A stretch of DNA of 64,000 nucleotides. It comes from Sphingobacteriales bacterium. Lineage in GTDB: Bacteria; Bacteroidota; Bacteroidia; Chitinophagales; CAIOSU01. Shown here in pieces: positions 1 to 64,000 of this stretch. The notes below the pieces were generated by a model, which was not told the origin of the DNA, made no database searches, and saw only the letters and a program-made list of their open reading frames with translations. Positions within the stretch are counted from its first letter, which is position 1. Each line of letters opens with the position of its first letter. The position numbers and the translations under genes were made by a program. The stretch spans positions 124,001-188,000 of the forward strand of contig JAIXUD010000022.1 of assembly GCA_027483645.1 (NCBI GenBank), written 5' to 3'.

Positions 1-312
1 ACTTACGGGTCCGCCCTGCGAAACAGTGTGTGCTGCAGTAGCGAGCGGGTCAGGCAACATGATGCTGAAAGCGGAATTGTCGGCACCCAAACCTTTCACT
101 ACCCAGAAGATGCCCATCCGTTGTATTTCGTAGCTGGCCGCATGCCATAGTGCGCCGTCAATATTGATGGCAATACCTACGGTTGGTGCACCCTTGTCAT
201 TGCTTACTGCAACTGGCTGAAGGTATGCGGTATTGCTTGCCGATGTGTTGGTAGTAGATTTACAACCCAATACAGTTATCATTATCATGATTGCTAGGCT
301 AGCCATTTTCAT
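1..312 (-). CDS. Lipoprotein, N-terminal part only (gene runs off the left edge)
   Basis: This is an open minus-strand reading frame of 104 codons from an ATG at 312-310 to the window edge. The first 17 residues form a lipoprotein signal: a hydrophobic run and a lipobox ending TVLGC, with Cys17 as the likely lipidated residue. The mature part is Ser/Thr-rich at first and then globular (GAPTVGIAINIDGALWHAA). I do not recognise a family, and the C-terminus lies outside the window. It is read in the same direction as the structured RNA at 371-646, but a strong terminator separates them, so it probably has its own promoter near 331-338. Confidence 0.7.
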   Translation of the reverse strand, partial: MKMASLAIMIMITVLGCKSTTNTSASNTAYLQPVAVSNDKGAPTVGIAINIDGALWHAASYEIQRMGIFWVVKGLGADNSAFSIMLPDPLATAAHTVSQGGPVS

Positions 313-330
313 AATAGGATATTTATCTTC

Positions 331-338
331 TAAAGTTA
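331..338 (-). promoter_or_regulatory. Possible -7 element for the lipoprotein gene
   Basis: On the minus strand this reads TAACTTTA, one base from the Bacteroidota -7 consensus TAnnTTTG, and lies 19 nt before the ATG. No convincing -33 TTTG was found at the expected distance, so this is a weak call. Confidence 0.3.
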
Positions 339-370
339 GAAACCGGAATGGTATTAGCTACGATTTAGCC

Positions 371-400
371 AAAAAAAACCGTCACCCCAAAGGGTGACGG
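371..400 (-). terminator. Intrinsic terminator of the structured RNA
   Basis: A perfect 9-bp stem (CCGTCACCC/GGGTGACGG, loop TTTG on the minus strand) is followed directly by eight T residues. It is a textbook rho-independent terminator for minus-strand transcription arriving from the right. Confidence 0.85.
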
Positions 401-646
401 CCGCACACTAACTACTACCTATATTTTGAGTTCCTGAAAGTCCACAAATAAGTTCCTTTCAGGGAACGATTGATCAAGTTGATGGTTGCGGGAAAAGGGC
501 GTAACCCACAACCATCGTTTATAAAGATGCTTCATTACGAGACGCTGAAGCTGGTATGCTTTTTACCAGTAAATCGTCATAGTTATATCGTTCGCTGCTT
601 AGTCTTCCTTCTCTATAACTGGTGCAACCTGTTCGTTGCGTCTCTG
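371..646 (-). ncRNA. Unrecognised structured RNA with its own sigma-54 promoter and terminator
   Basis: On the minus strand the predicted transcript starts near 646 and ends in a U8 tract at 378-371. Helices that can be read directly (plus-strand coordinates): GAGACGC 644-638 with GCGTCTC 545-539, closing a multi-branched domain right at the 5' end; AGTTATA 620-614 with TATAACT 587-581; CTGGTA 569-564 with TACCAG 556-551 around a 7-nt loop; a 12-bp helix 516-505 with 492-481 including one G-U pair; a 10-bp helix with a single bulged C, 466-456 with 440-431; and a 9-bp terminator stem, 400-392 with 387-379. The outer stem begins one or two bases after the start predicted from the promoter, which independently supports the promoter. 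It does not match tmRNA, RNase P, SRP or 6S RNA as I know them. A 38-codon ORF (535-419) lies inside, but it overlaps two helices and has no clear ribosome-binding site. It could instead be a long regulatory leader for the downstream lipoprotein gene, though the terminator argues for a free RNA. Confidence 0.7.
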
Positions 647-657
647 GTTTACATAAG

Positions 658-673
658 GCAGTAATTGTGCCAA
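658..673 (-). promoter_or_regulatory. Sigma-54 (-24/-12) promoter of the structured RNA
   Basis: The minus strand reads TTGGCACAATTACTGC, with GG at 671-670 and GC at 659-658 separated by exactly 10 nt, as RpoN promoters require. The TTGGCAC half is perfect; the -12 half (CTGC) has one mismatch to TTGC. The predicted start is about 646. Confidence 0.7.
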
Positions 674-754
674 GGATTGGGCTGATCGTAAGTCAATTGA
701 CTATCAACATATTAAGTGGGAGGGTCTGCAATCATGCAATCTTGTTGTGTATTT

Positions 755-778
755 ATTTCTACAAATTGGTGTAGAAAT
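755..778. promoter_or_regulatory. Palindromic operator, candidate enhancer-binding-protein site
   Basis: ATTTCTACA (755-763) and TGTAGAAAT (770-778) are perfect 9-bp arms around a 6-bp spacer. The site lies 109-132 bp upstream of the predicted sigma-54 start at 646, the usual range for activators of this sigma factor. The 12-mer at 755-766 recurs exactly, as its reverse complement, at 19196-19207 upstream of another sigma-54 promoter. It also lies 107-130 bp before the gene at 885, so it could instead regulate that gene. Confidence 0.55.
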
Positions 779-884
779 AGTGTAGATAATGAAGCATTAA
801 GTAAAAACCTTAAAGAGTGTTAACGATATACTACTTTAACCCTTGCATGCGTTTCTTTAGCTCACAGCTTTCAACTAACTATTT

Positions 885-1583
885 ATGATTACCGCAATCC
901 GTCAATTGTTCTCCCATCGATTTGGAGTTTTGTATGCCTCCATAGCATTTACGGTGTTCATGCTCACAGTAAGGGTTACCCTAACAGGAAGCATTTTCGG
1001 GGGATTCTTAGTTTGGAACCTTTTCCTGGCCGGATTGCCCTTGTTCTTTGCACTTTGGCTGCAAAATGTGAGAGATGGTAAAGGAAATTCGCTATTTCAG
1101 TTGGCATTGTTCAGCGCTTGGCTACTGTTTTTCCCCAATGCCATGTACATCGTTACCGATTTGTTTCATCTTAAAACCCGCGTGCCGGTGCCTCAATGGT
1201 TTGATATGATATTGCTATTTTCTGGCGCTTGGAATGGTCTGTTGCTGGGCTTTAACTCCCTTGCCATTGTGCAGCGCATCTTCAATGAAATGTTCAACAG
1301 CCTTGTGGGCAATCTATTGGCGGTGGGCTGCATGTTTCTGGCTGGCTATGGTATCTTTTTAGGCCGATACTTGCGTTGGAACAGTTGGGATGTAGTGAGC
1401 AATCCGTTTAGCCTAGTGGCCGATATTGCGCACCATGTACTGCGCCCTCACCACCATCTATTTATGTATGGTTTTGTGTTTCTCTTCAGCAGCTTTATGT
1501 GTTTGGCTTACTTCGCGATTCAGCAGCGCACAATAGTAGGTCAACCAAGTAACAATTTATTTAGCAAAACTCGCAACCCGTAA
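885..1583 (+). CDS. DUF1361 family integral membrane protein
   Basis: A 232-residue polytopic inner-membrane protein with about six hydrophobic segments. It carries the family hallmarks: WNLFLAGLPL near residue 45, LLFFPNAMYIVTDLFHLKTR near residues 80-98, and a following W-D/S-AW-G-GF-SL pattern. Known members are conserved membrane proteins without an assigned function. The last codons (RNP then TAA) lie inside a heptamer repeat (1569-1591), so the natural C-terminus appears to have been set by that repeat. It is transcribed away from the sigma-54 RNA. Confidence 0.85.
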   Translation: MITAIRQLFSHRFGVLYASIAFTVFMLTVRVTLTGSIFGGFLVWNLFLAGLPLFFALWLQNVRDGKGNSLFQLALFSAWLLFFPNAMYIVTDLFHLKTRVPVPQWFDMILLFSGAWNGLLLGFNSLAIVQRIFNEMFNSLVGNLLAVGCMFLAGYGIFLGRYLRWNSWDVVSNPFSLVADIAHHVLRPHHHLFMYGFVFLFSSFMCLAYFAIQQRTIVGQPSNNLFSKTRNP

Positions 1584-1591
1584 CTGGTAAC
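1569..1591. repeat. Heptamer repeat, family B (GAGTTAC type)
   Basis: The reverse strand reads as imperfect 7-bp units (GGTTAC-CAGTTAC-GGGTTGC-GAGTTTT). It overlaps the last codons and the TAA stop of the DUF1361 gene. Other copies: 8839-8872, 20611-20642, 20700-20726, 48210-48246, 56195-56226, 56273-56305. Confidence 0.75.
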
Positions 1592-1603
1592 CCTCGGGTA
1601 ATT

Positions 1604-2239
1604 TTACAAAGCCAAAGTCACTATCGACTTCTCGGCATAGAAAGGATCTTTGAAAAACTTCGATAGTGGAACCACTTTCGCCCGTTTGCCATAAGGCTCC
1701 AATTCCAATTTCAAGTCGCCGCCTTTAAGGGCTATAAGGCCGTTGGCAAGGGTATGGTTGCTGCGCTTTTTTATTTTACCGCGGGTCCATTGTACTAGGT
1801 CGGGCATCGGGGCCACGGCGCGGGTGATGGCAAAATCCACGTGGCCATCATGCCTTTCAGAGCGGATGTTTTCGGCAAAAGCATTATCCAATCCCAGCGC
1901 GTCCTTAATCGCCTTTACTACTAGTATCTTCTTGCCGATAGAGTCGGTAAGGTAAAACAAAGTATCAGGAAACAGAATGGCTAAAGGAATGCCAGGAAAG
2001 CCACCGCCTGTGCCCACGTCCAATATCTCTGCACCTGGATTAAAGGTCACAATCTTTGCAATAGCCAAAGAGTGCAGCACGTGCCGCTCATAAAGGTTTT
2101 CAATGTCTTTACGGGAGATAACATTGATTTTCTCGTTCCACTCCGAATATAGGGCTGGTAGTGCCCCAAAGCGTTCTTTTTGTTTGGCGGTTAGGTTCGG
2201 GAAGTGCTGGTAAATAAGCTCGAGGCCAGTTTGGCTCAT
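1604..2239 (-). CDS. rsmG: 16S rRNA (guanine-527-N7)-methyltransferase RsmG
   Basis: RsmG (GidB) transfers a methyl group from S-adenosylmethionine to N7 of G527 in the 530 loop of 16S rRNA. The SAM-binding glycine-rich loop is clear (EILDVGTGGGFPGIPLAI), preceded by the family signature WNEKINVISRKDI and HVLHSLAIAK. The length (211 residues) is normal. I chose the ATG at 2239, giving MSQTGLELI, because homologues begin there; an upstream in-frame ATG at 2263 would add only eight non-conserved residues. The gene diverges from secG. Confidence 0.95.
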   Translation of the reverse strand: MSQTGLELIYQHFPNLTAKQKERFGALPALYSEWNEKINVISRKDIENLYERHVLHSLAIAKIVTFNPGAEILDVGTGGGFPGIPLAILFPDTLFYLTDSIGKKILVVKAIKDALGLDNAFAENIRSERHDGHVDFAITRAVAPMPDLVQWTRGKIKKRSNHTLANGLIALKGGDLKLELEPYGKRAKVVPLSKFFKDPFYAEKSIVTLAL

Positions 2240-2328
2240 GGTGTGGGTGGATGTGAGTGGCAAAGTTCGGCATTTCGGGGGATACTTTGTTAGGTAGAAA
2301 CCACCCCCAAATACTTACAAAATAGAAT

Positions 2329-2360
2329 TTTGCGTATTTGCTACTATTACATTAACTTTG
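2329..2360 (+). promoter_or_regulatory. Bacteroidota-type promoter for secG
   Basis: A TTTG at 2329-2332 and TAACTTTG at 2353-2360 are separated by 20 bp, matching the housekeeping TTTG/TAnnTTTG promoter. The expected start is about 2367, some 25 nt before the secG ATG. Confidence 0.65.
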
Positions 2361-2391
2361 CACTCCTATCTTAATGGATAAAGTATAAATC

Positions 2392-2805
2392 ATGCTCTTC
2401 ACGGTTATAGTAGTTATCATCATCATCGTTTGCATACTGTTGTCATTGGCAGTTTTGATTCAAAACCCTAAAGGCAGCGGCCTGGGTGCAGGTTTTGCAA
2501 ATATCGGCAACCAGGTAATGGGCGCCCGTCGTGCTACCGAAACTATCGAAAAGGCTACATGGACTTTGGCCATTACTTTGCTAGCCCTTACCTTGTTGTC
2601 AGCCGTGTTTTTGCCTGATAGCAATGGAGTGGTAGTTACCGATGAGAAATCGGCTGCTGAAAAATCGTTGGAAGAGCGCCCAATTGCACCAGATTTGGGT
2701 GGTGCACCAGCTATTGCTCCAGTACCTGGTGGCGACGCTGCCCCCGCTGGTGAGGCTGCTCCTGCTGCTCCTGCTGACCAACAGCCTGCTGGCGACGGTC
2801 AATAA
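2392..2805 (+). CDS. secG: Preprotein translocase subunit SecG
   Basis: SecG is the small accessory subunit of the SecYEG channel. The 137-residue protein has two membrane segments (about residues 2-22 and 52-74) flanking the conserved loop VLIQNPKGSGLGAGF and the RRATETIEKATW stretch. The C-terminal third is an Ala/Pro-rich, acidic low-complexity tail, common in Bacteroidota SecG proteins and probably disordered. It is a single gene with its own promoter, divergent from rsmG and convergent with the next gene. Confidence 0.93.
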   Translation: MLFTVIVVIIIIVCILLSLAVLIQNPKGSGLGAGFANIGNQVMGARRATETIEKATWTLAITLLALTLLSAVFLPDSNGVVVTDEKSAAEKSLEERPIAPDLGGAPAIAPVPGGDAAPAGEAAPAAPADQQPAGDGQ

Positions 2806-2815
2806 TAGCTGAGAC

Positions 2816-3532
2816 TCAGCTTATTCGGCTAAGTTCTTTTATTAATAACCTTTTGGCTATTGGGTAAAGTGTTTCCGTAAATGGAAAATCTTTCTCAGCC
2901 TCTATGGCAAATGTTGCCGGATTGGGCAACTCCTTCCTAGTCTTTATCAATTCGTATTTAATGCTCTGGTAGGTACTGGTTATGCTCAATGGGTAGCTTG
3001 CCAAGTATTGGGTTTTCAATGCACGATAGTTTTCGTTAGCGCTTTCAAACAGGGTGAGCGTATACTCGAAGACATCTACCTTTTTTTGCCCCCCTTCGCG
3101 CAACAGCATATAGCCTTCATCCATTTTCATGGGCACTATGCCAATGGGTTGTAGCATCATTTGCTCTGCCACGTAATCATAAATGTATTGGCCGTTCCTT
3201 AAGTATTTTCCCAATTGCGGCAGGGCATATTCCATTATTTGCTGTATCTCTTCTAGGTATTGATCATCCTGCACCAGCCGCTCGTATTCCAACTCAAACT
3301 TAGCTGGGTCTATACTAACTATCTTTTTCGGGAAGCTATTGAGGGCCTGCTGTTTTTGCTCCTTTAGGTCAAGTAAATTGTGGTGGTGATTGATGAGGTC
3401 GGCAAGGCATGGGTACAACTTTTCTTGCTTAAATTCCTCATCAACGTGCTGTAAATAGCCTAGCAGTAGGTACTTTTTGTACTCAAGGTCAATGGTGCCT
3501 TCGGTAAGCCAATTGGTGCTGAGCTGTTTCAT
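2816..3532 (-). CDS. Conserved Bacteroidota protein of unknown function
   Basis: A 238-residue soluble, charged, mostly alpha-helical protein without signal peptide or membrane segment. The N-terminus (NWLTEGTIDLEYKKYLLLGY) and the central VPMKMDEGYMLL are features I have seen in unannotated proteins of related bacteria, but I cannot name a domain. It lies just upstream, on the same strand, of nothing obviously linked; secG converges from the other side with an 11-nt gap. Function unknown. Confidence 0.75.
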   Translation of the reverse strand: MKQLSTNWLTEGTIDLEYKKYLLLGYLQHVDEEFKQEKLYPCLADLINHHHNLLDLKEQKQQALNSFPKKIVSIDPAKFELEYERLVQDDQYLEEIQQIMEYALPQLGKYLRNGQYIYDYVAEQMMLQPIGIVPMKMDEGYMLLREGGQKKVDVFEYTLTLFESANENYRALKTQYLASYPLSITSTYQSIKYELIKTRKELPNPATFAIEAEKDFPFTETLYPIAKRLLIKELSRIS

Positions 3533-3594
3533 ACTATAGATACTGGTTGGTAAACAAAAAAGTTACGTTCCAAATTCTATACTAAGGGGCGAGC

Positions 3595-5070
3595 TTAAAA
3601 GTTAAAGCCTACCGTCATTACATAATTATCGAATTTCAGCTTTTCCTCACCACTAATGTATGGGGAAATAATGGCAGTGCCCTCGGAGGCAATGCGGTAG
3701 TAGGCCATATCAACATACCAGCGCTCGAAACGATAACCCAAGCCACCAGAGTACATTTGCGATACCAAATCTCGCCCTTCTACCACTTGGTTTTTCTCTA
3801 GCGGGCTAGTGGTGTAAGAATATCCAGCCCTTAGGCGCCAGTTTTTAATAGCCACCTCAGCACCGCCCCGTATGTTATGTATTGGGCGCAGGTAGTTTTT
3901 CACATCTTGGTTAAGGGCGTTCTCCGCAGTATCGAAACTGTCAAAATTGTACTTCGCCCGATTGAAATTACTGTATTCATAATCAACGGACAGGAAGCCA
4001 AAAGTTTTAACAATGAATGCCGCACTGGCTATTGCCCGCCATGGGGTGGAGAGCTTGTACGTAAACTCTCCATCCGAAAAGTCGTTGTAAGAAATCGTAT
4101 CGAATTGAGAGTTGATTTCAGTATAATAATCTTCGGAAAGGCTGTAGCGGGTAGGGGTGTGGAACGATGCGCCAAGACGCATCCACTTGGCAGCTCTCAC
4201 TATAAAGCCAAATTTAGCATTGATACCTGCTCCACTCGCCTTAAGGGTTTGGTTGAAGCCATAGTTGTTGAAGGATGGGATGGCATTGGCTTCATCGCTC
4301 TCTTTTACGGTAAGCTTTTCATTATAGCTTAAAAACGGAACTCCCACCAACATACCAAAGTAGAACTTATCATTATAGTTTGAGCCGAGGGCAAACGACA
4401 TTTCATCGATTCCACCACGGCGGGTAAGGGCTATTTGTTGGTTTACCAGCCGGCCATCGGTTATGGCGCTATAATCAGTACCAGTAATGCCGGTAGGGTT
4501 TAATAGATACGTGTAGTAGCCAGCTACTGCGCCTGCGCTGGCATTATCGAGCGATATTTGATCTTCTGTAAGGGCAGAAGTGGTAAGCTCGTCGCGGTAA
4601 TGATTTAACAGTGAGTTTGGGCTTTCACCATTGGTAAATACACTATGTGCATTAAAATTGGCAAGCCTATTGAACCCGAAGGCAAAGTTGGTAGCTATCC
4701 ATTTACCACGGCGCCTGTTGCCGCGGCCATCCACATGCAAGCGGCTGATAACAATGCTAGCGTTTGGCAAGTAGGCACGGAAACGGGTACTCGTATTGGC
4801 ATTACCTAGTAAGTCCGTTTCTGAAACCGTATTTTGAAAACCCAAGCTTAAGGATAAATCGCTACGGCGGTATACACCCAAGCCGCCTGGATTAATGCCG
4901 ATGCTGGTATAATCTGCCCCAACAGCGCCGAAAGCTCCCCCAACGCCAAGCCCGCGGGCAGTGCCGCCGGGCCGTATTTGAGAGTATCTTAAAATTTCGG
5001 TAGGGTTTTGGGCGAAAGCTGTAAAACCACCTGCAATCAAAACTACCATGTAAATAAGGATGCGCTTCAT
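3595..5070 (-). CDS. FadL/OMPP1-like outer-membrane transport protein
   Basis: A 491-residue outer-membrane beta-barrel with a cleavable signal peptide (about residues 1-20, ending AFA-Q). The start of the mature protein has the pattern SQIRPGGTARGLGVGGAFGAVGADYTSIGINPGGLGVYR, shown here as GGTARGLGVGGAFGAVGADY plus INPGGLGVYR, which is diagnostic for this Bacteroidota FadL-type group, often labelled hemin receptor. The C-terminus ends in an aromatic residue (VMTVGFNF), as outer-membrane barrels do. FadL relatives pass hydrophobic compounds across the outer membrane; the substrate here is not indicated. Confidence 0.8.
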   Translation of the reverse strand: MKRILIYMVVLIAGGFTAFAQNPTEILRYSQIRPGGTARGLGVGGAFGAVGADYTSIGINPGGLGVYRRSDLSLSLGFQNTVSETDLLGNANTSTRFRAYLPNASIVISRLHVDGRGNRRRGKWIATNFAFGFNRLANFNAHSVFTNGESPNSLLNHYRDELTTSALTEDQISLDNASAGAVAGYYTYLLNPTGITGTDYSAITDGRLVNQQIALTRRGGIDEMSFALGSNYNDKFYFGMLVGVPFLSYNEKLTVKESDEANAIPSFNNYGFNQTLKASGAGINAKFGFIVRAAKWMRLGASFHTPTRYSLSEDYYTEINSQFDTISYNDFSDGEFTYKLSTPWRAIASAAFIVKTFGFLSVDYEYSNFNRAKYNFDSFDTAENALNQDVKNYLRPIHNIRGGAEVAIKNWRLRAGYSYTTSPLEKNQVVEGRDLVSQMYSGGLGYRFERWYVDMAYYRIASEGTAIISPYISGEEKLKFDNYVMTVGFNF

Positions 5071-5130
5071 TGCTTTTATTCCTTTCTTTCTATTTGCAGA
5101 AAATGGTTTACTACAACCAATGTTTAGCCA

Positions 5131-7155
5131 TTAGTTACGCGGGCCACGAGGTGCACTTCCGCCGCCACCACTGCCACCGCCGCGGTTGTAACTTCCACCA
5201 CCGCCACCACCGCTAGGTGCAGGGCTAGGAGAGGGGGCAGAATAGCCACCACCACTGTTTCGTGGGGCGCTAGGCGCAGGACTATTATTCCTTGGTGTAG
5301 AGTAGTTAGGCTTGCTTGGCGCAGGAGTACTAGTTCTAGGCGTAGAGTAGCTCGGCTTATTATTTGGCGCTGGGCTGCTATAGTTTGGCTTGTTACTCGG
5401 CGCTGGGCTAGTAGTTCTTGGCGTGTTGCTTGGTGCCGGGCTATTATTCCTAGGCGCAGAGTAGTTAGGCTTATTATTTGGTGCGGGGGTGCTATAATTA
5501 GGCTTGTTATTCGGCGTTGGGCTAGTCCTTGGTGTATTGCTTGGCGCAGGGCTATTGTTCCTAGGTGCTGAATAGTTTGGCTTATTACTAGGTGCCGGCG
5601 CACTGTAGTTAGGTTTGTTATTCGGCGCCGGGCTGGTAGTCCTCGGCGTTGAATAAGTAGGGTTAGTACCTGTTGGTGCCGGCGTGCTATAGTTTGGCTT
5701 ATTGGTAGGAGCAGGGCTGGTAGTCCTCGGCGTGTTGGTTGGCGCTGGAGACGTTGGCCTAGTAGACGGTGTTGATGTGCCTGGCGCAGGAGCATTACGG
5801 TTTATATTACCACTAGTATTTGGTTTACTAGTAGGAGTTGGTGTAGTGGTTATATTACCATTGGACCTAGGGTTAGTGTTCACACCATTTGGATTAGTAT
5901 ACGTATTTGGTGTAGTGCCGTTATTATACCTTCCAGGATTTGTGCCAATACCAGTATTTGGAGCAACAGTAGTGCCTACTGGCTTGCCATTAGTGCTAGG
6001 GGCAGCAGTAGGGGTAGTACCACTATAACGGCTCGGGCCAGTTGAAGTAACAGGGCTACCAATATTTCTACCATCAGTAACAGGGGCAGTGGTTACATTA
6101 CCATTTCTAACAGGGGTTGTAGAGGATGATATGGGTGTACCTACAGTTTTGCCACCATTGGTAGAACCAATACTTGGCTTCACTCCAGTTGTGGTATTTG
6201 GCACAGTATTGCCAATAGGGGCAGCAACTACGCTACCATCGTTTCTACCACCGTTTGTGTACGGCTCGTAGCTGGTTTTGCCACCGCCGCCAGCGGGGTT
6301 GTCCACTGCTTTTCCACCACTAGCATAGCCTTGGCTACCACCTTCGCGGTAGCGTGGACCATATTGATTATTATAAAGTGGGCTGTTATAGCCACTATTC
6401 CATGAACCATCATTATATCCATCCCAGTAGCCATTGGCATAACCATGGTTGTATCCGTTCCAGTAGCCATTGTTCCAGCCACCATTACCCCAACCATTGT
6501 TCCAACCATTGTTCCAGCCATTGTTCCAGCCGAAGCCACCATTGCCCCAACCATTGTTCCAGCCCCAGTTGCTATACCAGCCATTGCCCCAGCCGTAGTT
6601 CCAGCCAGTGTTCCAAGCCCAAGCAGTGTGCCAAGATGTTGAACACCAGCCAGTATTAAAGCCCCAAGTAGGGCCGAAAAAATAGCCACTACCTACATAA
6701 ATGCTGGAGCCCCACATCCATGGGTCGTTGTAACCATACCAGTACGGATCGGTGTATGCACTGCTATACCAGCCAAAGCCAGGGTAAGGGTCGTAGAAGC
6801 GGCGCAAGCGGCTACTATAATAAAAGTCATGGTTGGTATTGCCATAGTAGTTGTTGGTAATGTAGGTATTGCCATCACCATCGGTGTAGTACTCACTGGT
6901 ATCGGCATAGTCATATCTATCGGCACTGCCATACTCATTGTTATACTGGTTGTAGTTGTAGCCAGTGTTGCCATCACCGCCAGTTGTTGTAGTGGTGCTG
7001 TTGGTTTGGCTACCGCTATTGTCGTTATTATAATATTGGTCTTGGCTGGTGCTGCTATTACCGTCGGGTTGGTAATACACATCATCATAGTTCTGCCCCC
7101 AGGCAGTAACCATGGTTACCAGTAGCAAAGCGGATATGAGTGTAAAAGTTTTCAT
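5131..7155 (-). CDS. Secreted low-complexity protein with Trp/Asn/Gly and Pro/Asn/Tyr repeat blocks
   Basis: A 674-residue exported protein: signal peptide residues 1-20 (ending AWG-Q), then an Asp/Tyr/Asn-rich stretch, a Trp-Asn-Gly block (about residues 170-255, built from units such as NNGW and NGYWDGY), a Thr/Gly/Pro linker, a long Pro-rich array (about 440-640) with units like NKPNYSTPAP and PSNTPRTTSP, and a Gly/Arg-rich tail ending RGPRN. No catalytic domain is visible. The composition suggests an extracellular matrix, adhesin or amyloid-like role, which is inference only. Several overlapping frames are open through the repeats, but only this frame has a signal peptide. Confidence 0.75.
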   Translation of the reverse strand: MKTFTLISALLLVTMVTAWGQNYDDVYYQPDGNSSTSQDQYYNNDNSGSQTNSTTTTTGGDGNTGYNYNQYNNEYGSADRYDYADTSEYYTDGDGNTYITNNYYGNTNHDFYYSSRLRRFYDPYPGFGWYSSAYTDPYWYGYNDPWMWGSSIYVGSGYFFGPTWGFNTGWCSTSWHTAWAWNTGWNYGWGNGWYSNWGWNNGWGNGGFGWNNGWNNGWNNGWGNGGWNNGYWNGYNHGYANGYWDGYNDGSWNSGYNSPLYNNQYGPRYREGGSQGYASGGKAVDNPAGGGGKTSYEPYTNGGRNDGSVVAAPIGNTVPNTTTGVKPSIGSTNGGKTVGTPISSSTTPVRNGNVTTAPVTDGRNIGSPVTSTGPSRYSGTTPTAAPSTNGKPVGTTVAPNTGIGTNPGRYNNGTTPNTYTNPNGVNTNPRSNGNITTTPTPTSKPNTSGNINRNAPAPGTSTPSTRPTSPAPTNTPRTTSPAPTNKPNYSTPAPTGTNPTYSTPRTTSPAPNNKPNYSAPAPSNKPNYSAPRNNSPAPSNTPRTSPTPNNKPNYSTPAPNNKPNYSAPRNNSPAPSNTPRTTSPAPSNKPNYSSPAPNNKPSYSTPRTSTPAPSKPNYSTPRNNSPAPSAPRNSGGGYSAPSPSPAPSGGGGGGSYNRGGGSGGGGSAPRGPRN
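5275..5760. repeat. Tandem repeat array encoding the Pro/Asn/Tyr block
   Basis: Imperfect coding repeats with nested units. The largest repeat of about 114 bp encodes PNYSAPRNNSPAPSNTPRT followed by a variable NKPNYS-PAP segment. Such arrays can change copy number by slippage or recombination. Confidence 0.6.
6440..6620. repeat. 12-bp tandem repeats encoding the NNGW block
   Basis: On the plus strand the unit GTTCCAGCCATT or close variants recurs many times; on the coding strand it gives Asn-Asn-Gly-Trp repeats. Confidence 0.6.
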
Positions 7156-7303
7156 AGTAATGCGGTTTATCTAGGTATAAGGTGCTGTTATATTGCCGTT
7201 TGGTTGTTCGACTCCAAAAATAATAATTGGTTTAAAACAAATTTTTCGCAACCACCATTCTGCCCTTCCTTATTCACTCGTTAAGTTACACAATATTAAT
7301 CGC

Positions 7304-7311
7304 TAACTTTG
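7304..7311 (+). promoter_or_regulatory. -7 element upstream of proS
   Basis: TAACTTTG is a perfect match to TAnnTTTG, 54 bp before the proS ATG. The -33 region is not a clear TTTG. Confidence 0.5.
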
Positions 7312-7364
7312 GCGCTCTGGTTGCCTATATTACCTTAACAAACAAATAGTATACCAAGTTTGCT

Positions 7365-8840
7365 ATGAGCAAGAAAATAAGCAGTAGGGCTGAAGATTAC
7401 AGCCAATGGTATAATGATTTAGTGATTCGTGGCGGGCTTGCGGATTATTCGCCAGTGCGTGGCTGCATGGTTATTAAACCCTATGGCTATGCCATTTGGG
7501 AGAATATGAAGACTGTACTAGACAAGAAATTCAAGGATACTGGACACGTAAATGCCTACTTCCCGCTTTTTATACCGAAAAGCTTTTTAAGCAAGGAAGC
7601 TGCCCACGTAGAAGGGTTCGCTAAGGAGTGCGCCGTGGTAACCCACTACCGCCTTATGAACGACCCGAACGGCAAAGGTATTGTGGTAGACCCCGATGCA
7701 AAGTTGGAAGAGGAGCTTATTGTGCGCCCTACCAGCGAAACCATCATCTGGCACACCTATAAAAACTGGATTACCTCTTATAGGGATTTGCCTTTGCTCA
7801 TCAACCAGTGGGCCAACGTAGTGCGCTGGGAAATGCGTACGCGCCTATTCCTACGCACGGCTGAGTTTCTTTGGCAGGAAGGCCACACGGCCCACAGCAC
7901 CAGCCAAGAGGCCATTGCCGAAGCGGAAACCATGTTGGATGTATATGCCGATTTCGTAGAGAAGTGGCTGGCGATACCGGTATTGCGCGGGGTAAAAACC
8001 CCTAACGAGCGCTTTGCCGGTGCGGTAGAGACTTATTGCATCGAAGCTTTGATGCAGGATGGTAAAGCCCTGCAGGCGGGTACCTCCCACTTCCTAGGGC
8101 AGAATTTTGCCAAGGCATTTGAGGTACAGTTTATGACCAAAGAGAACAAGCAAGAATACGTTTGGGCTACCTCTTGGGGGGTGAGCACACGCTTGATTGG
8201 TGCCTTGCTGATGGCGCACAGCGATGATGAAGGCTTGGTATTGCCGCCGAAAGTAGCCCCGCTGCAAGTGGTTATCATCCCTATCTTTAAAAATGCTGAA
8301 GAGCTGAACGCCGTGTTTGATAGGGTAAGCAGTTTGATGAAAACCTTGAAAGCGCAAGACATCAGCGTAAAACTAAACGACGACGACCAAACCCGCCCGG
8401 GCTTTAAGTATGCCCAGTATGAGTTGGAAGGCGTACCGGTACGCATCGCCATCGGCCCACGCGACTTGGTAAGTGGCACTGCCGAAGTGGCCCGCCGCGA
8501 CACCAAGGAGAAGCAGATTGTGCAAATTGATGACTTGGAAACCTTTGTACCGGCTTTGTTGGATGAGATACAGGCGAACATGTTCCAGAAGGCATTGAAA
8601 TTCCGTGAGGAGAACACCCGTAGGGCAGATACCTACGAAGAGTTTAAGCGCTTGTTGGACGAGCAGCCTGGTTTTATCCTGGCCCACTACGATGGCAGCC
8701 CTGAAACCGAAGACAAAATCAAGGAAGATACCAAAGCCACCATCCGTTGTATACCTTTAAACAACCCGTTGGAAGATGGCGTTTGCATCCTTACCGGCAA
8801 GCCTAGTACGCAGCGTGTGGTGTTTGCGAGAGCTTATTGA
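7365..8840 (+). CDS. proS: Prolyl-tRNA synthetase (short, archaeal/eukaryal-like type)
   Basis: Charges tRNA-Pro with proline in the cytoplasm. The 491-residue protein is the short form lacking the editing insertion of the long bacterial ProS. Class II motifs are visible: the motif 2 region with [15 protein letters not shown] and [20 protein letters not shown], and motif 3 near [16 protein letters not shown]. An anticodon-binding domain (about 290-390) and the C-terminal zinc-domain-like extension of this type follow. It is a single gene ended by the terminator at 8892-8924. Confidence 0.95.
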
Positions 8841-8872
8841 GTTACTGGTTTCGAGTTACGAGTTACGGGTTG
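8839..8872. repeat. Heptamer repeat, family B, at the 3' end of proS
   Basis: Five 7-bp units can be read (GAGTTAC-TGGTTTC-GAGTTAC-GAGTTAC-GGGTTGA), starting inside the proS TGA stop codon. Confidence 0.8.
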
Positions 8873-8891
8873 ACTTTGAAATTTATAAGAT

Positions 8892-8924
8892 ACAGCCTCT
8901 AACGAAAGTTGGAGGCTGTTTTTG
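8892..8924 (+). terminator. Terminator of proS
   Basis: ACAGCCTC (8892-8899) pairs with GAGGCTGT (8912-8919), and AAC pairs with GTT around a GAAA tetraloop; TTTTTG follows. Confidence 0.8.
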
Positions 8925-8988
8925 TTTCTAGTATACATTATTACCTCATTTCTATTTACCCCCATCTTTCCCTAACTTCAACCTCCAA

Positions 8989-11214
8989 ATGATTGGCATG
9001 AGGGTTACAGGCATTATTACCATCTTATTATTGCTAATATGGTCGGGCACTTGGGCACAAAGCGTAAAGTTGGAATGGGCTGGGCATAATACTGGCTCGG
9101 GCCAAAGCAGCGCCGTGGATATTGCCGTAAGCGATTCAGGCTTTGTATATGTGGTGGGCTACTTTACCGATACGGTAGACCTTGACCCTGGGGCAGCTAC
9201 GCTTACCACTATCTCGGCAGGTGCTAAAGATATTTTCGTACAAAAGCTTTCGCCCAGCGGCAGTTTGGTTTGGGCAAAACGTATTGGCGGCACTGGCAAC
9301 GATGAGGTAAAAGCCATTGCGGTGGATAGGCTAGGCAATGCGTTTTTGACGGGTTCCTTTAGCGGTGCTGTCGATTTTAATCCTGGTGCGGCAACCAATA
9401 ACCTTACATCAGCAGGCGGCACTGATATTTTTGTACAAAAGCTTTCTGCCGCCGGAAATTACCTTTGGGCATATAAAATAGGTGGTATTAGCAACGATGT
9501 GGGCCGAGATATTGCAATAGATGCAGTGGGTGCGGCCTATATTACGGGCACTTTTATTGGAACGGTTAATTTCAACCCTGGTGGTACGGCGGTAAACTTT
9601 ACATCTGCCAGCCCCAATTTCCCAGATTTTTTTGTCTTGAAGATTAGCGCTACTCCAGCATATGTTTGGGTTAAAAAAGTTGGCGGTACTGGTTTTGATG
9701 AGTCATTTGCCATTACAGTGGATCAGCTTGGTAGCGTATATACCACTGGCAATTTTAGTGCATTCGCCGATTTTAACCCCGATGCTGGCGTTGATACGCT
9801 ATTTGCCCAGCCAAGTAGGGATGTATTTATACTGAAATTGAACGCAAATGGCAGTTACGGCTGGGCCAAACAGTTGAACGGTAGTTTATTCGCCTCACAA
9901 GGCAATGATATTGCCGTGGATGCGGCGCGCAACTTATACGTAACCGGTCAATTTATATCGAGAGTGGATTTTGACCCAGGACCAGATTCTGTGTTCTTAA
10001 CCCCGGCTGGTGGTAGCGATCCTTTTGTATTGAAGCTAGATTCTTTGGGAGCCTATGTTTGGGCACGCAACTTTACCGGCATAGCCAGTGGGCAAGGGGC
10101 AGCTTTGGCTATAGATTCGGTCGGTTCTGTTTATACAACAGGCTTCTTTTCTGCCACGTTTGATTTTGACCCAGGTGCCGATAACTATAACCTCACAACA
10201 GGCGGCCAGGCAACTGATGTGTACATAAGCAAACTAGACTCAAGTGGGCAGTTTATTTGGGCGCGCAATGTTGGCCATGCAGGCAACGACGCTGGCGAAG
10301 CCATAGCAGTGGATACTTTAGGCAATGTGTACTTTGCCGGCAGCTTTGTAGATACGGTCGATTTTGACCCTACCATAGGCGCTACCGAACTTATTGGTGC
10401 GGATTCGGCCACTACGTTTATTGCCAAATGGAACCCGTGCGAGCCAACTTTTGCTACGCTGGATACCGCTGCTTGCTACGCCTTTACTTCAGCAAGCGGG
10501 CTGGTATATGATTCTTCTGGAGTATATAGGGAGGCACTGCTAAATGCATCGGGCTGCGATAGCTTTATCGTTATCAACCTTACTATAAATGATACGGCAA
10601 GGCAAACCTTGGTGCAAACCTCTTGCGGTAGCTATCAATTGAACGGGCAAACTTATGACAGCACCGGCGTTTATACTCAATTGTTTACCAGTTTCAGTGG
10701 CTGTGATAGCGTTTTGACACTTGAGCTTATTGTTAATGCCAATGTGCAGGCTGATGTTACCCAATCGGGCGACACGCTCCTGGCTACCGCTGTTTCGGGC
10801 ATAACCTACCAGTGGCTTGATTGCAACAACGGCCTCGACACAATAGCCGGTGCCGATGGCGCTACGTTTATTCCCACTGCAAGCGGCGACTACGCCCTAG
10901 CGGTAAATGCCAATGGCTGTGGCGATACTTCGGCATGCTTTACCATAACCATTGTTGGTACCGAGGAGGCATTTGGCGAGCGATTTGCTTTATATCCTAA
11001 CCCAAGCAATGGTAAGTTTACCATAGTTTTGGGTAGCTTTTACCCTGAGCTTGGTGTAACGGTTTCTAACCTAGCGGGGCAAACTATTTGGGCCGCTAAT
11101 TATCAAAACCAAAGCAGTTTAGAGGTTGATTTGGATATCCCTGCCGGTTTATATCTGATAACTATTGTTGATGGAGCAGGCAATAGGCAAGTGCTTCGTA
11201 TCGCTAAAGATTAA
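8989..11214 (+). CDS. T9SS-secreted protein with SBBP-type beta-propeller repeats
   Basis: A 741-residue exported protein. Signal peptide residues 1-23; then seven repeats of about 57-60 residues, each carrying a variant of DFDPGA (VDLDPGA, VDFNPGA, VNFNPGG, ADFNPDA, VDFDPGP, FDFDPGA, VDFDPTI), consistent with a seven-bladed SBBP propeller. Next come two Cys-containing modules about 75 residues apart (SGCDSFIVINLTI, SGCDSVLTLELIV) and an Ig-like segment. The end is a type A sorting domain (LYPNPSNGKFTI to GLYLITIVDGAGNRQVLRI) that directs export by T9SS and attachment to the surface. Ligand unknown. A -7-like TAACTTCA ends only 8 nt before the ATG. Confidence 0.85.
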   Translation: MIGMRVTGIITILLLLIWSGTWAQSVKLEWAGHNTGSGQSSAVDIAVSDSGFVYVVGYFTDTVDLDPGAATLTTISAGAKDIFVQKLSPSGSLVWAKRIGGTGNDEVKAIAVDRLGNAFLTGSFSGAVDFNPGAATNNLTSAGGTDIFVQKLSAAGNYLWAYKIGGISNDVGRDIAIDAVGAAYITGTFIGTVNFNPGGTAVNFTSASPNFPDFFVLKISATPAYVWVKKVGGTGFDESFAITVDQLGSVYTTGNFSAFADFNPDAGVDTLFAQPSRDVFILKLNANGSYGWAKQLNGSLFASQGNDIAVDAARNLYVTGQFISRVDFDPGPDSVFLTPAGGSDPFVLKLDSLGAYVWARNFTGIASGQGAALAIDSVGSVYTTGFFSATFDFDPGADNYNLTTGGQATDVYISKLDSSGQFIWARNVGHAGNDAGEAIAVDTLGNVYFAGSFVDTVDFDPTIGATELIGADSATTFIAKWNPCEPTFATLDTAACYAFTSASGLVYDSSGVYREALLNASGCDSFIVINLTINDTARQTLVQTSCGSYQLNGQTYDSTGVYTQLFTSFSGCDSVLTLELIVNANVQADVTQSGDTLLATAVSGITYQWLDCNNGLDTIAGADGATFIPTASGDYALAVNANGCGDTSACFTITIVGTEEAFGERFALYPNPSNGKFTIVLGSFYPELGVTVSNLAGQTIWAANYQNQSSLEVDLDIPAGLYLITIVDGAGNRQVLRIAKD

Positions 11215-11270
11215 GCGCATTTAACATCCATTAACCACGCTCTCAACCATTTTGCCTTATCTTCGTAGGT

Positions 11271-12170
11271 ATGAACCGAGTACATTATTGGCTTTTATTT
11301 TTACCATTGGCACTGCTATCCGGTTGCGGTGGTTGCGAGCAGAAAGATGGATATACTGGAGACCCTAATCCCATGCTGAAAATGCATAAGATATATGGAA
11401 GGGTGAAAACGGTGCGTACGGAATACTTCGATGTAATACAGAAAGAAGGAAAGCTAGTGCCAGGCAGCCACGTAGGCGATAACATCACCATGGATAGTGT
11501 AGATGAAAAAGGCAACCTTTTGGTGTCGCAGGTATTTGCCGTGGGTGGTGGGCTGAGGAAATCTGAAAAATTTATCTACAACCCTAAAGGAAAGATAATT
11601 GCCATTGAGGCCATTAACGGGAGTGGGGTAGTATCATCAAGCCAAGACTTATACTATGATGAAAAAGGCCGAAAAATAAAGCAGGTGGTGCACATGCATT
11701 TACCCGATGGAATTGAAACGTACTGGCGTACTTGGGCGTTTGATAGTATAGGGCAGATGGTGGAATCGCTTGTATATAGGTCTGATACTACATTGGATAG
11801 TAGGGAGGTGCTCACTTACTATGAGCAAGACTCAGGTAAAATATATACTCATAGCTTATTTGTTGGCTACGATTCGTTGAAATATCGCAACCAATATGAA
11901 TACAGTAAAGCAGGGTTCGATTCTATTATCCACCGGTATCGCCCTATAGGTAACACGGATAGTATTGGCTACCAAAGCCGATACGAATATACCTTTGATG
12001 AACGAGGCGAGGAGGTTACCCGAAACTTGGTAAGCCCCGAGGGCCAGATACGCGCCAAGGTGCTTTACACCTACGAGTACGACGACCATAATAACTGGAT
12101 ACGCCGGTTGGAAACCGTGGATGATGAACCCAGCGTTTTTAAAGTGCGCACCTATACTTACTATGAATGA
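11271..12170 (+). CDS. Lipoprotein with YD/RHS-like repeats
   Basis: A 299-residue lipoprotein; the signal ends at the lipobox LLSGC (Cys19). The body is a series of beta-rich repeats with Tyr-Asp-Glu motifs (LYYDEKGRKIKQ, YEYTFDERGEE, YTYEYDDHNNW), resembling short YD-repeat proteins of this phylum. No toxin or enzymatic domain is attached. Its last 4 nt overlap the start of the next gene (ATGA), so the two are translationally coupled. A TATCTTCG element ends 4 nt before the ATG, suggesting a very short or absent leader. Confidence 0.75.
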   Translation: MNRVHYWLLFLPLALLSGCGGCEQKDGYTGDPNPMLKMHKIYGRVKTVRTEYFDVIQKEGKLVPGSHVGDNITMDSVDEKGNLLVSQVFAVGGGLRKSEKFIYNPKGKIIAIEAINGSGVVSSSQDLYYDEKGRKIKQVVHMHLPDGIETYWRTWAFDSIGQMVESLVYRSDTTLDSREVLTYYEQDSGKIYTHSLFVGYDSLKYRNQYEYSKAGFDSIIHRYRPIGNTDSIGYQSRYEYTFDERGEEVTRNLVSPEGQIRAKVLYTYEYDDHNNWIRRLETVDDEPSVFKVRTYTYYE

Positions 12171-12628
12171 GCAGCCAGCCCGTTAAACGCATTCGCCGCC
12201 CAAGGAAGGCTGTGGTAATACCGTTTGAGTTTATCAACCTGGATGAGGAAAGCAACCACGTAATGTTACGAGGCACCCTTAATGGTAGTGCCTGCCGCAT
12301 GATACTGGATACGGGCGCATCGCGCACTGTGGCTGATTTAAGTTTTATAAAAAACACCTTCCCTGAAACCTTTTTGGAGAGCAATGAGCAACTGTCAGCC
12401 GGCTTGGGCACCAATACCATGGAGAGCCATTTTTTTATGGCAGAGGAGTTGACAATAGGTGATAAAGTGGTAGCTAGTCAATTTTTAGCAGTGATTGACC
12501 TAAGCCACGTGAACGAAACGTACCGAATGCTTGGCATACCTGAAGTGCAATTGATACTCGGCAGCGATATATTGAAAGCCCATAAAGCTATTATTGATTA
12601 TGGGGGCAAGCAGTTGATTTTGGGGTGA
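12167..12628 (+). CDS. Retropepsin-like aspartic protease family protein
   Basis: A 153-residue protein with the aspartyl-protease signature MILDTGASRTVADLSF (Asp of DTGAS) and a second family motif ILGSDILKAHKAIIDYGGKQLIL at the end. Single-domain bacterial proteins of this type are thought to act as dimers, like retroviral proteases. It has no signal peptide, although it is coupled to an upstream lipoprotein gene. The substrate is unknown. Confidence 0.8.
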   Translation: MSSQPVKRIRRPRKAVVIPFEFINLDEESNHVMLRGTLNGSACRMILDTGASRTVADLSFIKNTFPETFLESNEQLSAGLGTNTMESHFFMAEELTIGDKVVASQFLAVIDLSHVNETYRMLGIPEVQLILGSDILKAHKAIIDYGGKQLILG

Positions 12629-12745
12629 TATTGCGCTGTTATGGAAATGAAGCGCTAGTTTCTGCGGTCTGTCCGCTCCAAAAGTACCTGGTGGTTGAAA
12701 CACGAAACGCCAGATGACAAAAATTAATAGCTTTTTAATACATTA

Positions 12746-12976
12746 CTACAATTCGTACCGCTGTCTTAATTCTGCATGTACTACATCCCAGTTGTGGGTA
12801 TGGCCCAGCTTTGCTTGAAATAGGGCATCGTCTGGTTTTATTGCAACCACTTCCTTAACGACTTGAAAGGTACTATCCTTCACTATTACCTCAGCCACAA
12901 AATCCATGGAGCTAAGCATGGCCTCCAGCATTTCTGCCTTAGCTGGGTCTGATAATTTTACGGTTATAGTGGTCAT
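12746..12976 (-). CDS. Small antitoxin-like protein without a visible toxin partner
   Basis: A 76-residue protein starting MTTITVKLSD. The beta-strand then helix start (TVKLSDPAKAEMLEAMLSSMDFV) resembles the antitoxins or solo regulators paired with RelE/ParE toxins in related bacteria. No toxin-like ORF lies next to it. The start at 12976 was chosen because the upstream in-frame extension to 13120 runs through the terminator and repeat region and has no protein-like features. Function is inference. Confidence 0.6.
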   Translation of the reverse strand: MTTITVKLSDPAKAEMLEAMLSSMDFVAEVIVKDSTFQVVKEVVAIKPDDALFQAKLGHTHNWDVVHAELRQRYEL

Positions 12977-13051
12977 AGAATTCAAATGTGATATCAATAT
13001 ATGGATTTTACTTAAGGAATACAAGTTTGTGGGTGAAATAGACGGAGGCCT

Positions 13052-13087
13052 AAAATAAAAACGCCCACCGGTAAAACCAGCGGGCGT
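13052..13087 (-). terminator. Terminator of the sucAB operon
   Basis: On the minus strand ACGCCC (13087-13082) pairs with GGGCGT (13066-13061), with further pairing near the loop, and TTTTTATTTT follows. It lies 51 nt after the sucB stop. Confidence 0.75.
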
Positions 13088-13108
13088 AATGATATGTATT
13101 GAAGCAAA

Positions 13109-13140
13109 ACCATGGTCCATCGTCCATGGTCTATCGTCTA
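13109..13140. repeat. Heptamer repeat, family A (CCATGGT type), at the 3' end of sucB
   Basis: Reads CCATGGT-CCATCGT-CCATGGT-CTATCGT-CTA. The last three bases supply the TAG stop codon of sucB on the minus strand. Other copies: 14479-14540, 18084-18112, 56312-56350, 57464-57493, 59078-59096. Confidence 0.8.
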
Positions 13141-14421
13141 TTTAAGTCCCAACAACAACTTAGTGGGGTCTTCGCCAAACAGCAAGTGAGCCGGGTTTTC
13201 CAGAAGGCTCTTTACTCTTACCAAGAAACTTACCGACTCTTTACCGTCAATAATTCGGTGGTCGTAGCTCAGGGCTAGATACATCATTGGGCGTATCTCT
13301 ACTTTGCCATCAATGGCCATTGGGCGATCTTGTATTTTATGCATGCCCAAAATAGCCGACTGAGGGATATTCAATATCGGGGTGGAAAGCAACGAGCCGA
13401 AAACACCACCATTGGTAATAGTGAAGGTACCGCCAGTCATTTCTTCCATAGTCAATTTGCCATCGCGAGCTTTAGTAGCTACCGCTACCACAGCCTTCTC
13501 AATACCAGCCATAGTTAAACTCTCCGCATTGCGGATAACCGGTACTACCAATCCTTTCGGGGTTGATACAGCAACGCCCATATCCACGTAGTCGTGGTAT
13601 ACTATGTTGGTATCATCTTCAATAGCACCATTTACCGCCGGGAACTCCAACAACGCAATGGCGCAAGCCTTGGTAAAGAACGACATAAAACCCAGGTTGA
13701 TGCCATGTGCCTCTTTAAATTTGTCTTTATGCAGGGTACGTAGTTTCATTATCTCCGTCATATCCACCTCATTGAAGGTGGTAAGCATAGCCGTTTGGTT
13801 TTTGGCGGCCAACAAGCGCTTCGCAATGGTTTTGCGCAGGTTGCTCATCTTCTCTTTCTTCTGCTCACGGCCACCGCCAGTTGCTGGTAGGTTATACTCG
13901 CCCACACTGGTAGCTCCGTTTTGCAAAGCGTTCAGCACATCTGCTTTGGTTACTCGACCACCTTTGGCAGTACCTACCACTTGGCTTAGGTTCACCCCGT
14001 TTTCGTTAGCAAGCTTGGCTGTGCCTGGGCCGGCGTGGCCTTTGGCATAGCCAGCTTCGGCAGTTGCGGCTAGCGCTTCGGCTTTTGCAGGCTCTGGTTT
14101 AGCTTCTTCTTTTTTAGGTTCTTCTTTTTTAGCTTCTGCTTTGGGAGCTTCGGCTTTAGGGGCCTCGCCACCTGCCGGTGCAACAGCATCGGTATCTATC
14201 TTGCATACCACAGTACCAATAGCTACATCGCTTCCGGCTGCGGTTACTATAGCTATTTTGCCCGCTTTCTCGGCGTTCAGTTCAAAGGTTGCTTTGTCGC
14301 TTTCCATTTCGCAAAGCACTTGGTCTTGCTTTACATAGTCGCCATCCTTTACCAACCAGTTAGAAATGGTTACTTCGGTAATCGATTCGCCAACAGTAGG
14401 TACTTTAATCTCTAGTAACAT
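13138..14421 (-). CDS. sucB: Dihydrolipoamide succinyltransferase, E2 of 2-oxoglutarate dehydrogenase
   Basis: E2 passes the succinyl group from E1 to CoA through a lipoyl arm. Domains in order: lipoyl domain (1-75, lipoylated Lys43 in ESDKATFE), an Ala/Lys/Pro/Glu-rich linker, the peripheral subunit-binding domain (about 125-165, [12 protein letters not shown]), and the catalytic acyltransferase domain (about 200-427) with His388 and Asp392 in DHRIIDGKE. The 427-residue length is normal. It follows sucA on the same strand after 111 nt of repeat-bearing spacer; E3 is not in the window. The TAG stop falls inside a heptamer repeat. Confidence 0.95.
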
Positions 14422-14478
14422 AGTTTATCGGTTGATCAGTTAATCTGTTAATTGCTTAACTGGTTTTTTGTTTTTCTT

Positions 14479-14540
14479 AGTCCATGGTCTATCGTCCCCC
14501 GCCCAAAAGCGTGGCAGGCTATGGTCCATCGTCTATATTG
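14479..14540. repeat. Repeat between sucA and sucB: family A heptamers plus half of a 44-bp inverted repeat
   Basis: Two family A tracts (14479-14498 and 14519-14540) flank a core GCCCAAAAGCGTGGCAGGC. The segment 14484-14527, reverse-complemented, matches 17379-17422 at 38 of 44 positions by eye. The GTCTA at 14531-14535 supplies the sucA stop codon. Confidence 0.75.
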
Positions 14541-17247
14541 TAAAAGCTTTGTCAAGTATCGCTTCCTGCTCCTTAACGTGTACTTTGTGGTATCCCGTAG
14601 CTGGCGATGCGCTGGCTTTGCGACTTACCAATTCCCAATCAATATTGCGATAGCAGCTTAGCATGTATACCCAAGCGCCCATGTTCGCAGGCTCTTCTTG
14701 TACCCAAGCAAACTTAGCGTTTTTATACTTGGCCACAATAGCGTCCACTTGTTTGTAAGCCAGCGGGTATAGTTGCTCCAAGCGAACAATGGCGACATCG
14801 TCACGCTTATCGGCTTCTTGCTTCTCTAGCAAATCATAATAGATTTTGCCAGAGCAGAACAATACTTTCTTCACCTTATCGGCCTTCTTGATGCTGCTGT
14901 CGTCAATCACTTCTTGGAAACCACCTTTGGTTAATTCTTCAACCGCCGATACGCAACGGGCGTGACGCAACAACGATTTAGGCGACATCACTACCATCGG
15001 CTTGCGGAATGGCCTCACTTGCTGCCTACGCAAAGCGTGGAAAAAGTTGGCTGGCGTGGTTATGTTGGCAACGGTAATATTGAACTCAGCACACTGCTGT
15101 AAGAAACGCTCAAGGCGAGCACTGCTGTGCTCTGGCCCTTGGCCTTCGTAACCATGCGGCAATAGCATCACCAAGCCGCTAGTGCGCTGCCACTTGCTTT
15201 CGCTACTGGTTATAAACTGGTCAATCATGGTTTGGGCACCGTTCACAAAGTCGCCAAACTGTGCTTCCCATATTACCAAGCTATCAGGCGATGCCAAAGA
15301 GTAACCAAACTCAAAGCCTAGGGCCGCAAATTCGCTCAATAAGGAGTTGTGTATGCGCAGCTTGCCTTGCTTAGCAGCTAGGTTATCCAAGCGGTTGTAC
15401 TCGCTATTATTTGTTTCGTCGTATAATATGGCATGGCGGTGAGAAAAAGTGCCACGCTTCACATCTTGGCCTGACAGCCGCACGTCGTTACCTTCCACAA
15501 TGATGGAAGCATAGGCAGCGAGCTCAGCAGTAGCCCAATCTACTTGGCCACCTTTTATCTGCTCGAGTTTCTGCTTCAGCATTTTATCCACCTTTACTAG
15601 TGGCTTAAACTCAGCAGGTAACTCGTTTATCTTTTGAAGAATACTAGTAAGTTCTTTCTTGCCAATGCCCGTTTTAGGCGAGCTCTCGAAATCCTCTGGT
15701 GTTGATTTACGCAAAGCTTTCCAGGCACGCTCTGGGTCTTGGTATTTGTATGGCAAGCTCTTTTGCTTTACCATCTCCAAGCGGTCTTGCAGCATAGCCC
15801 AGAAATCATCATCTATTTTCTGTGCCTGTGCCTCGTCAATCTTACCCTTTTCAATGAGGTTTTTGATGTATACTAGGCGTGGGTTATCATGTTTCTCAAT
15901 AAGCTTATACAAGCCTGGTTGGGTAAACTTAGGCTCATCGCTCTCGTTGTGCCCATGGCGGCGGTAGCACACCATATCAATAAACACATCGGCATCAAAT
16001 TGCTGGCGTATCTCGGCGGCCAGTTCCACGGCAAATACTACCGCTTCTACATCGTCGCCATTTACATGGAACACCGGTGCCTCCACCATAGCGGCCATAC
16101 TGGTAGCGTAGATAGATGAACGGGCATCATCAAAATCGGTAGTAAAACCAATCTGGTTGTTGATTACAAAGTGCAAGGTACCACCGGTGCGGTAGCCCTT
16201 AAGTTTGCTCATTTGTACCACCTCATATCCTACCCCTTGGCCCGGCAAAGCCGCATCGCCATGTATCAGTATAGGCAATACCTTATCATAATTGCTACCA
16301 TACACTAAATCGGCCTTGGCGCGTGCAAACCCTTCTACTACTGGGTTTACCGCTTCTAGGTGCGAAGGGTTAGGTACCAATTTCAAGTGTACTGTTTTAT
16401 CGCTAGGGGTTGTCACCATGGAGGAGAAACCCATATGGTACTTTACGTCGCCATCGCCCATAGTGGCGTCTGGTATCATGTTGCCTTCAAACTCGCCGAA
16501 AATCTGCTCGTAGGTTTTGCACATGATGTTGGCCAACACGTTCAAACGGCCACGGTGCGCCATGCCTATCACTACTTCTTCCACGCCCAGGTCGGCGCTC
16601 TTATTGATGATGGCATCTAATGCTGGGATAGTGCTTTCGCCGCCTTCTAGGCTAAAGCGCTTTTGCCCTACATATTTGGTGTGCAAAAACTTCTCAAAAA
16701 CAACCGTTTCGGTAATCTTTTGCAGCACACGCATTTTCTGCTCTTGTGGCAGGTCAATTTCATAAGCACGCTTTTCAAACTGCTCCTTTACGAAGTTGTG
16801 CAACTCGGTATTAGTAATGTAAGTATACTCCACACCGATGGCACGGCAGTAGATGCGCTCTAACTTGGCGATAATATCTTGCAGGGTGCCATTCTCCAGG
16901 CCGATATCTTTACCCGCTTGAAACTTGGTGCCCAAATCCTCCTTAGTAAGGCCGAAGAACTCGATCCCCAAGTTGGCCTGCCAATCGCGGCGAGGGCGGA
17001 TTGGGTTGGTTTTGGCTATCAAATGACCTTTGGCGCGGTATGCTTGTATGAGGGTATAAACCTGCAGTTCTTTCGGGCTTACAGATGTTGCCGAACCATT
17101 CTCGCTGAAATACGAAAAGGCCAGGTCGAAACCTTCAAAAAACTTCTGCATATCCGCATCTACCGATTCTGGATTGCTCTTAAAATCCTGGTATTTGTTT
17201 TCGAGGTAGGCAGGGTGTGCGTTAAAGATAAACGAGTCAGCTCCCAT
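14533..17247 (-). CDS. sucA: 2-oxoglutarate dehydrogenase E1 component
   Basis: The thiamine-diphosphate-dependent E1 decarboxylates 2-oxoglutarate in the TCA cycle and transfers the succinyl group to SucB. The 904-residue length and layout fit: N-terminal E2-binding motif (YLENKYQDFKSNPESVD), FSLEGGESTIPALD, the ThDP region VIGMAHRGRLNVLANI, LPILIHGDAALPGQGV, VCYRRHGHNESDEPKFTQP, and the C-terminal transketolase-type domain (VIWEAQFGDFVNGAQ, LLPHGYEGQGPEHSSAR). The TAG stop is contributed by a family A repeat. First gene of a sucA-sucB operon. Confidence 0.97.
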   Translation of the reverse strand: MGADSFIFNAHPAYLENKYQDFKSNPESVDADMQKFFEGFDLAFSYFSENGSATSVSPKELQVYTLIQAYRAKGHLIAKTNPIRPRRDWQANLGIEFFGLTKEDLGTKFQAGKDIGLENGTLQDIIAKLERIYCRAIGVEYTYITNTELHNFVKEQFEKRAYEIDLPQEQKMRVLQKITETVVFEKFLHTKYVGQKRFSLEGGESTIPALDAIINKSADLGVEEVVIGMAHRGRLNVLANIMCKTYEQIFGEFEGNMIPDATMGDGDVKYHMGFSSMVTTPSDKTVHLKLVPNPSHLEAVNPVVEGFARAKADLVYGSNYDKVLPILIHGDAALPGQGVGYEVVQMSKLKGYRTGGTLHFVINNQIGFTTDFDDARSSIYATSMAAMVEAPVFHVNGDDVEAVVFAVELAAEIRQQFDADVFIDMVCYRRHGHNESDEPKFTQPGLYKLIEKHDNPRLVYIKNLIEKGKIDEAQAQKIDDDFWAMLQDRLEMVKQKSLPYKYQDPERAWKALRKSTPEDFESSPKTGIGKKELTSILQKINELPAEFKPLVKVDKMLKQKLEQIKGGQVDWATAELAAYASIIVEGNDVRLSGQDVKRGTFSHRHAILYDETNNSEYNRLDNLAAKQGKLRIHNSLLSEFAALGFEFGYSLASPDSLVIWEAQFGDFVNGAQTMIDQFITSSESKWQRTSGLVMLLPHGYEGQGPEHSSARLERFLQQCAEFNITVANITTPANFFHALRRQQVRPFRKPMVVMSPKSLLRHARCVSAVEELTKGGFQEVIDDSSIKKADKVKKVLFCSGKIYYDLLEKQEADKRDDVAIVRLEQLYPLAYKQVDAIVAKYKNAKFAWVQEEPANMGAWVYMLSCYRNIDWELVSRKASASPATGYHKVHVKEQEAILDKAFTI

Positions 17248-17378
17248 GGACGTAGATTCCTAAATTTTAGATTGTTGCAAATATCGCAAGTTTACATCAA
17301 AAACTACAACCCGCTATCAGGAATATAGTTCAGCATAAGTTGCGGGTTTTCAATTATTGTGGACAGTTGGGTGAACCA

Positions 17379-17422
17379 AGGACCAAAGCCTGCCGTGCTT
17401 TTGGGCGGTGCGCGATAGACCA
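17379..17422. repeat. Partner of the inverted repeat flanking sucA
   Basis: This 44-bp stretch (GGACCAAAGCCTGCC at the left, CGATAGACCAT at the right) is an inverted copy of 14484-14527 with six mismatches. The two copies bracket sucA. Confidence 0.7.
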
Positions 17423-17495
17423 TAAAGCATTTTACCGCTATTGTAGAGAATCTTATTAAGCTTCCCTTATTTAGCTATAGCCTACAATTTTATGG

Positions 17496-17503
17496 TACTT
17501 TTG
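17496..17503 (+). promoter_or_regulatory. -7 element for the gene at 17531
   Basis: TACTTTTG fits TAnnTTTG exactly and lies 27 bp before the ATG at 17531. It lies downstream of an alternative ATG at 17492, which argues against that start. Confidence 0.5.
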
Positions 17504-17530
17504 CTAAATTACTTTTCAAATTTTTTAATT

Positions 17531-17896
17531 ATGTCTCTAATACCTGGAATAGAAAATTGGCTAAAGGAAATACTTACCACACCCGAGCCACCCGAAGAGA
17601 TAATTGCTTACTGGTTTGGGTTGTTCGAAACCAAGGATTTCTATGTGCTGTATGTCATCGGCTCGACAGAGTTTGATGAGAATGATAATGACTGGGTTTA
17701 TGAAATAGGATACGAACCCACTAATAAATACTTCCACTTGGATGCCCCTGAATGGAAAGGATTGAAAGGGAAAGCGGTTTTAGATAAGGTGAAAGCCCAT
17801 TTGCAAGCTAGCCCCTCATTAAAAGAAGGCCGCTTCGCACAAGCAGAGGCTATTGCTGTGGGTTTTGATGATGGCGAGGTAGTGCGGGTTAAGTGA
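17531..17896 (+). CDS. Small acidic protein of unknown function
   Basis: A 121-residue soluble protein (MSLIPGIENWLKEIL at the start) with a central aromatic/acidic segment, IAYWFGLFETKDFYVLYVIG then STEFDENDNDWVYEIGYEP. Its size and acidity recall the immunity-like and SMI1/KNR4-like small proteins of this phylum, but I see no diagnostic motif and no toxin gene beside it. Start chosen by the promoter position. Function unknown. Confidence 0.6.
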   Translation: MSLIPGIENWLKEILTTPEPPEEIIAYWFGLFETKDFYVLYVIGSTEFDENDNDWVYEIGYEPTNKYFHLDAPEWKGLKGKAVLDKVKAHLQASPSLKEGRFAQAEAIAVGFDDGEVVRVK

Positions 17897-17910
17897 TTTA
17901 TTATAAAGGA

Positions 17911-18062
17911 CCGTCATTTCGATAGAACTTGCTGATTTTTAATAATTACTTCGAGCAAAAGTGCGCTACTTGCAAAGGCAGTGCTCGTCAATGGCTCGCC
18001 TTCGTGAAAAACTCCGGCTCACTTAGCAATCGCTCGCGCCCTTCGACAGGCTCAGGGTGACA
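17911..18062. repeat. Intergenic repeat-like segment
   Basis: A non-coding stretch starting CCGTCATTTCGA and ending with CCCTTCGACAGGCTCAGGG (18039-18057, a CCCT-AGCC/GGCT-AGGG hairpin) and TGACACG. The end sequences resemble widespread non-coding dispersed repeats in bacterial genomes. No gene is visible. Confidence 0.4.
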
Positions 18063-18083
18063 CGCCAATTTACGGTATTAGTT

Positions 18084-18112
18084 GTGGTCCGTCGTCTGTC
18101 GTCAGTGGTCCA
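18084..18112. repeat. Heptamer repeat, family A
   Basis: Units CCGTCGT-CTGTCGT-CAGTGGT-CC, ending 3 nt from the stop codon of the outer-membrane protein gene at 18116. Confidence 0.7.
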
Positions 18113-18115
18113 AAT

Positions 18116-18826
18116 TTACTTTACCAGCGTGTAGCCAAAGCCCAGCCTCAACATCACTGGCTTTATATCTATATCCTCATATAAGCTTCCGCTATATTGT
18201 ACGCCCAAAGTGCCGTGGAAACCGCTCGGGTTGCCGAAACTCACAGCGGCTTCAAGGCCTGGCACAAACTCACGCGCAACTGGGCTGCCCTTCTCGCCAA
18301 AGCGATACTTCTCTTTTTCTTTGGTATCGCCTACTTCGGTTAGTATGCGTATTTTGGTAATACCCGCAAAGCTAAACACTGGCCCAGCGCGGAACCATAC
18401 CTTGGGGTGAGCGTAGATTTGCAAAAAGAGCGGAAACTCAAAATAATCAACCGTATAATAGCTCCTTCTACGGAAATCGAAATCCTCGTTTTTCTCAAAT
18501 ACCCAATATCCTTTCGGGCTATAAACCATGCCGGTACCCAAACCTACCAATTCATGAAAACGGTAATCGACCAATATGCCTACATAAGCACTGGTTTTGG
18601 GCAACAAAGAACCTGAGAAATCAGCATCAGCAGCTTCGCGGTCGCTTATGGAGTTGCGTATTTGCTTGGCATCGGGGCCGACCACCGGGCTGGATATAAG
18701 CCCAGCCATAAACTCGAAGTTCAATGATTTTATTTGGTTGGTTCGTTTGAAGCGGCCCTCGGTCTGGCCAACGGCGGAGGCAACCACTAGTAAAAGCAAT
18801 GCATGCGATAGTATAATTTGACGCAT
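18116..18826 (-). CDS. PorT-like outer-membrane beta-barrel protein
   Basis: A 236-residue protein with a signal peptide (MRQIILSHALLLLVVASAVG-Q) and a single outer-membrane barrel typical of the PorT/OMP_b-brl family: regularly spaced amphipathic strands (YVGILVDYRFHELVGLGTGMVYS, shown as GLGTGMVYSPKGYWV), and a C-terminal strand PVMLRLGFGYTLVK. PorT itself belongs to type IX secretion, but this large family is diverse and the precise role is open. The start at 18826 places the signal peptide properly; an upstream in-frame ATG would add ten residues. Confidence 0.7.
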   Translation of the reverse strand: MRQIILSHALLLLVVASAVGQTEGRFKRTNQIKSLNFEFMAGLISSPVVGPDAKQIRNSISDREAADADFSGSLLPKTSAYVGILVDYRFHELVGLGTGMVYSPKGYWVFEKNEDFDFRRRSYYTVDYFEFPLFLQIYAHPKVWFRAGPVFSFAGITKIRILTEVGDTKEKEKYRFGEKGSPVAREFVPGLEAAVSFGNPSGFHGTLGVQYSGSLYEDIDIKPVMLRLGFGYTLVK

Positions 18827-18852
18827 ATAGAAACAGTTTTGGTAAATATAAA

Positions 18853-18886
18853 TCACCCTGCAAGGTTATACAACCATGCAGGGTGA
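18853..18886 (-). terminator. Terminator after the 41-residue gene
   Basis: A perfect 10-bp stem TCACCCTGCA/TGCAGGGTGA with a 14-nt loop, followed on the minus strand by TTTATATTT. It separates the small gene from the PorT-like gene. Confidence 0.6.
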
Positions 18887-18913
18887 AAAGGGTTTTAATT
18901 TGAAGCAGTTAAA

Positions 18914-19039
18914 TTACTTCTTGGCACCGCCGGTTTTGCTGTCGGTTTTGCCACCAGTTGATTTGGTGATGCTTGATTGGCCTGAAGACTTCTTTGTAGT
19001 GTCTTTGCCTTTGTCTGCTAATTTTTTGTCAGTACTCAT
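18914..19039 (-). CDS. 41-residue Lys/Ser/Thr/Gly-rich small protein under a sigma-54 promoter
   Basis: ATG at 19039-19037, stop TAA at 18916-18914. The protein begins MSTDKKLADKGKDTTKK and continues with Ser/Thr/Gly/Lys only (GGKTDSKTGGAKK at the end). It is highly basic, has no hydrophobic segment and is probably disordered. It could bind nucleic acid or be a stress-related small protein, but I recognise no family. Support for a real gene: a well-matched sigma-54 promoter giving a 34-nt leader, an upstream activator-like site, and a terminator 28 nt after the stop. Confidence 0.65.
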   Translation of the reverse strand: MSTDKKLADKGKDTTKKSSGQSSITKSTGGKTDSKTGGAKK

Positions 19040-19083
19040 GATGTTTCGTTTTTAAGGTTACTTTGTCAATTATGTATTGAAAG

Positions 19084-19102
19084 AAGCAACCATTGTGCCA
19101 CT
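19084..19102 (-). promoter_or_regulatory. Sigma-54 promoter of the 41-residue gene
   Basis: The minus strand reads GTGGCACAATGGTTGCTT: TGGCAC and TTGCT are both perfect, with GG (19099-19098) and GC (19087-19086) exactly 10 nt apart. Predicted start about 19074. Confidence 0.75.
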
Positions 19103-19195
19103 AGCAGCCCATATAACAGCAACAAGCATAACCGTATAATAATCAATTGGTTAAACGAAATTAACCATTTGTAAAAATGTGTATTACGCCGTACG

Positions 19196-19207
19196 ATTTG
19201 TAGAAAT
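19196..19207. promoter_or_regulatory. Candidate activator site shared with 755-766
   Basis: ATTTGTAGAAAT, the exact reverse complement of 755-766, lies 122-133 bp upstream of the predicted start at 19074. A one-mismatch half-site TGTAAAAAT occurs at 19170-19178. Confidence 0.5.
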
Positions 19208-19422
19208 CAAGGTGCAGATGGAGAAGAACGCTCCACATCATTTGGCAACAAAGGGTTGTGCTCACTGCTGCCATCCATATCCCGTTTATTACGAAGCCAA
19301 TAATGGGCTATCACAATTTAGAAGATAGGCAGAGCAAGGACAAATAACATGATAACTGCCAGTGGGTTGATATACTCCGCAAATACATCGTAATACTCCA
19401 AAAACAGCTTGAATGCCTTCAT
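19207..19422 (-). pseudogene. Small membrane-protein ORF with an in-frame ochre codon
   Basis: From the ATG at 19422 the frame encodes MKAFKLFLEYYDVFAEYINP and a hydrophobic segment (LAVIMLFVLALPIF), then TAA at 19320-19318. The same frame continues with IVIAHYWLRNKRDMDGSSEHNP to a TGA at 19209-19207. The hydrophobic helix and its following positive charges straddle the stop, so the ancestral protein was probably 71 residues with one membrane segment. Alternatives: a genuine 34-residue membrane peptide, stop-codon readthrough, or a sequencing error. Confidence 0.45.
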
Positions 19423-19470
19423 GATTTACCCTTTTATCATTATGGGGTAAATATAGTTTTTTTCTGCAGT

Positions 19471-20598
19471 CTACTTAAACGGGTCGCTAAACCGCGGGTC
19501 GGTTACAAACTCGTTATCGGTAAGGGTCATTAAGAAAGCGATAAGGTCAAGCTTTTCTTGAGGGGTGAGTTGTACTCCGCCCTGAAAAGCAAATTCCATA
19601 CCCCCAGCATCAATATTGGCCGTTTGGTGCACGCCCGTGCTATAAAAATCTACCACCTCTTCCAAAGTAGCAAAGCGCCCATCGTGCATATAAGGTGCTG
19701 TAAAAGCTAAGTTTCGTAAAGAAGGTACTTTAAACTTTCCGAAATCGGTGACAATTCCAGTGGCTTCACCCAAGCCCTTATCTACATACTCAACAGCAGT
19801 GGCAAAAGAATCCAACCCATTATTGCGAAACTGTAACGACGGGCTAAGCTCTTGGAAAACTTGATTGCCGTTGGGGGTGCCATGGCAATGAAAGCAATCA
19901 GCACCATCTTGCGATATGAACAACTCCAATCCTCTGCGCTCTTGATCGGTAAGCTCCCCAAAACCGGTAACTGCTTCGTCAAATTTACTCCTACCTGACA
20001 CTAGAGTAAACATAAATTGCGCCAAAGCCTTTCCCGCATGCTCCTTGGTTATATCTTCGGGCTCCACACCAAATGCTTCGTAAAAAAACTTAGGATAGTC
20101 TTTGTGCGCTTGTAGTTTTATGATGTTTTCAGGCCAATAAGCGTGCATCTCCAACGGGTCTTCAACTGGTATAAGGGCTTGTTCAGCCAAATCTGTTGCA
20201 CGGCCATCCCAAAAAAACCGGCTGCTATATACCAAGTTGAACAGCGGCATGGCATGGCGCTTACCCTGCAAACCATCAATACCCAAACTCAAAATCCTGT
20301 TATCGGAAAAGGCATTCTCTTGTTTATGGCAACCGGCACAGGCCAAGGTGCTATCGCCACTCAGAATGGGGTCATAAAATAACATTCTACCCAGTTGCAC
20401 CCCCTGTGTGGTAAGTGGGTTGCTAGCAGGGAAAGTAGCTGGTGGAAAGTTGCGCGGTATCTCCACGGTGTAAGCTTGCGGATTGTATACCCAGCCCCTG
20501 TCGTTTTTGGTTCCGTCATCATCATCAGGTTCTTTTCCACAACCTGACATGATTGCAACTAGTACAATTAATGGTAGTATATATCGTAGTGCTTTCAT
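19471..20598 (-). CDS. MauG/MbnH-like diheme cytochrome c peroxidase, lipoprotein (copy 1)
   Basis: A 375-residue periplasmic or surface lipoprotein (lipobox AIMSGC, Cys20). Two c-haem sites: CAGCH (87-91) followed by KQENAFSD, and CFHCH (235-239). The end has the family motif FKVPSLRNLAFTAPYMHDGRFATLEEVVDFY, seen here as VPSLRNLAFTAPYMHDGRF. Members reduce peroxide or oxidise protein residues; the MauG-like MbnH converts a tryptophan of its partner MbnP to kynurenine. Last gene of a cluster that also holds a second peroxidase and two MbnP proteins. Whether it acts on MbnP or as a plain peroxidase cannot be told from sequence. Confidence 0.85.
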   Translation of the reverse strand: MKALRYILPLIVLVAIMSGCGKEPDDDDGTKNDRGWVYNPQAYTVEIPRNFPPATFPASNPLTTQGVQLGRMLFYDPILSGDSTLACAGCHKQENAFSDNRILSLGIDGLQGKRHAMPLFNLVYSSRFFWDGRATDLAEQALIPVEDPLEMHAYWPENIIKLQAHKDYPKFFYEAFGVEPEDITKEHAGKALAQFMFTLVSGRSKFDEAVTGFGELTDQERRGLELFISQDGADCFHCHGTPNGNQVFQELSPSLQFRNNGLDSFATAVEYVDKGLGEATGIVTDFGKFKVPSLRNLAFTAPYMHDGRFATLEEVVDFYSTGVHQTANIDAGGMEFAFQGGVQLTPQEKLDLIAFLMTLTDNEFVTDPRFSDPFK

Positions 20599-20610
20599 TT
20601 AAAGTTTAGT

Positions 20611-20642
20611 TTCGAGTTGCGAGTTACGGGTTACGAGTTATC
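20611..20642. repeat. Heptamer repeat, family B
   Basis: Units GAGTTGC-GAGTTAC-GGGTTAC-GAGTTAT, just upstream of the peroxidase gene at 20598; it faces an inverted copy at 20700-20726. Confidence 0.75.
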
Positions 20643-20699
20643 TTCTAACTAGCAATCTATATTCCCTCCACTTATTGATACAATTTAATGTTTCCATTT

Positions 20700-20726
20700 C
20701 TAACTCGCAACTTTTAACCCGCAACC
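20700..20726. repeat. Heptamer repeat, family B, inverted copy
   Basis: The reverse strand reads GGTTGC-GGGTTAA-AAGTTGC-GAGTTAG. Together with 20611-20642 it could fold a long stem between the two peroxidase genes. Confidence 0.7.
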
Positions 20727-20729
20727 GCA

Positions 20730-21752
20730 TTATTCCGCAAATGCCGCATTGGTTGTAAATTCATAATCGCTCAAGGCGTTTAAAAATTCCAATAAGTCGC
20801 TTTTCTCTTGGGCTGTTAGGTTTAATGGTTTTATCCTTTCATCTTTCTGAGGGTTGTTTGCCCCGCCGCTATTGTAATGCTCCACCACTTGGGCTAAACT
20901 GGCTATGCTGCCATCATGCATGTATGGGGCCGTAAGTGCAACATTCCGCAACGAAGGCACCTTAAACTTGTCCCGATCAGCTTCCACCGCCGTTACCCTT
21001 ATCCTACCCGAATCTGCATAAACCTCAGCCAAACCATTATTCTTAAAGCTGTAATCGGTAAAATTAAACCCGCCGTGGCAGCCAGAGCAGCTCAACCGCT
21101 CGCTTTGGAACAATGCCAAGCCACGCTTCGCCGATTCATTTAGTGCGCTACTTTGCCCGTTATTGTATTGATCATAAGCACTGTTGCCCGAAACCAAGGT
21201 ACGCTCGAAAGCCCCCAAGGCCCTTGTTAACACAAAAGCATCAAACTCCCTGTTGTAGGCTATCCGGGCCATTTCCTGATATCGAGGGTTTTGCGCCAAC
21301 CGCTCCACCGCCAGCGGAAAATCATGGTCCATCTCGTTCACATCCTGCACCGGTGCCAGCACTTGCAGCTCAAGTGTAGGTACCCCGCCATCAAAAAAAT
21401 AATAAGGATGATAACCCAAATTGAATAATGGCGGGCTATTTCTCATCCCTTTTCTGCCTTCAATACCGCTGCTTATTGCGATCACATCACTAAAAGCATT
21501 GGTTTGAAGGTGGCACGAGCCGCAAGAAACAGTACTATCGCGAGACATGCCTTTATCAAAGAACAGCATTTTGCCCAATTCGACCCGTTTTACCGTAAGC
21601 TCATTTCCTACTGGCACCGGCATTGGCGGGAAACCAACTGGCAAATTGAGTTCATAAGGCGCATCCAACGGCTCTAGTTCATCTTTGCCACAGCCCGTTG
21701 CAAGCAATGCCGTAATAAGGCATATCCCTATGAATACCTTGGTTTTACCCAT
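20730..21752 (-). CDS. MauG/MbnH-like diheme cytochrome c peroxidase, lipoprotein (copy 2)
   Basis: A 340-residue paralogue of the gene at 19471: lipobox LLATGC (Cys21), haem sites CGSCH (77-81, followed by LQTNAFSD) and CSGCH (222-226), and FKVPSLRNVALTAPYMHDGS near the end. It starts 6 nt after the stop of the MbnP-like gene at 21759, so the two are almost certainly cotranscribed. That adjacency is the arrangement of the mbnP-mbnH pair of methanotrophs, supporting a role in oxidising or maturing the MbnP-like partner (inference). Confidence 0.87.
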   Translation of the reverse strand: MGKTKVFIGICLITALLATGCGKDELEPLDAPYELNLPVGFPPMPVPVGNELTVKRVELGKMLFFDKGMSRDSTVSCGSCHLQTNAFSDVIAISSGIEGRKGMRNSPPLFNLGYHPYYFFDGGVPTLELQVLAPVQDVNEMDHDFPLAVERLAQNPRYQEMARIAYNREFDAFVLTRALGAFERTLVSGNSAYDQYNNGQSSALNESAKRGLALFQSERLSCSGCHGGFNFTDYSFKNNGLAEVYADSGRIRVTAVEADRDKFKVPSLRNVALTAPYMHDGSIASLAQVVEHYNSGGANNPQKDERIKPLNLTAQEKSDLLEFLNALSDYEFTTNAAFAE

Positions 21753-21758
21753 ACCCTA

Positions 21759-22547
21759 TTACGGGTTTGAAAGGCTAAATGCCCTTATGAAATTCTCGGT
21801 AAAATCTTCTGCCAATTGATAGTTACTGGTGCTATGGGTTATCGCTCCCATGTTTCGGCTAATATCCCTTGAGCCGTATAGTGCCCTGTTTAGGTCTAAA
21901 TCCAGGTTATACGTGTAGCTATCACCTTCGCCTACGCTAAATGGCACACTTGCCGCACCCAATACCGCTTCGCGATACAGTGTGTTAAGACCAGTGTGAT
22001 AATTAAAGAACGACGTAGTTGCAACAGGCCCTGGCGTATTGGCTAACGTATCATAATAGCCTTCTAGCATTACAAATCGGTAACCACTATTCCAGGTCCA
22101 GAAAGTACCCTGAAATGCACTTAACGGGTGATCTTGCGCATAGGTGGCCGGGTCGCTAGCGTTCTGCGCACTATCCAATCCAATCCAAAACCTAACACCT
22201 GTATAGTTACCGGCAGGTATGGCGGCCTCAATAGTAAGCGGTTCGCCCGAAGCTAAGCCCTCCAAGCTTAACAAGGCAACATCCTTTATCTCGAGTTCGC
22301 CACTATCGGTTAACAAAGTAAGGTGCGATACATAAAACCGAAACAGCGTGGGCATGATGCGATAGCTGTCTTCATCTAAATACTCTTGGTTAAGCACCAT
22401 TGGCTGGTTGCCTACTTTTGGGTATATGTTGAAGGTAATACTACTCGGGTCTGGCTCGATAATCAACTCCGGGTCTTTTTCACATGAAGAAGCCATTATT
22501 ACCCAAACTAGCATGGGTACCAGTAGACGTAGATAGCGCATAAACAC
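21759..22547 (-). CDS. MbnP-like lipoprotein (copy 1)
   Basis: A 262-residue lipoprotein (lipobox IMASSC, Cys22). The family pattern is clear: an N-terminal beta-sandwich strand SSITFNIYPKVGN, RIMPTLFRFYVSHLTLL, IPAGNYTGVRFWIGLDSAQN and the signature FWTWNSGYRFVMLEG (Trp150 and Trp152). MbnP of methanotrophs is a periplasmic copper-binding protein whose tryptophan is modified to kynurenine by the diheme enzyme MbnH. Here the neighbouring gene encodes such an enzyme. Copper binding is inferred from the family. Confidence 0.8.
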   Translation of the reverse strand: MFMRYLRLLVPMLVWVIMASSCEKDPELIIEPDPSSITFNIYPKVGNQPMVLNQEYLDEDSYRIMPTLFRFYVSHLTLLTDSGELEIKDVALLSLEGLASGEPLTIEAAIPAGNYTGVRFWIGLDSAQNASDPATYAQDHPLSAFQGTFWTWNSGYRFVMLEGYYDTLANTPGPVATTSFFNYHTGLNTLYREAVLGAASVPFSVGEGDSYTYNLDLDLNRALYGSRDISRNMGAITHSTSNYQLAEDFTENFIRAFSLSNP

Positions 22548-22572
22548 AATTATTTATGATAAAACAGGAAAA

Positions 22573-22657
22573 CAGTGCATTTGGTTGCACTGGGTGTTTA
22601 AACCAATTGCATTATACCGCTAGAAACAGTTTTCTTAATACTGTTTCCAGCGGTATA
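22573..22657. promoter_or_regulatory. Two hairpins between the MbnP-like genes
   Basis: CAGTGCA/TGCACTG (22573-22579 with 22586-22592) and a longer stem in which TATACCGCT and GAAACAG (22613-22629) pair with CTGTTTC and AGCGGTATA (22641-22657) apart from one mismatch. There is no T-run, so these look like processing or stability elements that could set the ratio of the two products, not a terminator. Confidence 0.5.
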
Positions 22658-22671
22658 TTTTGCAAATGGAA

Positions 22672-23433
22672 TTACTCCGCAGTGAATGCTGAGCTGTAAT
22701 TCGTTTTTACCCTGGTAGCCAAATCCATATTGTTCATGGTCATCGTGATCACATCGGCACCGCCCAAGTCCACATTCGAGAATAAGGCAGCGGTATTGAG
22801 GTACACGTTGATGTTCGGATGGCTTCCTTCGCTCACCTGTTTGTCGATGTCAATCGACACGGTAGACAGGTATGAATCGGTGCCCACATGGAAAATCCAA
22901 GGGCCATCAACCGTACCGTTAGGCGTGGCGTTGGTATCTACCAAACCTTCCGCCATAAAGAAAATGTAGCCTGAGTTCCAGCTCCAGAACATGCCCGAAT
23001 TATTGGTTGGCGACAAATCCGATTCAGCATCCAACAAGCTAGGGTCGCCGTGGTTGGTTACGGAATCCACGCCAACATCGAATTTCAATTGTGTGTAATG
23101 GCCAGTAGGTAATTCTTCCATTTCAAGCTCGTTTACCCCATTGGTTTTAACCAATAAATATTCCCCAGAGAATGGTACTTCATTACCATCATGGCCTACC
23201 AACCTTACATTCGAAACATAGTACTGCACTTTGTTAATCCTAAAATCACGGTTGTTAGTTCCGGTTTTTACAGCGTTGGTATCCAACGCTTCGGTAAGGC
23301 CATAGCGGTTGTTAAAGTAAATATGCATGTGCCCTGTACCATCATGGTCGTGGTCTTTTTCGCAGCTGGTAGTAGATACGATAGCTACAAAGGCAAAAAG
23401 TAATAGTGATAAGTTGTTTATGATAGATTTCAT
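22672..23433 (-). CDS. MbnP-like lipoprotein (copy 2) with a His-rich N-terminus
   Basis: A 253-residue lipoprotein (lipobox STTSC, Cys24). Right after the lipidated Cys comes a metal-binding-like stretch EKDHDHDGTGHMH. The MbnP pattern follows: FRINKVQYYVSNVRLV, LPTGHYTQLKFDVGVDSV and the signature MFWSWNSGYIFFMAEG, with Trp150 and Trp152 at the same residue numbers as in copy 1. The His cluster suggests a second copper site, which is inference. The start overlaps the stop of the upstream outer-membrane gene by 4 nt. Confidence 0.82.
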   Translation of the reverse strand: MKSIINNLSLLLFAFVAIVSTTSCEKDHDHDGTGHMHIYFNNRYGLTEALDTNAVKTGTNNRDFRINKVQYYVSNVRLVGHDGNEVPFSGEYLLVKTNGVNELEMEELPTGHYTQLKFDVGVDSVTNHGDPSLLDAESDLSPTNNSGMFWSWNSGYIFFMAEGLVDTNATPNGTVDGPWIFHVGTDSYLSTVSIDIDKQVSEGSHPNINVYLNTAALFSNVDLGGADVITMTMNNMDLATRVKTNYSSAFTAE

Positions 23434-24485
23434 AGTTCTTGTTCTTTTGAGTTTGTTGAATTGTTTGATTTTTTTGAATTAAACGCATATTTGGCCCCTA
23501 CTTGGAAACCCGATACATTGCCGAATTGTTCGTTCACCACAATCCTTTGTGCCAGCGGATGCCTCCACAGGCAGTTGAGCCCCCAGTTACCTTTAAATAA
23601 ATCAAGCCCTACCGTACCAAAGAGAAAGAGCCCGCCCGTAGGGCCTTCAGGCACCGCGGCGGTGGTTTGATTGCTTCCGGCATGTTCTAGCCACAAGCCT
23701 GTGCTAGGCGCAATGGCTAGCCGCTTAAACTCCTTAAACCAAAAACCACGCAAATCGGCATTGAGGCTATTGGCAAAGCGATAGCCCAACTTGTTGGCGG
23801 TATTTACTTTATAGGTAACCATGGCGGTTGCACCCCAGCTCTTCGAACGGATGATGTAGTTGGTAGTGGCAATAAAATCGACACTGCCGCTGCCATTTTG
23901 CAAATCGGGGCGCAGCATTTCGTCGTATCCTATTTTCTGAAAACTGCCCGTAGGCAACTTCACACCTACCCCAACCACTAAGCGTTGCTGTAGTTTTTTG
24001 CTTACCAAGCGCTTGCCTTCGCTTAGGGCTTGGTATTGGGTAAGCAAAACTACATCGCCCAAGCCTTGATGCTGCTCTAGCTTACGGCCATCGCGATATT
24101 GGTTATCCTCGCTACACAGCAGCTTAGCCGTTAAAGGCACTATAGCCATAAGGCTCCACTTAGGGTGCACGTAGTAAGTGCCCCGTACATCGGTAGTGGT
24201 TTGTATTTGTCGGTATCGGGTCTCTACCTGTGGCTCGGTATGCACGTGTCCATCGTCCTGTTTTTTCGGGCCGGCTATATAATCCATCAAGGACTCGTGA
24301 AGCGTGGCGCTAAAAAAGCGGCTTTGTTGCTGTATACCAATGGAGTGCTGGCCGTTGTTGAGTTGCAATTCAGCATTGAATATGCTCAAGTTGGCACTAC
24401 ATCCGTCGCAGGCATAAACTCCCCTTACCGTTGCGGCCACCAATAGCATTACTAGCCACAGGCGACACAACATATTTGTGTTCAT
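23430..24485 (-). CDS. Outer-membrane beta-barrel protein of the MbnP cluster
   Basis: A 351-residue protein with a signal peptide ending about residue 25 (RGVYA) followed by CDGCSANL, a CxxC pair at the mature N-terminus. The rest alternates in amphipathic strands (GDVVLLTQYQALSEGKR, RLVVGVGVKLPTGSFQKIGY, FQVGAKYAF), as in transporter-like barrel proteins. A His-containing loop, DDGHVHTEPQ, sits near residue 80. Its place in the operon suggests passage or sensing of copper across the outer membrane; this is inference. Confidence 0.65.
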   Translation of the reverse strand: MNTNMLCRLWLVMLLVAATVRGVYACDGCSANLSIFNAELQLNNGQHSIGIQQQSRFFSATLHESLMDYIAGPKKQDDGHVHTEPQVETRYRQIQTTTDVRGTYYVHPKWSLMAIVPLTAKLLCSEDNQYRDGRKLEQHQGLGDVVLLTQYQALSEGKRLVSKKLQQRLVVGVGVKLPTGSFQKIGYDEMLRPDLQNGSGSVDFIATTNYIIRSKSWGATAMVTYKVNTANKLGYRFANSLNADLRGFWFKEFKRLAIAPSTGLWLEHAGSNQTTAAVPEGPTGGLFLFGTVGLDLFKGNWGLNCLWRHPLAQRIVVNEQFGNVSGFQVGAKYAFNSKKSNNSTNSKEQEL

Positions 24486-24525
24486 TGAAGGAATTTAGGC
24501 TTACAAAATGGTTATTCCATTTACA

Positions 24526-24882
24526 TTAAGCCAAGTAGCACGGCGGATGCGGCTGTGGGGTAGTATTGTATTGGGTAAAAAACGATTGGTAGTAAGCCGC
24601 AGGTGCTGCGGTAGTTTCTATAGTTGGTTCGCTTATAACAACCATGGGTACTTCATATACCCAAGTGATGCTTTGCTGCACGGTAAGCAAGTTGCTTTTT
24701 GGGGTATTGTCGGTTTGTTTTTGGAATTGCTTTTTTAGATAACACTTACCGTTACACTGCAAATCTGGTGCCGTGCGGTTCTCGCACAAGGTGCGGGCAA
24801 TAAAGCTTTGATTAACCTGAAAGTTAAGGAAAACAGCAGTATATGCCCCGGAGTGGAACAAAATAGCTACTAAAGCTACCAT
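24526..24882 (-). CDS. Small membrane protein with CENR and CNGKC motifs
   Basis: A 118-residue protein: one N-terminal hydrophobic segment (MVALVAILFHSGAY), then NFQVNQSFIARTLCENR, LQCNGKCYLKKQF and a C-terminal PPCYLA. The paired LCENR/CNGKCYLKK motifs define a small Bacteroidota family usually found beside metal-related outer-membrane genes; two cysteines four apart could bind copper or form a disulfide. First gene of the MbnP cluster. A -7 element at 24911-24918 rules out the GTG at 24930; a TTG start near 24906 remains possible and would add a Lys-rich leader. Confidence 0.65.
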   Translation of the reverse strand: MVALVAILFHSGAYTAVFLNFQVNQSFIARTLCENRTAPDLQCNGKCYLKKQFQKQTDNTPKSNLLTVQQSITWVYEVPMVVISEPTIETTAAPAAYYQSFFTQYNTTPQPHPPCYLA

Positions 24883-24910
24883 GCTGAATAGGTACTTAAT
24901 GGTTTTCAAG

Positions 24911-24918
24911 CAAAAGTA
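24911..24918 (-). promoter_or_regulatory. -7 element of the MbnP/peroxidase cluster
   Basis: TACTTTTG on the minus strand, a perfect TAnnTTTG, 29 nt before the chosen ATG. Confidence 0.5.
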
Positions 24919-24957
24919 AATATAGTACACTATTGTTTAAATTTCATAATACTGAAC

Positions 24958-24991
24958 ATAAAAATGCCCATCAGTTTCGCTAATGGGCATT
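24958..24991 (-). terminator. Terminator of glyA
   Basis: ATGCCCAT/ATGGGCAT stem with an 11-nt loop, followed on the minus strand by TTTTATG, 24 nt after the glyA stop. Confidence 0.7.
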
Positions 24992-25014
24992 ATTAGTTTT
25001 ACAGGTATAGTTAA

Positions 25015-26307
25015 TCAATGCAGCACCCCTTCACTCGCATATAGCGGGAAACGCTTGGCCAATGCATGTACCTCTGCTTTCACCGCAGCTATTACGGCTT
25101 CGTCGTCAGGGTTCATGATCAGGCGGTCAATCAGGTCAATGATTTGTACCATCTCGCGTTCTTTCATGCCGCGGGTGGTAATGGCCGGAGTACCGATGCG
25201 GATACCAGAGGTAACAAACGGCGAACGGTCGTCGAAAGGCACCATGTTCTTGTTCACGGTTATTTCTGCTTTGCCTAGGGTTTGCTCTGCTTTTTTGCCG
25301 CTAATGTCTTTGTTGTGTAGGTCAATAAGCATTAGGTGGTTGTCCGTTCCACCGCTGATGATGTGGTAGCCACGTTTCACCAATTCCTTAGCCATAGCTT
25401 GCGCATTGGCAACTACTTGGCGACAATATTGGCGGTAGTCTTCAGTCAATGCCTCGCCGAAAGCGATGGCTTTACCTGCAATTACATGCTCTAGCGGTCC
25501 ACCTTGCGTACCAGGGAACACCGCGCCATCCATTATTGATGACATCATGCGTACCTCGCCTTTTGGCGTGGTCAACCCAAATGGGTTTTCAAAGTCTTTG
25601 CCCATCAATATCAATCCACCACGCGGCCCACGAAGGGTTTTGTGTGTGGTGGTAGTTACTACATGGCAGTGGGGGATGGGGCTATCCAATAGTTTTGCCG
25701 CAATCAGCCCTGCAGGGTGCGCCATATCGGCAAGCAAGAAGGCACCTACCTTATCGGCAATAGCGCGGAAACGGGCATACTCCCACTCTCGTGAGTAGGC
25801 CGATGCACCGCAGATAATCAGTTTCGGCTTGGCTTCAATGGCAATGGCTTCCACTTTATCCATATCTATACGGCCGGTCTCTTTCTCCACACCATAGAAG
25901 TGTGGGCTATATAGTTTGCCCGAAAAGTTTACCGATGAGCCGTGCGTTAAGTGCCCGCCATGCGAAAGGTCGAAACCCAAGATGCTGTCGCCCGGCTGAA
26001 GCAAGGCTAGCATTACGGCAGCGTTGGCCTGTGCGCCACTGTGCGGCTGCACGTTGGCATACTCGGCACCATATAGTTCTTTAGCTCGGTCTATGGCCAA
26101 TGTTTCCACCTCATCCACAAACTCGCAACCGCCATAGTAGCGGCGACCCGGATACCCTTCGGCGTATTTATTGGTAAACACACTGCCCATGGCCTCCATT
26201 ACCTGTTGACTGGTAAAGTTTTCGCTGGCTATAAGCTCTAGTCCGTTTTGCTGGCGCAGTTTTTCCTTCGCTATCCATGCAAATACTACTTCATCTCTGG
26301 GTATCAT
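25015..26307 (-). CDS. glyA: Serine hydroxymethyltransferase
   Basis: A PLP enzyme that interconverts serine and glycine and loads tetrahydrofolate with one-carbon units. All family marks are present: [35 protein letters not shown] shown here as [12 protein letters not shown] and [13 protein letters not shown], the substrate loop [12 protein letters not shown], the PLP-binding [16 protein letters not shown] with Lys223, and [11 protein letters not shown]. The length of 430 residues is typical. Monocistronic, with its own terminator. Confidence 0.97.
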
Positions 26308-26440
26308 AAATGTGGAGTTTGTAATTGTAATACAAAGCTAACCATGATTTTGTTGATTTGAGGATGGGGGCAGGATTTTCTTTTAGCTAAAGTGTGTTAT
26401 AACATGGTACCTATCTGTTGCCATCAAACCCATTATTCCT

Positions 26441-26448
26441 TATCTTTG
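26441..26448 (+). promoter_or_regulatory. -7 element directly upstream of the Uma2 gene
   Basis: TATCTTTG is a perfect TAnnTTTG but ends only 4 nt before the ATG at 26453, implying a leaderless mRNA or a later start. Confidence 0.45.
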
Positions 26449-26452
26449 GTAC

Positions 26453-27001
26453 ATGCGTGCCCATAAGTATGAACCCAATTATACCCTAGCCGACTACGAT
26501 ATGTGGGAGGGCAATTGGGAATTGATAGATGGTTATCCTTATGCCATGTCGCCATCGGCCAATTCCAAACATCAACGCCTTGCTGGTAAGTTGCACGTAC
26601 AGTTTGTTTTGAGCCTAGGAAAGATAAAGGGAAGTTGCAATTGCGAAGTATTATATGAACTAGATTGGAGGATAAACAACAAAACCGTCGTGCGGCCTGA
26701 TATGGTTGTGGTTTGCAACCTTACCGATAGATATATAAGCAGTTCGCCGGCATTGGTTGTGGAGTTGCTTTCTGAATCTACTGCCCTTAGGGATAGGAAC
26801 CTCAAGTTTGAAATTTATCAAGAGCAAGGTGTACCTTACTACATTATTATCGACCCCGAAACTCACAAGTTTAATGTGTTCGTTTTGAATGATGGTGCGT
26901 ATAGTGAACAGAACGATGTGACGGTATTCAATTTGGGAAATGATTGTACCATGGAACTGGATATTGCCAGCATATTAAGGCAAAACCTTAATAGGATTTA
27001 A
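26453..27001 (+). CDS. Uma2 family (PD-(D/E)XK-type) protein
   Basis: A 182-residue protein of the Uma2 (DUF820) family, predicted restriction-endonuclease-fold nucleases. Visible motifs: YDMWEGNWELIDGYPYAMSPSAN near the start, then the active-site pattern RPDMVVVCN, ALVVELLSEST, DRNLKFEIYQEQGVPYYIIIDPE. These proteins are often solitary and their natural target is unknown. The promoter lies so close to the ATG that translation may be leaderless. Confidence 0.85.
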   Translation: MRAHKYEPNYTLADYDMWEGNWELIDGYPYAMSPSANSKHQRLAGKLHVQFVLSLGKIKGSCNCEVLYELDWRINNKTVVRPDMVVVCNLTDRYISSSPALVVELLSESTALRDRNLKFEIYQEQGVPYYIIIDPETHKFNVFVLNDGAYSEQNDVTVFNLGNDCTMELDIASILRQNLNRI

Positions 27002-27042
27002 CTAAACCCACCTTAACATTTCATAACACCTCACCTCCAAAT

Positions 27043-27060
27043 TTGGCACAATTCGTGCAA
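27043..27060 (+). promoter_or_regulatory. Sigma-54 promoter upstream of prc
   Basis: TTGGCACAATTCGTGCAA has a perfect TTGGCAC and GG (27045-27046) to GC (27057-27058) spacing of 10 nt; the -12 half is GTGC. Predicted start about 27070, giving a 125-nt leader before prc. Confidence 0.6.
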
Positions 27061-27194
27061 TCCCTGCGTTATCATCTACAACATTTGATGGAAAGGGGTG
27101 TTGTTTAAGCTAAAAAACTGCCTTGTCCGTCTATTGTATTGTTCCCTTTGCTGGATATTGTTTTATATTAGTTGTGTAAAATCAAGTTGACACG

Positions 27195-29324
27195 ATGTTT
27201 TCAAGAATATTTCTCGTTTTAGCCCTCGCAGCGGGTGTGCTTTTCTCCGCTGCAGCCTTCCGAACGCCTGCTACTGGCGATAAGGATAAGGTACTACTCG
27301 ATATGGTGCTCAACGGCGTACAGCAGAACCACTATGCCGATATGGCCATCGATGACAAATTCAGTGAGCGGGTATATGACCTATACCTCAAGAACCTGGA
27401 TTTTGGCAAGCGCTTTTTTACCCAAGGCGATATTGATGCCTTTGCCCTTTACAAAAACAAGCTGGACGACCAGATGAAGGCCGGTAGCTATGAGTTTTTT
27501 GAACTTACTACCAGCGTATACCAAAAGCGCCAAAAGCAAATTGAAGGCTGGTATAAGGAGATATTGGCCCAGCCATTCAACTTCGAGAAAATAGAAGATT
27601 TGGAGACGGACGTTGATAAGCGAGCTTTCCCTAAAAACGAAACGGAGTTGAAAGAGCTATGGCGCAAGCAGTTGAAGTTTCAAGTGCTTACCCGCTTGAG
27701 CGACAAGCTGGATGAACAAGAAAAGGCTGAAAGCGGTGATGAAATAAAAAAGAAAACGGTTGCCGATTTTGAGAAGGATGCCCGCGAGCGTGTGCTTAAA
27801 ACCCATGCAGATTGGTACCACCGCCTGAGCCGTCAAGATTTAGACGATTACCGCAACATCTTTTTGAACTCGGTGGCAATGGCTTTTGACCCTCATACGT
27901 CGTTTCTGCCTCCAGAAGACAAGGAGAACTTCGACATATCTATGAGTGGTAAGCTTGAAGGTATCGGTGCCACGCTGCAAGAAGAGGGCAGTTATATAAA
28001 GGTAACGGCCATCGTATCGGGCAGCCCTAGCTGGAAACAAGGCGACTTGAAAGTAGGCGATATTATATTGAAAGTGGCACAAGGCAAAGGTGAACCGGTT
28101 GACATTGTGGACATGGCGGTGGGCGATGCCGTAAAACTCATCCGTGGTGATAAGGGTACCGAGGTGCGCCTTACTGTGAAGAAGGTGGATGGCGCTATAA
28201 AAGTGGTGCCCATCATTCGCGACGTGGTGATTTTGGAAGAGACCTATGCCAAATCGGCAGTGTTGCAGAAGAATGGCGAAAAGCAAAAAGTGGGCTACAT
28301 AAGCCTACCTAAGTTCTATGCCGACTTCAACAAGTCTGGCGGTGCCAATAGCGGCGATGACGTCCGCAAAGAAGTGCTAAAGCTGAAAAAGCAAGGCATT
28401 GACGGCTTGGTTATCGATTTGCGTAACAATGGCGGCGGCTCATTGCAAGATGTGGTAGATATGGCCGGCTTGTTTATCTCCAGCGGCCCAATTGTGCAGG
28501 TAAAGTCGCGCTTCGGGCAGCCTTACTTGCTAGAGGATAGGGATACCAACTTGGTATATTCTGGCCCTCTAGTGATATTGGTAAATGAGTTCAGCGCATC
28601 GGCTTCTGAGATTTTAGCAGCTGCCATGCAAGATTATAAGCGTGCCATCATCATCGGTAGCCCTGCCACTTTCGGTAAAGGCACCGTGCAGCGCTTTATT
28701 GATTTGGACGAAAACGTAAGTGCGGAGCTGGCCAGCATTAAGCCCTTGGGTGTGTTGAAGCTAACGACCCAGAAATTCTACCGAATTAATGGACAAACTA
28801 CCCAATTGAAAGGCGTGATACCAGATGTTATTTTGCCTAGCCTATACAGTTCAATGGATATCGGCGAGAAGGATGAGGATTATCCATTGTCTTGGGATGT
28901 AATATCGCCAGTACCTTACAAGGTGTGGGGCAACAACATGAGCAACTTCGATAAGGTGAGCAAAAATAGTACCGCACGAATAAGCAGCGATAAATTGTTC
29001 GGCCTAGTATTGGAGAATGCTGAGCGCTTAAACATTAGCCGCGGCAGCAGTGTATATAGCCTGCACCTAGGCCTATACCGAGATAGGGAGAAAAGGCAGC
29101 AAGAGGAAGGCAAGAAGTATGAGGCGGCGAGCGATACCCCGCAGCCGATTACGGTAACCACCCCTGATGCCGATAAGGCAGGCATTAACGCCGACGAAAG
29201 CAAAAAGGAGCGCACCACTGCTTGGTACAAAGACATCCAAAAGGATATTTACTTGCTGGAATCGTTGTGTGTGGTGAAAGATATTATTGAGTTGCCGAAG
29301 AATCCGGTTTCTCAAAAGAAATAG
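27195..29324 (+). CDS. prc: Carboxy-terminal processing (tail-specific) protease, S41A family
   Basis: A 709-residue periplasmic protease with a signal peptide (residues 1-21, ending FSAAA). N-terminal TSP-type domain; PDZ domain about 235-330 (GIGATLQEEGSYIKVTAIVSGSP appears here as LEGIGATLQEEG and SGSPSWKQGDLKVGDIILKV); catalytic core with FSASASEILAAAMQDY (Ser near residue 470) and FGKGTVQ (Lys near 495); C-terminal domain. Prc cuts periplasmic proteins from their C-termini, including envelope and secretion substrates. A good sigma-54 site sits 125-150 bp upstream, suggesting stress or envelope control. Confidence 0.93.
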   Translation: MFSRIFLVLALAAGVLFSAAAFRTPATGDKDKVLLDMVLNGVQQNHYADMAIDDKFSERVYDLYLKNLDFGKRFFTQGDIDAFALYKNKLDDQMKAGSYEFFELTTSVYQKRQKQIEGWYKEILAQPFNFEKIEDLETDVDKRAFPKNETELKELWRKQLKFQVLTRLSDKLDEQEKAESGDEIKKKTVADFEKDARERVLKTHADWYHRLSRQDLDDYRNIFLNSVAMAFDPHTSFLPPEDKENFDISMSGKLEGIGATLQEEGSYIKVTAIVSGSPSWKQGDLKVGDIILKVAQGKGEPVDIVDMAVGDAVKLIRGDKGTEVRLTVKKVDGAIKVVPIIRDVVILEETYAKSAVLQKNGEKQKVGYISLPKFYADFNKSGGANSGDDVRKEVLKLKKQGIDGLVIDLRNNGGGSLQDVVDMAGLFISSGPIVQVKSRFGQPYLLEDRDTNLVYSGPLVILVNEFSASASEILAAAMQDYKRAIIIGSPATFGKGTVQRFIDLDENVSAELASIKPLGVLKLTTQKFYRINGQTTQLKGVIPDVILPSLYSSMDIGEKDEDYPLSWDVISPVPYKVWGNNMSNFDKVSKNSTARISSDKLFGLVLENAERLNISRGSSVYSLHLGLYRDREKRQQEEGKKYEAASDTPQPITVTTPDADKAGINADESKKERTTAWYKDIQKDIYLLESLCVVKDIIELPKNPVSQKK

Positions 29325-29353
29325 ACGATATTAACCTGAAATATAATGATAGC

Positions 29354-29382
29354 AAGGCGCAACGAGGGTTGCGCCTTTGTTG
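29354..29382 (+). terminator. Terminator of prc
   Basis: A perfect 10-bp stem AAGGCGCAAC/GTTGCGCCTT with a 4-nt loop, then TTGTTG. The rest of the gap to 29615 holds no gene or further structure that I can see. Confidence 0.7.
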
Positions 29383-29615
29383 TGTATAGGTGGGGTGACA
29401 AATGTCATCTTTAGCGCGGGTTGAAGTTATTGAAACGCATGAAAACTAGCCCCAGCAAATGTTTTGCGAACGTTTAAGTAAGCCACATATTGTTGATAAA
29501 AGTGCCGGTGTCGAGTAATTATGCAAATTTTAATCATCTAAAGTATTGATTTTCAATTACTTATTGTGTTTGTTTAGAATGTTTCCAAACAACGGAATTT
29601 TATTTTCTTTTGTTG

Positions 29616-29643
29616 TTTGGTTAGAGTTTCATGCATAACTTTG
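29616..29643 (+). promoter_or_regulatory. Promoter of the ACIII/cytochrome oxidase operon
   Basis: TTTG at 29616-29619 (or 29609-29612) and a perfect TAACTTTG at 29636-29643. The predicted start is near 29650, about 50 nt before actA. Confidence 0.65.
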
Positions 29644-29700
29644 CCCGCAGTCTGAATTTTGACAAAAGACTGACAATTCAAGGGAAAACACCGGTTCAAC

Positions 29701-31074
29701 ATGAACGTTTACAGATATTCCTTCTTTACCTTCTTACTAATCGTTGCCCTACTTGTACCATCAAGCGTTGCCGTATATGGCCAAGCCTCTGAGCAAGTAC
29801 TGGCTGGTGAGAAGATTTTTAAAGCCAAGTGTGCAAGTTGCCACAAGTTAGGTACCAAACTTATTGGCCCTGCGCTTACCGGCGTAGAGCAACGTTGGGT
29901 TGATGGTGCAGAACATGCTGGTGTAAGCGGCCGTGACTGGCTGAAGCGCTGGATTAAAAACTGGCAAGACCCAGTGAAAGCTGGTGTTGGCTATGCTGTT
30001 ACCATGCAAAGCTACGATGTGTCTGCTATGACCCAGTTTCCAGAATTGCAAGATGCTGATTTGGAAAACATCCTGGCATATATAGCTAACCCGCCTGCCG
30101 ACGTAGTACCAGTAACTACTGCCGCTACCGCTGATGGTGGTGCAGATACTGGAAGTAACAACACCTACTGGCTAATCGGTTTGGTAGTTATTTTGGGTAT
30201 AATTGTAATTGGCTTAACCATTGTATCGGGCAGTTTGAACCGCTTGGTACTAGAAAAAGAAGGTGAGCCAATTCCGGCAGCAGTACCTTTCTGGAAAAAC
30301 AGGAAACTGCGCGCTGTAGTAACTTTGATAGTAGTTATCTACCTTTCTAATGCTGTTGTAGTTGGAGCTATTGATTTGGGCCGCCAACAAGGTTATACCC
30401 CAATCCAACCGATTAAGTTCTCTCACGAGTTGCACGCTGGAATCAACAAAATCAATTGCGAATATTGCCACACTGGTGCTGCAGTTAGCAAGCACTCCAA
30501 CATACCTTCGATAAGCACCTGTATGAATTGCCACAAAGGCATTAAAGGTGATGACCCAAAAAACGGGAAATACGGTAAATTGGAGATTTCTAAAATTTAC
30601 GCTGCTGTTGGTTTCAACCCAATTGATGGTAATTATTTCGAAAACTACGTTGCCCAGCCAAAATCTTACATCGATAGCATCTTTACCATTTGGTTGAGCG
30701 ATAGCAAACCTGTTGCTAGCAAAAAAAATGTTGAAGAAGTATTAGCCCAAGTTCAACAGCCTGTTGAGTGGGTAAGGATACACAACCTGCCCGACCACGT
30801 TTACTTTAACCACGCGCAGCACGTAACTGCCGGTGGCGTAGAGTGCCAAACTTGCCACGGCCCAGTTGAAACGATGGAAGAACTTGGCCAGCACTCGCCG
30901 TTATCTATGGGCTGGTGTATCAATTGCCACCGCGAAACAGAGGTGAAATTCAGCGAAAATCCTTTCTACGAGACTTACCAAGTGTTCCATGACCGCATTA
31001 AGGCTGAAGAAATGGATCCGAAAGTAACCGTAGAGAAGATTGGTGGCACCGAGTGCCAAAAGTGCCACTATTAA
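29701..31074 (+). CDS. actA: Alternative complex III multihaem cytochrome c, ActA with fused monohaem domain
   Basis: Part of the quinol:electron-acceptor oxidoreductase ActA-F. A 457-residue protein with a signal peptide, then a class I cytochrome c domain (CASCH 44-48), two membrane segments (about 157-177 and 205-223), and a C-terminal five-haem region with CEYCH (253-257), CMNCH (274-278), CQTCH (382-386), CINCH (406-410) and CQKCH (452-456). Total six CXXCH motifs; the Rhodothermus ActA prototype is described with five. The extra N-terminal domain may help electron exit to the oxidase (inference). First gene of the operon. Confidence 0.93.
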   Translation: MNVYRYSFFTFLLIVALLVPSSVAVYGQASEQVLAGEKIFKAKCASCHKLGTKLIGPALTGVEQRWVDGAEHAGVSGRDWLKRWIKNWQDPVKAGVGYAVTMQSYDVSAMTQFPELQDADLENILAYIANPPADVVPVTTAATADGGADTGSNNTYWLIGLVVILGIIVIGLTIVSGSLNRLVLEKEGEPIPAAVPFWKNRKLRAVVTLIVVIYLSNAVVVGAIDLGRQQGYTPIQPIKFSHELHAGINKINCEYCHTGAAVSKHSNIPSISTCMNCHKGIKGDDPKNGKYGKLEISKIYAAVGFNPIDGNYFENYVAQPKSYIDSIFTIWLSDSKPVASKKNVEEVLAQVQQPVEWVRIHNLPDHVYFNHAQHVTAGGVECQTCHGPVETMEELGQHSPLSMGWCINCHRETEVKFSENPFYETYQVFHDRIKAEEMDPKVTVEKIGGTECQKCHY

Positions 31075-31101
31075 TTTAAGCATCACTAGAATCATCATAT
31101 A

Positions 31102-34100
31102 ATGGCTGAACAACAATTTTGGAAGGGTTTGGACGAGAAGTTCCAAGACTCGGAGTTCATGCAGCAAACCGGTAAGGAGTTCCCAGAGGAATTACCTGGA
31201 TTCGGTGCGAAATTACAAGAGGCCAATACCAGCCGTCGCGACTTTTTGAAAGTGCTAGGCTTTAGTGTTGGTGCAGCTACTATTGCCGCAGGTTGCGAAA
31301 TGCCCGTTCGTAAGTCTATTCCTTATCTCGTAAAGCCAGATGAGATTACGCCAGGTATTGCCAACTACTATGCCTCTTCGTATGTAGATGGTGGCAAGTA
31401 TTGCAGCATTTTGGTTAAAACCCGTGAAGGTCGCCCTATAAAAATTGAGGGTAACAACCTTTCAAAAATCACTTACGGTGGTACCGATGCAGGCGCACAA
31501 GCTTCAGTATTGAGCTTGTATGACAGCTACCGCCCAAAAGGCCCAGTGGCAATGACCAAAGCCACTACTTGGGGCGAATTGGACAAAGCCGTCTACGACA
31601 AATTACAAGCCATTAAAGCAGCCGGTGGTGCTATCCGCATCGTTGCTGCTACCATCATTAGCCCTTCTTTGAAAGCTGCTATTGCCAAGTTTACCGAGCA
31701 ATATCCTACTACCGAGTTGGTACAGCACGATGCAGTATCATACAGCGGTTTGCTGGATGCCAACGAGTTAAGCTTCGGCAAGCGCGTGGTGCCAAACTAT
31801 CGTTTCGAGAAAGCTAAGGTAATAGTTAGTTTGGGTGCCGATTTCCTTGGAACTTGGATAAGCCCAACGGAATACGCTTACAACTATGCTATCAACCGCA
31901 AAGTGAGTAAAGACAATCCGAAGATGTCTCGCCACTACCAAATTGAGTCTTACGCAAGTTTGACTGGTTTGAATGCTGACGTGCGCGTACCAGTAAAACC
32001 ATCAGAAGAAACTGCCGCTGCCATTACCCTTTATAACTTAGTAGCTGCCAAAACTGGTGGTTCGTCCATTAGTGGTGGTAAACTGGAAAGCAAATACATC
32101 GCCAGCATTGAAGCTGCTGCTGCCGACCTAGTTGGTGCCAAAGGCGCTTCGTTGGTTATCAGTGGCTCAAACGATGTAAACGTACAGTTGATTGTAAATG
32201 CCCTGAACCAATTGCTTGGGAACTACGGCACTACCATTGACATGGTAGAATACAGCAACCTACGCCAAGGCAACGATACCCAGTACAATAAATTGGTGGC
32301 CGACGTTATCGCCGGTACCGTGAAGGGTTTATTCTTGCTAAACTCTAACCCGGCGTACAATTTGCCAAAGGCAGATGAGTTTATCGAAGCCCTTAAAAAG
32401 GTGGAATTGACCGTATCGCTCAACGACAAGAAGGCTGAATCGGAGACTTTGTGCCAATATTTGGCTCCCGACCACCACTTCTTGGAGAGCTGGGGCGATG
32501 CAGAGCCACGTAATGGCCATATAAGCATCATCCAACCTACTATCGACCCATTGTTTAATACCCGTGCCGCTGGCGAAAGCTTGTTGAAATTTGCTGGTAT
32601 TGACAAAACATACTACGACTTCGTAAGGGAGAATTGGAATGCCAACATCTTCGGCAAACAATCAGGATTGACCACCTTTGGTAACTTCTGGGACCGTGCC
32701 GTGCACGATGGCGTGTTCACTTACACCCCAACCGGTGCTGCCCCTGCTGCTGTAGGTGCCCCTGTTACCGAAGGCACCCCAACGCTTGCTGGTGGCGCTA
32801 TTGATGTAGCCGCTGCTGGTGCTGCCGCTTTGGCAAACGTAAAAACTGGCGGAATTGAGGTAGTGGTTTATGAGAAAACCGCTATTGGCGACGGTAAAGA
32901 TGCTGATAACCCTTGGTTGCAAGAGTTGCCAGATCCGGTATCTAAAATCACTTGGGACAACTACGCTTGCGTATCCCTAGCTTTTGCCGAAGCCAATAAA
33001 CTTGACTTTACTGCCGACCGTACTAGAAAGAGCTACGGCCGCACGGTACAAACTATTAAGATAAGTGCCAACGGATATGAAGTGGAGTTGCCTGTGCACA
33101 TTCAGCCAGGTATGCCTGATAATACCATCGCTATTGCCCTAGGGTATGGCCGTGAAGTGGTTGGCAAAACTGGTGAAGTAGGGGAGAACGCTTACCCTTT
33201 CATTACCAACTACAAGAATGGTGGACAGAGGCGTTATTCGGTTGATGCTACCTTTACTGAGACTGGCAAAGACTATAAATTGGCACAAACGCAGACCCAC
33301 TTCAGTGTGAGTGATGGTTTGAACCAACGTGGTATTGTAAAAACAACCACCCTTGATGCTTACGCAGCTAACCCTGCTGCTGGCAACCATGACCGTGCAC
33401 ACGTAAAGGATCACTTGTTCACCTTGTACGGCTACCACGAATTCCCTGGCCACAAATGGGGAATGGGTATTGACTTGAATTCTTGCTTTGGTTGCGGCGC
33501 TTGCGTAGTAGCTTGTAATGCAGAGAACAACATACCAGTAGTAGGCAAGAAAGAGGTAACCTTGTCCCGCGAGATGCACTGGTTGCGTATTGACCGTTAC
33601 TACTTCGGCGATGTGGAGAATCCATCAGCGGTATTCCAGCCGATGATGTGCCAACATTGCGAAAATGCCCCTTGCGAAAACGTTTGCCCAGTATCAGCTA
33701 CCAACCACAGCTCTGAAGGCTTGAACCAAATGGCCTACAACCGTTGTATCGGTACACGCTACTGCGCCAACAACTGTCCATATAAAGTACGTCGTTTCAA
33801 CTGGTTCGATTACTGGGGTGCTGATAGCTTTACGCTTACCGGTGCGTTGGAAAACAACTACGACCCTCATGAAATGAGCCAAGACCTTACCCGCATGGTG
33901 TTGAACCCTGATGTAACGGTTCGCTCACGTGGGGTAATGGAGAAATGCTCTTTCTGCGTACAGCGTATACAAGAAGGTAAATTGACTGCCAAGAAAGAAG
34001 GCCGTAAACTGAAAGATGGTGACATCAAAACAGCTTGCCAAGCGGCTTGCGTAACTGGTGCCATCGTATTCGGAGATGTGAATAATCCCGAAACTGAGGT

Positions 34101-34332
34101 TTCAATTATTGGCAACGATGAGCGTGGTTTCAAGGTGATTGAAGAGATACACACCTTGCCGTCTGTTACTTACCTTACGAAAGTGCGCAACATTTCGGAT
34201 ACGGAGCAGCTGAAAGCAGTAAATTTGTTAAGCGATAACGCTATAGATGTACCAGGCCAAGTAGACCACCACAGCGGTGCGCACCATGGCGAGGCACATA
34301 CCGATAGCACCCACGTTGAAGAACATCATTAA
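31102..34332 (+). CDS. actB: Alternative complex III iron-sulfur protein ActB
   Basis: A 1076-residue subunit resembling a fusion of a molybdopterin-oxidoreductase-like domain (which in ACIII lacks the cofactor) and an NrfC-like ferredoxin domain. A twin-arginine signal, [12 protein letters not shown] (Arg45-Arg46), precedes a lipobox-like AAGC (Cys65). Fe-S ligands: Cys795/798/801/805 ([11 protein letters not shown]), then [22 protein letters not shown] and CSFC with ACQAAC. A His-rich tail ([11 protein letters not shown]) ends the protein. It sits 27 nt after actA. Confidence 0.95.
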
Positions 34333-34355
34333 TAGGATATAACAGAATATAAGAG

Positions 34356-35813
34356 ATGGCATCTTACGAATCACCCATACGCGAACCGTTAATTCTTGGA
34401 GACAAGAATTACAAGCAAATAACCACGGACATCGTGAGGAGCACCGAAGGTGTACCGCCGAAGCTATGGTTTTTGGCCATAACCATCGCTGGTTCTTTGG
34501 CTGCGTTTTACTTTTTTTGCGTGGCATGGACAGTATACTACGGTATCGGTGTTTGGAACCTAAACAAAACCGTAGGTTGGGCTTATGACATTACCAACTT
34601 CGTTTGGTGGGTAGGTATCGGCCACGCAGGTACGCTTATTTCTGCGGTGTTGTTGCTGTTCCGTCAAAAGTGGCGTACTGGTATCAACCGCGCAGCTGAG
34701 GCTATGACCATTTTTGCGGTAATATGTGCCGCCCAGTTCCCTGGTATACACATGGGGCGTCCATGGATGGCATTCTTTATATTTCCTTATCCCAACTCAC
34801 GCGGCCCACTTTGGCCAAACTTTCAAAGCCCACTGATGTGGGACGTATTTGCGATTTCGACTTACTTTACCGTTTCGCTTTTATTCTGGTACTCAGGTTT
34901 GTTGCCCGATTTTGCAACCATCCGTGACCGCTCGAAAGGTAAAATACGTAAGGCTATCTACAACGCTTTGAGCTTCGGCTGGCGTGGAGAGGCTAAACAC
35001 TGGCAACGCTTCGAATCTTTGGCCCTTATTTTGGCCGGTATTTCTACCCCACTAGTACTTTCAGTACATACAATTGTATCTTTTGACTTTGCTACATCTG
35101 TTATCCCTGGCTGGCACACCACCATCTTCCCTCCATACTTCGTTGCAGGTGCCATCTTCTCTGGTTTCGCGATGGTATTAACTTTGATGCTTATTACCCG
35201 TAAGGTATTGAAACTGGAAGATTACATTACCATTGCGCACATCGAGGCGATGAACAAGATTATTCTCCTTACCGGCTCTATAGTAGGTATTGCTTACATC
35301 ACTGAGTTGTTTATGGCTTGGTACTCTGGCTTTATCTATGAGTGGTTTGCCTTCTACAACCGCGCATTGGGCCCTATGGCTTGGGCATACTGGATTATGA
35401 TGACTTGTAATGTGATCAGTCCGCAATTCTTCTGGATCAAAAACCTACGTCGCAACCTTTACCTTACGTTCTTCCTATCTATCACCGTAAACATCGGTAT
35501 GTGGTTTGAGCGATTTGTAATTATTGTGACTTCTTTATACCGCGATTATTTGCCATCAAGCTGGGTTGATTACTACCCTAGCTGGGTTGAGGTGGGTATC
35601 TATGTTGGTACTATCGGCTTGTTCTTTACCTTATTCCTACTGTTTGCTCGTGGGTTCCCGGTAATAGCTATCGCCGAGGTTAAGTCAATTTTGAAATCAT
35701 CAGGTAGCCAAGCTCGTGTAAAGCAGAAAGCGAAAGATGAGGCTACTGCAAAAGGTGGGTATAGCGAAGGCCTTGACTTGTCAGGTGCCCACCATGATGT
35801 TAAAGAAAACTAA
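34356..35813 (+). CDS. actC: Alternative complex III membrane subunit ActC (NrfD-like)
   Basis: A 485-residue integral membrane protein of the NrfD/PsrC family, with about ten transmembrane helices, starting after a soluble N-terminal segment (residues 1-45). Conserved stretches include FVWWVGIGHAGTLISAVLLL, HMGRPW and PNSRGPLWPNFQSPLMWDVFAI, shown in part. In the solved complexes ActC carries the quinol-binding side next to ActB. A charged C-terminal extension (QARVKQKAKDEATAKGG) follows the last helix. Operon spacing of 23 nt. Confidence 0.95.
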   Translation: MASYESPIREPLILGDKNYKQITTDIVRSTEGVPPKLWFLAITIAGSLAAFYFFCVAWTVYYGIGVWNLNKTVGWAYDITNFVWWVGIGHAGTLISAVLLLFRQKWRTGINRAAEAMTIFAVICAAQFPGIHMGRPWMAFFIFPYPNSRGPLWPNFQSPLMWDVFAISTYFTVSLLFWYSGLLPDFATIRDRSKGKIRKAIYNALSFGWRGEAKHWQRFESLALILAGISTPLVLSVHTIVSFDFATSVIPGWHTTIFPPYFVAGAIFSGFAMVLTLMLITRKVLKLEDYITIAHIEAMNKIILLTGSIVGIAYITELFMAWYSGFIYEWFAFYNRALGPMAWAYWIMMTCNVISPQFFWIKNLRRNLYLTFFLSITVNIGMWFERFVIIVTSLYRDYLPSSWVDYYPSWVEVGIYVGTIGLFFTLFLLFARGFPVIAIAEVKSILKSSGSQARVKQKAKDEATAKGGYSEGLDLSGAHHDVKEN

Positions 35814-35834
35814 TAACGAAATAACCTACACCCA

Positions 35835-36371
35835 ATGGATAAATACATAGTAGGATTGTACGATGATGAGGAAGTGTTGCTTACCGCTGTAAAGAAGGTA
35901 AAGCAGGCAGGTTTCCACATTCATGAAGTGGTTACGCCATTTCCGGTGCATGGTTTGGATGACGCGCTAGGTTTAAAGCCAAGCCGCCTCCATACCGTTG
36001 GTTTCGCTGGTGGTGCCACGGGGTTGACTATTGCCCTTTCTTTCATGATTTGGGCTACAGCGGTAGATTATCCCATTATTTATGGTGGTAAGCCATTCCT
36101 ATCATTGCCATCTTATATCCCTATCACGTTTGAGTTTACGGTATTGCTTACCGCAATCTCCATGGTAGTTGCGTTCTTTATCCGTTGTGGCCTATCAATT
36201 TCCGCTAAGCCAAAGATTTATGACGAACGTACCACCGATTACCTTTTTGGCTTGGCCATTAAAGTAACTGCTGATACTAGCCAAGACGACTATGCACGTA
36301 TAAATGAAACCTTTACCAATACAGGTGTAGCGGAAATCAAAGTTCGCGACTTTGATGATGATAAAAAATAA
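35835..36371 (+). CDS. actD: Alternative complex III subunit ActD (DUF3341)
   Basis: A 178-residue DUF3341 protein with two central membrane helices (about 56-77 and 96-116) between cytoplasmic domains. The start, DKYIVGLYDDEEVLLTAV, and FPVHGLDDALGLKPSRL are typical. ActD is a structural subunit without cofactors that packs against ActC. The gene lies 21 nt after actC. Confidence 0.93.
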   Translation: MDKYIVGLYDDEEVLLTAVKKVKQAGFHIHEVVTPFPVHGLDDALGLKPSRLHTVGFAGGATGLTIALSFMIWATAVDYPIIYGGKPFLSLPSYIPITFEFTVLLTAISMVVAFFIRCGLSISAKPKIYDERTTDYLFGLAIKVTADTSQDDYARINETFTNTGVAEIKVRDFDDDKK

Positions 36372-36395
36372 TTGAAAGATAACCACAGGGTTGAC

Positions 36396-37100
36396 ATGAA
36401 TATTTATCAAACTATACGACTAAGCCTTTTAGGCGCCCTGCTAATAGCACTGGCGTCTTGCGGAAGCGATAAACGACAGCCAGGACGCACGTTTGTACCT
36501 GATATGGCATATTCGCAAGCGTACGAAACCTATACCAAGAACCCAGCCTTTGGTAAGGATAGCCTTTCGGGTGTAGATAGCTTTTCGGCACGCCTACCGG
36601 TAGCAGGTACCATTCCACGTGGTTTGCTGCCAGAACTGAGCGATAGTGCTACCGACCAGGAGTTGGCCTCGTACCTTTACAAAAGGAACTATCCTAACGA
36701 TTCGTTGAACTATGCTAACGCAGGTGCGAACGTTAAAAATCCTTTTCAACCAACTAAGGAAGTACTTGAGCGCGGCAAACACATTTACACCATTCACTGT
36801 ATAGTTTGCCATGGCGAGAAAGGTGCTGGTGATGGAAGCATTGTCCAGTCAGGTGCTTATCCGCAAGTGGTTTCTTATGCTGATAGGTTGCCAACGATTA
36901 CTGAAGGGCAAATGTTCCACACCATTACTTATGGTAAAGGTTTGATGGGCAGCTATTCAGCGGCATTAACTGCGGAAGATCGCTGGAAAGTTATTCTATT
37001 TATTGAGCAATTGGCAGCCGTTGGCCCGTTTGCTAAAGGTGCTGCTACTACTGCAGCTGCGCCAGCAGACACTACTACAACCGCAGCACCATCAAATTGA
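36396..37100 (+). CDS. actE: Alternative complex III monohaem cytochrome c lipoprotein ActE
   Basis: A 234-residue periplasmic lipoprotein (lipobox IALASC, Cys20) with one haem site, CIVCHGEKGAGDGS, and a plausible Met ligand in KGLMGSYS. ActE accepts electrons from the ActA haems and hands them on to the oxidase. I start at the ATG at 36396, which gives a compact lipoprotein signal; an upstream in-frame TTG would put charged residues first. The Ala/Thr-rich tail is low complexity. Confidence 0.93.
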   Translation: MNIYQTIRLSLLGALLIALASCGSDKRQPGRTFVPDMAYSQAYETYTKNPAFGKDSLSGVDSFSARLPVAGTIPRGLLPELSDSATDQELASYLYKRNYPNDSLNYANAGANVKNPFQPTKEVLERGKHIYTIHCIVCHGEKGAGDGSIVQSGAYPQVVSYADRLPTITEGQMFHTITYGKGLMGSYSAALTAEDRWKVILFIEQLAAVGPFAKGAATTAAAPADTTTTAAPSN

Positions 37101-37151
37101 TAAGCGACGAGCGAAAGTCCATCCAAAAAACTCTAAACAGCGCATTTAGCA

Positions 37152-38390
37152 ATGACTGAAACATATAATATCTCATCAGGACTCAAAAAGGCAGGTGCCA
37201 TTTTTGTAGGAGCCGGTCTTGTGGCCGTCATCCTCGGCGCTCTTTTGGCTGGCGATCATGGTATCGCTCGCATATGGTCTAACTTGCTTATATGTACCTA
37301 CTACTTTACGGGTATCGGCTTGGCATCTATTTTCCTTATCGCTGCTCACCAAATCGGTTACGGCGGTTGGCACATCCTAATTAAGCGTATACCCGAAGCT
37401 ATGGGCACCATAGTGCCGGTTATGGGTATCTTTTTGTTGGTTATCTTGGCAGGTACCTTGTTTCATGGCCACCACTTATATCACTGGGCTGCTGAAGGCA
37501 TTACTGACCCCACCAGTGCACAATATGATGCCATCATAACTGAGACTCAAGGAAAATCAGTGTTCTTTAATCCGGTTTTTTATTCAGTACGTATCATTGC
37601 CTATATCGCATTGTGGACGGCTGCCATTTATGCCATGCGCAATATTTCCAAGAAAGAAGACGTGCTAGGGGTGCAGGCTACTTACCAGAAGAGCAAATAC
37701 ATAGCCGCAATTTTCATCCTTATATTCGCCGTAACCAGTTCTACCGGTGCTTGGGATATTGTAATGAGTGTAGACCCACACTGGTACAGCACGCTATTCG
37801 GTTGGTACAACTTTGCTAGTTATATGGTTGGTGCCTTGGCTACTATGATATTGATTGTTGCTTATCTAAAGTCTCAGGGCTACCTAAAACAAGTAAACCA
37901 AGAGCACTTCCACAACATAGCTATGTTGATGTTTGGCTTTAGCGTTTTCTATACCTATTTGTGGTTTAGCCAGTTTATGTTGATATGGTATGCTAACATG
38001 CCAGAAGAGACTGCCTACTTTATGGCACGCTTCGATAGTGGCTTGTTTAAATTCCTATTCTTCTTGAGTCTTTTCATCAACTTTATTTTCCCATTCTTGT
38101 TATTAATGAGGAGGGATTCGAAAAGAAGTGTAGAACGCCTGGTGTTTGCCTCGATAGTTTTGTTCTTTGGTCACTGGTTGGATTTTTACAACATGATTAC
38201 GCCGGGTACTATGACAGATCATGTAACTGGAGAATCGCACGCAGGTTTTGGTTTAGTTGAGTTTGGAATGTTATCCGTGTTTGTAGGCATCTTTGTTTTC
38301 GTAGTGTTCAATACACTTACTAAGCAGTCTCTAGTGCCGGTTAACAATCCATATTTGAAGGAAAGCATCACGCATCATACCATTAAATAA
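37152..38390 (+). CDS. actF: Alternative complex III membrane subunit ActF
   Basis: A 412-residue polytopic protein with about ten helices, related to ActC but without the NrfD quinol-site features; it completes the ACIII membrane module. Recognisable segments: YYFTGIGLASIFLIAAHQIGYGGWH in part (GLASIFLIAAHQIGYGGW), SSTGAWDIVMSVDPHWYSTLFGWY in part (AWDIVMSVDPHWYST) and HWLDFYNMITPG. It is followed 9 nt later by coxB, which ties complex III and IV synthesis together. Confidence 0.93.
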   Translation: MTETYNISSGLKKAGAIFVGAGLVAVILGALLAGDHGIARIWSNLLICTYYFTGIGLASIFLIAAHQIGYGGWHILIKRIPEAMGTIVPVMGIFLLVILAGTLFHGHHLYHWAAEGITDPTSAQYDAIITETQGKSVFFNPVFYSVRIIAYIALWTAAIYAMRNISKKEDVLGVQATYQKSKYIAAIFILIFAVTSSTGAWDIVMSVDPHWYSTLFGWYNFASYMVGALATMILIVAYLKSQGYLKQVNQEHFHNIAMLMFGFSVFYTYLWFSQFMLIWYANMPEETAYFMARFDSGLFKFLFFLSLFINFIFPFLLLMRRDSKRSVERLVFASIVLFFGHWLDFYNMITPGTMTDHVTGESHAGFGLVEFGMLSVFVGIFVFVVFNTLTKQSLVPVNNPYLKESITHHTIK

Positions 38391-38399
38391 CAGTACGCA

Positions 38400-39518
38400 A
38401 TGAATACTTTAATAGGTTTATTAGCCGTAGTGCTCATTTTCATCATCGTCTTCCAGTTGGCTAAGGCGAGTGACTTAATGGGTATACTGAAAGGTGAAAA
38501 GGAAGGTGAAAATACCGAGGGTGCCAACAAAACCCAGGGGCTGCTATTGATGATATTCATGATAGTGGGCCTGATAGGTGTTGTAGTGGGTTGGTTGATT
38601 TATGAGCCACAACTGTTGCAAGGGGGATGGAGCTTTGTACCAGCATCAATGCACGGAGTTGAAATCAATAGCTCGTTTTGGATCACTACCGTTGTTTGCG
38701 GTATCGTGTTTTTCATTACACAAGCTATTTTGTTTTGGTTCGCTTACAAGTATCGTGGCCGTGAAGGGCACAAAGCTCAACACTTTTCGCATGACAACAA
38801 GTTGGAAATTATCTGGACAGTAATTCCAGCAATTGTATTGACAGTGTTAGTTGCCCGTGGTATTGAGACTTGGTACGATATTACTTCAGAAGCGCCTGAA
38901 GGTGCACGTATAGTAGAGGTAACTGCACAGCAGTTTAACTGGACCGTGCGTTATCCGGGAGCGGATGCGGTATTAGGTCAACGTGAATTTGAATTGATTA
39001 GTGGCGAGAATGCATTAGGTATTAACTGGGGTGATGTGAAAAGCCAAGATGATTTGATGCCTTCTGAAATAGTTTTGGAAAAAGGTGTACCTGTTTTATT
39101 TAAATTGGGCGCGAAGGACGTGTTACACTCTTTTTACTTGACTCACTTTATGGTGAAGATGGACTGTGTGCCAGGCATTCCTACCCAGTTTTGGATGACT
39201 CCTACTGTTAGTACCCAAGAAATGCGTGACCATCGTAACAATCAAGAGTTTGATTACGAGCTTGCTTGTGCCGAGCTGTGCGGACGTGCCCACTGGAACA
39301 TGCGCTATGTAGTGAAAGTGCTAGAACCAGCTGAGTACAAATCATGGGTAGCTAGCCAGACGCCTTTCTATGAAAATGTGAAGGCTTCATTGGCCCCTCC
39401 GGCTGACGCTATACCAGCAGGCGCTGATAGTACTGTAACTGTGCCAGTTGAAGGAGATACCACCAAACCGAGTATTGGTGAAAAAGAGAGTGATACGAAC
39501 GTTATTTCAAGCTTATAA
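38400..39518 (+). CDS. coxB: Cytochrome c oxidase subunit II
   Basis: Subunit II of the haem-copper oxidase. A 372-residue protein with an extra N-terminal helix (1-24) and two typical helices, then a cupredoxin domain with the CuA ligands: DVLHSFYL, CAELCGRAHWNM. There is no CXXCH, so it is an aa3-type and not a caa3-type subunit II; the electron donor must be a separate cytochrome such as ActE or the N-terminal ActA domain. The Pro/Ala/Thr-rich tail is low complexity. Confidence 0.95.
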   Translation: MNTLIGLLAVVLIFIIVFQLAKASDLMGILKGEKEGENTEGANKTQGLLLMIFMIVGLIGVVVGWLIYEPQLLQGGWSFVPASMHGVEINSSFWITTVVCGIVFFITQAILFWFAYKYRGREGHKAQHFSHDNKLEIIWTVIPAIVLTVLVARGIETWYDITSEAPEGARIVEVTAQQFNWTVRYPGADAVLGQREFELISGENALGINWGDVKSQDDLMPSEIVLEKGVPVLFKLGAKDVLHSFYLTHFMVKMDCVPGIPTQFWMTPTVSTQEMRDHRNNQEFDYELACAELCGRAHWNMRYVVKVLEPAEYKSWVASQTPFYENVKASLAPPADAIPAGADSTVTVPVEGDTTKPSIGEKESDTNVISSL

Positions 39519-39529
39519 ATTTTATTACA

Positions 39530-41413
39530 ATGGCTGAATTGCATAACCCAGCGATTGAAGTTCACCATGACGACCATGCGCACGCACATGACCACCACGG
39601 ACATGACGACCACGGCCACCATGAGTTGAATTTTATTGAGAAGTATATTTTTAGTCAAGACCATAAAGTAATCGGGAAGCAATTCTTGATATTGGGTATG
39701 GCTTGGGCAATAGTAGGCGGTTTGTTTTCCATCTTTTTCCGTTTGCAGCTTGCATGGCCAGACGAGTCATTCCCGATTTTGGAGTGGTTCTTAGGCGGAT
39801 GGGCAGAAGGTGGCAAATTGAGTGCTGACTTCTATTACGCTCTAGTAACGATGCACGGTACCATATTGGTATTCTTTGTATTGACTGCGGGATTAAGCGG
39901 AACCTTCAGTAACTTCCTGATTCCATTGCAGATAGGTGCCCGAGATATGGCATCGCCCGCAATGAATATGGGTTCGTTCTGGTTCTTCGTGCTATCTAGT
40001 ATTGTTATGTTTGTCTCTTTGGTTATCCAAACTGGCCCTGCAGCTGGTGGTTGGACAGCTTACCCTCCATTGAGCGCACTGCCGCAAGCTAGCCAAGGCT
40101 CTGGTTTAGGTATGGATCTCTGGCTGATAAGCATCGCACTCTTCATTATTTCGGTAGCATTAGGAGGTTTGAACTATGTAACCACTATTATCAATATGCG
40201 CACCAAAGGCATGGATTTCTTCCGCATGCCACTTACAATATGGGCGTTCTTCTTTACTGCAATCATTGGTTTGTTGTCTTTCCCTGTGTTGTTTGGCGCA
40301 GCCATTTTGTTAGAGTTCGACCGTTTGCTGGGCACTAGTTTCTTCTTGAGCGACATTTATGTAGCCGGCGAAGCGTTGCATCACTCTGGTGGTAGCCCAA
40401 TCCTTTTCCAGCACTTATTCTGGTTCTTGGGTCACCCTGAGGTGTATATCATCATTTTGCCAGCCATGGGTATCGTATCCGAGGTAATGGCAGTGCACTC
40501 ACGCAAGCCTATCTTTGGTTACAAGGCCATGGTATTCTCTATCTTAGGTATCACTATCCTATCTTTTATCGTTTGGGCTCACCATATGTTTGTAACCGGC
40601 TTGAACCCTTTTGTAGCTTCAATCTTCGTATTATTTACCTTATTGATTGCAGTACCAAGCGCCATCAAGGTGTTCAACTGGATAACCACTCTGTGGCGTG
40701 GTAGCATCCGCTTAAATCCTGCGATGTTATTTGCTATCGGTTTCGTGTCGTTGTTCATTTCTGGTGGTCTAACAGGTATATACCTAGGTAATGCTACTTT
40801 GGATATCCAGTTACACGATACCTACTTCGTTGTAGCGCACTTCCACATTGTAATGGGCCTTGCTGCTTTTTATGGTATGTTCGCGGGCATTTACCATTGG
40901 TTCCCTAAAATGTTCGGTAGGTATTTGAATAGTACCCTTGGTTATATTCACTTTTATGTAACCTTGGTAGGTAGCTACGCTATCTTCTGGCCAATGCATT
41001 ATATTGGTATGTCGGGTGTTCCACGTCGTTATTTCGATTTTACTGTATTCAATCAGTTCAATCAGTATGCTGATTTGAACAAGTTCATTACTGTAGCAGC
41101 TATCGTAGTATTCTTTGTGAACCTGTTGTTTGTGATAAATTTCTTCTACAGTATTTTCAAAGGACGTAAAGTAACTGTACAGAACCCATGGGGCGCTACT
41201 ACTTTGGAGTGGACAGCACCTATCAACCCTGGCCACGGCAACTGGGAAGGTGATATACCAGCAGTATACCGTTGGCCTTATGATTATAGCATCAACGGTC
41301 GTGACTTTATCCCTCAAACGGAGAAGCTTGGCCCTAACGAGAGCGAAGACCATGACATAGGTAGCGATACACCTAAGCCTACCGAAAAGGTACCAGGTGA
41401 GAACTTGCACTAG
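39530..41413 (+). CDS. coxA: Cytochrome c oxidase subunit I
   Basis: The catalytic subunit that reduces O2 at the haem a3-CuB centre. A 627-residue protein with 12 core helices. Visible ligands and channel motifs: MHGTILVFF (low-spin haem His), WFLGHPEVYIIILPAMG (CuB His and cross-linked Tyr), FGYKAMVFS (K channel), VWAHHMFVTGL (CuB His pair) and HDTYFVVAHFHIVMG (haem His ligands). The N-terminus carries an unusual His/Asp-rich stretch, residues 12-31, with about a dozen His, possibly metal-binding. Confidence 0.96.
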   Translation: MAELHNPAIEVHHDDHAHAHDHHGHDDHGHHELNFIEKYIFSQDHKVIGKQFLILGMAWAIVGGLFSIFFRLQLAWPDESFPILEWFLGGWAEGGKLSADFYYALVTMHGTILVFFVLTAGLSGTFSNFLIPLQIGARDMASPAMNMGSFWFFVLSSIVMFVSLVIQTGPAAGGWTAYPPLSALPQASQGSGLGMDLWLISIALFIISVALGGLNYVTTIINMRTKGMDFFRMPLTIWAFFFTAIIGLLSFPVLFGAAILLEFDRLLGTSFFLSDIYVAGEALHHSGGSPILFQHLFWFLGHPEVYIIILPAMGIVSEVMAVHSRKPIFGYKAMVFSILGITILSFIVWAHHMFVTGLNPFVASIFVLFTLLIAVPSAIKVFNWITTLWRGSIRLNPAMLFAIGFVSLFISGGLTGIYLGNATLDIQLHDTYFVVAHFHIVMGLAAFYGMFAGIYHWFPKMFGRYLNSTLGYIHFYVTLVGSYAIFWPMHYIGMSGVPRRYFDFTVFNQFNQYADLNKFITVAAIVVFFVNLLFVINFFYSIFKGRKVTVQNPWGATTLEWTAPINPGHGNWEGDIPAVYRWPYDYSINGRDFIPQTEKLGPNESEDHDIGSDTPKPTEKVPGENLH

Positions 41414-41492
41414 TTTTTGATAAGGTACGGTGTACAATAGCAGATCGTAAGAATACTAATAACTTATAACAAATAACCAGTAACTAAACAAA

Positions 41493-42392
41493 GTGAATAC
41501 TCAAGTACAAAGCATACAAACAGGCGCATTGGTAAAGGCGAAACTGGCTGATTATAGCCAGCTAGTGAAGCTGCGTTTGGCTGGTACAGTAGTGTTTTCT
41601 TCGGTGATAGCCTATGCCATCGCGGCCTATGGCCAAGTGGAAGTGATGTCAATGTTTCTGTTGTTTGTGGGTGGTTTTTTGGTTACTGGTGCTGCAAATG
41701 CTTTGAACGAGGTTTTTGAAAAGGACTTGGACAAGTTGATGAAGCGCACGGAAAATCGTCCACTAGCTACAGGGCGCATGAGTAGTACCGAAGCTATATT
41801 AGCTGCGGGTATTATGGGGGTTGCTGGTATATTGATATTGGGTTACTTCTTTAATTACCTAAGTGCATTTTTGGGTGCGGTATCTTTGTTTAGTTATGCA
41901 TTTATTTACACTCCGCTTAAGCGCATATCGCCAATAGCGGTGTTCGTAGGAGCCATACCGGGTGCTATGCCTCCGCTTATCGGTTGGGTAGCTGCCACTG
42001 GTGCTATCACTGAAGGTGGTTTGGCTATTACTATGATGCAGTTTTTGTGGCAGTTTCCTCACTTTTGGTCAATTGCTTGGATTGGAGAGGCGGATTACCG
42101 TAAAGCCGGTTTTAAGTTGTTACCATCAAGTGGAGGCAAAGACCGTTTTACCGCCATGCAAAACATCATCTACATTACAGTATTGATACCCGTATCTTTA
42201 ATACCGGTAATGATGGGCATGGTGCACTGGATCGGTGGAATTGTAATATTGATATCGGGGTTGGCATTTATGGCACAGGCGGTGCAGTTGTTCCGTAATT
42301 GTGATGATAAAGATGCGCGTAAGTTAATGTTTGTGTCCATTGCCTATCTACCGATAGTACTTTTGGCCATGTTAATTGGGAGGATAGGATAA
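41493..42392 (+). CDS. ctaB: Protohaem IX farnesyltransferase
   Basis: Adds the farnesyl group to haem b to give haem o, the first step to haem a for CoxA. A 299-residue UbiA-superfamily membrane protein with both Asp-rich sites: NALNEVFEKDLDKLMKRTENRPLATGRM in part (NEVFEKDLDKLMKRTENRP) and FTAMQNIIY near GEADYRKAGFKLLPS. Start codon GTG at 41493. No ctaA (haem A synthase) is adjacent. Confidence 0.95.
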   Translation: MNTQVQSIQTGALVKAKLADYSQLVKLRLAGTVVFSSVIAYAIAAYGQVEVMSMFLLFVGGFLVTGAANALNEVFEKDLDKLMKRTENRPLATGRMSSTEAILAAGIMGVAGILILGYFFNYLSAFLGAVSLFSYAFIYTPLKRISPIAVFVGAIPGAMPPLIGWVAATGAITEGGLAITMMQFLWQFPHFWSIAWIGEADYRKAGFKLLPSSGGKDRFTAMQNIIYITVLIPVSLIPVMMGMVHWIGGIVILISGLAFMAQAVQLFRNCDDKDARKLMFVSIAYLPIVLLAMLIGRIG

Positions 42393-43009
42393 TGGAGAGT
42401 TTAACCTATAACAAAACGATTTTGCCAGATAATGTGCAACAGTTTCGGGTACACCCGCAAAAGTTTGCACTATGGCTGGGTCTTTCTGTGTTGAGCATGG
42501 CGTTTGCTGGCTTGACCAGTGCATATCTAGTAAGGCAGGCAGCACCTAATTGGCAAGAGTTTACGATGCCAGAGGCATTTACCTGGAGTGCGATACTGAT
42601 GGTGTTCAGCAGTATCAGCATCCAAGTAGCAGTTTGGGCATTTAAGAAAGAAAGAATTGCGGTTTATAACATTAGTTTAGTTGTAACTATTTTGCTAGCG
42701 GTAGCTTTTTTGGTGAGCCAGTATATGGGTTATCAAGGTTTGCAAGACCGTGGTGTTTATTTAAATGGGAATCCGTCTGGGTCGTTTGTGTATGTAATTA
42801 GTTACTTGCACATAGCGCACGTGTTGGGCGGTATAGTACCTATGTTGGTGGCATTAGTGCGTTCATTGTTTACATTTGGCAACCCTGAAAAGTTGGCGAA
42901 ATTCAAATCGAACGGTAATAGAAGGGTGGGTATAGAATTGCTTGCGACATACTGGCATTTCGTTGACATCCTTTGGATTTATTTATTGTTATTTTTTATG
43001 TTCAGTTAA
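42392..43009 (+). CDS. Cytochrome c oxidase subunit III (first of two genes)
   Basis: A 205-residue, five-helix haem-copper oxidase subunit III-like protein; motifs include YLVRQAAPNWQEFTMPEAF, SYLHIAHVLGGIVPMLVAL and ATYWHFVDILWIYLLLFFM. The start overlaps the ctaB stop by one base (TAATG), so translation is coupled. Bacteroidota operons commonly carry two such genes in tandem; which one forms the true subunit III cannot be settled here. Confidence 0.88.
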   Translation: MESLTYNKTILPDNVQQFRVHPQKFALWLGLSVLSMAFAGLTSAYLVRQAAPNWQEFTMPEAFTWSAILMVFSSISIQVAVWAFKKERIAVYNISLVVTILLAVAFLVSQYMGYQGLQDRGVYLNGNPSGSFVYVISYLHIAHVLGGIVPMLVALVRSLFTFGNPEKLAKFKSNGNRRVGIELLATYWHFVDILWIYLLLFFMFS

Positions 43010-43023
43010 ACCACTTACCATAA

Positions 43024-43854
43024 ATGGCTGCTGATACCCAATTTGAGAAAGAAACCGAGCAAGTACAGGATAACTGGAGCGGTGGAAATGAGCCTATGAA
43101 GGCCAGTTATGGCAAACTAATGATGTGGTATTTCATCCTTTCGGATGCATTTACCTTTGCCGCATTCCTAATTACTTATGCAGCGTTGCGCATGAGTTCC
43201 GAGATTTGGCCTGATCCGAATGCGGTGTTCAACTCTATGCCGTTTACCCATGCGCGGTTGCCATTGGGTTTCGTAACGGTGATGACATTTATCCTTATCC
43301 TAAGTTCGGTATTTGTTGTGCGTGCCGTGCAAGAGGGCCATCGCTTCAACCAAAAGGGTGTCTTGCTATGGATGTTCTTAGGTATAGTTGGCGGTTTGGG
43401 TTTCTTAGGCTGTCAGGCGTGGGAGTGGAATCACTTGATTCATCAAGGTTTGACTTTGCAATCAAATCCTTTCGGCTACTATACTACCAATGAGGTAGTA
43501 GAGGGTCAGACGGTGGATGTGTTTAAAGGTTATGTAAATCTTGCCGTTGATGAAGAGACTCATGCATTGGTTTTAGGAGAGGATGCCGTTTCAACTAAGG
43601 GAGAAGCCGTTCCAGCTGAGGCAAAATGGCACCAAGGCAACTGGCTGTTTGGTTGTTTGTTTTTCTTTATCACAGGTTTCCACGGTTTTCACGTTACGAC
43701 AGGTGTACTATTGAATTGTATGATTTGGATACAAAGCGCGCGCGGGGTATACCAACGCAAGCGCAACTATGAGATGGTTGAGAAGGTTGGCCTTTACTGG
43801 CACTTTGTAGACTTAGTATGGGTATTTGTATTCTTGGCATTCTACTTACTGTAA
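43024..43854 (+). CDS. ctaE: Cytochrome c oxidase subunit III (second gene)
   Basis: A 276-residue subunit III with seven predicted helices. Motifs: KLMMWYFILSDAFTFAAFL, the CQAWEWNHLIHQGLTL segment, FFFITGFHGFHVTTGVLLN and GLYWHFVDLVWVFVFLAFYLL. A soluble insertion of about 50 residues lies between helices (YYTTNEVVEGQTVDVFKGY and onward), longer than in typical bacterial subunits. It follows the smaller homologue after 14 nt. Confidence 0.92.
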   Translation: MAADTQFEKETEQVQDNWSGGNEPMKASYGKLMMWYFILSDAFTFAAFLITYAALRMSSEIWPDPNAVFNSMPFTHARLPLGFVTVMTFILILSSVFVVRAVQEGHRFNQKGVLLWMFLGIVGGLGFLGCQAWEWNHLIHQGLTLQSNPFGYYTTNEVVEGQTVDVFKGYVNLAVDEETHALVLGEDAVSTKGEAVPAEAKWHQGNWLFGCLFFFITGFHGFHVTTGVLLNCMIWIQSARGVYQRKRNYEMVEKVGLYWHFVDLVWVFVFLAFYLL

Positions 43855-43866
43855 AAAAATACGATA

Positions 43867-44202
43867 ATGGCTAGCGGACATCACGATAACGAAGCTTACG
43901 AAAAGCAAAAGAAAGCCGTGTGGGTAGCAACTGCTATCATGGGCGTAGTAACAATAGCAGAGGTAGCAATTGCTCTTAATTGGCCCGAGGGCTGGGGTCG
44001 CGGTGTGCTTAACTTGCTCTTTATATTGATGAGTGCCGTGAAGGCAATATTCATTGTAGGGGAGTTTATGCACTTACGTTACGAGATGCGAGCCATGATG
44101 ATTAGCATTCTTGCACCATGCCTTTTCCTTATTTGGTTTTTGATAGCCTTTATGATGGAAGGTGAATCTTGGGCACAATTGCGCCACTTTTGGGGCGCGT
44201 AA
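43867..44202 (+). CDS. Cytochrome c oxidase subunit IV
   Basis: A 111-residue protein with three helices (about 18-37, 46-66, 78-97) and the family motifs GVLNLLFILMSAVKAIFIVGEFMHLRYE (in part LMSAVKAIFIVGEFMHLRYE). Subunit IV stabilises the oxidase core. The N-terminus is charged and His-containing. It sits 12 nt after the subunit III gene. Confidence 0.9.
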   Translation: MASGHHDNEAYEKQKKAVWVATAIMGVVTIAEVAIALNWPEGWGRGVLNLLFILMSAVKAIFIVGEFMHLRYEMRAMMISILAPCLFLIWFLIAFMMEGESWAQLRHFWGA

Positions 44203-44229
44203 TAATTGAACATTACTAAATACGCCTAA

Positions 44230-44940
44230 ATGGCTACTCATAATAAGGAAGGAAACAGAACACTCTTCATTGCAATGATGGTGTTGTTGTTCCTTCCTTT
44301 ATCGTTTTTTACTTACTTCTATTTTTTGCACGATAGCACTCCGTCGCCGCTGAAGCATTTACCTATGCTTAGTTTGGATTCGCTACCTCCTTTCGAGTTC
44401 CAATCGCATAATGGTAAAACCATTACACAAGACTCCCTCTTGGGCAAAATTGTTATCGCCGATTTCTTCTTTACCACCTGCCCAGGCATTTGCCCTCGAA
44501 TGAGCGATAATATGAAGTTGCTGCAAGATTCTATCATGAATAATTTGAGAGCCTTTCAGTCCGATATTCAACTCATTTCGCATACCGTAAACCCTACAAA
44601 CGATTCGGTGCCTGTACTGGCTGAATATGCAAAACTACATGGTGTAAACGACAAGATGTGGTGGTTGGTGACGGGCAATAAGGATTCGCTTTATAACTTG
44701 GCCACCAAGTTTTACAAATTGCCTGCAATGGATTTAAGCGATGATTCTACCATGAGGAGTGAACCGTTTGTACACAGTGAGCGTTTTGTATTGTTAGATA
44801 GAGAGGGCTACATACGAGGTTATTATGACGGTACTGACTCGGCAACGGTAGCACAGCTGTGGAAAGATTTGATAATACTGGATATAGTATACCACAACAG
44901 AGACCGCAGGCAGAAAAGGGAATCTTTTCGAAATAATTAG
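44230..44940 (+). CDS. SCO family copper chaperone for CuA assembly
   Basis: A 236-residue membrane-anchored thioredoxin-fold protein (helix about 13-32). It has the copper/redox motif CPGICPRMSDNM and the distal His in FVHSERFVLLD, the three ligands of SCO proteins. SCO1/SenC delivers copper or reduces the CuA cysteines of CoxB, and its place next to coxA/coxB fits that job. Confidence 0.92.
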   Translation: MATHNKEGNRTLFIAMMVLLFLPLSFFTYFYFLHDSTPSPLKHLPMLSLDSLPPFEFQSHNGKTITQDSLLGKIVIADFFFTTCPGICPRMSDNMKLLQDSIMNNLRAFQSDIQLISHTVNPTNDSVPVLAEYAKLHGVNDKMWWLVTGNKDSLYNLATKFYKLPAMDLSDDSTMRSEPFVHSERFVLLDREGYIRGYYDGTDSATVAQLWKDLIILDIVYHNRDRRQKRESFRNN

Positions 44941-44954
44941 TTAAACCTATTAAA

Positions 44955-45479
44955 GTGACTGAGTCAATTTATAAAAAAGCCATCATTGCCATTTCTTTGG
45001 CAGTGCCAGCGCTAGTGGTGGTATTGTTTTATGTTAGCCCTCCGGATATTAATCTAGGTATCGACCTTAACTTCTTCCCTAAGTTTCATGCAGTGCTCAA
45101 TGCTACAGCAACTCTATTGTTGCTTTCTGGCTATTATTTTATCCGCAACAGGCAGATTACTTTGCATAAAACCATGATGTGGTCGGCCTTTGCTGTATCT
45201 ACCGTTTTTTTGCTTTCTTACGTTACTTACCATGCGCTATCGGTGCCTACACAATACGGCGGTCAAGGAGCGATTAAGTTTGTTTATTACTTTATCCTTG
45301 CTACACACATTGTATTGGCTGCGGGGGTATTGCCGTTTATCCTTTTTACTTTTTTCCGCGCCCTTACCGGAGATTATGTTAAGCACAAAAAAATAGCAAA
45401 ACTTACCCTGCCCGTTTGGCTGTATGTAACTATTACCGGAGTTTTAGTTTACCTTATGCTATCCCCATATTACGTATGA
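44955..45479 (+). CDS. DUF420 membrane protein (CtaM-like)
   Basis: A 174-residue protein with five helices and the DUF420 signature DLNFFPKFHAVLNATATLLLLSGYYFIR (in part FFPKFHAVLNATATLLLLSG) and HKTMMWSAFAVSTVFLLSYV with THIVLAAGVLPFILFTFFRAL. DUF420 proteins accompany cytochrome oxidase operons; the Bacillus relatives YozB/CtaM are needed for oxidase assembly. Starts at GTG; overlaps the next gene by 4 nt. Confidence 0.9.
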   Translation: MTESIYKKAIIAISLAVPALVVVLFYVSPPDINLGIDLNFFPKFHAVLNATATLLLLSGYYFIRNRQITLHKTMMWSAFAVSTVFLLSYVTYHALSVPTQYGGQGAIKFVYYFILATHIVLAAGVLPFILFTFFRALTGDYVKHKKIAKLTLPVWLYVTITGVLVYLMLSPYYV

Positions 45480-45724
45480 AACGCTACCTGCCATATCTGC
45501 TGACCTTCGTGTTGTTGGCGATAATCATGCTGATACCCGACACTGCCGCTGCTCAATGCCCTATGTGTAAAGCCTCAGTCGAGTCATCAATGAAAGAAGG
45601 TAGCCGCGTAGCTATGGGCCTCAACAAAGGTATTCTATACCTACTGGTTATGCCCTACCTTTTCTATGGTACTATTTTTTTTGTGTATTGGCTGAAGACT
45701 CGAAGGAAGGTAGTAGTAGGTTGA
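45476..45724 (+). CDS. Small membrane protein with CPMC motif, end of the oxidase operon
   Basis: An 82-residue protein: signal peptide (residues 1-25, ending AAAQ), the motif CPMCKASVESSMKEG, and one C-terminal membrane helix (LYLLVMPYLFYGTIFFVYWL) with a basic end. It is conserved at this position in Bacteroidota. The exposed CxxC suggests copper or redox handling for the oxidase, which is inference. Its ATG lies within ATGA, overlapping the DUF420 stop. Confidence 0.78.
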   Translation: MKRYLPYLLTFVLLAIIMLIPDTAAAQCPMCKASVESSMKEGSRVAMGLNKGILYLLVMPYLFYGTIFFVYWLKTRRKVVVG

Positions 45725-45737
45725 AGGGAATAGGTAA

Positions 45738-46697
45738 CTATTTTTTGATTAGTCCAATCTCCACCAAGCGCTCATAAAGATATTCGCCAGCGGTAATTTC
45801 ATTATAATGCTGGGGGTTCTCATCGGTTACACAGCTATCAAGTACAGCCAAACTCATATTGCTGCGCGGGTGTAGAAAGAAAGGGATGCTCAAGCGTGGT
45901 TCGTGCCAACGCTCACGCGGTGGGTTTACAACGCGGTGGGTAGTACTCTTAAGCACATTGTTGGTGTAGCGTTGCAGCATATCGCCCACATTCACTACTA
46001 TCTCTCCTGGGCCAGCAACTATAGGTAGCCATTCGTTGGCTTTGGTAAGTAATTGCAAACCGTCGGCACTGGCGCCAACCAATAGGGTAATCATGTTTAT
46101 ATCCTCGTGCTGCTCGGCACGTATGGCGGTTTTGGGGTCGCTGGTTATAGGCGGGTAGTGTATGGCGCGCAAGATGCTGTTGCCATTGTGCAAGTCAGCG
46201 TCGAAATGGTTTTCGGGTAGGCCCAAATACAAAGCAATAGCCTTCATCAATTGGTTGCCAGCTTTTTCGAAGCTTTGGTAGAGTTGGTTACCTGTTTCTA
46301 AAAACTGGGGTTGCTCGGCTACGGCCACATTATCAGGGTATTGCGTCTTGATTGGGTCATTATCAGTCACGGTTTGGCCAATTTGCCAGAACTCCTTCAA
46401 ATCGCCCACATTGCTGTGCTTGGCATGTTCTTTACCGATGGATGTATAGCCACGCTGGCCGCCCAAGCCTTCAATTTCGTAACGGTATTTTACTTCGCTT
46501 GGCAGGGCAAAAAATGCTTCCACAGCCTTATAAAAGTCAGTGATAAGGCTATCAGCTATGCCGTGGTTTTTCACTTTTACAAAGCCTGTATTTACAAAAG
46601 CCTCACCCAGGGCAGCTATAAAAGCTTGCTTTTGCTCAGGGGTGCCGTTGCTGTAATGCGATAAATCGACCGTGGGGATGTTGGGTGTTTGGCTCAT
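45738..46697 (-). CDS. 2-oxoglutarate/Fe(II)-dependent dioxygenase, isopenicillin-N-synthase family
   Basis: A 319-residue soluble oxygenase. The N-terminal DIOX_N region (IPTVDLSHYSNGTPEQKQAF in part) and the C-terminal core with the iron ligands are clear: HEDINMITLLVGAS supplies HxD, and STTHRVVNPPRERW plus RLSIPFFLHP supply the distal His and the RxS for 2-oxoglutarate. Members act in small-molecule oxidation; no linked pathway genes are present, so the substrate is unknown. It converges with the oxidase operon. Confidence 0.9.
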   Translation of the reverse strand: MSQTPNIPTVDLSHYSNGTPEQKQAFIAALGEAFVNTGFVKVKNHGIADSLITDFYKAVEAFFALPSEVKYRYEIEGLGGQRGYTSIGKEHAKHSNVGDLKEFWQIGQTVTDNDPIKTQYPDNVAVAEQPQFLETGNQLYQSFEKAGNQLMKAIALYLGLPENHFDADLHNGNSILRAIHYPPITSDPKTAIRAEQHEDINMITLLVGASADGLQLLTKANEWLPIVAGPGEIVVNVGDMLQRYTNNVLKSTTHRVVNPPRERWHEPRLSIPFFLHPRSNMSLAVLDSCVTDENPQHYNEITAGEYLYERLVEIGLIKK

Positions 46698-46721
46698 AGT
46701 GGGTTTCAGTTTATGGCTGTG

Positions 46722-48185
46722 CTACAAAGATAAAGTTTTAACCTTTTGCAGCTTACTGTTTGTAGCCCTTTTAAATATTATGCCTTCGCGAAGCCCATAT
46801 TGGACTAAAAACGTCATGGCTTCCTCCTCACTTGCTACTTGCATTACATTTCGCTTAGCGTACCACAATGCTTCGGGCGAGGGGGTATAACCTATAACGA
46901 ACAAAACTGCCGCATCAGGCTCTTGCTTCAGTATCAATCCTTCCACAAGCTCTTGGTCGTACCTATCTCCATTAAAGCTAAAAGTGCCATACGGATTGAT
47001 GGTTGTGTACAATACAATGCCAGATACAATGCAGCTTATTACCACAGCAGTCTCCATCAGTTCTTGGTGCTTACCAGCATCAATTTGCCTAATCGCTGCC
47101 GCTATAACTATGCTGAGCGGCACGGATAGGTAAAGGGTAGTGAAATCATGCCCGCTATATTCGGCAAGCAGCAGGTGTAGCAAGGCTATTGGCACCAAGC
47201 CGATAAACATAAAAGCATTAAAACCATCAATTACCAGGAACTTCTTTTTCATCAAAACCAACACCGGGATGAAGAAGAGCAGCGCGCCATAATTGGCAAC
47301 ATAGTTTTTGATGAGCTGGATGCTCAAGCCCCAAATATGTTGAGGGCTAGTTCCCCTTTGCCCAAACCTGTGCGTCAGCTCTGCCCCGTAAGCATCCGCA
47401 CCTGCAATCTGGCTGTATTGCCATGCCATGAGCCCCAAGGCCACGAGTTGGGAGATGGCTAATGCCACTAAAATATACCACCTGGCAGTGTGTTGGCCTC
47501 GATACCATAAAAAGTATACCGCGCTGCTACCTGTAATAAGCAGGCCGAACCAAGTGGTGTAAGTTGCCAGAAAACCTACTACGGCTAGCAGTGCAATATA
47601 TGCGGGTCGCGGATTGACCCGAATAGTAAGCACCAATAAAAGTATGCCGATGAAGAACGGCTGCACCATCATATCGCTCATGTAAACATTACTCTGGAAC
47701 CACAGCACCGCAGGGGTAAACCAATAGATGAGCGCACTGAGCACTCCTATCCAATCATCATCAGGCAAAAGCTTATTGGCCAAAAGAAAGATGCCGAAGC
47801 CGCAAAGGAGGTTAATGAGTAGGTTGAAAATAACAACAGATCCGACAGTGGCCTCCAAATGCAGCACACTGAAAGCGGCATGAGGAAGGTAATATGCCAA
47901 AGGTGGGTGCGATACGTAGTAGTAGTTGCCTTGGGCATCTACCATGGTGCGGCTACCCGATGCATGGTTGTTGATGTTTTTATTGGCTATACCCGCAAAG
48001 TTAGTTGCTGGGTTGAAGCCCTTACTTGCGATGCCTTCTTGTTCCCAAACGGTGAGAACCCTAAGGGCCGTAGCCGTGCAAAACTCGTGGTGCTTGCCCA
48101 TGGGCCTGCCCAAATGTGGCCACCGTATAGCTACCGATATGGTAAACAGCAGCAACAATATGCCCACATAGCGCAACGGAATCAT
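46722..48185 (-). CDS. Membrane glycosyltransferase-like protein (GT-C/GT39 type)
   Basis: A 487-residue polytopic protein with about ten helices. The first periplasmic loop after helix 1 carries RWPHLGRPMGKHHEF with a His/Glu patch, then YVSHPPLAYYLPHAAF, in the way GT-C enzymes that use polyprenyl-linked sugars place their catalytic Asp/Glu. A lipid-linked sugar donor is therefore likely but unproven. No glycan operon surrounds it. Confidence 0.65.
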   Translation of the reverse strand: MIPLRYVGILLLLFTISVAIRWPHLGRPMGKHHEFCTATALRVLTVWEQEGIASKGFNPATNFAGIANKNINNHASGSRTMVDAQGNYYYVSHPPLAYYLPHAAFSVLHLEATVGSVVIFNLLINLLCGFGIFLLANKLLPDDDWIGVLSALIYWFTPAVLWFQSNVYMSDMMVQPFFIGILLLVLTIRVNPRPAYIALLAVVGFLATYTTWFGLLITGSSAVYFLWYRGQHTARWYILVALAISQLVALGLMAWQYSQIAGADAYGAELTHRFGQRGTSPQHIWGLSIQLIKNYVANYGALLFFIPVLVLMKKKFLVIDGFNAFMFIGLVPIALLHLLLAEYSGHDFTTLYLSVPLSIVIAAAIRQIDAGKHQELMETAVVISCIVSGIVLYTTINPYGTFSFNGDRYDQELVEGLILKQEPDAAVLFVIGYTPSPEALWYAKRNVMQVASEEEAMTFLVQYGLREGIIFKRATNSKLQKVKTLSL

Positions 48186-48209
48186 GGCTTTGAAGATACG
48201 ATAATTGTG

Positions 48210-48246
48210 TCTAGTTGCGAGTTTCTAGTTACGGGTTGCGAGTTGG
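48210..48246. repeat. Heptamer repeat, family B
   Basis: Units TAGTTGC-GAGTTTC-TAGTTAC-GGGTTGC-GAGTTGG, in the gap between the MarR and glycosyltransferase-like genes. Confidence 0.75.
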
Positions 48247-48265
48247 AAATTGACCCACTATAAAT

Positions 48266-48718
48266 CTACCCCCGCGCCTTATCTAGCAATTCACTCAGCG
48301 TTCGGGCTTCGTCTTCGGTAAGGGCGTGCAGGTGGTTATCGATGTTAGGGCCGGCAAGATTGTCCACATCTGAAAGTAGTTTCAAGCCAGCATCGGTAAT
48401 GCATACATCTACTAGCCGCTTATCGGCCTTGCAGGTTTTACGCTCCAATAAACCTTGATTATGAAGGCGGTCTACAATGCGGCTGGTATCGGGCATACGG
48501 TCAAGCATTCGGTCTCGTATCTCGCTGGTTGAAATTGGGTTGGGGTGTTGGCCGCGTAGTATGCGCAGCACATTGTACTGTTGACCAGTAATGCCGTAGG
48601 GCTTTAGCACATGGCGTACTTTATCATTCAGCCAATAAGAAGTGAAAAGAATATTGAGCGTGACACGGTGCCATTCGCTCTTAAATTTCGACATTTTCAG
48701 TTCTTGCTCCAGTTTCAT
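48266..48718 (-). CDS. MarR family transcriptional regulator
   Basis: A 150-residue winged-helix regulator. The typical order is visible: GITGQQYNVLRILRGQHPNPISTSEI (helix-turn-helix entry), RDRMLDRMPDTSRIVDRLHNQGLLERKTCKADKRLVDVCIT (recognition helix and wing; DKRLVDV), and a C-terminal dimerisation helix LTEDEARTLSELLDKARG. An alternative start at MSKFKSEWHRV (48694) is possible. Targets and ligand unknown; a YceI gene, often controlled by such MarR proteins in this phylum, lies 3.8 kb away. Confidence 0.88.
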   Translation of the reverse strand: MKLEQELKMSKFKSEWHRVTLNILFTSYWLNDKVRHVLKPYGITGQQYNVLRILRGQHPNPISTSEIRDRMLDRMPDTSRIVDRLHNQGLLERKTCKADKRLVDVCITDAGLKLLSDVDNLAGPNIDNHLHALTEDEARTLSELLDKARG

Positions 48719-48876
48719 ATCCGTCTTTTCCTCAGTGTTGTAACATTGATGAAGCTAAATAAGTTTGCGTGCTGCCAATTTGAAAATTTGGGAATGGGAT
48801 AATTTGGAAATAGCGTACAAATTATTGATTTAGCTATATACGGCAATTTAGCACATCCTAGCTCATTTTCAAATTT

Positions 48877-49320
48877 TTAAACTGCAGCGTTTAAAATTGC
48901 CTGTACCTTTTGTAGAAATTTTTCGGGCACCGCTTCCACCTTCCGTGTAGCATAGTTAAAGAATACCAGTCCCGTCTTCGCCTTGCATAGCAGCTTGCCG
49001 GTGGTAAGGTTGGTGGCGCGGTAATAAATATCCATACCGCAACGGCTGAAATCGCCAATATGCACTTCAATTTTTATTTGGTCGCCATGAAACCCTTCGC
49101 TGATGTACTGCAGCGCAGCATCGGCCAATATCATGCTACTGCCTTCCACATCGGCCTCACTGTAGCCAAGCCACTTAAAGAAACGTATACGTGCTTCTTG
49201 TAACAAACCCATCAAGCGATCGTTGCCTAAGTGGTTGGCAAAATTAATATCACTGGCCAAGATAGGTACTTCGGTAAAAAATGGAAACTCCTCGGGTAGG
49301 TCAATCTGTACTCTGGGCAT
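48877..49320 (-). CDS. 4HBT hotdog-fold thioesterase
   Basis: A 147-residue acyl-CoA thioesterase-like protein. The hotdog signature is seen in ASDINFANHLGNDRLMGLLQEARIRFFKWLGYSE (in part NFANHLGNDRLMGLLQEARI), with LCKAKTGLVFFNYATRKVEAVP at the end. The usual catalytic Asp position carries Asn (NFANHLGND), so the active-site residue may be the later Asp or Glu. Substrate not predictable. It precedes the T9SS hydrolase gene by 6 nt in the opposite reading order (that gene lies upstream). Confidence 0.85.
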   Translation of the reverse strand: MPRVQIDLPEEFPFFTEVPILASDINFANHLGNDRLMGLLQEARIRFFKWLGYSEADVEGSSMILADAALQYISEGFHGDQIKIEVHIGDFSRCGMDIYYRATNLTTGKLLCKAKTGLVFFNYATRKVEAVPEKFLQKVQAILNAAV

Positions 49321-49326
49321 AAAAGG

Positions 49327-51573
49327 CTATCGGCTGATGAAAACCTTGCAAATATATCGGCTTTCACCCGAAACTACTTGCAAAAGATACAATTGCTGGG
49401 GCAAATGACTCACTTGCAATTGCATGTTGCCGTTGGCGGAAGTATTTAAGGCTTCAATTTCGTAGCTGCGGCCCAACAAATCGGTAAGGAGCACTTCACT
49501 ACCTTCAGGCAAACCTTCGATAGCCAGTGTATTACTAGCAGGGTTTGGATAGACTTGAATATTAGCCAAAGGCCCAACAGCTGGCACCCCTGTTACCGTA
49601 AACGACTTGGCAATATAGTAGCAACCATTACTATCCACTACCTCAGCATAATACCCACCACTGGCAGGGTTGATAAGGTAATTGGTGCTGTTCCCAATAG
49701 AGGCCCCGTTTCTAAACCAAGCAGTAACTGTACCTTCTGATATATACATAGAGTCGCCATCTACCAGTACTTCGGGGGCTAGATAGCTTTGGTAGAAGTT
49801 GATGTTTACACCAGTGCCCGTCACAGTGCAGCCGCTACCCTCGGTTAAGGTGCAGTTATAAAATCCTGATTGGGTTACAAAAATGGTTTGGGCGGTATCG
49901 CCAGTACTCCATAGGTAACCGTTGTAATTGTCAATTGGCACTAATCTGGCAGTATCGCCTTCACAAAGGTCAGTGCCATTTAACGATACTATCGGCGGCG
50001 ACCACAGCACGGGGCCATCGATGATAAAGGTATCCAGCAGCGTGCAACCAGCATCATCGGTTACTTCCAGAATGTAGTTGCCCACTTCAAATCCAAAGGC
50101 ACTGTCAGTGGTAATGCTCGGTAAACTTTGCCAGTTATATTGATATGGTAGCGTGCCGCCAGTTACGGTTGCCTTTGCGGTACCATCTGCATTATACGGG
50201 CAACTAGCCAAAGTGGTGCTTATTGTTACCCCCAAAGTACCTGGTGCGGAAATAAGCACTGCAAACGTATCGGCACAGCCAGTGGCATCGGTAATGGTTA
50301 CAGCATAGTTGCCGCCGCCTAGGCCGATTACCGTGCTCGTAGTATCGCCCACAGGCCAATTGTAGCTGTAGGGTGCAGTGCCGCCAGTGGTGGTAAGTGT
50401 AGCCGCTCCATTACTGTTGCCACAGCTAGCATTGGTTATAGTTGCCTGTACTTGCAGTATCGATTGGGTGATGGCTTGTGTAGCCGTATCCTTACACCCA
50501 ATAGCGTCTGTAACTATTAGCTCATAGTTGTTGCTTTGGGTTACTACAATTTGTTGCTGAGTGCTGCCGCCCGTCCATAGGTAAGCATTATTGGTATTGG
50601 CAGTAAGGGTGGCGCTATCGCCATTGCAGAGGATTTGACTGCCAGTAAGGGTGATGGCAGCGGTTGGCAACTGGTAGTTGCAAGTGTACTGCACCACCGC
50701 CCCAGTTGGGTTGGCCAGTAGTTGCTGATATATTGGCCAAGCGCTGCAATTGCCTTTAAGATAAAAGGCCAAAAATGGGTTGAGGTATTGAAACGTTTTG
50801 GCATGTTGCGCGCTGCGGCTAATGTAGGAGGCGAAGGGGCATGATGTAGTCTCGCCGAAGTTGCAGAGCGTATTGCTTTCACCAAACTGGCAATGGCTGC
50901 CATCGGTAATGTTTACGTAGCTTTTGCAAACCGAGGCTAGTGCATTGTACATAGGGGTTTGGTTGCCGCTGGGGCCTGCCACACAGTCTTTGCTACCTGC
51001 AAATACCAGTGCGGGCACCGTGATATTGGCCGCCGCCGCTATGGCCGAAGGGTTGGTTTCCGCAGCGGCATAGTTGGCAATTACGGTTACATTAGGGTTG
51101 CTTGCTGCTGCAATATAGCTGCAACCACCACCCATGGAGTGGCCCATTACGGCAAACTTGCCGTTTACTTTTTGATAATAGCGCGATGCAGCGGTTGTAT
51201 TTTCGGCTATAAACCAAGTAATGGTGTAGTTCATATCCGCGGCAAGGTCGCCGTGGGACGGAAAAGGGATGGGACCTATTTCGGTTTTCGGGAAAGCGAG
51301 TATATAGCCTTGTGGCACAAACTGGTTCCAAAAATTGCTGTAAGCATCATAATTCATGGAGAAGCCGTGCCCAAATACGATAACCGGAAAGATGCCACTA
51401 GCTACGGGCGTATTGTTGCCGGCCGATGTGGCGGGGTAAAAAATCTCGCTGGCAATACTACGATTGCTACGCGCTGGATCGGTAAGGGTAATGGTTTGCC
51501 GCCCTATGGCAAACGGTTGGGCCATTGCGGAAACACCACAAAAACATAGGCATAATAATAGTAGGAATCGCAT
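49327..51573 (-). CDS. T9SS-secreted alpha/beta hydrolase with SprB-type repeats
   Basis: A 748-residue exported enzyme (signal peptide MRFLLLLCLCFCGVSAMA-Q). Hydrolase domain about 20-300 with the nucleophile elbow GHSMGGG (Ser146), Asp196 in SKDC and His227 in DGSHCQF, resembling the chlorophyllase/polyester-hydrolase-like group. Then Ig-like and two SprB-type repeats (ASCGNSNGAATLTTTGG, ASCPYNADGTAKATVTGG) and a type A sorting domain (VYPNPASNTLAIEGLPEGSE). So it is an esterase or lipase displayed or released by T9SS. The ATG at 51573 was chosen because it begins the signal peptide. Confidence 0.85.
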   Translation of the reverse strand: MRFLLLLCLCFCGVSAMAQPFAIGRQTITLTDPARSNRSIASEIFYPATSAGNNTPVASGIFPVIVFGHGFSMNYDAYSNFWNQFVPQGYILAFPKTEIGPIPFPSHGDLAADMNYTITWFIAENTTAASRYYQKVNGKFAVMGHSMGGGCSYIAAASNPNVTVIANYAAAETNPSAIAAAANITVPALVFAGSKDCVAGPSGNQTPMYNALASVCKSYVNITDGSHCQFGESNTLCNFGETTSCPFASYISRSAQHAKTFQYLNPFLAFYLKGNCSAWPIYQQLLANPTGAVVQYTCNYQLPTAAITLTGSQILCNGDSATLTANTNNAYLWTGGSTQQQIVVTQSNNYELIVTDAIGCKDTATQAITQSILQVQATITNASCGNSNGAATLTTTGGTAPYSYNWPVGDTTSTVIGLGGGNYAVTITDATGCADTFAVLISAPGTLGVTISTTLASCPYNADGTAKATVTGGTLPYQYNWQSLPSITTDSAFGFEVGNYILEVTDDAGCTLLDTFIIDGPVLWSPPIVSLNGTDLCEGDTARLVPIDNYNGYLWSTGDTAQTIFVTQSGFYNCTLTEGSGCTVTGTGVNINFYQSYLAPEVLVDGDSMYISEGTVTAWFRNGASIGNSTNYLINPASGGYYAEVVDSNGCYYIAKSFTVTGVPAVGPLANIQVYPNPASNTLAIEGLPEGSEVLLTDLLGRSYEIEALNTSANGNMQLQVSHLPQQLYLLQVVSGESRYICKVFISR

Positions 51574-51672
51574 AATTGGTTTGTGTGTTGTGTAAGTTAT
51601 TGGATAATGAACACAAAACCAAATGGAATGTTCCACGAGCTTGTAGGGGTAAGGGAAGCGGAATTTGAAAGA

Positions 51673-52380
51673 TTATGCAATATTATGGAACACGGCTTGC
51701 ACGTCGTCGTCCTCTTCTAGCTTATCTATCAGCTCCATTACTTCCTCGGCCTGCTCTTCAGTAAGCTCTTTGGTGCTCATGGGTATGCGCTGTAGGCTGG
51801 CGTTAGTAACGGTAATACCTTTTTCTTCAAGGCCCTTCTGCATTTTACCAAAGTCGGTGTAGGCGGTGTATATTTCTATTTCCTCGTCGTGGCTTTGTAT
51901 ATCCTCGGCACCAAAGTCAATTAGGTCAAGCTCCAACTCTTCCAAATCCACTCCTTCTGCCGGAATGCGAAAAACGCCCTTGCGGCTAAACATAAAATCT
52001 ACCGAGCCATTAGTGCCCAGGGCACCGCCGTTTCGGCTAAAGTACACACGCAGGTTGGCAACGGTGCGTACTGGGTTATCGGTAGCGCACTCTACCATCA
52101 GCGGAATGCCATGTGGGCCGTAGCCTTCATATACGACTTCGGCAAAGTCTTTCTCACCCTTTTCGCTGGCTCGTTTGATGGCGGCATCCACGGTATCTTT
52201 GGGCATGTTGGCACCGCGGCTGTTCTGTATAGCAGCTCGCAGGCGGGCATTGGTTGATGGGTCGGGGCCGCCTTCTTTTACGGCTATAGCTATTTCGCGG
52301 CCAATTTTGGTAAATGTTTTGGCCATTTGGCCCCAGCGCTTCTCTTTGCGCGCCTTGCGGTATTCAAACGCTCTTCCCAT
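51673..52380 (-). CDS. YebC/PmpR family protein
   Basis: A 235-residue protein of the YebC family: GRAFEYRKARKEKRWGQMAKTFTKIGREI at the start (in part MGRAFEYRKARKEKRWGQMA), NARLRAAIQNSRGANMPKDTVDAAIKRASEK, and YEGYGPHGIPLMVECATDN. Once described as DNA-binding regulators, family members have been linked to relief of ribosome stalling. The length is normal. Single gene. Confidence 0.93.
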   Translation of the reverse strand: MGRAFEYRKARKEKRWGQMAKTFTKIGREIAIAVKEGGPDPSTNARLRAAIQNSRGANMPKDTVDAAIKRASEKGEKDFAEVVYEGYGPHGIPLMVECATDNPVRTVANLRVYFSRNGGALGTNGSVDFMFSRKGVFRIPAEGVDLEELELDLIDFGAEDIQSHDEEIEIYTAYTDFGKMQKGLEEKGITVTNASLQRIPMSTKELTEEQAEEVMELIDKLEEDDDVQAVFHNIA

Positions 52381-52503
52381 AGGTAATGTGTTTACAGTGG
52401 GGCTAAATTAAGGCTTTTAAATCAACGGCGAAAACCTTTACCTATTTGGTTGATGGGAATATAAGTGGCCGAGTTAGTGGCGTAGATTGTTGGCAAGCCC
52501 ATG

Positions 52504-52542
52504 CAAACAAAAAGGCCATCGCAAACATTTGCAATGGCCTTT
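52504..52542 (-). terminator. Terminator of the YceI gene
   Basis: AAAGGCCAT (52511-52519) pairs with ATGGCCTTT (52534-52542), with GCAAA/TTTGC inside; the minus strand then reads TTTTTGTTTG. Confidence 0.75.
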
Positions 52543-52563
52543 CAGTATAAGGTATAACTATGC

Positions 52564-53232
52564 TTACAAAGCAGCGGCAGTTGCCTTCAAATCTACTTTT
52601 AGCTCAATCTCATTGTTGATGGCATTATCGCCCAAGCCTTCAAAGAAGTTGGTAGAACCGTACTTAACATCATACAAGGTACGATCGAAGAAGAAAGATG
52701 CGGTAGCATTGGTATTGGTAGCATCCAAAGTAACTTTTGCTGGGAAGGTAAGGTTTTTGGTAATGCCTTTGATGGTAAGGTTTCCACTAATGTCGTGCGT
52801 TGCATTTGCATCGCCGCTTTTGGCAGTAACGCCAGTAATCTCAAACTTAGCGGTAGGGTGGGTAGCAACGCCAAAAAAGTCGTCAGACTTCAAGTGGCCC
52901 AACAACTTGTCATAGCCATCTTTACCTTTAAGGTCGGTATTGTCAAGGCTGGTCATGTCAATGTTGAAGTTACCACCAACCAATTGTCCGCCTTCAACTT
53001 TCAAACTACCATCCGACAATTTTATAGTGCCTTCGTGTGTAGAGCCGGTTACTTTTGAGCCTTTCCAGGTAATCAAGCTGTTTTGGGCATCTACATTATA
53101 GGTAGCCGCTGCAGGTGCTTCAACTGCTGCTGTTGGCTCAGCTACGGTAGCTTCAGAACCTTCAGGTGAGCCGCAAGATGCAAAGAAAATTACGGGTGCG
53201 GCCATTAGGGTAAGCAGGGTAATACGTTTCAT
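52564..53232 (-). CDS. YceI family lipoprotein
   Basis: A 222-residue lipoprotein (lipobox VIFFASC, about Cys20) with an Ala/Pro/Glu/Thr spacer and a lipocalin-like YceI domain: YNVDAQNSLITWKGSKVTGSTHEGTIKLSDG in part (SLITWKGSKVTGSTHEG), FDIDMTSL-type NFNIDMTSLDNTDLKGKDGYDKLLGHLKSDDFF in part, and FFDRTLYDVKYGS. YceI proteins bind isoprenoid-type lipids in the periplasm. Confidence 0.92.
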   Translation of the reverse strand: MKRITLLTLMAAPVIFFASCGSPEGSEATVAEPTAAVEAPAAATYNVDAQNSLITWKGSKVTGSTHEGTIKLSDGSLKVEGGQLVGGNFNIDMTSLDNTDLKGKDGYDKLLGHLKSDDFFGVATHPTAKFEITGVTAKSGDANATHDISGNLTIKGITKNLTFPAKVTLDATNTNATASFFFDRTLYDVKYGSTNFFEGLGDNAINNEIELKVDLKATAAAL

Positions 53233-53582
53233 GGTTTAGTGGGTTTTGGTGATGGAGGAATAGCGATACAATCGTCTATTGTAATTAATAGTTCAATAAA
53301 GATAGTAATAGATGTTGTTACATGAAGTGCAATTCCTCCCAAAAGGTGCCACATAGTGGGTCTTTATCCATATTATTTACATACAAAACCTGCAATTATA
53401 GCAGCCAAACTGACGTTTCAGCAGTATATTTTATTGGCAGGGAATTTGAATAGATTAATTCACGTTAAGTAATGCGAAATAGGTTGGGCAAAATATAGCA
53501 AATAGTGTTTCGTCATTAAACAATGGATACCTTTACATCATTATTACAAAGTAGTTTTTAACCAAAAGCGAAAAAACAGAAA
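53233..53582. other. 350-bp intergenic gap between divergent genes
   Basis: This AT-rich spacer separates the YceI gene and the metallopeptidase gene, which diverge. It holds -7-like elements, TAAAGATA on the plus strand at about 53295 (TATCTTTA for YceI) and TACCTTTA at 53528-53535 for the peptidase. No further gene or structured element is seen. Confidence 0.5.
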
Positions 53583-54287
53583 ATGGATATTACCTATTTG
53601 ATTATTATAGGTGCGGCAATGTTGGCCAGTTTTATTGTGGGCAAAATATTGCAAAGCAAATTCGATAAGTACACCAAGGTGCCCTTGGCTACTGGCCTAA
53701 CCGGTAAGGATGTGGCAGAGCGCATGCTACGCGAAAATAACATACACGATGTACGCGTAGTGAGTGTACCTGGCCGCCTTAGCGACCACTATAACCCTAT
53801 GGACCGTACCGTAAACCTAAGCCCTGAAGTATTTGAAGGGCGCACTATTGCTGCCGCAGCGGTGGCAGCCCACGAGTGTGGCCACGCTGTGCAACATGCG
53901 CAGGGCTATGCTTGGCTTCAGTTTCGCTCGGCATTGGTGCCGGTGCAGCAGTTTAGCGGCCAAATATTGAACGTCATTTTTATTGGTATGTTCTTATTGG
54001 GTGGTTTCGCTGCCAATTTGGTATCGTGGGATATTGTCATTCTTACCATCATTGGTTGTTATGGCGCTATGGCATTGTTTAGCGTTATTACGCTGCCAGT
54101 AGAGTTTGATGCCAGTAACCGTGCCTTGATTTGGCTAAAAACCAGCCGTGTGGCAACCGTTGAAGAGAAAGACCAAGCATACGATGCCTTGAAATGGGCC
54201 GCTATGACTTATGTAATAGCCGCGCTTTCTGCCCTATCCATGTTGTTTTACTGGGTAATGATTTACCTAGGCCGTAACGACGATTAA
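53583..54287 (+). CDS. Membrane zinc metallopeptidase (YugP family)
   Basis: A 234-residue membrane protease-like protein. One N-terminal helix (4-20), then the zinc motif AAHECGHAVQHAQGYAWLQFRSALVP (in part HECGHAVQHA, the HExxH form), followed by three more helices. The long preceding region DRTVNLSPEVFEGRTIAAAAVAAHE is also typical. Substrate unknown. Followed by a strong terminator. Confidence 0.9.
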   Translation: MDITYLIIIGAAMLASFIVGKILQSKFDKYTKVPLATGLTGKDVAERMLRENNIHDVRVVSVPGRLSDHYNPMDRTVNLSPEVFEGRTIAAAAVAAHECGHAVQHAQGYAWLQFRSALVPVQQFSGQILNVIFIGMFLLGGFAANLVSWDIVILTIIGCYGAMALFSVITLPVEFDASNRALIWLKTSRVATVEEKDQAYDALKWAAMTYVIAALSALSMLFYWVMIYLGRNDD

Positions 54288-54308
54288 GAGGCAACGCTTC
54301 AAAATATC

Positions 54309-54346
54309 AAGTCCAGGTTTTCGAAAGAAGGCTTGGACTTTTTTTG
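54309..54346 (+). terminator. Terminator of the metallopeptidase gene
   Basis: AAGTCCA (54309-54315) pairs with TGGACTT (54334-54340), followed by TTTTTTG. Confidence 0.75.
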
Positions 54347-54488
54347 TTTTACAGAGTTATTGTTCACAAACACAACTCCCGCACAACCACCCTTATTTGT
54401 TCTTCCGGCTTTGCGGGTGAAGTGCTGCTCACGGAACCCACATACAGTATAACTTGTAAATTGTTTACATACTAATCAGGTGCTAGTT

Positions 54489-56165
54489 TTATCGTTGGTT
54501 AGTATTGCTGTCCACTGCGGGTTCTTCCACTACTTCGGCATCCACACTATCGGTCTCAAATACCGTTGAAGTTTCCAAACTGTCCACCGGCATTTCGGGG
54601 TGGGCGGTAAAGTAGGCCTCTAGCTCTTTCAGGGCTTGGGCATCGGCATAGTTGTATGCCAGCCAAGAGCGCTTGGCTACCCGGGCGTTCATGCGCTGGT
54701 AGCGATATTTTACCAATTGTTTAAGTGTGCCGCTGGTGCCAATGTGGTAGGCTTCTTCAAACTTAGGGTGGGAGAGGAGCGCGGGCAAAGCCTTGTCCGA
54801 AAGGCTCAACAGATAATCCATATCCACCTTATCATGCTTGAATTTGCGCTTCTTGGGCTGGTAATCGGGCAGCGTTTGGCTCTTAACAGTGTGCACGTTG
54901 TAGCTAGAGATAAAGTAATCCCAGTTCCAGAAGCTGGCCACTACCAATAACCCGTAAGCTATCCAAGTATTGGTGCGCCACAGGAAGAAGTTGCTGCGCC
55001 TTTGGCTGATTTTGTACACCAGCGTGGCGAGGCCGATAACGGTCATTAACAAGAAGGTATACACCCCGATACGTTTGTAGGTAAGGCCATGGTTGTCAAT
55101 ATAATGGTAGTTGCGAATAACCACGCTTATTACCATCACCACGTTTTGCAAAATCCAAGCATAGGTAAGCGTTTTGAGGGCGCCGTTGCCAGTGTTGAAG
55201 TTTTGGTTGCCCCGGTAGAAGTACATCAATATCGCCATAGAAAGCACGATACTGAAGATGAGCCAATACGTGCCTACGTGTACCAGTGAGGAGAGGTTCA
55301 TGCCATCTTCCACTTCAAATTTGAACCATAACGTGCTTATATCAATGGCGTTTACGGTGAGGATAAGTAGGTTCACCAGCACTAGGGTTATGATGCCTAC
55401 CAGCGTTTCGTCTTTCAAGCCGTGCAAGCCCAGCCATGCCACGAAGCTCACTTCGCCCTCGCGGGGCAGGGCGGCGGCATCCAATTTGGCTTCAGCAGGT
55501 GCGAAGAACTCCGGCAACCAATGGTATATGGCGGTACCTATTAGATAAGCACCCAATAGGGTAAAGCCCACGCGCTCCATCGTCCAACCGCTAAACAGCT
55601 TATCAAATATGTCGATAATAAAGTCGTTGAACTGCTCGGCAATTTTCGCAAACACTGGGTTGGCCATGGCGAAGATGAAGTAGAAGATAGCCGTAATCAT
55701 GATGGGGATGATGGCCAGCTTTACGTAGCGTTTCCACTTGCGGGGCTTTGGTAAATCTTCTTCGGTACCTGGCTCGGCAAAGCGCTCATCTTTATCATAA
55801 TGCTTAAACAGCCCTACCATAAAGCCGCCACACAGGTTGGTAACCGTAGCCGCAAATGGCGAAATCAAGCTTTTCGCCATCGGGAACATGGCCAAGCCAT
55901 TGAGCAACAGAATGGAAACGAGCGCGGCAATCTTCGATACGTTGGAGTTGAAGATAATGGTAGACAGGGCGCCCAGTAAGCTGCCAGCGGCAACCAACCA
56001 AGCGGCCCTTTTGCTACGTATTTCTGGATAGAGGTAGAATAGTAGTAGGTTGATGGCAGCCGTAAACAGCAGCAGGTTCACCCCTACCGCTTCGCGCCAA
56101 AAAAGGTAATTGAACAAGATGGTAAATAGCAAGAGCAGCGTTGCTCTGGGAGCTTTAGTTCTCAT
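54489..56165 (-). CDS. DUF4173 membrane protein
   Basis: A 558-residue polytopic protein with about twelve helices and an acidic C-terminal tail (VFETDSVDAEVVEEPAVDSN). The central pattern (VHVGTYWLIFSIVLSMAILMYFYRGNQNF in part, then TYAWILQNVVMVISVVIRNYHYI) is typical of DUF4173. Last gene of a trio with an HTH regulator and a small membrane protein that recurs in Bacteroidota; function unknown. Confidence 0.85.
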   Translation of the reverse strand: MRTKAPRATLLLLFTILFNYLFWREAVGVNLLLFTAAINLLLFYLYPEIRSKRAAWLVAAGSLLGALSTIIFNSNVSKIAALVSILLLNGLAMFPMAKSLISPFAATVTNLCGGFMVGLFKHYDKDERFAEPGTEEDLPKPRKWKRYVKLAIIPIMITAIFYFIFAMANPVFAKIAEQFNDFIIDIFDKLFSGWTMERVGFTLLGAYLIGTAIYHWLPEFFAPAEAKLDAAALPREGEVSFVAWLGLHGLKDETLVGIITLVLVNLLILTVNAIDISTLWFKFEVEDGMNLSSLVHVGTYWLIFSIVLSMAILMYFYRGNQNFNTGNGALKTLTYAWILQNVVMVISVVIRNYHYIDNHGLTYKRIGVYTFLLMTVIGLATLVYKISQRRSNFFLWRTNTWIAYGLLVVASFWNWDYFISSYNVHTVKSQTLPDYQPKKRKFKHDKVDMDYLLSLSDKALPALLSHPKFEEAYHIGTSGTLKQLVKYRYQRMNARVAKRSWLAYNYADAQALKELEAYFTAHPEMPVDSLETSTVFETDSVDAEVVEEPAVDSNTNQR

Positions 56166-56194
56166 ATATCGAGTGTCTAGTTGTGAGCAATTTG

Positions 56195-56226
56195 GTTGCG
56201 AGTTACGAGTTACGGGTTGCGAGTTA
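56195..56226. repeat. Heptamer repeat, family B
   Basis: Reads GAGTTAC-GAGTTAC-GGGTTGC-GAGTTAG. Its inverted partner lies at 56273-56305, so the pair can form a long hairpin. Confidence 0.8.
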
Positions 56227-56272
56227 GATTGTGGCTTTTATGAAATGAGCATGTTGAACATCTTTTATTAAT

Positions 56273-56305
56273 CAACTCTTAACCCGTAACTCGTAACTCG
56301 AAACT
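56273..56305. repeat. Heptamer repeat, family B, inverted copy
   Basis: The reverse strand reads GAGTTAC-GAGTTAC-GGGTTAA-GAGTTG, complementary to 56195-56226 over most of its length. Confidence 0.8.
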
Positions 56306-56311
56306 GAAGCA

Positions 56312-56350
56312 TCCATGGTCCTTCGTCCTCGGTCCATGGTCCTTCGTCTA
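56312..56350. repeat. Heptamer repeat, family A
   Basis: Units CCATGGT-CCTTCGT-CCTCGGT-CCATGGT-CCTTCGT-CTA. The closing GTCTA gives the stop codon of the regulator gene at 56348. Here families A and B lie side by side. Confidence 0.8.
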
Positions 56351-56644
56351 TCTTCCGCGAAGCAGCCTCTCCAGCGCATCCAAGTGTTCCTTGAAAGCCT
56401 TCTTTCCCGCTTCTGTGGCGGCATAGGCAGTGTTGGTTTTTTTGCCTACAAACCGCTTAGTAATGCTCAGGAATTCCATCTTTTCCAAGGCTGTAATATG
56501 GCTGGCCAGGTTGCCATCCGAAACATCTAGCATTTCCTTCAGGGTATTGAAATCGGCATACTCGTTCACCATCAGTATGGACATGATGCCCAACCTGATC
56601 CTGCTCTCAAAAGCCTTGTTCAAATCCGAAAGGATATCCTTCAT
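56348..56644 (-). CDS. Winged-helix transcriptional regulator (HTH_34-like)
   Basis: A 98-residue single-domain regulator: SRIRLGIMSILMVNEYADFNTLKEML, then DVSDGNLASHITALEKMEFLSITKRFVGKKTNTAYAATEAGKKAF (recognition helix GNLASHITALEK). Its start overlaps the stop of the membrane-protein gene at 56641 by 4 nt, and it precedes the DUF4173 gene, so it probably controls this operon. The stop codon comes from a heptamer repeat. Confidence 0.85.
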   Translation of the reverse strand: MKDILSDLNKAFESRIRLGIMSILMVNEYADFNTLKEMLDVSDGNLASHITALEKMEFLSITKRFVGKKTNTAYAATEAGKKAFKEHLDALERLLRGR

Positions 56645-57282
56645 CGCTCGTACTTATAGTACATCATCGTTCCGTAAACAATATGCAGCGCCCCAAAACC
56701 AATCATCCACGATACCATGCCATAGCCGTAGAAGTATGCCGAAAGTAGACCGAGGGCTATCTCACAAAAACCTAGGTATTTAATGTCGTTGAGGGTGTAT
56801 TTGCTGGCGTTCACCAGTGCCAGTCCATAGAAAATTAAGGTGGCTGGTGCAATGAGATATAGTATGCCGTGTTGCAACAGTATCAAGCAGAACACCCCGC
56901 CTGCCGCCAATGGCACAAATAGGTTGAACAATAACCTGCGCGTAGTGGCATCCCACATACTAACACTGTTCTTTTTGGCGTTTCTTTTAGTGAAGTAGAT
57001 GCCAAGCAGTACTGCGCTCAGCAATATCAGCATGGCATCGGCTGCCAGAAAGGTAAGGTTATTAATTATTACCGAGTTGGGCGAGGTATATAGGTGCTTC
57101 ACCAAATTGTACTCATTCGGCATAAAGCCCAACTGCCAGCAAGCCACGCCCGAGCCAATGAGGGCAACAATGCCTACGGCTATGCCCGAGAGGCCGCTAA
57201 GGGAAATAAAGCGGCTGCTGCGCTCCATCAACTGGCGTATCTCGCTCAGCTCTTTAAGGTGGTCAATTGGTGGTTCGGTCAT
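56641..57282 (-). CDS. Small polytopic membrane protein of the DUF4173 trio
   Basis: A 213-residue protein with six helices (for example LSGLSGIAVGIVALIGSGVA and DAMLILLSAVLLGIYF), ending in YYKYER. The N-terminus IDHLKELSEIRQLMERSSRFISLSG is conserved in homologues encoded next to HTH_34 regulators. Start chosen at MTEPPIDHL; an in-frame ATG eight codons earlier is possible. Function unknown. Confidence 0.8.
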   Translation of the reverse strand: MTEPPIDHLKELSEIRQLMERSSRFISLSGLSGIAVGIVALIGSGVACWQLGFMPNEYNLVKHLYTSPNSVIINNLTFLAADAMLILLSAVLLGIYFTKRNAKKNSVSMWDATTRRLLFNLFVPLAAGGVFCLILLQHGILYLIAPATLIFYGLALVNASKYTLNDIKYLGFCEIALGLLSAYFYGYGMVSWMIGFGALHIVYGTMMYYKYER

Positions 57283-57381
57283 AATGCAAAGCACTTTGTA
57301 ATTCAAAGTAAAAACAAAAATTTCGGATAATTATTGTGTATGGCGATATTTTTTGGTGAAATATTGTTAATGTGTGAGAAC

Positions 57382-57430
57382 GGCGACTACCTAAAAGGCA
57401 TAAAGTCGCCCTAGTAATTACGTTTACTAG
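57382..57430. other. Two adjacent hairpins between osmC and the DUF4173 operon
   Basis: GGCGACT/AGTCGCC (57382-57388 with 57404-57410) and CTAGTAA/TTACTAG (57411-57417 with 57424-57430) abut each other. They lack a T-run. Confidence 0.4.
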
Positions 57431-57463
57431 GCTATTGTCTTCCGATTTCTGCAGCAAAAAAAC

Positions 57464-57493
57464 TGTGGACCGTCGTCTGTCGTCCGTGGACTA
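57464..57493. repeat. Heptamer repeat, family A, at the 3' end of the OsmC gene
   Basis: Units CCGTCGT-CTGTCGT-CCGTGGA-CTA; the final CTA is the TAG stop codon of the gene on the minus strand. Confidence 0.75.
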
Positions 57494-57895
57494 AATGTAC
57501 TCAAACACCACTTCCTGCTTAATATCCGGGTGCAGGCTTTTAGCAACTGGGCAGGTTAACGCAACGTTTTCCAGCTTTTTGCGTTCTATATCTGTAAGCG
57601 TTCCGCTTGGTATGTACATGTGTACATGTACTTCGCTGATGCGGCGCGGTTCCGCGGCCATCACTTTTGTTATCGAGGCGCGGGTGCCCTCAATAGCAAG
57701 GTTGTGCTGGTTGGCATAGATACCCATGATGGATAGCATGCAACTGCCCAAAGCGGTAGCCACCAAGTCGGTAGGAGAGAAAGCCTCGCCCTTGCCGTGG
57801 TTATCTACGGGGGCATCGGTAATAATTTCGTTGCCCGATTTGAGATGTACGGCACTGGTACGGAGCTGGCCTTGGTAAATTATCTCTGAAGTCAT
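57491..57895 (-). CDS. OsmC/Ohr family protein
   Basis: A 134-residue peroxiredoxin-like protein with the two family cysteines, in ALGSCMLSIMGIYA and LTCPVAKSLHPDI, and the SPTDLVATALGSC lead-in. OsmC/Ohr proteins reduce organic hydroperoxides with these thiols. Length normal. Divergent from the outer-membrane-type gene at 57946. Confidence 0.92.
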   Translation of the reverse strand: MTSEIIYQGQLRTSAVHLKSGNEIITDAPVDNHGKGEAFSPTDLVATALGSCMLSIMGIYANQHNLAIEGTRASITKVMAAEPRRISEVHVHMYIPSGTLTDIERKKLENVALTCPVAKSLHPDIKQEVVFEYI

Positions 57896-57945
57896 GGTTT
57901 GGTGTCAATAATTTTGATAAATTTAAGAACTATTTCGTGTGAGGC

Positions 57946-58764
57946 ATGTATAAAAGTGTGATGAGGATAACGGTCTTTTTTCTTTTGCTGATGGTTTTCA
58001 GCAATGCTACCTATGCACAACAGCGTAAGGTAAAGAAGGAAATTGAGAAGAAGGGTATTATCTATAACAAAGAGATGACCTTTGGTGCACGGTTGGCTAG
58101 CAATGGCTGGAGCTTGTACATGAACCATGGCAAAATCCTCAACATCCGCAAAACCCGCTTGTGGATGATTGAGATTGCCGACATCAAACACCCCAAAGAG
58201 AAAAAGCAAGCAGCAGATTTTAACCTTGCCATTTCCGGCTTCGACTCTCCCCGCGATTTTTTTTACGGCAAGCAGAATGAATTCTTTACTATCCGTGCAG
58301 CTTTTGGTTATAAAAAGAACTTAGCCGAAAAGGCCAAAAAGAACGGCGTGAATGTGGCTCTTACCTATATGGGCGGCATATCGCTGGGATTCTTGAAACC
58401 TTACTATCTTGATTTAGCTTACATCAGCCAATTAAATGACTCCACGTTTATTGTTGAGGCCAAATCAGAAAGGTATGATGATAACCCTGAAAGTGGCAAT
58501 GCCCAGAAATTCCTGAACTGGTACGAAATTATCGGTGCTTCAAGGTACAGCAAAGGTTTTAGTGAAATACGCCCCGTGCCGGGTGCTTTTGTAAAATTGG
58601 GCTTAAACTTTGAGTGGGGCTCCAGAGATGCATTTATTACTGCCCTTGAAGCAGGTGTGGCCGCGGATGTATACTACCGCAACATCCCCATTATGATCGA
58701 CCAGCCCCAGCGGCCCTTCTTCATCAATGCCTACATTAGTTTTGAGCTGGGAAAAAGATGGTAG
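57946..58764 (+). CDS. Conserved exported protein, probable outer-membrane barrel
   Basis: A 272-residue protein with a signal peptide (MRITVFFLLLMVFSNATYA-Q when started at 57961; 57946 adds five residues). Strand-rich pattern including FGARLASNGWSLYMNHGKIL, FTIRAAFGYKKNL and a terminal PFFINAYISFELGKRW. The segment EIADIKHPKEKKQ is shared with unannotated proteins in related genomes. No function can be given. Confidence 0.7.
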   Translation: MYKSVMRITVFFLLLMVFSNATYAQQRKVKKEIEKKGIIYNKEMTFGARLASNGWSLYMNHGKILNIRKTRLWMIEIADIKHPKEKKQAADFNLAISGFDSPRDFFYGKQNEFFTIRAAFGYKKNLAEKAKKNGVNVALTYMGGISLGFLKPYYLDLAYISQLNDSTFIVEAKSERYDDNPESGNAQKFLNWYEIIGASRYSKGFSEIRPVPGAFVKLGLNFEWGSRDAFITALEAGVAADVYYRNIPIMIDQPQRPFFINAYISFELGKRW

Positions 58765-58803
58765 TGGTTTGGACGATGCTTCAGGACAATATTACATAAC
58801 GCG

Positions 58804-59046
58804 CGTCATTGCGAAGGCCAACCTAATTTGAGTGTTTTGTATTGAAGCTTCATGGCCTGAAGCTACTTTTATCACTGCTTTTGCAGTAATCCCCTGACCA
58901 GAGTAGTGAGTCCATTGAGCCGATGAAGCAAACGTATTAAATAAACGGTATCGGCATTTTCCAAATTATGCTTCGTAGCTGGGGATTGCTTCAAGCCATT
59001 GAAAAGCATTAGAGATTGCAATACCAAGCAGGCTTTCGCAATGACG
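58804..59046. repeat. Long imperfect palindromic element, non-coding
   Basis: Terminal inverted repeats CGTCATTGCGAAGGCC (58804-58819) and GGCTTTCGCAATGACG (59031-59046) match at 15 of 16 positions. Nested inside are AATCCCC/GGGGATT (58888-58894 with 58981-58987) and the hairpin AGCTTCA/TGAAGCT (58846-58852 with 58858-58864). The ends resemble widespread GTCATTGCGA-type dispersed repeats. No ORF; it looks MITE-like. Confidence 0.6.
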
Positions 59047-59077
59047 ATATTTTGTGTATTGATTGCGTGGTTTAACT

Positions 59078-59096
59078 ACCATGGTCCATCGTCCGC
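59078..59096. repeat. Heptamer repeat, family A
   Basis: ACCATGGTCCATCGTCC, 8 nt after the stop of the OmpA-family gene. Confidence 0.65.
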
Positions 59097-59103
59097 GCAG
59101 CAA

Positions 59104-61152
59104 CTACTCTTTCTTCGGGTCCACCCTTATGTCTTCGGGGGTAATGGATTCTATGTTGTATTTCTCGCTCAGTATTTTGAAGGTGGTACGGCGGTTTAGC
59201 TGGTGCTCTTCTTCGGTGCAGTCTACTCCATCTGCGCACTTGTTCACCAGGCTGGTTTCGCCATAGCCTACTGCTCGCAAGCGTTCAATGGGTATGCCTT
59301 TAGCTACCAAATACCGCACGACCGATGCCGCACGGCCTTGCGATAAGGTTTGGTTATACTCATTCTTACCACGAGAGTCGGTATGCGAGCCAATCTCGAT
59401 TACCAGCGTTGGGTTCTCCATAAATAGCGAGTATAAGCTATCTAGCGCTGGGAAAGACTCTGGCCTAAGCGCAGTGCTATCGTAATCGTAATAAATGTTA
59501 GGGATGGTAATGTTGATGTTCTCGAAAATACGCTCTACTATAATGCGCACCTTTACGGTGATGGTAATGTTGTTCAAATCACGCAAGCCCTTGGTAGTGA
59601 ATTTAATAGACTGTTTCAGGAAGCCTTCTTTCTCGCCGCTGGCATAGTAGTCGCTTTCCTTCTCTAAATCTTGGTTAAAGCGGCCAAACTTATCAGACTT
59701 TAAAGAGCCCACTACTGGGAAGCCAGGGCCGTACTTTTTAACGGTGATATTTGCGTTCTCAATTGGCTGAAAATCGAGTACTTTACTGTTCGGGTCGCCC
59801 GGTGTGGCAAATATTTTTTCTAGTATCACCCCTTCTAGCACATATAAGTTCTCGTTGCTCAATTGGAACGCATAAATATCATCCTTCCCAGCACCACCTG
59901 GGCGGTTGCTGGTAAGGAAACCGCTCATACGAACCGGGTCATTGGCATTTTTTGGCTTTGCCTTGGTAAGCCAAAGGCCATAATCGTCGGCACCGCTGTT
60001 AATCGGCAGTTTCAGGTTTTCAGGCTTGCCCCAAACACCACCGTTTGCGGGAGACATAAAGATATCCAATCCACCCAAGCCATCGTGACCATCGCTGCTA
60101 AAATACAATGCGCCCAGTTCATCAATAAAAGGAAACACCTCATTGCCTGCGGTGTTCACTTCCTTACCAAGGCTCTTAGGCGTGCCCCAAGTACCGCCTT
60201 GCAGATAGGTAATGTAAAGGTCTTTGCCGCCATAGCCGCCTGGTGCTTCGGCAGCAAACAGCATATATTTTCCATCTCTGCTCAAAAACGGATGTCCCAC
60301 GTTAAAAGTGTCATTCTCGAACAAGAAGATTTTCTCCGGGTCGCTCCATCCACCAAGTGCCTGCTGGCGGCTTACATATATAGTGCAATAGTCATTTGCG
60401 CCCTTGCCTTGGCTGCCGCAGCGCGTGAAGTAGACTTCATTGCCATCCCGGCTAAAGGTAGGCGTACCCTCGTTAAAGCCACTATTGATTTCGGCAGCGA
60501 ACGGCACCACGCCAGTATAGCTGCCGTTTGCTTGTTTCTTGGTTAGGTATAGGTCGCTAAATTTTTCGCCCGTCCAGCCATAGGTGTCGCTACCGGTTGC
60601 ATCCACTCGGTCTGATGTAAATACCATATCGCCGGTTCCTAAAATTACTGGTGCATATTCGCTAGCGGCGGTATTGAGGGTAGAGAGGTTCTGTAAATCG
60701 AGATTGGTGCGTTCTTTCTCCCAACGGATGGCCAGGTTGCACGATTTTATCTGGTCGAAAGCCTTTTCTTTGTTAAATGGCTCCATGCGGGCATAGTTGG
60801 TAAACTGTTCAATGGCCTGCTTGTACTTTTCGTTGGCTTTTAGGGTAAGCGCATAGTTATAGGTTGCAATAGCATCGTAGCCTTGTTTCATGGCCTCGGC
60901 GTACCAGCCTTCGGCATCCTTGGTGTTGCCGTTCAAGCGGTAACTTTCGCCCACATAAAATGCCTTCTCGCCGCGCAGTAAAGGCACTTGCGCCTCTTTG
61001 TACTCGGTTTTTAGTTGGGGTATAGCCAGTGTGTAGTTCTTCTCTTGGAAAAGCGTCATGCCATTTTTAGCCTTTCCACTGCCGCCGCATGATGCTAAGG
61101 CCAATAGACTAATCAGCGCTACCGCAAAAATATATACTGAAAATGCTCTCAT
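59104..61152 (-). CDS. PorE-like OmpA family lipoprotein (TPR, PD40 propeller, OmpA)
   Basis: A 682-residue lipoprotein (lipobox LALASC, Cys22). TPR-like helices (about 30-130), a PD40/WD40-like propeller (about 150-430, repeats such as GTPTFSRDGNEVYFTRC and HPFLSRDGKYMLFAAEA), a carboxypeptidase-regulatory-like sandwich (about 440-540), and an OmpA C-terminal domain (IEIGSHTDSRGKNEYNQTLSQGRA, HQLNRRTTF) that binds peptidoglycan. This order is that of PorE of the type IX secretion system, which ties T9SS to the cell wall; several paralogues exist in these genomes, so the exact assignment is inference. Confidence 0.85.
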   Translation of the reverse strand: MRAFSVYIFAVALISLLALASCGGSGKAKNGMTLFQEKNYTLAIPQLKTEYKEAQVPLLRGEKAFYVGESYRLNGNTKDAEGWYAEAMKQGYDAIATYNYALTLKANEKYKQAIEQFTNYARMEPFNKEKAFDQIKSCNLAIRWEKERTNLDLQNLSTLNTAASEYAPVILGTGDMVFTSDRVDATGSDTYGWTGEKFSDLYLTKKQANGSYTGVVPFAAEINSGFNEGTPTFSRDGNEVYFTRCGSQGKGANDYCTIYVSRQQALGGWSDPEKIFLFENDTFNVGHPFLSRDGKYMLFAAEAPGGYGGKDLYITYLQGGTWGTPKSLGKEVNTAGNEVFPFIDELGALYFSSDGHDGLGGLDIFMSPANGGVWGKPENLKLPINSGADDYGLWLTKAKPKNANDPVRMSGFLTSNRPGGAGKDDIYAFQLSNENLYVLEGVILEKIFATPGDPNSKVLDFQPIENANITVKKYGPGFPVVGSLKSDKFGRFNQDLEKESDYYASGEKEGFLKQSIKFTTKGLRDLNNITITVKVRIIVERIFENINITIPNIYYDYDSTALRPESFPALDSLYSLFMENPTLVIEIGSHTDSRGKNEYNQTLSQGRAASVVRYLVAKGIPIERLRAVGYGETSLVNKCADGVDCTEEEHQLNRRTTFKILSEKYNIESITPEDIRVDPKKE

Positions 61153-61329
61153 TTATATTAAGTTAAGGGCTAGAAACGCCTTTTTTTTAGACATAACGCA
61201 GTTGTATAACGCCAAGTTGTCTCAAATTTAGCAATATTATTGTGGAAGAATGGGCGAATTGGTGCAGAATACCTAGTACTACGATTGCTATTTGAAAAAC
61301 TAATGAATATATTAGCCAAAAAACAAACT

Positions 61330-61728
61330 ATGCGTACACTCTTTACTACCTTAAGCCTCGTTTTTGTATCGGTAATGTGGTGCAATGCCCAAACGTATAT
61401 TTACACTAGCGAACGGGAATATTGCGCTTACAACACTAGCAACGAGGAATTTGACAAATGCGATAGCTGGGAAGACCACACCCTTTTCATCATCGATGCC
61501 CGCGAAACCAAGTTTGACCACTACACCGATGATGTAAAATCAACTTACACCATCGATAAGAAAGAGTGGAACGACGACATGGAAATGAACCTGTGGTACG
61601 TAACCAGCAATGCAGGTAACAAATACACCTGCATTTTCAACATTGAAGGTGGTGTAATAGCCATGTTGTACGATAGCGGCGATGAAAGCTTTATTGTAAC
61701 CTTTACGGTGAAGAAGAAGTGGAAATAG
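61330..61728 (+). CDS. Small secreted protein, first of a tandem pair
   Basis: A 132-residue protein with a signal peptide (MRTLFTTLSLVFVSVMWCNA-Q). The mature part is acidic and aromatic, with TSEREYCAYNTSNEEFDKCD and WEDHTLFIIDARETKFDHYT, two cysteines, and IDKKEWNDDMEMNLWYV. No family recognised. It is 85% identical by my count to the next gene (112 of 132 positions). The start at 61330 gives the signal peptide; in-frame ATGs upstream would precede it with a charged leader. Confidence 0.75.
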   Translation: MRTLFTTLSLVFVSVMWCNAQTYIYTSEREYCAYNTSNEEFDKCDSWEDHTLFIIDARETKFDHYTDDVKSTYTIDKKEWNDDMEMNLWYVTSNAGNKYTCIFNIEGGVIAMLYDSGDESFIVTFTVKKKWK

Positions 61729-61908
61729 TAGCTGCTGCTGTTAGGTGACGCACTATATACTAGTTTCTTAAGCGTTCTTCATGCAGCGGTATCTGGTTGT
61801 TTAGCCAAAAATAATAATCTTGCTGCCCAGAAATATTTGGCATAGTGTATGCAAACACTGTTGCCAAGCATTCAGCTTTTGATTGTTGTAAACTACTAAA
61901 AACCAAGT

Positions 61909-62307
61909 ATGTACAAGCTAACAAGTACCTTAAGCCTTCTTTTTGCGGTAACCCTATGGTGTAGTGCACAAACCTACGTGTACTCCAGCGAGCGTGAGTA
62001 TTGCGCCTACAATACCAGCAATGAAGAATTTGATAAATGCGATAGCTGGGAAGACCACACCCTGTTTATTGTTGATGCCCGCGAAACTAAGTTTGACCAT
62101 TACACCGATGATATAAAATCGACCTATTTTATAGACAAGAAGGAGTGGAATGACGACATGGAGATGAACCTGTGGTATGTAACCAGCGATGCTGGCAATA
62201 AATATACCTGCATCTTCAATCTGGAGGGGGGTGTTATAGCCATGTTGTATGACAATGGCGACGAAAGCTTCATAGTAACCTTTACGATTACCAAAAAATG
62301 GAAGTAG
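61909..62307 (+). CDS. Small secreted protein, second of a tandem pair
   Basis: A 132-residue paralogue of the preceding gene with its own signal peptide (MYKLTSTLSLLFAVTLWCSA-Q). Only ten of about 111 mature residues differ, nearly all conservative, while many synonymous codons differ, so the pair is old and kept by purifying selection. Function unknown; a periplasmic or surface role is likely. Ends at a strong terminator. Confidence 0.78.
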   Translation: MYKLTSTLSLLFAVTLWCSAQTYVYSSEREYCAYNTSNEEFDKCDSWEDHTLFIVDARETKFDHYTDDIKSTYFIDKKEWNDDMEMNLWYVTSDAGNKYTCIFNLEGGVIAMLYDNGDESFIVTFTITKKWK

Positions 62308-62330
62308 CTTAGAAAAGGCTACCAACCAAA

Positions 62331-62369
62331 ACAAGAGAAGCGCCTCATACGGGGCGCTTCTCTTGTTTT
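62331..62369. terminator. Strong hairpin terminator between converging genes
   Basis: A perfect 14-bp stem (ACAAGAGAAGCGCC, 62331-62344, with GGCGCTTCTCTTGT, 62353-62366) and an 8-nt loop; TTTTA follows on the plus strand and TTTTGG on the minus strand, so it can serve both genes. Confidence 0.8.
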
Positions 62370-62396
62370 ATAAGTTTACTAATGTAGCAGTTAGGT

Positions 62397-62840
62397 TTAC
62401 ATTACATCTTGCACGGTTTGCTTTTGCTCACGAAAGTCGAATATTTCGCCCTTCTTTTTGCCATCCATTGCTTGGAAGAGCGGAGAATCGGTAGAAATGG
62501 TAAAAAAGGTTTTGCCTTCTACTATCACCTTACCTATGCTCACACCCACCAGTACGTTAGTTTTATCGGTCATTACCAGCGCACCATGCTTTACAGTGCT
62601 ATGCGCCTGGTTGGGGTCGATAAGTTTAAGGGTGGCGTATGCGGCCGATGCTTGGTCTAGTTGGCGAGAGTACATATCCACGTCGGCAAGCAGCTGCTCG
62701 CGCATGGAGTCGGCTTCATCACCAGCCCCTTTTTCGGCGTTGGCGCTTTCTTGCAATTCCTTTATGGTTTCCTTCAATCGCTTAATGCTATCCTGCTGTT
62801 GTTGCAGGCCCACATGTAGTACTTGTTCTTTCAGCTTCAT
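62397..62840 (-). CDS. GreA/GreB-like protein
   Basis: A 147-residue protein: an N-terminal coiled-coil (residues 1-75, LQQQQDSIKRLKETIKELQES), then a domain resembling the GreA/GreB C-terminal FKBP-like fold (HGALVMTDKTNVLVGVSIGK, FFTISTDSPLFQAMDGKKKGEIFDF). In databases such Bacteroidota proteins are often misnamed as acyl-carrier synthases. Gre factors rescue backtracked RNA polymerase; the coiled-coil tip lacks an obvious pair of acidic residues, so activity is uncertain. Start chosen at MKLKEQVLHV; the longer frame to 63020 has no support. Confidence 0.7.
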   Translation of the reverse strand: MKLKEQVLHVGLQQQQDSIKRLKETIKELQESANAEKGAGDEADSMREQLLADVDMYSRQLDQASAAYATLKLIDPNQAHSTVKHGALVMTDKTNVLVGVSIGKVIVEGKTFFTISTDSPLFQAMDGKKKGEIFDFREQKQTVQDVM

Positions 62841-62895
62841 AATCGGTACAAAATTATCGAAAATCGCTCGTAACAAAGAATGTTGGGAAGGATAG

Positions 62896-62926
62896 AAATA
62901 AAAAACCCTTCCACAACGTGAAAGGG
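62896..62926 (-). terminator. Terminator of the 64-residue gene
   Basis: CCCTT-CAC/GTG-AAGGG stem (62906-62926, one mismatch), with TTTTTTATTTC following on the minus strand. Confidence 0.65.
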
Positions 62927-62956
62927 CTCTATATACGCCAAACGGGTTAGCCTTGA

Positions 62957-63151
62957 TTAGGCCAACCGGTAATTGGTAAAGAAGCTTTGGTATTGATTGC
63001 CAAAAGTACGTATAACCCAAGCTTGCAGCTCATCCCTATCGTTGGGTATAAGCATGCTAAGCGCCTTACGCAGTTCCTTTTCGAACAATTTGTGGTCGAA
63101 ACTTACTTTCTCTAAGATTACTTTACAGTAATCAAGCATGGAGGTACTCAT
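62957..63151 (-). CDS. Conserved 64-residue Bacteroidota protein
   Basis: A small soluble helical protein, MSTSMLDYCKVILEKVSFDHKLFEKELRKAL in part, ending FTNYRLA. The DYCKVILEKVSFD and LFEKELRKAL motifs are widely conserved in the phylum, but no function is known to me. Start at 63151 preferred to the in-frame ATG ten codons upstream because homologues begin MST. Own terminator downstream. Confidence 0.75.
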   Translation of the reverse strand: MSTSMLDYCKVILEKVSFDHKLFEKELRKALSMLIPNDRDELQAWVIRTFGNQYQSFFTNYRLA

Positions 63152-63181
63152 AGCCTGAACTATTTGTGGTGAATAAATCAA

Positions 63182-63486
63182 GAGTTTTAAAGTAACCGAA
63201 AAAACGGCAGATTAACTAACCATTTATAAGGCTTAACTTGATACGAGTTGCTTGCCTTCGCAACGTACTGGATATATTAATACGCAAAACGCCAGCAGCA
63301 CCTCACATTGATATAAACGGGCGTGCAGACAGTAAATTTTAAGGTAGCAATAGTTTAATGGCTTTTTAACGAGGATTAACTTTTACAAGAACTTATGTAA
63401 AGTGAAATAGTATGTTAGATTAAGCCCTCGCTGGATCAACCCCCTCCCAACCTCCCCCTGAAAAAGGGGGAGGAGCTCAAAAGCGT
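63182..63486. other. Intergenic gap with a C/G-rich hairpin
   Basis: The 305-bp gap between the 64-residue gene and argS holds no gene. Near its right end CCTCCCCCT/AGGGGGAGG (63451-63459 with 63465-63473) forms a 9-bp stem, 14 nt after the argS stop. It has no T-run; it may protect the argS 3' end or be a dispersed repeat. Confidence 0.45.
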
Positions 63487-64000
63487 TTACATACGCTCGG
63501 GCACATTAATGCCGAGCAATTTAAAGCTACCTGCCAATACCTTGGCTGTCAACTGGGCCAAACCAAGGCGCAAGTGCTTGGCTTCGGTGGTTTCGGCATT
63601 GGCTATGGAGTGGTCCACATAAAACTTGTTGAAGGTCTTAGCCAAGTTAAATGCATAACTGGCCAGTACCGACGGGTCGAAGTTTCGGGAAGATTCTTGT
63701 ATAATAGCTGGATACTGATAAAGCTCCACCAGCATTTCCTTCTCTAGTGGCGATAGGGTATAGTCCTCAGGCAAATCCAGATCAACCTCACCAATCTTGG
63801 TTTTGATGGATTGGATTCGTGCATAGGTATATTGAACAAATGGCCCGGTCTGGCCTTGTAGGTCAATTGATTCTTCAGGGTTAAAAAGCATTTTACGCTT
63901 CGGGTCAACCCGAAGCATAAAGTATTTCAGCGCGCCCATGCCTATAGTACAGAACAGCTCTTCGGCTTCAGCGCTCTCTGGGTTTTCCAGTTTGCCCAGC
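63487..64000 (-). CDS. argS: Arginyl-tRNA synthetase, C-terminal part (gene runs off the right edge)
   Basis: The frame is open to the window edge and encodes the last 170 residues of a class I synthetase. The junction of catalytic and anticodon-binding (DALR) domains is visible: IGMGALKYFMLRVDPKRKM, then FNPEESIDLQGQTGPFVQYTYARI, the DALR helices (NLAKTFNKFYVDHSI) and the typical end LLGINVPERM. It charges tRNA-Arg. The upstream part lies outside the window; the ATG at 63939 is internal. Confidence 0.93.
   Translation of the reverse strand, partial: LGKLENPESAEAEELFCTIGMGALKYFMLRVDPKRKMLFNPEESIDLQGQTGPFVQYTYARIQSIKTKIGEVDLDLPEDYTLSPLEKEMLVELYQYPAIIQESSRNFDPSVLASYAFNLAKTFNKFYVDHSIANAETTEAKHLRLGLAQLTAKVLAGSFKLLGINVPERM

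Follow-up and report, generated by a model that had tools for sequence, protein, structure and literature searches.

A candidate sigma-54 unit encoding a small basic product shares a putative activator element with a predicted non-coding RNA in a Sphingobacteriales bacterium

A near-perfect sigma-54 promoter precedes a 41-codon open reading frame (ORF) in this genome, and a predicted non-coding RNA 18 kb away has a sigma-54 promoter of its own. Upstream of both promoters the same short word, TTTCTACA, is found in the same orientation and at almost the same distance. Based on sequence comparison we consider it probable that one activator, the response regulator L033, together with sigma-54 drives both the 41-codon gene and the RNA from TTTCTACA. 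Control of the RNA and the small protein by one activator, as put forward in the initial annotation, is thus supported by the presence of both units in a sister species, by a third unit found there and by the phyletic pattern of L033. The regulon is probably small and stress-related.

Results

The small-gene unit. In the window, i.e. the complete 64-kb stretch of DNA analysed here, the minus strand carries GTGGCACAATGGTTGCTT at 19101-19084 with GG-N10-GC spacing. The -24/-12 element TGGCACAATGGTTGC (19086-19100, minus strand) lies in an intergenic region and is the single exact occurrence of TGGCAC-N5-TTGC in the window, with GG and GC placed 10 nt apart in TGGCACAATGGTTGCT (19085-19100), close to TTGGCAC-N5-TTGCW. 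It is followed on the same strand by the 41-codon ORF MSTDKKLADKGKDTTKKSSGQSSITKSTGGKTDSKTGGAKK plus stop (18914-19039) and by the hairpin CACCCTGCA...TGCAGGGTG (18854-18885), a probable terminator separating the ORF from an outer-membrane beta-barrel gene (18119-18826, minus strand), into which read-through past the hairpin could occur. The promoter match, the ORF, the hairpin and the reverse-complement 12-mer discussed below were all located where the initial annotation had placed them. Upstream, on the minus strand at 19207-19422, lies what remains of a membrane-protein gene: it has become shorter here and meets an early stop, and its counterpart in the sister species is intact with 289 codons; the TTTCTACA site overlaps the end of this gene in both genomes. 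A third intergenic sigma-54-like site of the window, TTTGGCACAATTCGTGC (27044-27058, plus strand), has no TTTCTACA upstream and precedes a 709-aa ORF at 27195, by its looks a C-terminal processing protease.

The RNA unit. The promoter TGGCACAATTACTGC (658-672, minus strand) precedes a predicted non-coding RNA (371-647, minus strand, predicted ends) closing with the terminator hairpin CCGTCACCCTTTGGGGTGACGG-T8. The RNA is conserved in the sister species, its 3' end including the terminator stem being almost invariant. An Rfam search with this RNA returned only sub-threshold matches and no family over the gathering score, and its predicted pairing with the transcript of the 41-codon gene was within the range of shuffled controls.

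The shared upstream element. The 12-mer ATTTGTAGAAAT (19196-19207) reads exactly as the reverse complement of plus-strand positions 755-766. It occurs three times in the 4.27-Mb draft genome: at the RNA unit, at the 41-codon gene and upstream of an hsp20 gene which also bears the sigma-54-like site TTGGTATTGCAATTGCT. We do not retain the 12-mer as a regulatory word, because its orientation relative to the promoter is opposite at the RNA unit and the 41-codon gene and because the other genus members do not share its hsp20 copy. TTTCTACA, by contrast, agrees between the two loci in orientation as well as position, its 3' end lying 97 bp before the TGG at the RNA unit and 98 bp before it at the 41-codon ORF. 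The earlier proposal of a shared word at the same distance therefore fails for the 12-mer, given its opposite orientations at the two loci, and holds for TTTCTACA.

At the RNA unit an inverted repeat of 24 nt, ATTTCTACA-CCAATT-TGTAGAAAT (755-778, minus strand), has TTTCTACA (770-777) as its left arm. At the 41-codon gene the right arm is missing and TTTCTACA is present alone as a putative activator half-site (19199-19206, minus strand) inside the 12-mer, recurring at -90 in the homologous unit of the sister species. A degenerate second copy, ATTTTTACAAAT (19167-19178, minus strand), may be a weak second activator site and is not conserved as such in the sister species. A strict inverted repeat was rejected as the sole definition of the element, since most of its matches in the genome have no nearby sigma-54 site and one arm is absent at the 41-codon gene. 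The spacing between the arms varies (4, 5, 6 and 8 nt), which is unusual for the footprint of one dimer and counts against our preferred reading. We describe the shared element as a putative half-site or repeat arm, TTTCTACA, with or without TGTAGAAA.

Both units are kept in a sister species. Chitinophagales MAG M30B48 (G002), a sister species of the same genus, retains the RNA unit as well as the small-ORF unit. Its RNA promoter TTGGCACAATTAGTGCC has TTTCCACA-N5-TGTAGA exactly 97 bp upstream, and the repeat at the same place reads ATTTCCACA-TAAAA-TGTAGAT. At the second locus a syntenic 45-codon lysine-rich ORF, MDTDKKSKQQDKNKEATPKQLKKDKAPDNKTGLTGKLQGGRESLK, is flanked by neighbours of the same kinds: on its upstream side a membrane ORF and the end of an apparent di-heme enzyme gene, on its downstream side the beta-barrel gene. 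Here TTTCTACACCGCCCCCTGTAG (TTTCTACA-N8-TGTAGT) lies at -90 of a promoter, TTGGTATGGCGCTTGTA, which has a weakened -12 element (TTGT) and thus GT in place of the GC hallmark, a point against our preferred reading. The ORF is again followed by the hairpin, with identical arms and a different loop.

Scanning seven genomes for TCTACAN{3,9}TGTAGA yielded a single further repeat that has a sigma-54 element at this spacing, TTTCTACAGGTGTGTAGA located 96 bp before TGGAACAGTTATTGC on contig C78 of the sister species. This third unit (G002:C78:26136; L192, 1499-1617), which was not used in defining either the motif or the spacing, precedes an EF-hand-like lipoprotein gene. An upstream site within about 80-150 bp is thus found at -97 and -98 in the genome under study and at -97 (TTTCCACA), -90 and -96 in its sister. 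Among the other relatives, G003-G005 lack the RNA at the syntenic place and gave no detectable beta-barrel homologue, and the beta-barrel homologue of G006 has no small ORF upstream.

The 41-codon product. The predicted protein has a pI of 10.1, a GRAVY of -1.45, 27% lysine and 15% (14.6%) glycine, while its 45-aa counterpart has 8.9% glycine and a GRAVY of -1.9. Neither gave a Pfam or NCBIfam profile match at E values up to 1. A protein search with the 41-aa ORF against seven family genomes recovered only the query itself, the homologue being found through synteny alone. Identity between the two ORFs is low at the protein level and their likeness is mainly compositional. The start codon, the reading frame, an MxTDKK start and the lysine-rich composition are nevertheless kept in both species despite indels. 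The initial annotation spoke of a basic protein: the basic character is borne out by a pI of about 10, and the reading as a protein is argued for by the start and frame retained in one relative. If translated, the 41-residue product is probably disordered and rich in lysine and glycine. A further small protein may be encoded at L065 (1001-1150; G000:C13:253584), where a sigma-54-like site, TGGCACAGTACTTGC, is found before a 33-codon basic ORF, MIRGLLKLAAAAGIARYAYLKYKEKATTKTSES.

One may ask whether the 41-codon ORF is left untranslated and the transcript acts as RNA, be it as one more small RNA or by serving the beta-barrel gene (18119-18826) as its leader. The poor amino-acid identity with the ORF of the sister species would fit such a role, as would the control of a clear non-coding RNA by the same motif, and the conserved hairpin that follows the ORF and precedes the beta-barrel gene could be an attenuator. 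Yet start codon, frame, MxTDKK and lysine content have outlasted the indels, and the beta-barrel homologue of G006 does without such a leader. We regard an RNA or leader function as unlikely and prefer a translated small gene.

Chaperone genes and other sigma-54-like sites. A 2025 survey (PMC12316311) reports that sigma-54 promoters of Bacteroidota are enriched before groES, groEL, hsp20, grpE, dnaK and hsp90 genes. On this basis the sigma-54-like sites which we observe before htpG (L030), groES (L047) and hsp20 (L041/L146-L150) are to be expected. All five genus members keep the hsp20 promoter, TTGGTATTnnAATTGCT. The activator motif of the chaperone sites looks different, with repeated GCCATTTTGTC-like words seen by eye at hsp20. 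TTTCTACA does occur at -30 of hsp20 and at -65 of L118; both positions are off-spacing and count against our preferred reading, and the hsp20 copy is present in the genome under study only and absent from the other genus members. A TTTCTACA regulon extending to hsp20, groES and htpG was rejected, as groES and htpG lack the motif and hsp20 has it at another spacing and in this genome only. Since these sites lack TTTCTACA at a -97-type spacing, another activator presumably serves hsp20, groES and htpG. At L118 (1428-1516; G000:C10:601594) TTTATTTCTACAGAGTTAAGTAGG precedes TGGCATTCCATTTGCT by 65 bp and a long ORF is missing over almost 400 bp; the regulon may have another RNA or small-ORF unit at this site.

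Sigma-54 and the candidate activator. The initial annotation had called for a genome-wide look for rpoN and enhancer-binding proteins, and both are found. A single rpoN gene, the lack of which would have spoken against the initial annotation, is present in the 4.27-Mb draft genome (PF04552 at G000:C5:59403, 183.8 bits, E = 4.7e-54), together with four full sigma-54 activators, L032, L033, L034 and L035; weaker PF00158 matches were taken as other AAA+ proteins. L033 (G000:C8:26730) combines a REC domain (PF00072), the AAA+ domain (PF00158) with visible GAFTGA, and a Fis-type HTH (PF02954). An orthologue of 87% identity is found in the sister species only and was not found in G001 or G003-G006. 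L032-type activators are present in every genus member and in G001, and L034-type activators in G001, G002, G003, G004 and G006 with none detected in G005; an orthologue of L035 was found in none of the other family genomes searched, the sister species included. Because presence and absence are read from seven draft genomes, some of these absences may reflect assembly gaps.

Distant relatives of L033 with 49-54% identity occur in Crocinitomicaceae, Brumimicrobium and other Bacteroidota. They have in common with L033 the recognition-helix stretch DRKTLYNK, which is absent from L032, L034 and L035. TTTCTACA or TGTAGAAA lies within 150 bp upstream of the REC-activator operon at 4 of 9 loci, compared to 1 of 147 other upstream regions within the same stretches; as two of the four motif-bearing operons belong to one genus, they amount to about three independent lineages. 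At L221 the TTTCTACA-type element is the palindrome TGTAGAAAATATTCTACA. The recurrence of the motif at L033-type operons together with the common recognition helix points to an L033-type activator which would bind the TTTCTACA word and regulate its own operon. Near the activator genes of the genome under study, only a partial and weak ATTCTACA is seen, upstream of L033 and also in the sister species. In both species the neighbourhood of L033 includes an lmo0937-family membrane protein among stress-type genes, and we take further neighbours to be lipocalin-like, YihY-like and, in the sister species, Dps-like.

The sigma-54 unit may also be real and depend on L032, L034 or L035, with TTTCTACA belonging to one of these or to an accessory DNA-binding protein. 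The genome encodes four true activators, the chaperone sites without the motif at -97-type spacing are presumably served by another one, and the variable arm spacing is in line with such an arrangement, as is the lack of an L035 orthologue in the family genomes searched, G002 among them. However, relatives without the RNA and small-ORF units keep orthologues of L032 and L034, the sister species has the units but yielded no L035, and in other orders L033-type operons again have the motif upstream. Taken together this makes a different activator improbable, and L033 remains the favoured candidate.

Chance expectation. The genome contains 136 sigma-54-like matches, 25 intergenic and 111 intragenic. 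TTTCTACA is present 25-130 bp upstream of 4 of the 25 intergenic matches and of none of the 111 intragenic ones (Fisher p = 0.0009), supportive rather than decisive since two of the four sites prompted the test. The random scatter relative to sigma-54 sites that would have spoken against the initial annotation is thus not seen for TTTCTACA. The combined pattern TTTCTACA-N70..100-TGGNAY-N6-TGC has exactly two matches in this genome, the RNA locus and the 41-codon locus. A second-order Markov model predicts about 0.3 matches per genome (a rough value from 2 matches in 60 Mb; 0.7 in a smaller first run). Across 17 genomes it was found twice here, once in G002 and once in G035, with no match of the reversed control. 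We took the G035 match, which lies in a coding region, as chance. As the pattern was drawn from these very sites, its count is only suggestive, and it is the conservation of both loci in the sister species that makes chance unlikely. A chance reading, in which one sequence happens to resemble a promoter, an AT-rich word happens to be common to both loci and neither has a regulatory role, might be allowed by the expected 0.3 matches per genome and the many sigma-54-like matches inside genes (111 of 136). It is very improbable given the conservation of both loci and their spacing in the sister species, the third unit from the repeat scan and the absence of control matches.

Discussion

The arrangement suggests the following model. 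RNA polymerase containing RpoN would bind TGGCACAATGGTTGC at 19086-19100, and an NtrC-type response regulator in its phosphorylated form, L033 being the likeliest, would bind TTTCTACA about 100 bp upstream. The bound activator would contact the promoter by looping and hydrolyse ATP, leading to promoter opening; the RNA (371-647) would be driven by the same activator from the same spacing. The expected transcription start lies some 12 nt beyond the -12 element, giving a leader of about 34 nt, and transcripts from which the 41-residue protein could be made would mostly end at the hairpin (18854-18885). The product might then act as a hydrophilin-like or polyanion-binding protectant under cell-envelope or general stress sensed via L033.

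Hydrophilins are defined by a glycine content above 6% and by being very hydrophilic. Both the 41-aa and the 45-aa proteins fall within this compositional definition (glycine above 6%, strongly hydrophilic). Compared with hydrophilins and LEA-like proteins (PMC4190154), the likeness lies in glycine content, GRAVY and a disordered-type composition; in contrast, the 41-aa candidate is very short, strongly basic and without a sequence family. That it is a hydrophilin-like protectant is a guess, and more broadly its composition could suit a protectant as well as a protein that binds to nucleic acids or to the phosphates of membranes. A still bolder view would have a compact, lineage-specific sigma-54 stress module whose single two-component activator induces the RNA together with the tiny, disordered basic protein, the two acting jointly and the protein binding or chaperoning this RNA; it is highly speculative and we give it little credence.

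To our knowledge, little has been mapped of sigma-54 regulons beyond the Proteobacteria, and for Bacteroidota the list of known activator binding motifs is short. Here motif, spacing, RNA, small protein and a candidate activator are linked from sequence into a testable circuit, and the shared control region can serve as a guide to small genes and RNAs missed by annotation. Our literature search, at the level of titles and abstracts and within a limited set of papers and terms, revealed no apparent paper on the RNA, the small protein or the motif.

NtrC-family activators acting with sigma-54 are known to control small RNAs in the LuxO-Qrr system of Vibrio and in GlrR-GlmY. With the sigma-54 control of Bacteroidota chaperones (PMC12316311) the candidate circuit shares the phylum and the sigma factor, and groES, htpG and hsp20 sites are found here too; unlike the RNA and small-gene units, however, the chaperone promoters of this genome lack TTTCTACA at the -97 spacing, and the survey passages considered here describe no small-protein or RNA units of the present kind. 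A parallel is also seen with LuxO, described as an NtrC homologue in PMC11407668, and with GlrR. As in LuxO-Qrr and GlrR-GlmY, a single response-regulator activator would act from sites about 100 bp upstream of the -24/-12 element on a small RNA target, while the candidate circuit differs in belonging to another phylum, in using a different motif and in having a regulon that would also include a tiny basic protein.

Follow-up and report, generated by a model that had tools for sequence, protein, structure and literature searches.

What does a bacterium of the phylum Bacteroidota build with an operon that encodes two MbnP-like lipoproteins and two dihaem peroxidases, and does each enzyme simply serve one of the two substrates? 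The question is raised by a stretch of 64,000 nucleotides (hereafter the window) in which an earlier note had described a copper-related cluster of six genes. To our knowledge, protein-derived kynurenine forms part of the copper site in few proteins, and these are mostly from methanotrophs. The genes form a single cluster on the minus strand (24930-19471) and all of them lie where the earlier note had placed them; from first to last they encode a leader, an outer-membrane beta-barrel-like protein, the lipoproteins MbnP1 and MbnP2, and the peroxidases MbnHa (peroxidase a) and MbnHb (peroxidase b), with gaps of 40, -4, 124, 6 and 131 nt between successive genes. This order is conserved in four of the four same-genus genomes searched (the contig of one of them, G001, starts within the barrel gene), and the doubling of MbnP is a trait of the genus or family that is not unique to the window.

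Open reading frames (ORFs) in the genomes compared were predicted by simply accepting the longest first. MbnP ORFs under 200 amino acids and MbnH ORFs outside 280-560 amino acids were left out, and the counts of enzymes per MbnP locus omit any MbnH that lies more than 4 kb away from an MbnP. For MbnP places located across the phylum, sequence was taken from part only (nine regions and genome G163).

Two lipoproteins of the MbnP family

MbnP1 (22672..23433, minus strand) and MbnP2 (21759..22547, minus strand) belong to the MbnP family, as had been claimed, both by profile and by predicted fold. They match PF20243 at E 5.5e-41 (141 bits) and E 7.9e-33 (114.4 bits) against a curated cut-off of 27 bits, and their predicted models (pLDDT 91.3 and 81.9) align best with 7l6g_D, the MbnP structure of Methylosinus trichosporium OB3b (a further PDB entry of its MbnP/MbnH system is 6e1c). 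The alignments cover 203 residues for MbnP1 (Z 16.7, rmsd 2.9) and 207 for MbnP2 (Z 15.5, rmsd 3.9), with a next best Z of 6.9 for each. The cut-off of the equivalog TIGR04052 (MbnP_like_WxW; 140 bits) is reached by neither MbnP1 (66.8 bits) nor MbnP2 (45.8 bits).

The first Trp of the WxW motif (W150-S-W152 in MbnP1, 22978..22986; W150-T-W152 in MbnP2, 22092..22100; both minus strand) aligns with the first Trp of 7l6g. The Trp modified in MbnP falls in this column, which W150 occupies in both proteins; this agrees with the earlier reading and makes W150 of MbnP1 the predicted precursor of kynurenine. That reading had also given Trp150 and Trp152 equal residue numbers in both proteins; the alignment columns are indeed identical, but the equal numbers hinge on a GTG start for MbnP2. 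An ATG occurs two codons after this GTG. Conservation of the Trp residues was taken from 100 MbnPs (the window's own genome and 60 relatives' genomes, ORFs recovered at 200 amino acids or more), because loci L069-L108 were hand-chosen as tandem and top-scoring places and loci L109-L188 represent the top 80 among at least 552 tblastn matches to a pattern that requires W-x-W. In this set the first position is Trp in 93 of 100 proteins and the second in 70 of 100.

The predicted copper ligand His182 of MbnP1 (22888..22890, minus strand) aligns with a His of 7l6g; its column is His in 88 of the same 100 proteins and holds the predicted ligand His184 of MbnP2 (21996..21998, minus strand). The copper ligands of MbnP are His plus Met. 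Met231 of MbnP1 (22741..22743, minus strand), the predicted second ligand, falls opposite the Met of GCM in MbnPs from cyanobacteria and proteobacteria, and the same column contains His238 in MbnP2 (21834..21836, minus strand), both assigned by alignment only. The predicted ligand sets are His/Met in MbnP1 versus His/His in MbnP2. Among same-genus MbnP1s the Met231 column is occupied by either His or Met, and on the tree its state changes about 14 times, which weakens the idea of Met-type and His-type MbnPs as fixed paralogues; the ligand difference is thus not tied to the paralogue. The His patch of MbnP1, DHDHDGTGHMH, is conserved within the genus.

Two unequal peroxidases of the MbnH type

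MbnHa (20730..21752, minus strand) and MbnHb (19471..20598, minus strand) are dihaem peroxidases of the MauG type, as the earlier note had recognized: each contains exactly two CxxCH motifs (77 and 222 in MbnHa, 87 and 235 in MbnHb) and each matches CCP_MauG (E 1.7e-48 and 4.9e-52). This Pfam family is common to all such enzymes, ordinary CcpAs included, and would accommodate a pair of hydrogen-peroxide-detoxifying CcpAs that neighbour the MbnP-like proteins by chance. We regard that explanation as highly improbable and reject it on the axial ligand and on the tree, in line with the earlier view that these are not ordinary CcpAs. The axial position holds a Tyr of the MauG/MbnH type (Tyr293 in MbnHa, Tyr319 in MbnHb) where CcpA has Met; of 152 aligned sequences, 148 have Tyr here, the three CcpA references alone have Met and one has a gap. 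In a tree with four MbnP-linked, two MauG and three CcpA references, from which the distant 680-aa peroxidase of locus L113 was left out, both enzymes group with the MbnP-linked MbnHs, outside CcpA and MauG (separating forks with SH-aLRT 86 and 94). The enzymes also co-diverge with MbnP: at 108 single-pair loci their distances track those of MbnP (Mantel r 0.86; none of 999 permutations as high). The best family for both is still the MbnH equivalog TIGR04039, although its cut-off of 362.85 bits is not reached (MbnHa 279.2, MbnHb 269.8); that of MauG, TIGR03791 (443.85 bits), is also unreached (163 and 213).

MbnHa and MbnHb lie on opposite sides of a deep fork in a larger MbnH tree, from which the L113 peroxidase was dropped by length. 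Clade A (41 rows) has an SH-aLRT of 98 and the sister side (156 rows) one of 99. A recent tandem duplication of the peroxidases is ruled out by this fork, and clades A and B are ancient enzyme lineages. They differ at the inter-haem Trp position (MauG Trp93), which is Phe120 in MbnHa (21393..21395, minus strand) and Trp130 in MbnHb (20209..20211, minus strand). Where both clades occur at one locus, this Trp is present in 24 of 24 B enzymes and in 1 of 24 A enzymes; A keeps it in 9 of the 16 loci without B. In clade A the haem motifs are conserved, as are the residues that correspond to MauG E113 and P107 (41 of 41 each).

Which enzyme serves which MbnP

The earlier note had two enzymes simply serving two substrates. 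In that form the view is not supported: MbnHa lacks the inter-haem Trp, and of the 24 loci that carry both A and B, 15 have just one MbnP, so that enzyme number is not a simple mirror of substrate number. The likeliest cognate pairs are still MbnP1 with MbnHa and MbnP2 with MbnHb. Over the window's own genome and 60 relatives, A is found in 21 of 22 loci with MbnP1 (P1) and in 8 of 49 loci lacking it (Fisher 1.5e-10, uncorrected for kinship).

An extreme form of this pairing would have MbnHa finish only MbnP1 and MbnHb only MbnP2, as two merged MbnP-MbnH modules whose copper sites, one of His/Met type and one of His/His type, would suit different redox states or levels of copper. It accounts for the company that P1 and A keep, for the presence of A and B in 7 of 7 loci with both P1 and P2, for the absence of A from 12 of 14 P2-only loci, and for the Met231 of MbnP1 opposite His238 of MbnP2. 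Pearson correlations of the distance profiles favour the same partners (P1 with Ha, 0.55 v 0.36; P2 with Hb, 0.50 v 0.33), but the Spearman rank correlation of P1 is slightly higher with Hb (0.42) than with Ha (0.39). Strict pairing fails because both clades are present at 9 of the relatives' 15 loci with P1 alone. With the single MbnPs beside A and B, and with His as well as Met in the P1 column of the genus, we give fully separate pairs a chance that falls somewhat short of even. The opposite extreme is a two-enzyme machine in which oxidation falls mainly to B, which has the inter-haem Trp, and A, which mostly lacks it, assists through a second oxidation step, electron relay or substrate docking. 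Here the single MbnPs beside A and B count in favour, together with the distribution of the Trp between the clades and the conserved haem motifs, E113 and P107 equivalents of A. Raw counts associate the lost Trp of A with a B enzyme at the locus (Fisher 0.0006), but the Trp state changed only about 3 times over the tree and there are just 1-5 independent pairs; the association is therefore not statistically independent, and we do not count it as independent evidence. In this test L223, at a contig end, was left out, and L237, whose MbnP was missed by ORF calling, was counted as an A and B locus for this purpose only. The Trp is also missing from 7 of 15 A-alone loci (L223 left out), and BthA still forms bis-Fe(IV) without an inter-haem Trp (PMC6405878). 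A machine of this kind is conceivable, but we would sooner doubt it than assume it. What the joint evidence suggests, beyond the cognate pairs named above, is that A works jointly with B as well, since most loci with both enzymes offer them one MbnP and the inter-haem Trp is retained by B alone.

A putative copper-sensing leader

The first gene encodes the leader of 134 amino acids (24526..24930, minus strand). A terminator-like stem of 12 pairs with a T tail (24963..24991, minus strand), found by a pattern scan whose count is not above that of shuffles, sits between the leader and a serine hydroxymethyltransferase-like gene (25015-26307, named from sequence); because it separates the leader from the preceding gene, the leader is probably the first gene of a separate transcription unit. 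Promoter and terminator scans both gave counts no higher than in shuffles. The leader was earlier seen as a membrane protein with a Cys motif. The cysteines are invariant, but the motif is really C-x9-C-x-G-x-C and a likely regulatory role had been missed. An N-terminal hydrophobic segment is followed by C49, by C59-x-G-x-C63 (C59-N-G-K-C63, 24742..24756, minus strand), the proposed copper-binding motif, and by H-P-P four residues short of the C-terminus, where Pro129-Pro130 (24541..24546, minus strand) form the proposed ribosome-arrest site. C49, C59, C63, P129 and P130 are invariant in 77 of 77 relatives. The pattern C-x-[GAS]-x-C plus a Pro-Pro followed by 1-11 residues is found in 87 of 87 leader relatives, with a median spacing of 66 residues between the two elements (IQR 65-68, n=87). 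The median distance of the Pro-Pro from the end is 3 residues, and among other small ORFs of the same loci only 21 of 473 have such a terminal Pro-Pro. Relatives of the leader head copper-receptor-like operons, and the family also heads operons without MbnP; by a crude ORF count, only 39 of the 87 have no same-strand ORF within 150 nt upstream.

These features resemble those of the copper-sensing CutF/CruR leaders, and by that analogy we propose that the leader is a copper-sensing upstream ORF. CutF/CruR ORFs stand first in copper operons and have an export-type N-terminus, a Cys copper motif, a C-terminal Pro-Pro and conserved spacing, and CruR operons contain MbnPH-like and copper-receptor genes (PMC9973294, PMC9426467). 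The sequence features recur in the leader studied here, which probably also stands first in its operon. Unlike those ORFs, it has HPP instead of RAPP, has a spacing of about 66 instead of 45 residues and is followed by a 40-nt gap. It is also not a DUF2946 protein by profile: it has no match in Pfam, PF11162 (DUF2946) included, at E up to 0.1 or up to 1. Homology to DUF2946 is not supported: the leader shows none to a DUF2946 protein by hhalign (probability 0.4%), and DUF2946 is absent from 30 of 30 relatives' genomes searched. A stable RNA fold (z -3.9) spans the end of the window's leader, but conservation of such a structure is not supported, with z below -3 at only 2 of 15 loci. The invariant cysteines and export-type N-terminus would also suit a structural membrane copper-binding protein, a chaperone and no regulator. 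We think this rather unlikely, as the leader stands first in its operon, its family heads operons without MbnP too, and the terminal Pro-Pro, which sets it apart from other small ORFs, is a pattern of arrest peptides (PMC12992588).

Copper context and a model of the operon

Copper genes surround MbnP loci of relatives, which bears out the copper setting proposed earlier. Named genes run MbnP-MbnH-copper uptake-PCuAC-SCO-SCO in a Paracoccus record and MbnP-peroxidase-CopC-CopD in a Deinococcus record, and SCO-type genes are near 14 loci; none of the known copper transporter families is represented in the operon itself. MbnP occurs in 52 of the 60 genomes of relatives and, in a phylum-wide sample of 296 genomes, in 78, and therefore Bacteroidota may hold a large share of kynurenine-type copper proteins. 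The barrel protein (23430..24485, minus strand) was earlier said to start with CDGC; it is barrel-like and the motif is present near the mature N-terminus, but at residues 26-29, behind a signal-like stretch. In the CDxC(G)C motif of its aligned relatives C26 is kept in 63 of 66 and C29 in 62 of 66, and PF13557 is hit by two of the 12 members in the alignment (1.4e-8 at best), within a Phenol_MetA_deg-like superfamily.

We propose that the leader would be translated first and that, under copper scarcity, its C-terminal HPP would slow or arrest the ribosome, allowing the rest of the operon to be expressed; copper on the CxGxC motif would change the effect of arrest in one direction or the other, by analogy with CutF/CruR. 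The barrel may pass small solutes or copper species through the outer membrane. MbnP1 and MbnP2 would be exported lipoproteins with the MbnP fold, as their models predict, and oxidation of W150 to kynurenine would give rise to a site for Cu(I) in which His182/184 and either Met231 or His238 also take part. The oxidants would be MbnHa and MbnHb, as two ancient and non-redundant lineages. That the operon serves copper acquisition or homeostasis by building kynurenine-type copper proteins seems to us fairly probable, even with the unreached NCBI equivalog cut-offs for MbnH and MbnP, the preference of P1 for Hb by rank and the failure of strict pairing in P1-only loci, a leader without DUF2946 homology and with an unconserved RNA fold at its end, and the missing transporter. 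The fullest version, in which an unequal dihaem pair jointly finishes these Bacteroidota proteins (B as a conventional MbnH with Trp, A without Trp in a distinct step or relay) into two sites of different ligand sets, under a copper-sensing, ribosome-arresting leader of a family outside DUF2946, is speculative and unlikely to hold in every part. The leader offers a test case for nascent-chain copper sensing outside DUF2946.

Comparison with known systems

The operon shares with the MbnP/MbnH system of M. trichosporium OB3b the MbnP fold, the WxW motif, the His ligand, a dihaem enzyme with a Tyr ligand and adjoining genes. It differs in having two MbnPs, two unequal MbnHs, and leader and barrel genes, in MbnPs that are lipoproteins without the four-Cys pattern, in proteins below the NCBI equivalog cut-offs, and in that no methanobactin genes were seen beside it. 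In MopE/CorA of methanotrophs, which go with SACCP/CorB, copper is bound by His residues and kynurenine and there is a MauG-like neighbour (PMC3423442, PMC3912023). The predicted His/His/Kyn set of MbnP2 resembles these sites; MopE/CorA proteins are described there as secreted or at the surface, unlike the lipoprotein-like MbnP1 and MbnP2, and a further report finds them not markedly similar to MbnP (PMC3621798). With MauG and BthA the peroxidases share a Tyr-His haem and, presumably, protein or bis-Fe(IV) chemistry. MauG of Paracoccus has methylamine dehydrogenase as its substrate and falls outside the MbnH rows in the tree. BthA of Burkholderia, compared here by its published description, lacks the inter-haem Trp as MbnHa does, with Ser at that position where MbnHa has Phe (PMC6405878). 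The natural A/B pair provides a test of the role of this Trp in protein oxidation, a question that BthA leaves open. The kinds of protein in the operon are already known; what look like new variations are its pairing of unequal enzymes and its putative copper-sensing leader.

Operon layout

The feature consists of six genes (window G000:C1:124001-188000, on contig C1 of the organism's own genome), all on the minus strand, that run from 24930 to 19471 and encode in order the leader (134 aa), the CDGC barrel (351 aa), the lipoproteins MbnP1 (253 aa) and MbnP2 (262 aa), and the dihaem enzymes MbnHa (340 aa) and MbnHb (375 aa). Successive intergenic gaps are 40, -4, 124, 6 and 131 nt, with 614 nt to the next gene, and a terminator-like stem (24991-24963, a pattern match only) lies between the operon and the upstream gene. 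The component proteins belong to known families; the novelty appears to lie in how they are arranged, in the unequal enzyme pair and in the leader. Our literature search found no paper on paired MbnHs, MbnPs with sorting tails or the leader in Bacteroidota, a weak absence given that most subscription papers lay outside the search.

Two predicted MbnP substrates and two MbnH-like enzymes

The earlier note had read the two lipoproteins as MbnP-like and the two enzymes as MauG-type, and both readings stand. PF20243 matches MbnP1 with 141 bits and MbnP2 with 114 bits (cut-off 27), while the equivalog cut-off of TIGR04052 (140 bits) is unreached at 67 and 46 bits, respectively. A profile of 35 MbnPs found a single PDB sequence, 7l6g (E 2.6e-9), and the predicted models of MbnP1 (pLDDT 91.3) and MbnP2 (pLDDT 81.9) match the fold of 7l6g_D with Z scores of 16.7 (203 residues, 2.9 A) and 15.5 (207 residues, 3.9 A), the next row being 6.9 in each case. 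For the enzymes, TIGR04039 'MbnH family' is the best family (MbnHb 279, MbnHa 270 bits, both short of its 363-bit cut-off) and the best PDB match is 6e1c (E 9.2e-66 and 9.3e-48), which we take to be M. trichosporium MbnH. Of 152 aligned sequences, 148 have Tyr as the axial residue, one has a gap and only the three CcpA references have Met. Both enzymes nest inside the MbnH rows of a tree that includes 3 CcpA, 2 MauG and 4 MbnP-linked references. A larger tree of 209 rows places MbnHa in clade A (41 rows, SH-aLRT 98) and MbnHb on its sister side (156 rows, SH-aLRT 99), a placement that marks them as ancient paralogues.

Manesis et al. 2021 reportedly found that kynurenine forms from the first Trp of WxW in MbnP and that Cu(I) is bound by His and Met. 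The alignment proposed earlier as a check on the modified Trp bears out its conservation, as FWSWNSG of MbnP1 aligns with AWNWQAG of 7l6g, and His182 of MbnP1 likewise pairs with a His of that structure. The first Trp is present in 93 and the second in 70 of 100 MbnPs from the own genome and 60 relatives' genomes; the better conservation of the first (W150 in both window proteins) fits its being the modified residue. The predicted ligand His occurs in 88 of these proteins and both Trps plus this His in 64; in the next ligand column 60 have His and 20 have Met. In cyanobacterial and proteobacterial MbnPs the Met of GCM occupies the second predicted ligand column, where MbnP1 has Met231 and MbnP2 His238; GCM is also where the 7l6g profile match stops. 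Because same-genus MbnP1s have either His or Met here, the switch is not tied to the P1 or P2 paralogue. In the genus, the first copies (5/5, counting that of the own genome) all carry the His patch of MbnP1, and both second P1 copies lack it.

An unequal enzyme pair

MauG W93, P107, E113 and Y294 (precursor residues W113, P127, E133 and Y314 minus 20) correspond to F120, P134, E140 and Y293 in MbnHa and to W130, P144, E150 and Y319 in MbnHb. This inter-haem difference recurs at the 24 loci with both clades, where B always keeps the Trp and A has it once (otherwise Arg 8, Phe 5, Ser 4, Lys 3, Met 3); the own and relatives' subset gives 18/18 for B and 1/18 for A. The Trp is present in 9/16 A enzymes without B and in 110/123 B enzymes without A. 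As the tree implies only about three changes of state, a link between Trp loss in A and the presence of B is suggestive only. PMC6405878 describes this residue, Trp93 of MauG, as shared by MauG with the bCCPs characterised earlier and as required in MauG, and BthA as having Ser there and still making bis-Fe(IV); by this analogy, losing the Trp need not mean losing function. A and B differ systematically, and any function proposed for A is an inference. Four clade-A enzymes at other loci (L254, L256, L257, L258) have His replacing the axial Tyr and Phe replacing the inter-haem Trp.

MbnP and MbnH distances are correlated across 108 single-pair loci (Mantel r 0.86, 0/999 permutations as high). 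Among 71 loci with an MbnH from the own and 60 relatives' genomes, clade A is present at 21/22 with a P1-clade MbnP vs 8/49 without; all seven P1+P2 loci have A+B, and the 14 P2-only loci all have B, two of them with A. The wider set of 150 loci gives A in 28/31 with P1 and 12/119 without, and A+B at 8/8 P1+P2 loci. These counts suggest P1-A and P2-B pairs, with Fisher values for the P1-A link (1.5e-10 and 9.8e-18 in the smaller and wider sets) that kinship makes too strong. Against a strict rule, 15 of the 24 A+B loci have a single MbnP (P1-A-B 8, P1-B-A 1, P2-A-B 6) and the Spearman distance profile for P1 slightly prefers Hb.

Copper context and distribution

We consider it fairly probable that the operon functions in copper handling. 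Public records place MbnP with an MbnH-like protein, a copper uptake-associated protein, PCu(A)C and two SCO in Paracoccus seriniphilus; with a peroxidase, a hypothetical protein, CopC and CopD in Deinococcus radiodurans; and between DUF2946 and an MbnH-like protein, with a TonB receptor next, in Ideonella. Members of one protein cluster, identified as SCO1/SenC from its tested representative, turn up at 14 loci. About 5 kb from the operon, on the opposite strand (29701-45479), lies an alternative complex III-like and cytochrome oxidase cluster with NrfD, cytochromes c, COX1, COX2, COX3 and SCO1. MbnP was found in 52/60 relatives and 78/296 phylum genomes, and tandem MbnPs in 9/60 relatives (counted from listed places) and in all four same-genus genomes, two of which have three copies.

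Three of the four public MbnP records examined (L189, L190, L195; named plasmids) give the MbnH-like dihaem neighbour of MbnP the name 'methanobactin export MATE transporter MbnM', probably in error; two CxxCH are present in each of these proteins. A third MbnP of the own genome (L081:8200-9246, contig C2) combines WxW and the predicted ligands with a type IX secretion sorting tail (PF18962, TIGR04183) at its C-terminus; it has no adjoining MbnH and is perhaps a secreted or surface version finished in trans. Sorting tails also occur on MbnPs of the same genus (L210, L211, L213, L222) and of L220, L228, L234, L240, L242, L245 and L080, several in P1-A-B loci; they were seen by eye in 12/15 MbnPs of at least 310 aa, and those checked by profile search were borne out, with only marginal matches for L228 and L242. 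On contig C4 of the own genome, an orphan MbnH-like enzyme adjoins a non-MbnP protein with a sorting-tail-like end, a possible other substrate (L082:7430-8497 and 8497-9429). Loci L078 and L079 have an intact MbnP plus a second MbnP-like protein without WxW and ligands, and a cluster with a YHYH domain (PF14240) and sorting tail in its tested member recurs near MbnP-MbnH pairs at 13 loci (L084, L085 and 11 others).

The leader and comparison with known systems

The leader is present at 83/174 MbnP loci, with C49, C59, C63, P129 and P130 invariant in 77/77 relatives. Leaders in 87/87 cases have a Pro-Pro that is followed by 1-11 residues (median 3) before the C-terminal end and comes 55-80 residues (median 66, IQR 65-68) after the last Cys; only 21/473 other 100-180 aa ORFs of the same loci have Pro-Pro in their last 13 residues. 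A profile search found 31 places in 26/40 relatives' genomes. Of 11 places off MbnP or several kb away, ten yielded a leader ORF, and at these ten a YtkA-like lipoprotein and TonB-type receptor lie downstream at five, a TonB receptor at one and a CDxC-type barrel at four (as second gene at L302). All five lipoproteins and four of the five receptors of the first group were searched: TIGR01778 TonB-copper is the best model for the L292 receptor (139 bits, below the 472 cut-off) and second-ranked for that of L297.

As described in PMC9426467 and PMC9973294, CruR/CutF is a first gene with a Cys motif and a C-terminal Pro motif in copper operons, MbnPH-like genes among them, and many CutF-like proteins come from Bacteroidota (PMC9973294). 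The leader resembles it in both motifs, in its probable copper operons with MbnPH-like genes and, in the window, probably in being the first gene, but differs in having HPP rather than RAPP, a longer spacing and no DUF2946 match in profile searches. According to PMC12992588, RAPP/RGPP are established arrest motifs close to the C-terminal end of small exported proteins; HPP is not. Among copper proteins, MopE and CorA are termed not markedly similar to MbnP in PMC3621798; their ligands, as PMC3423442 and PMC3912023 give them, are kynurenine and two His, a set that the one predicted for MbnP2, with His238, resembles.
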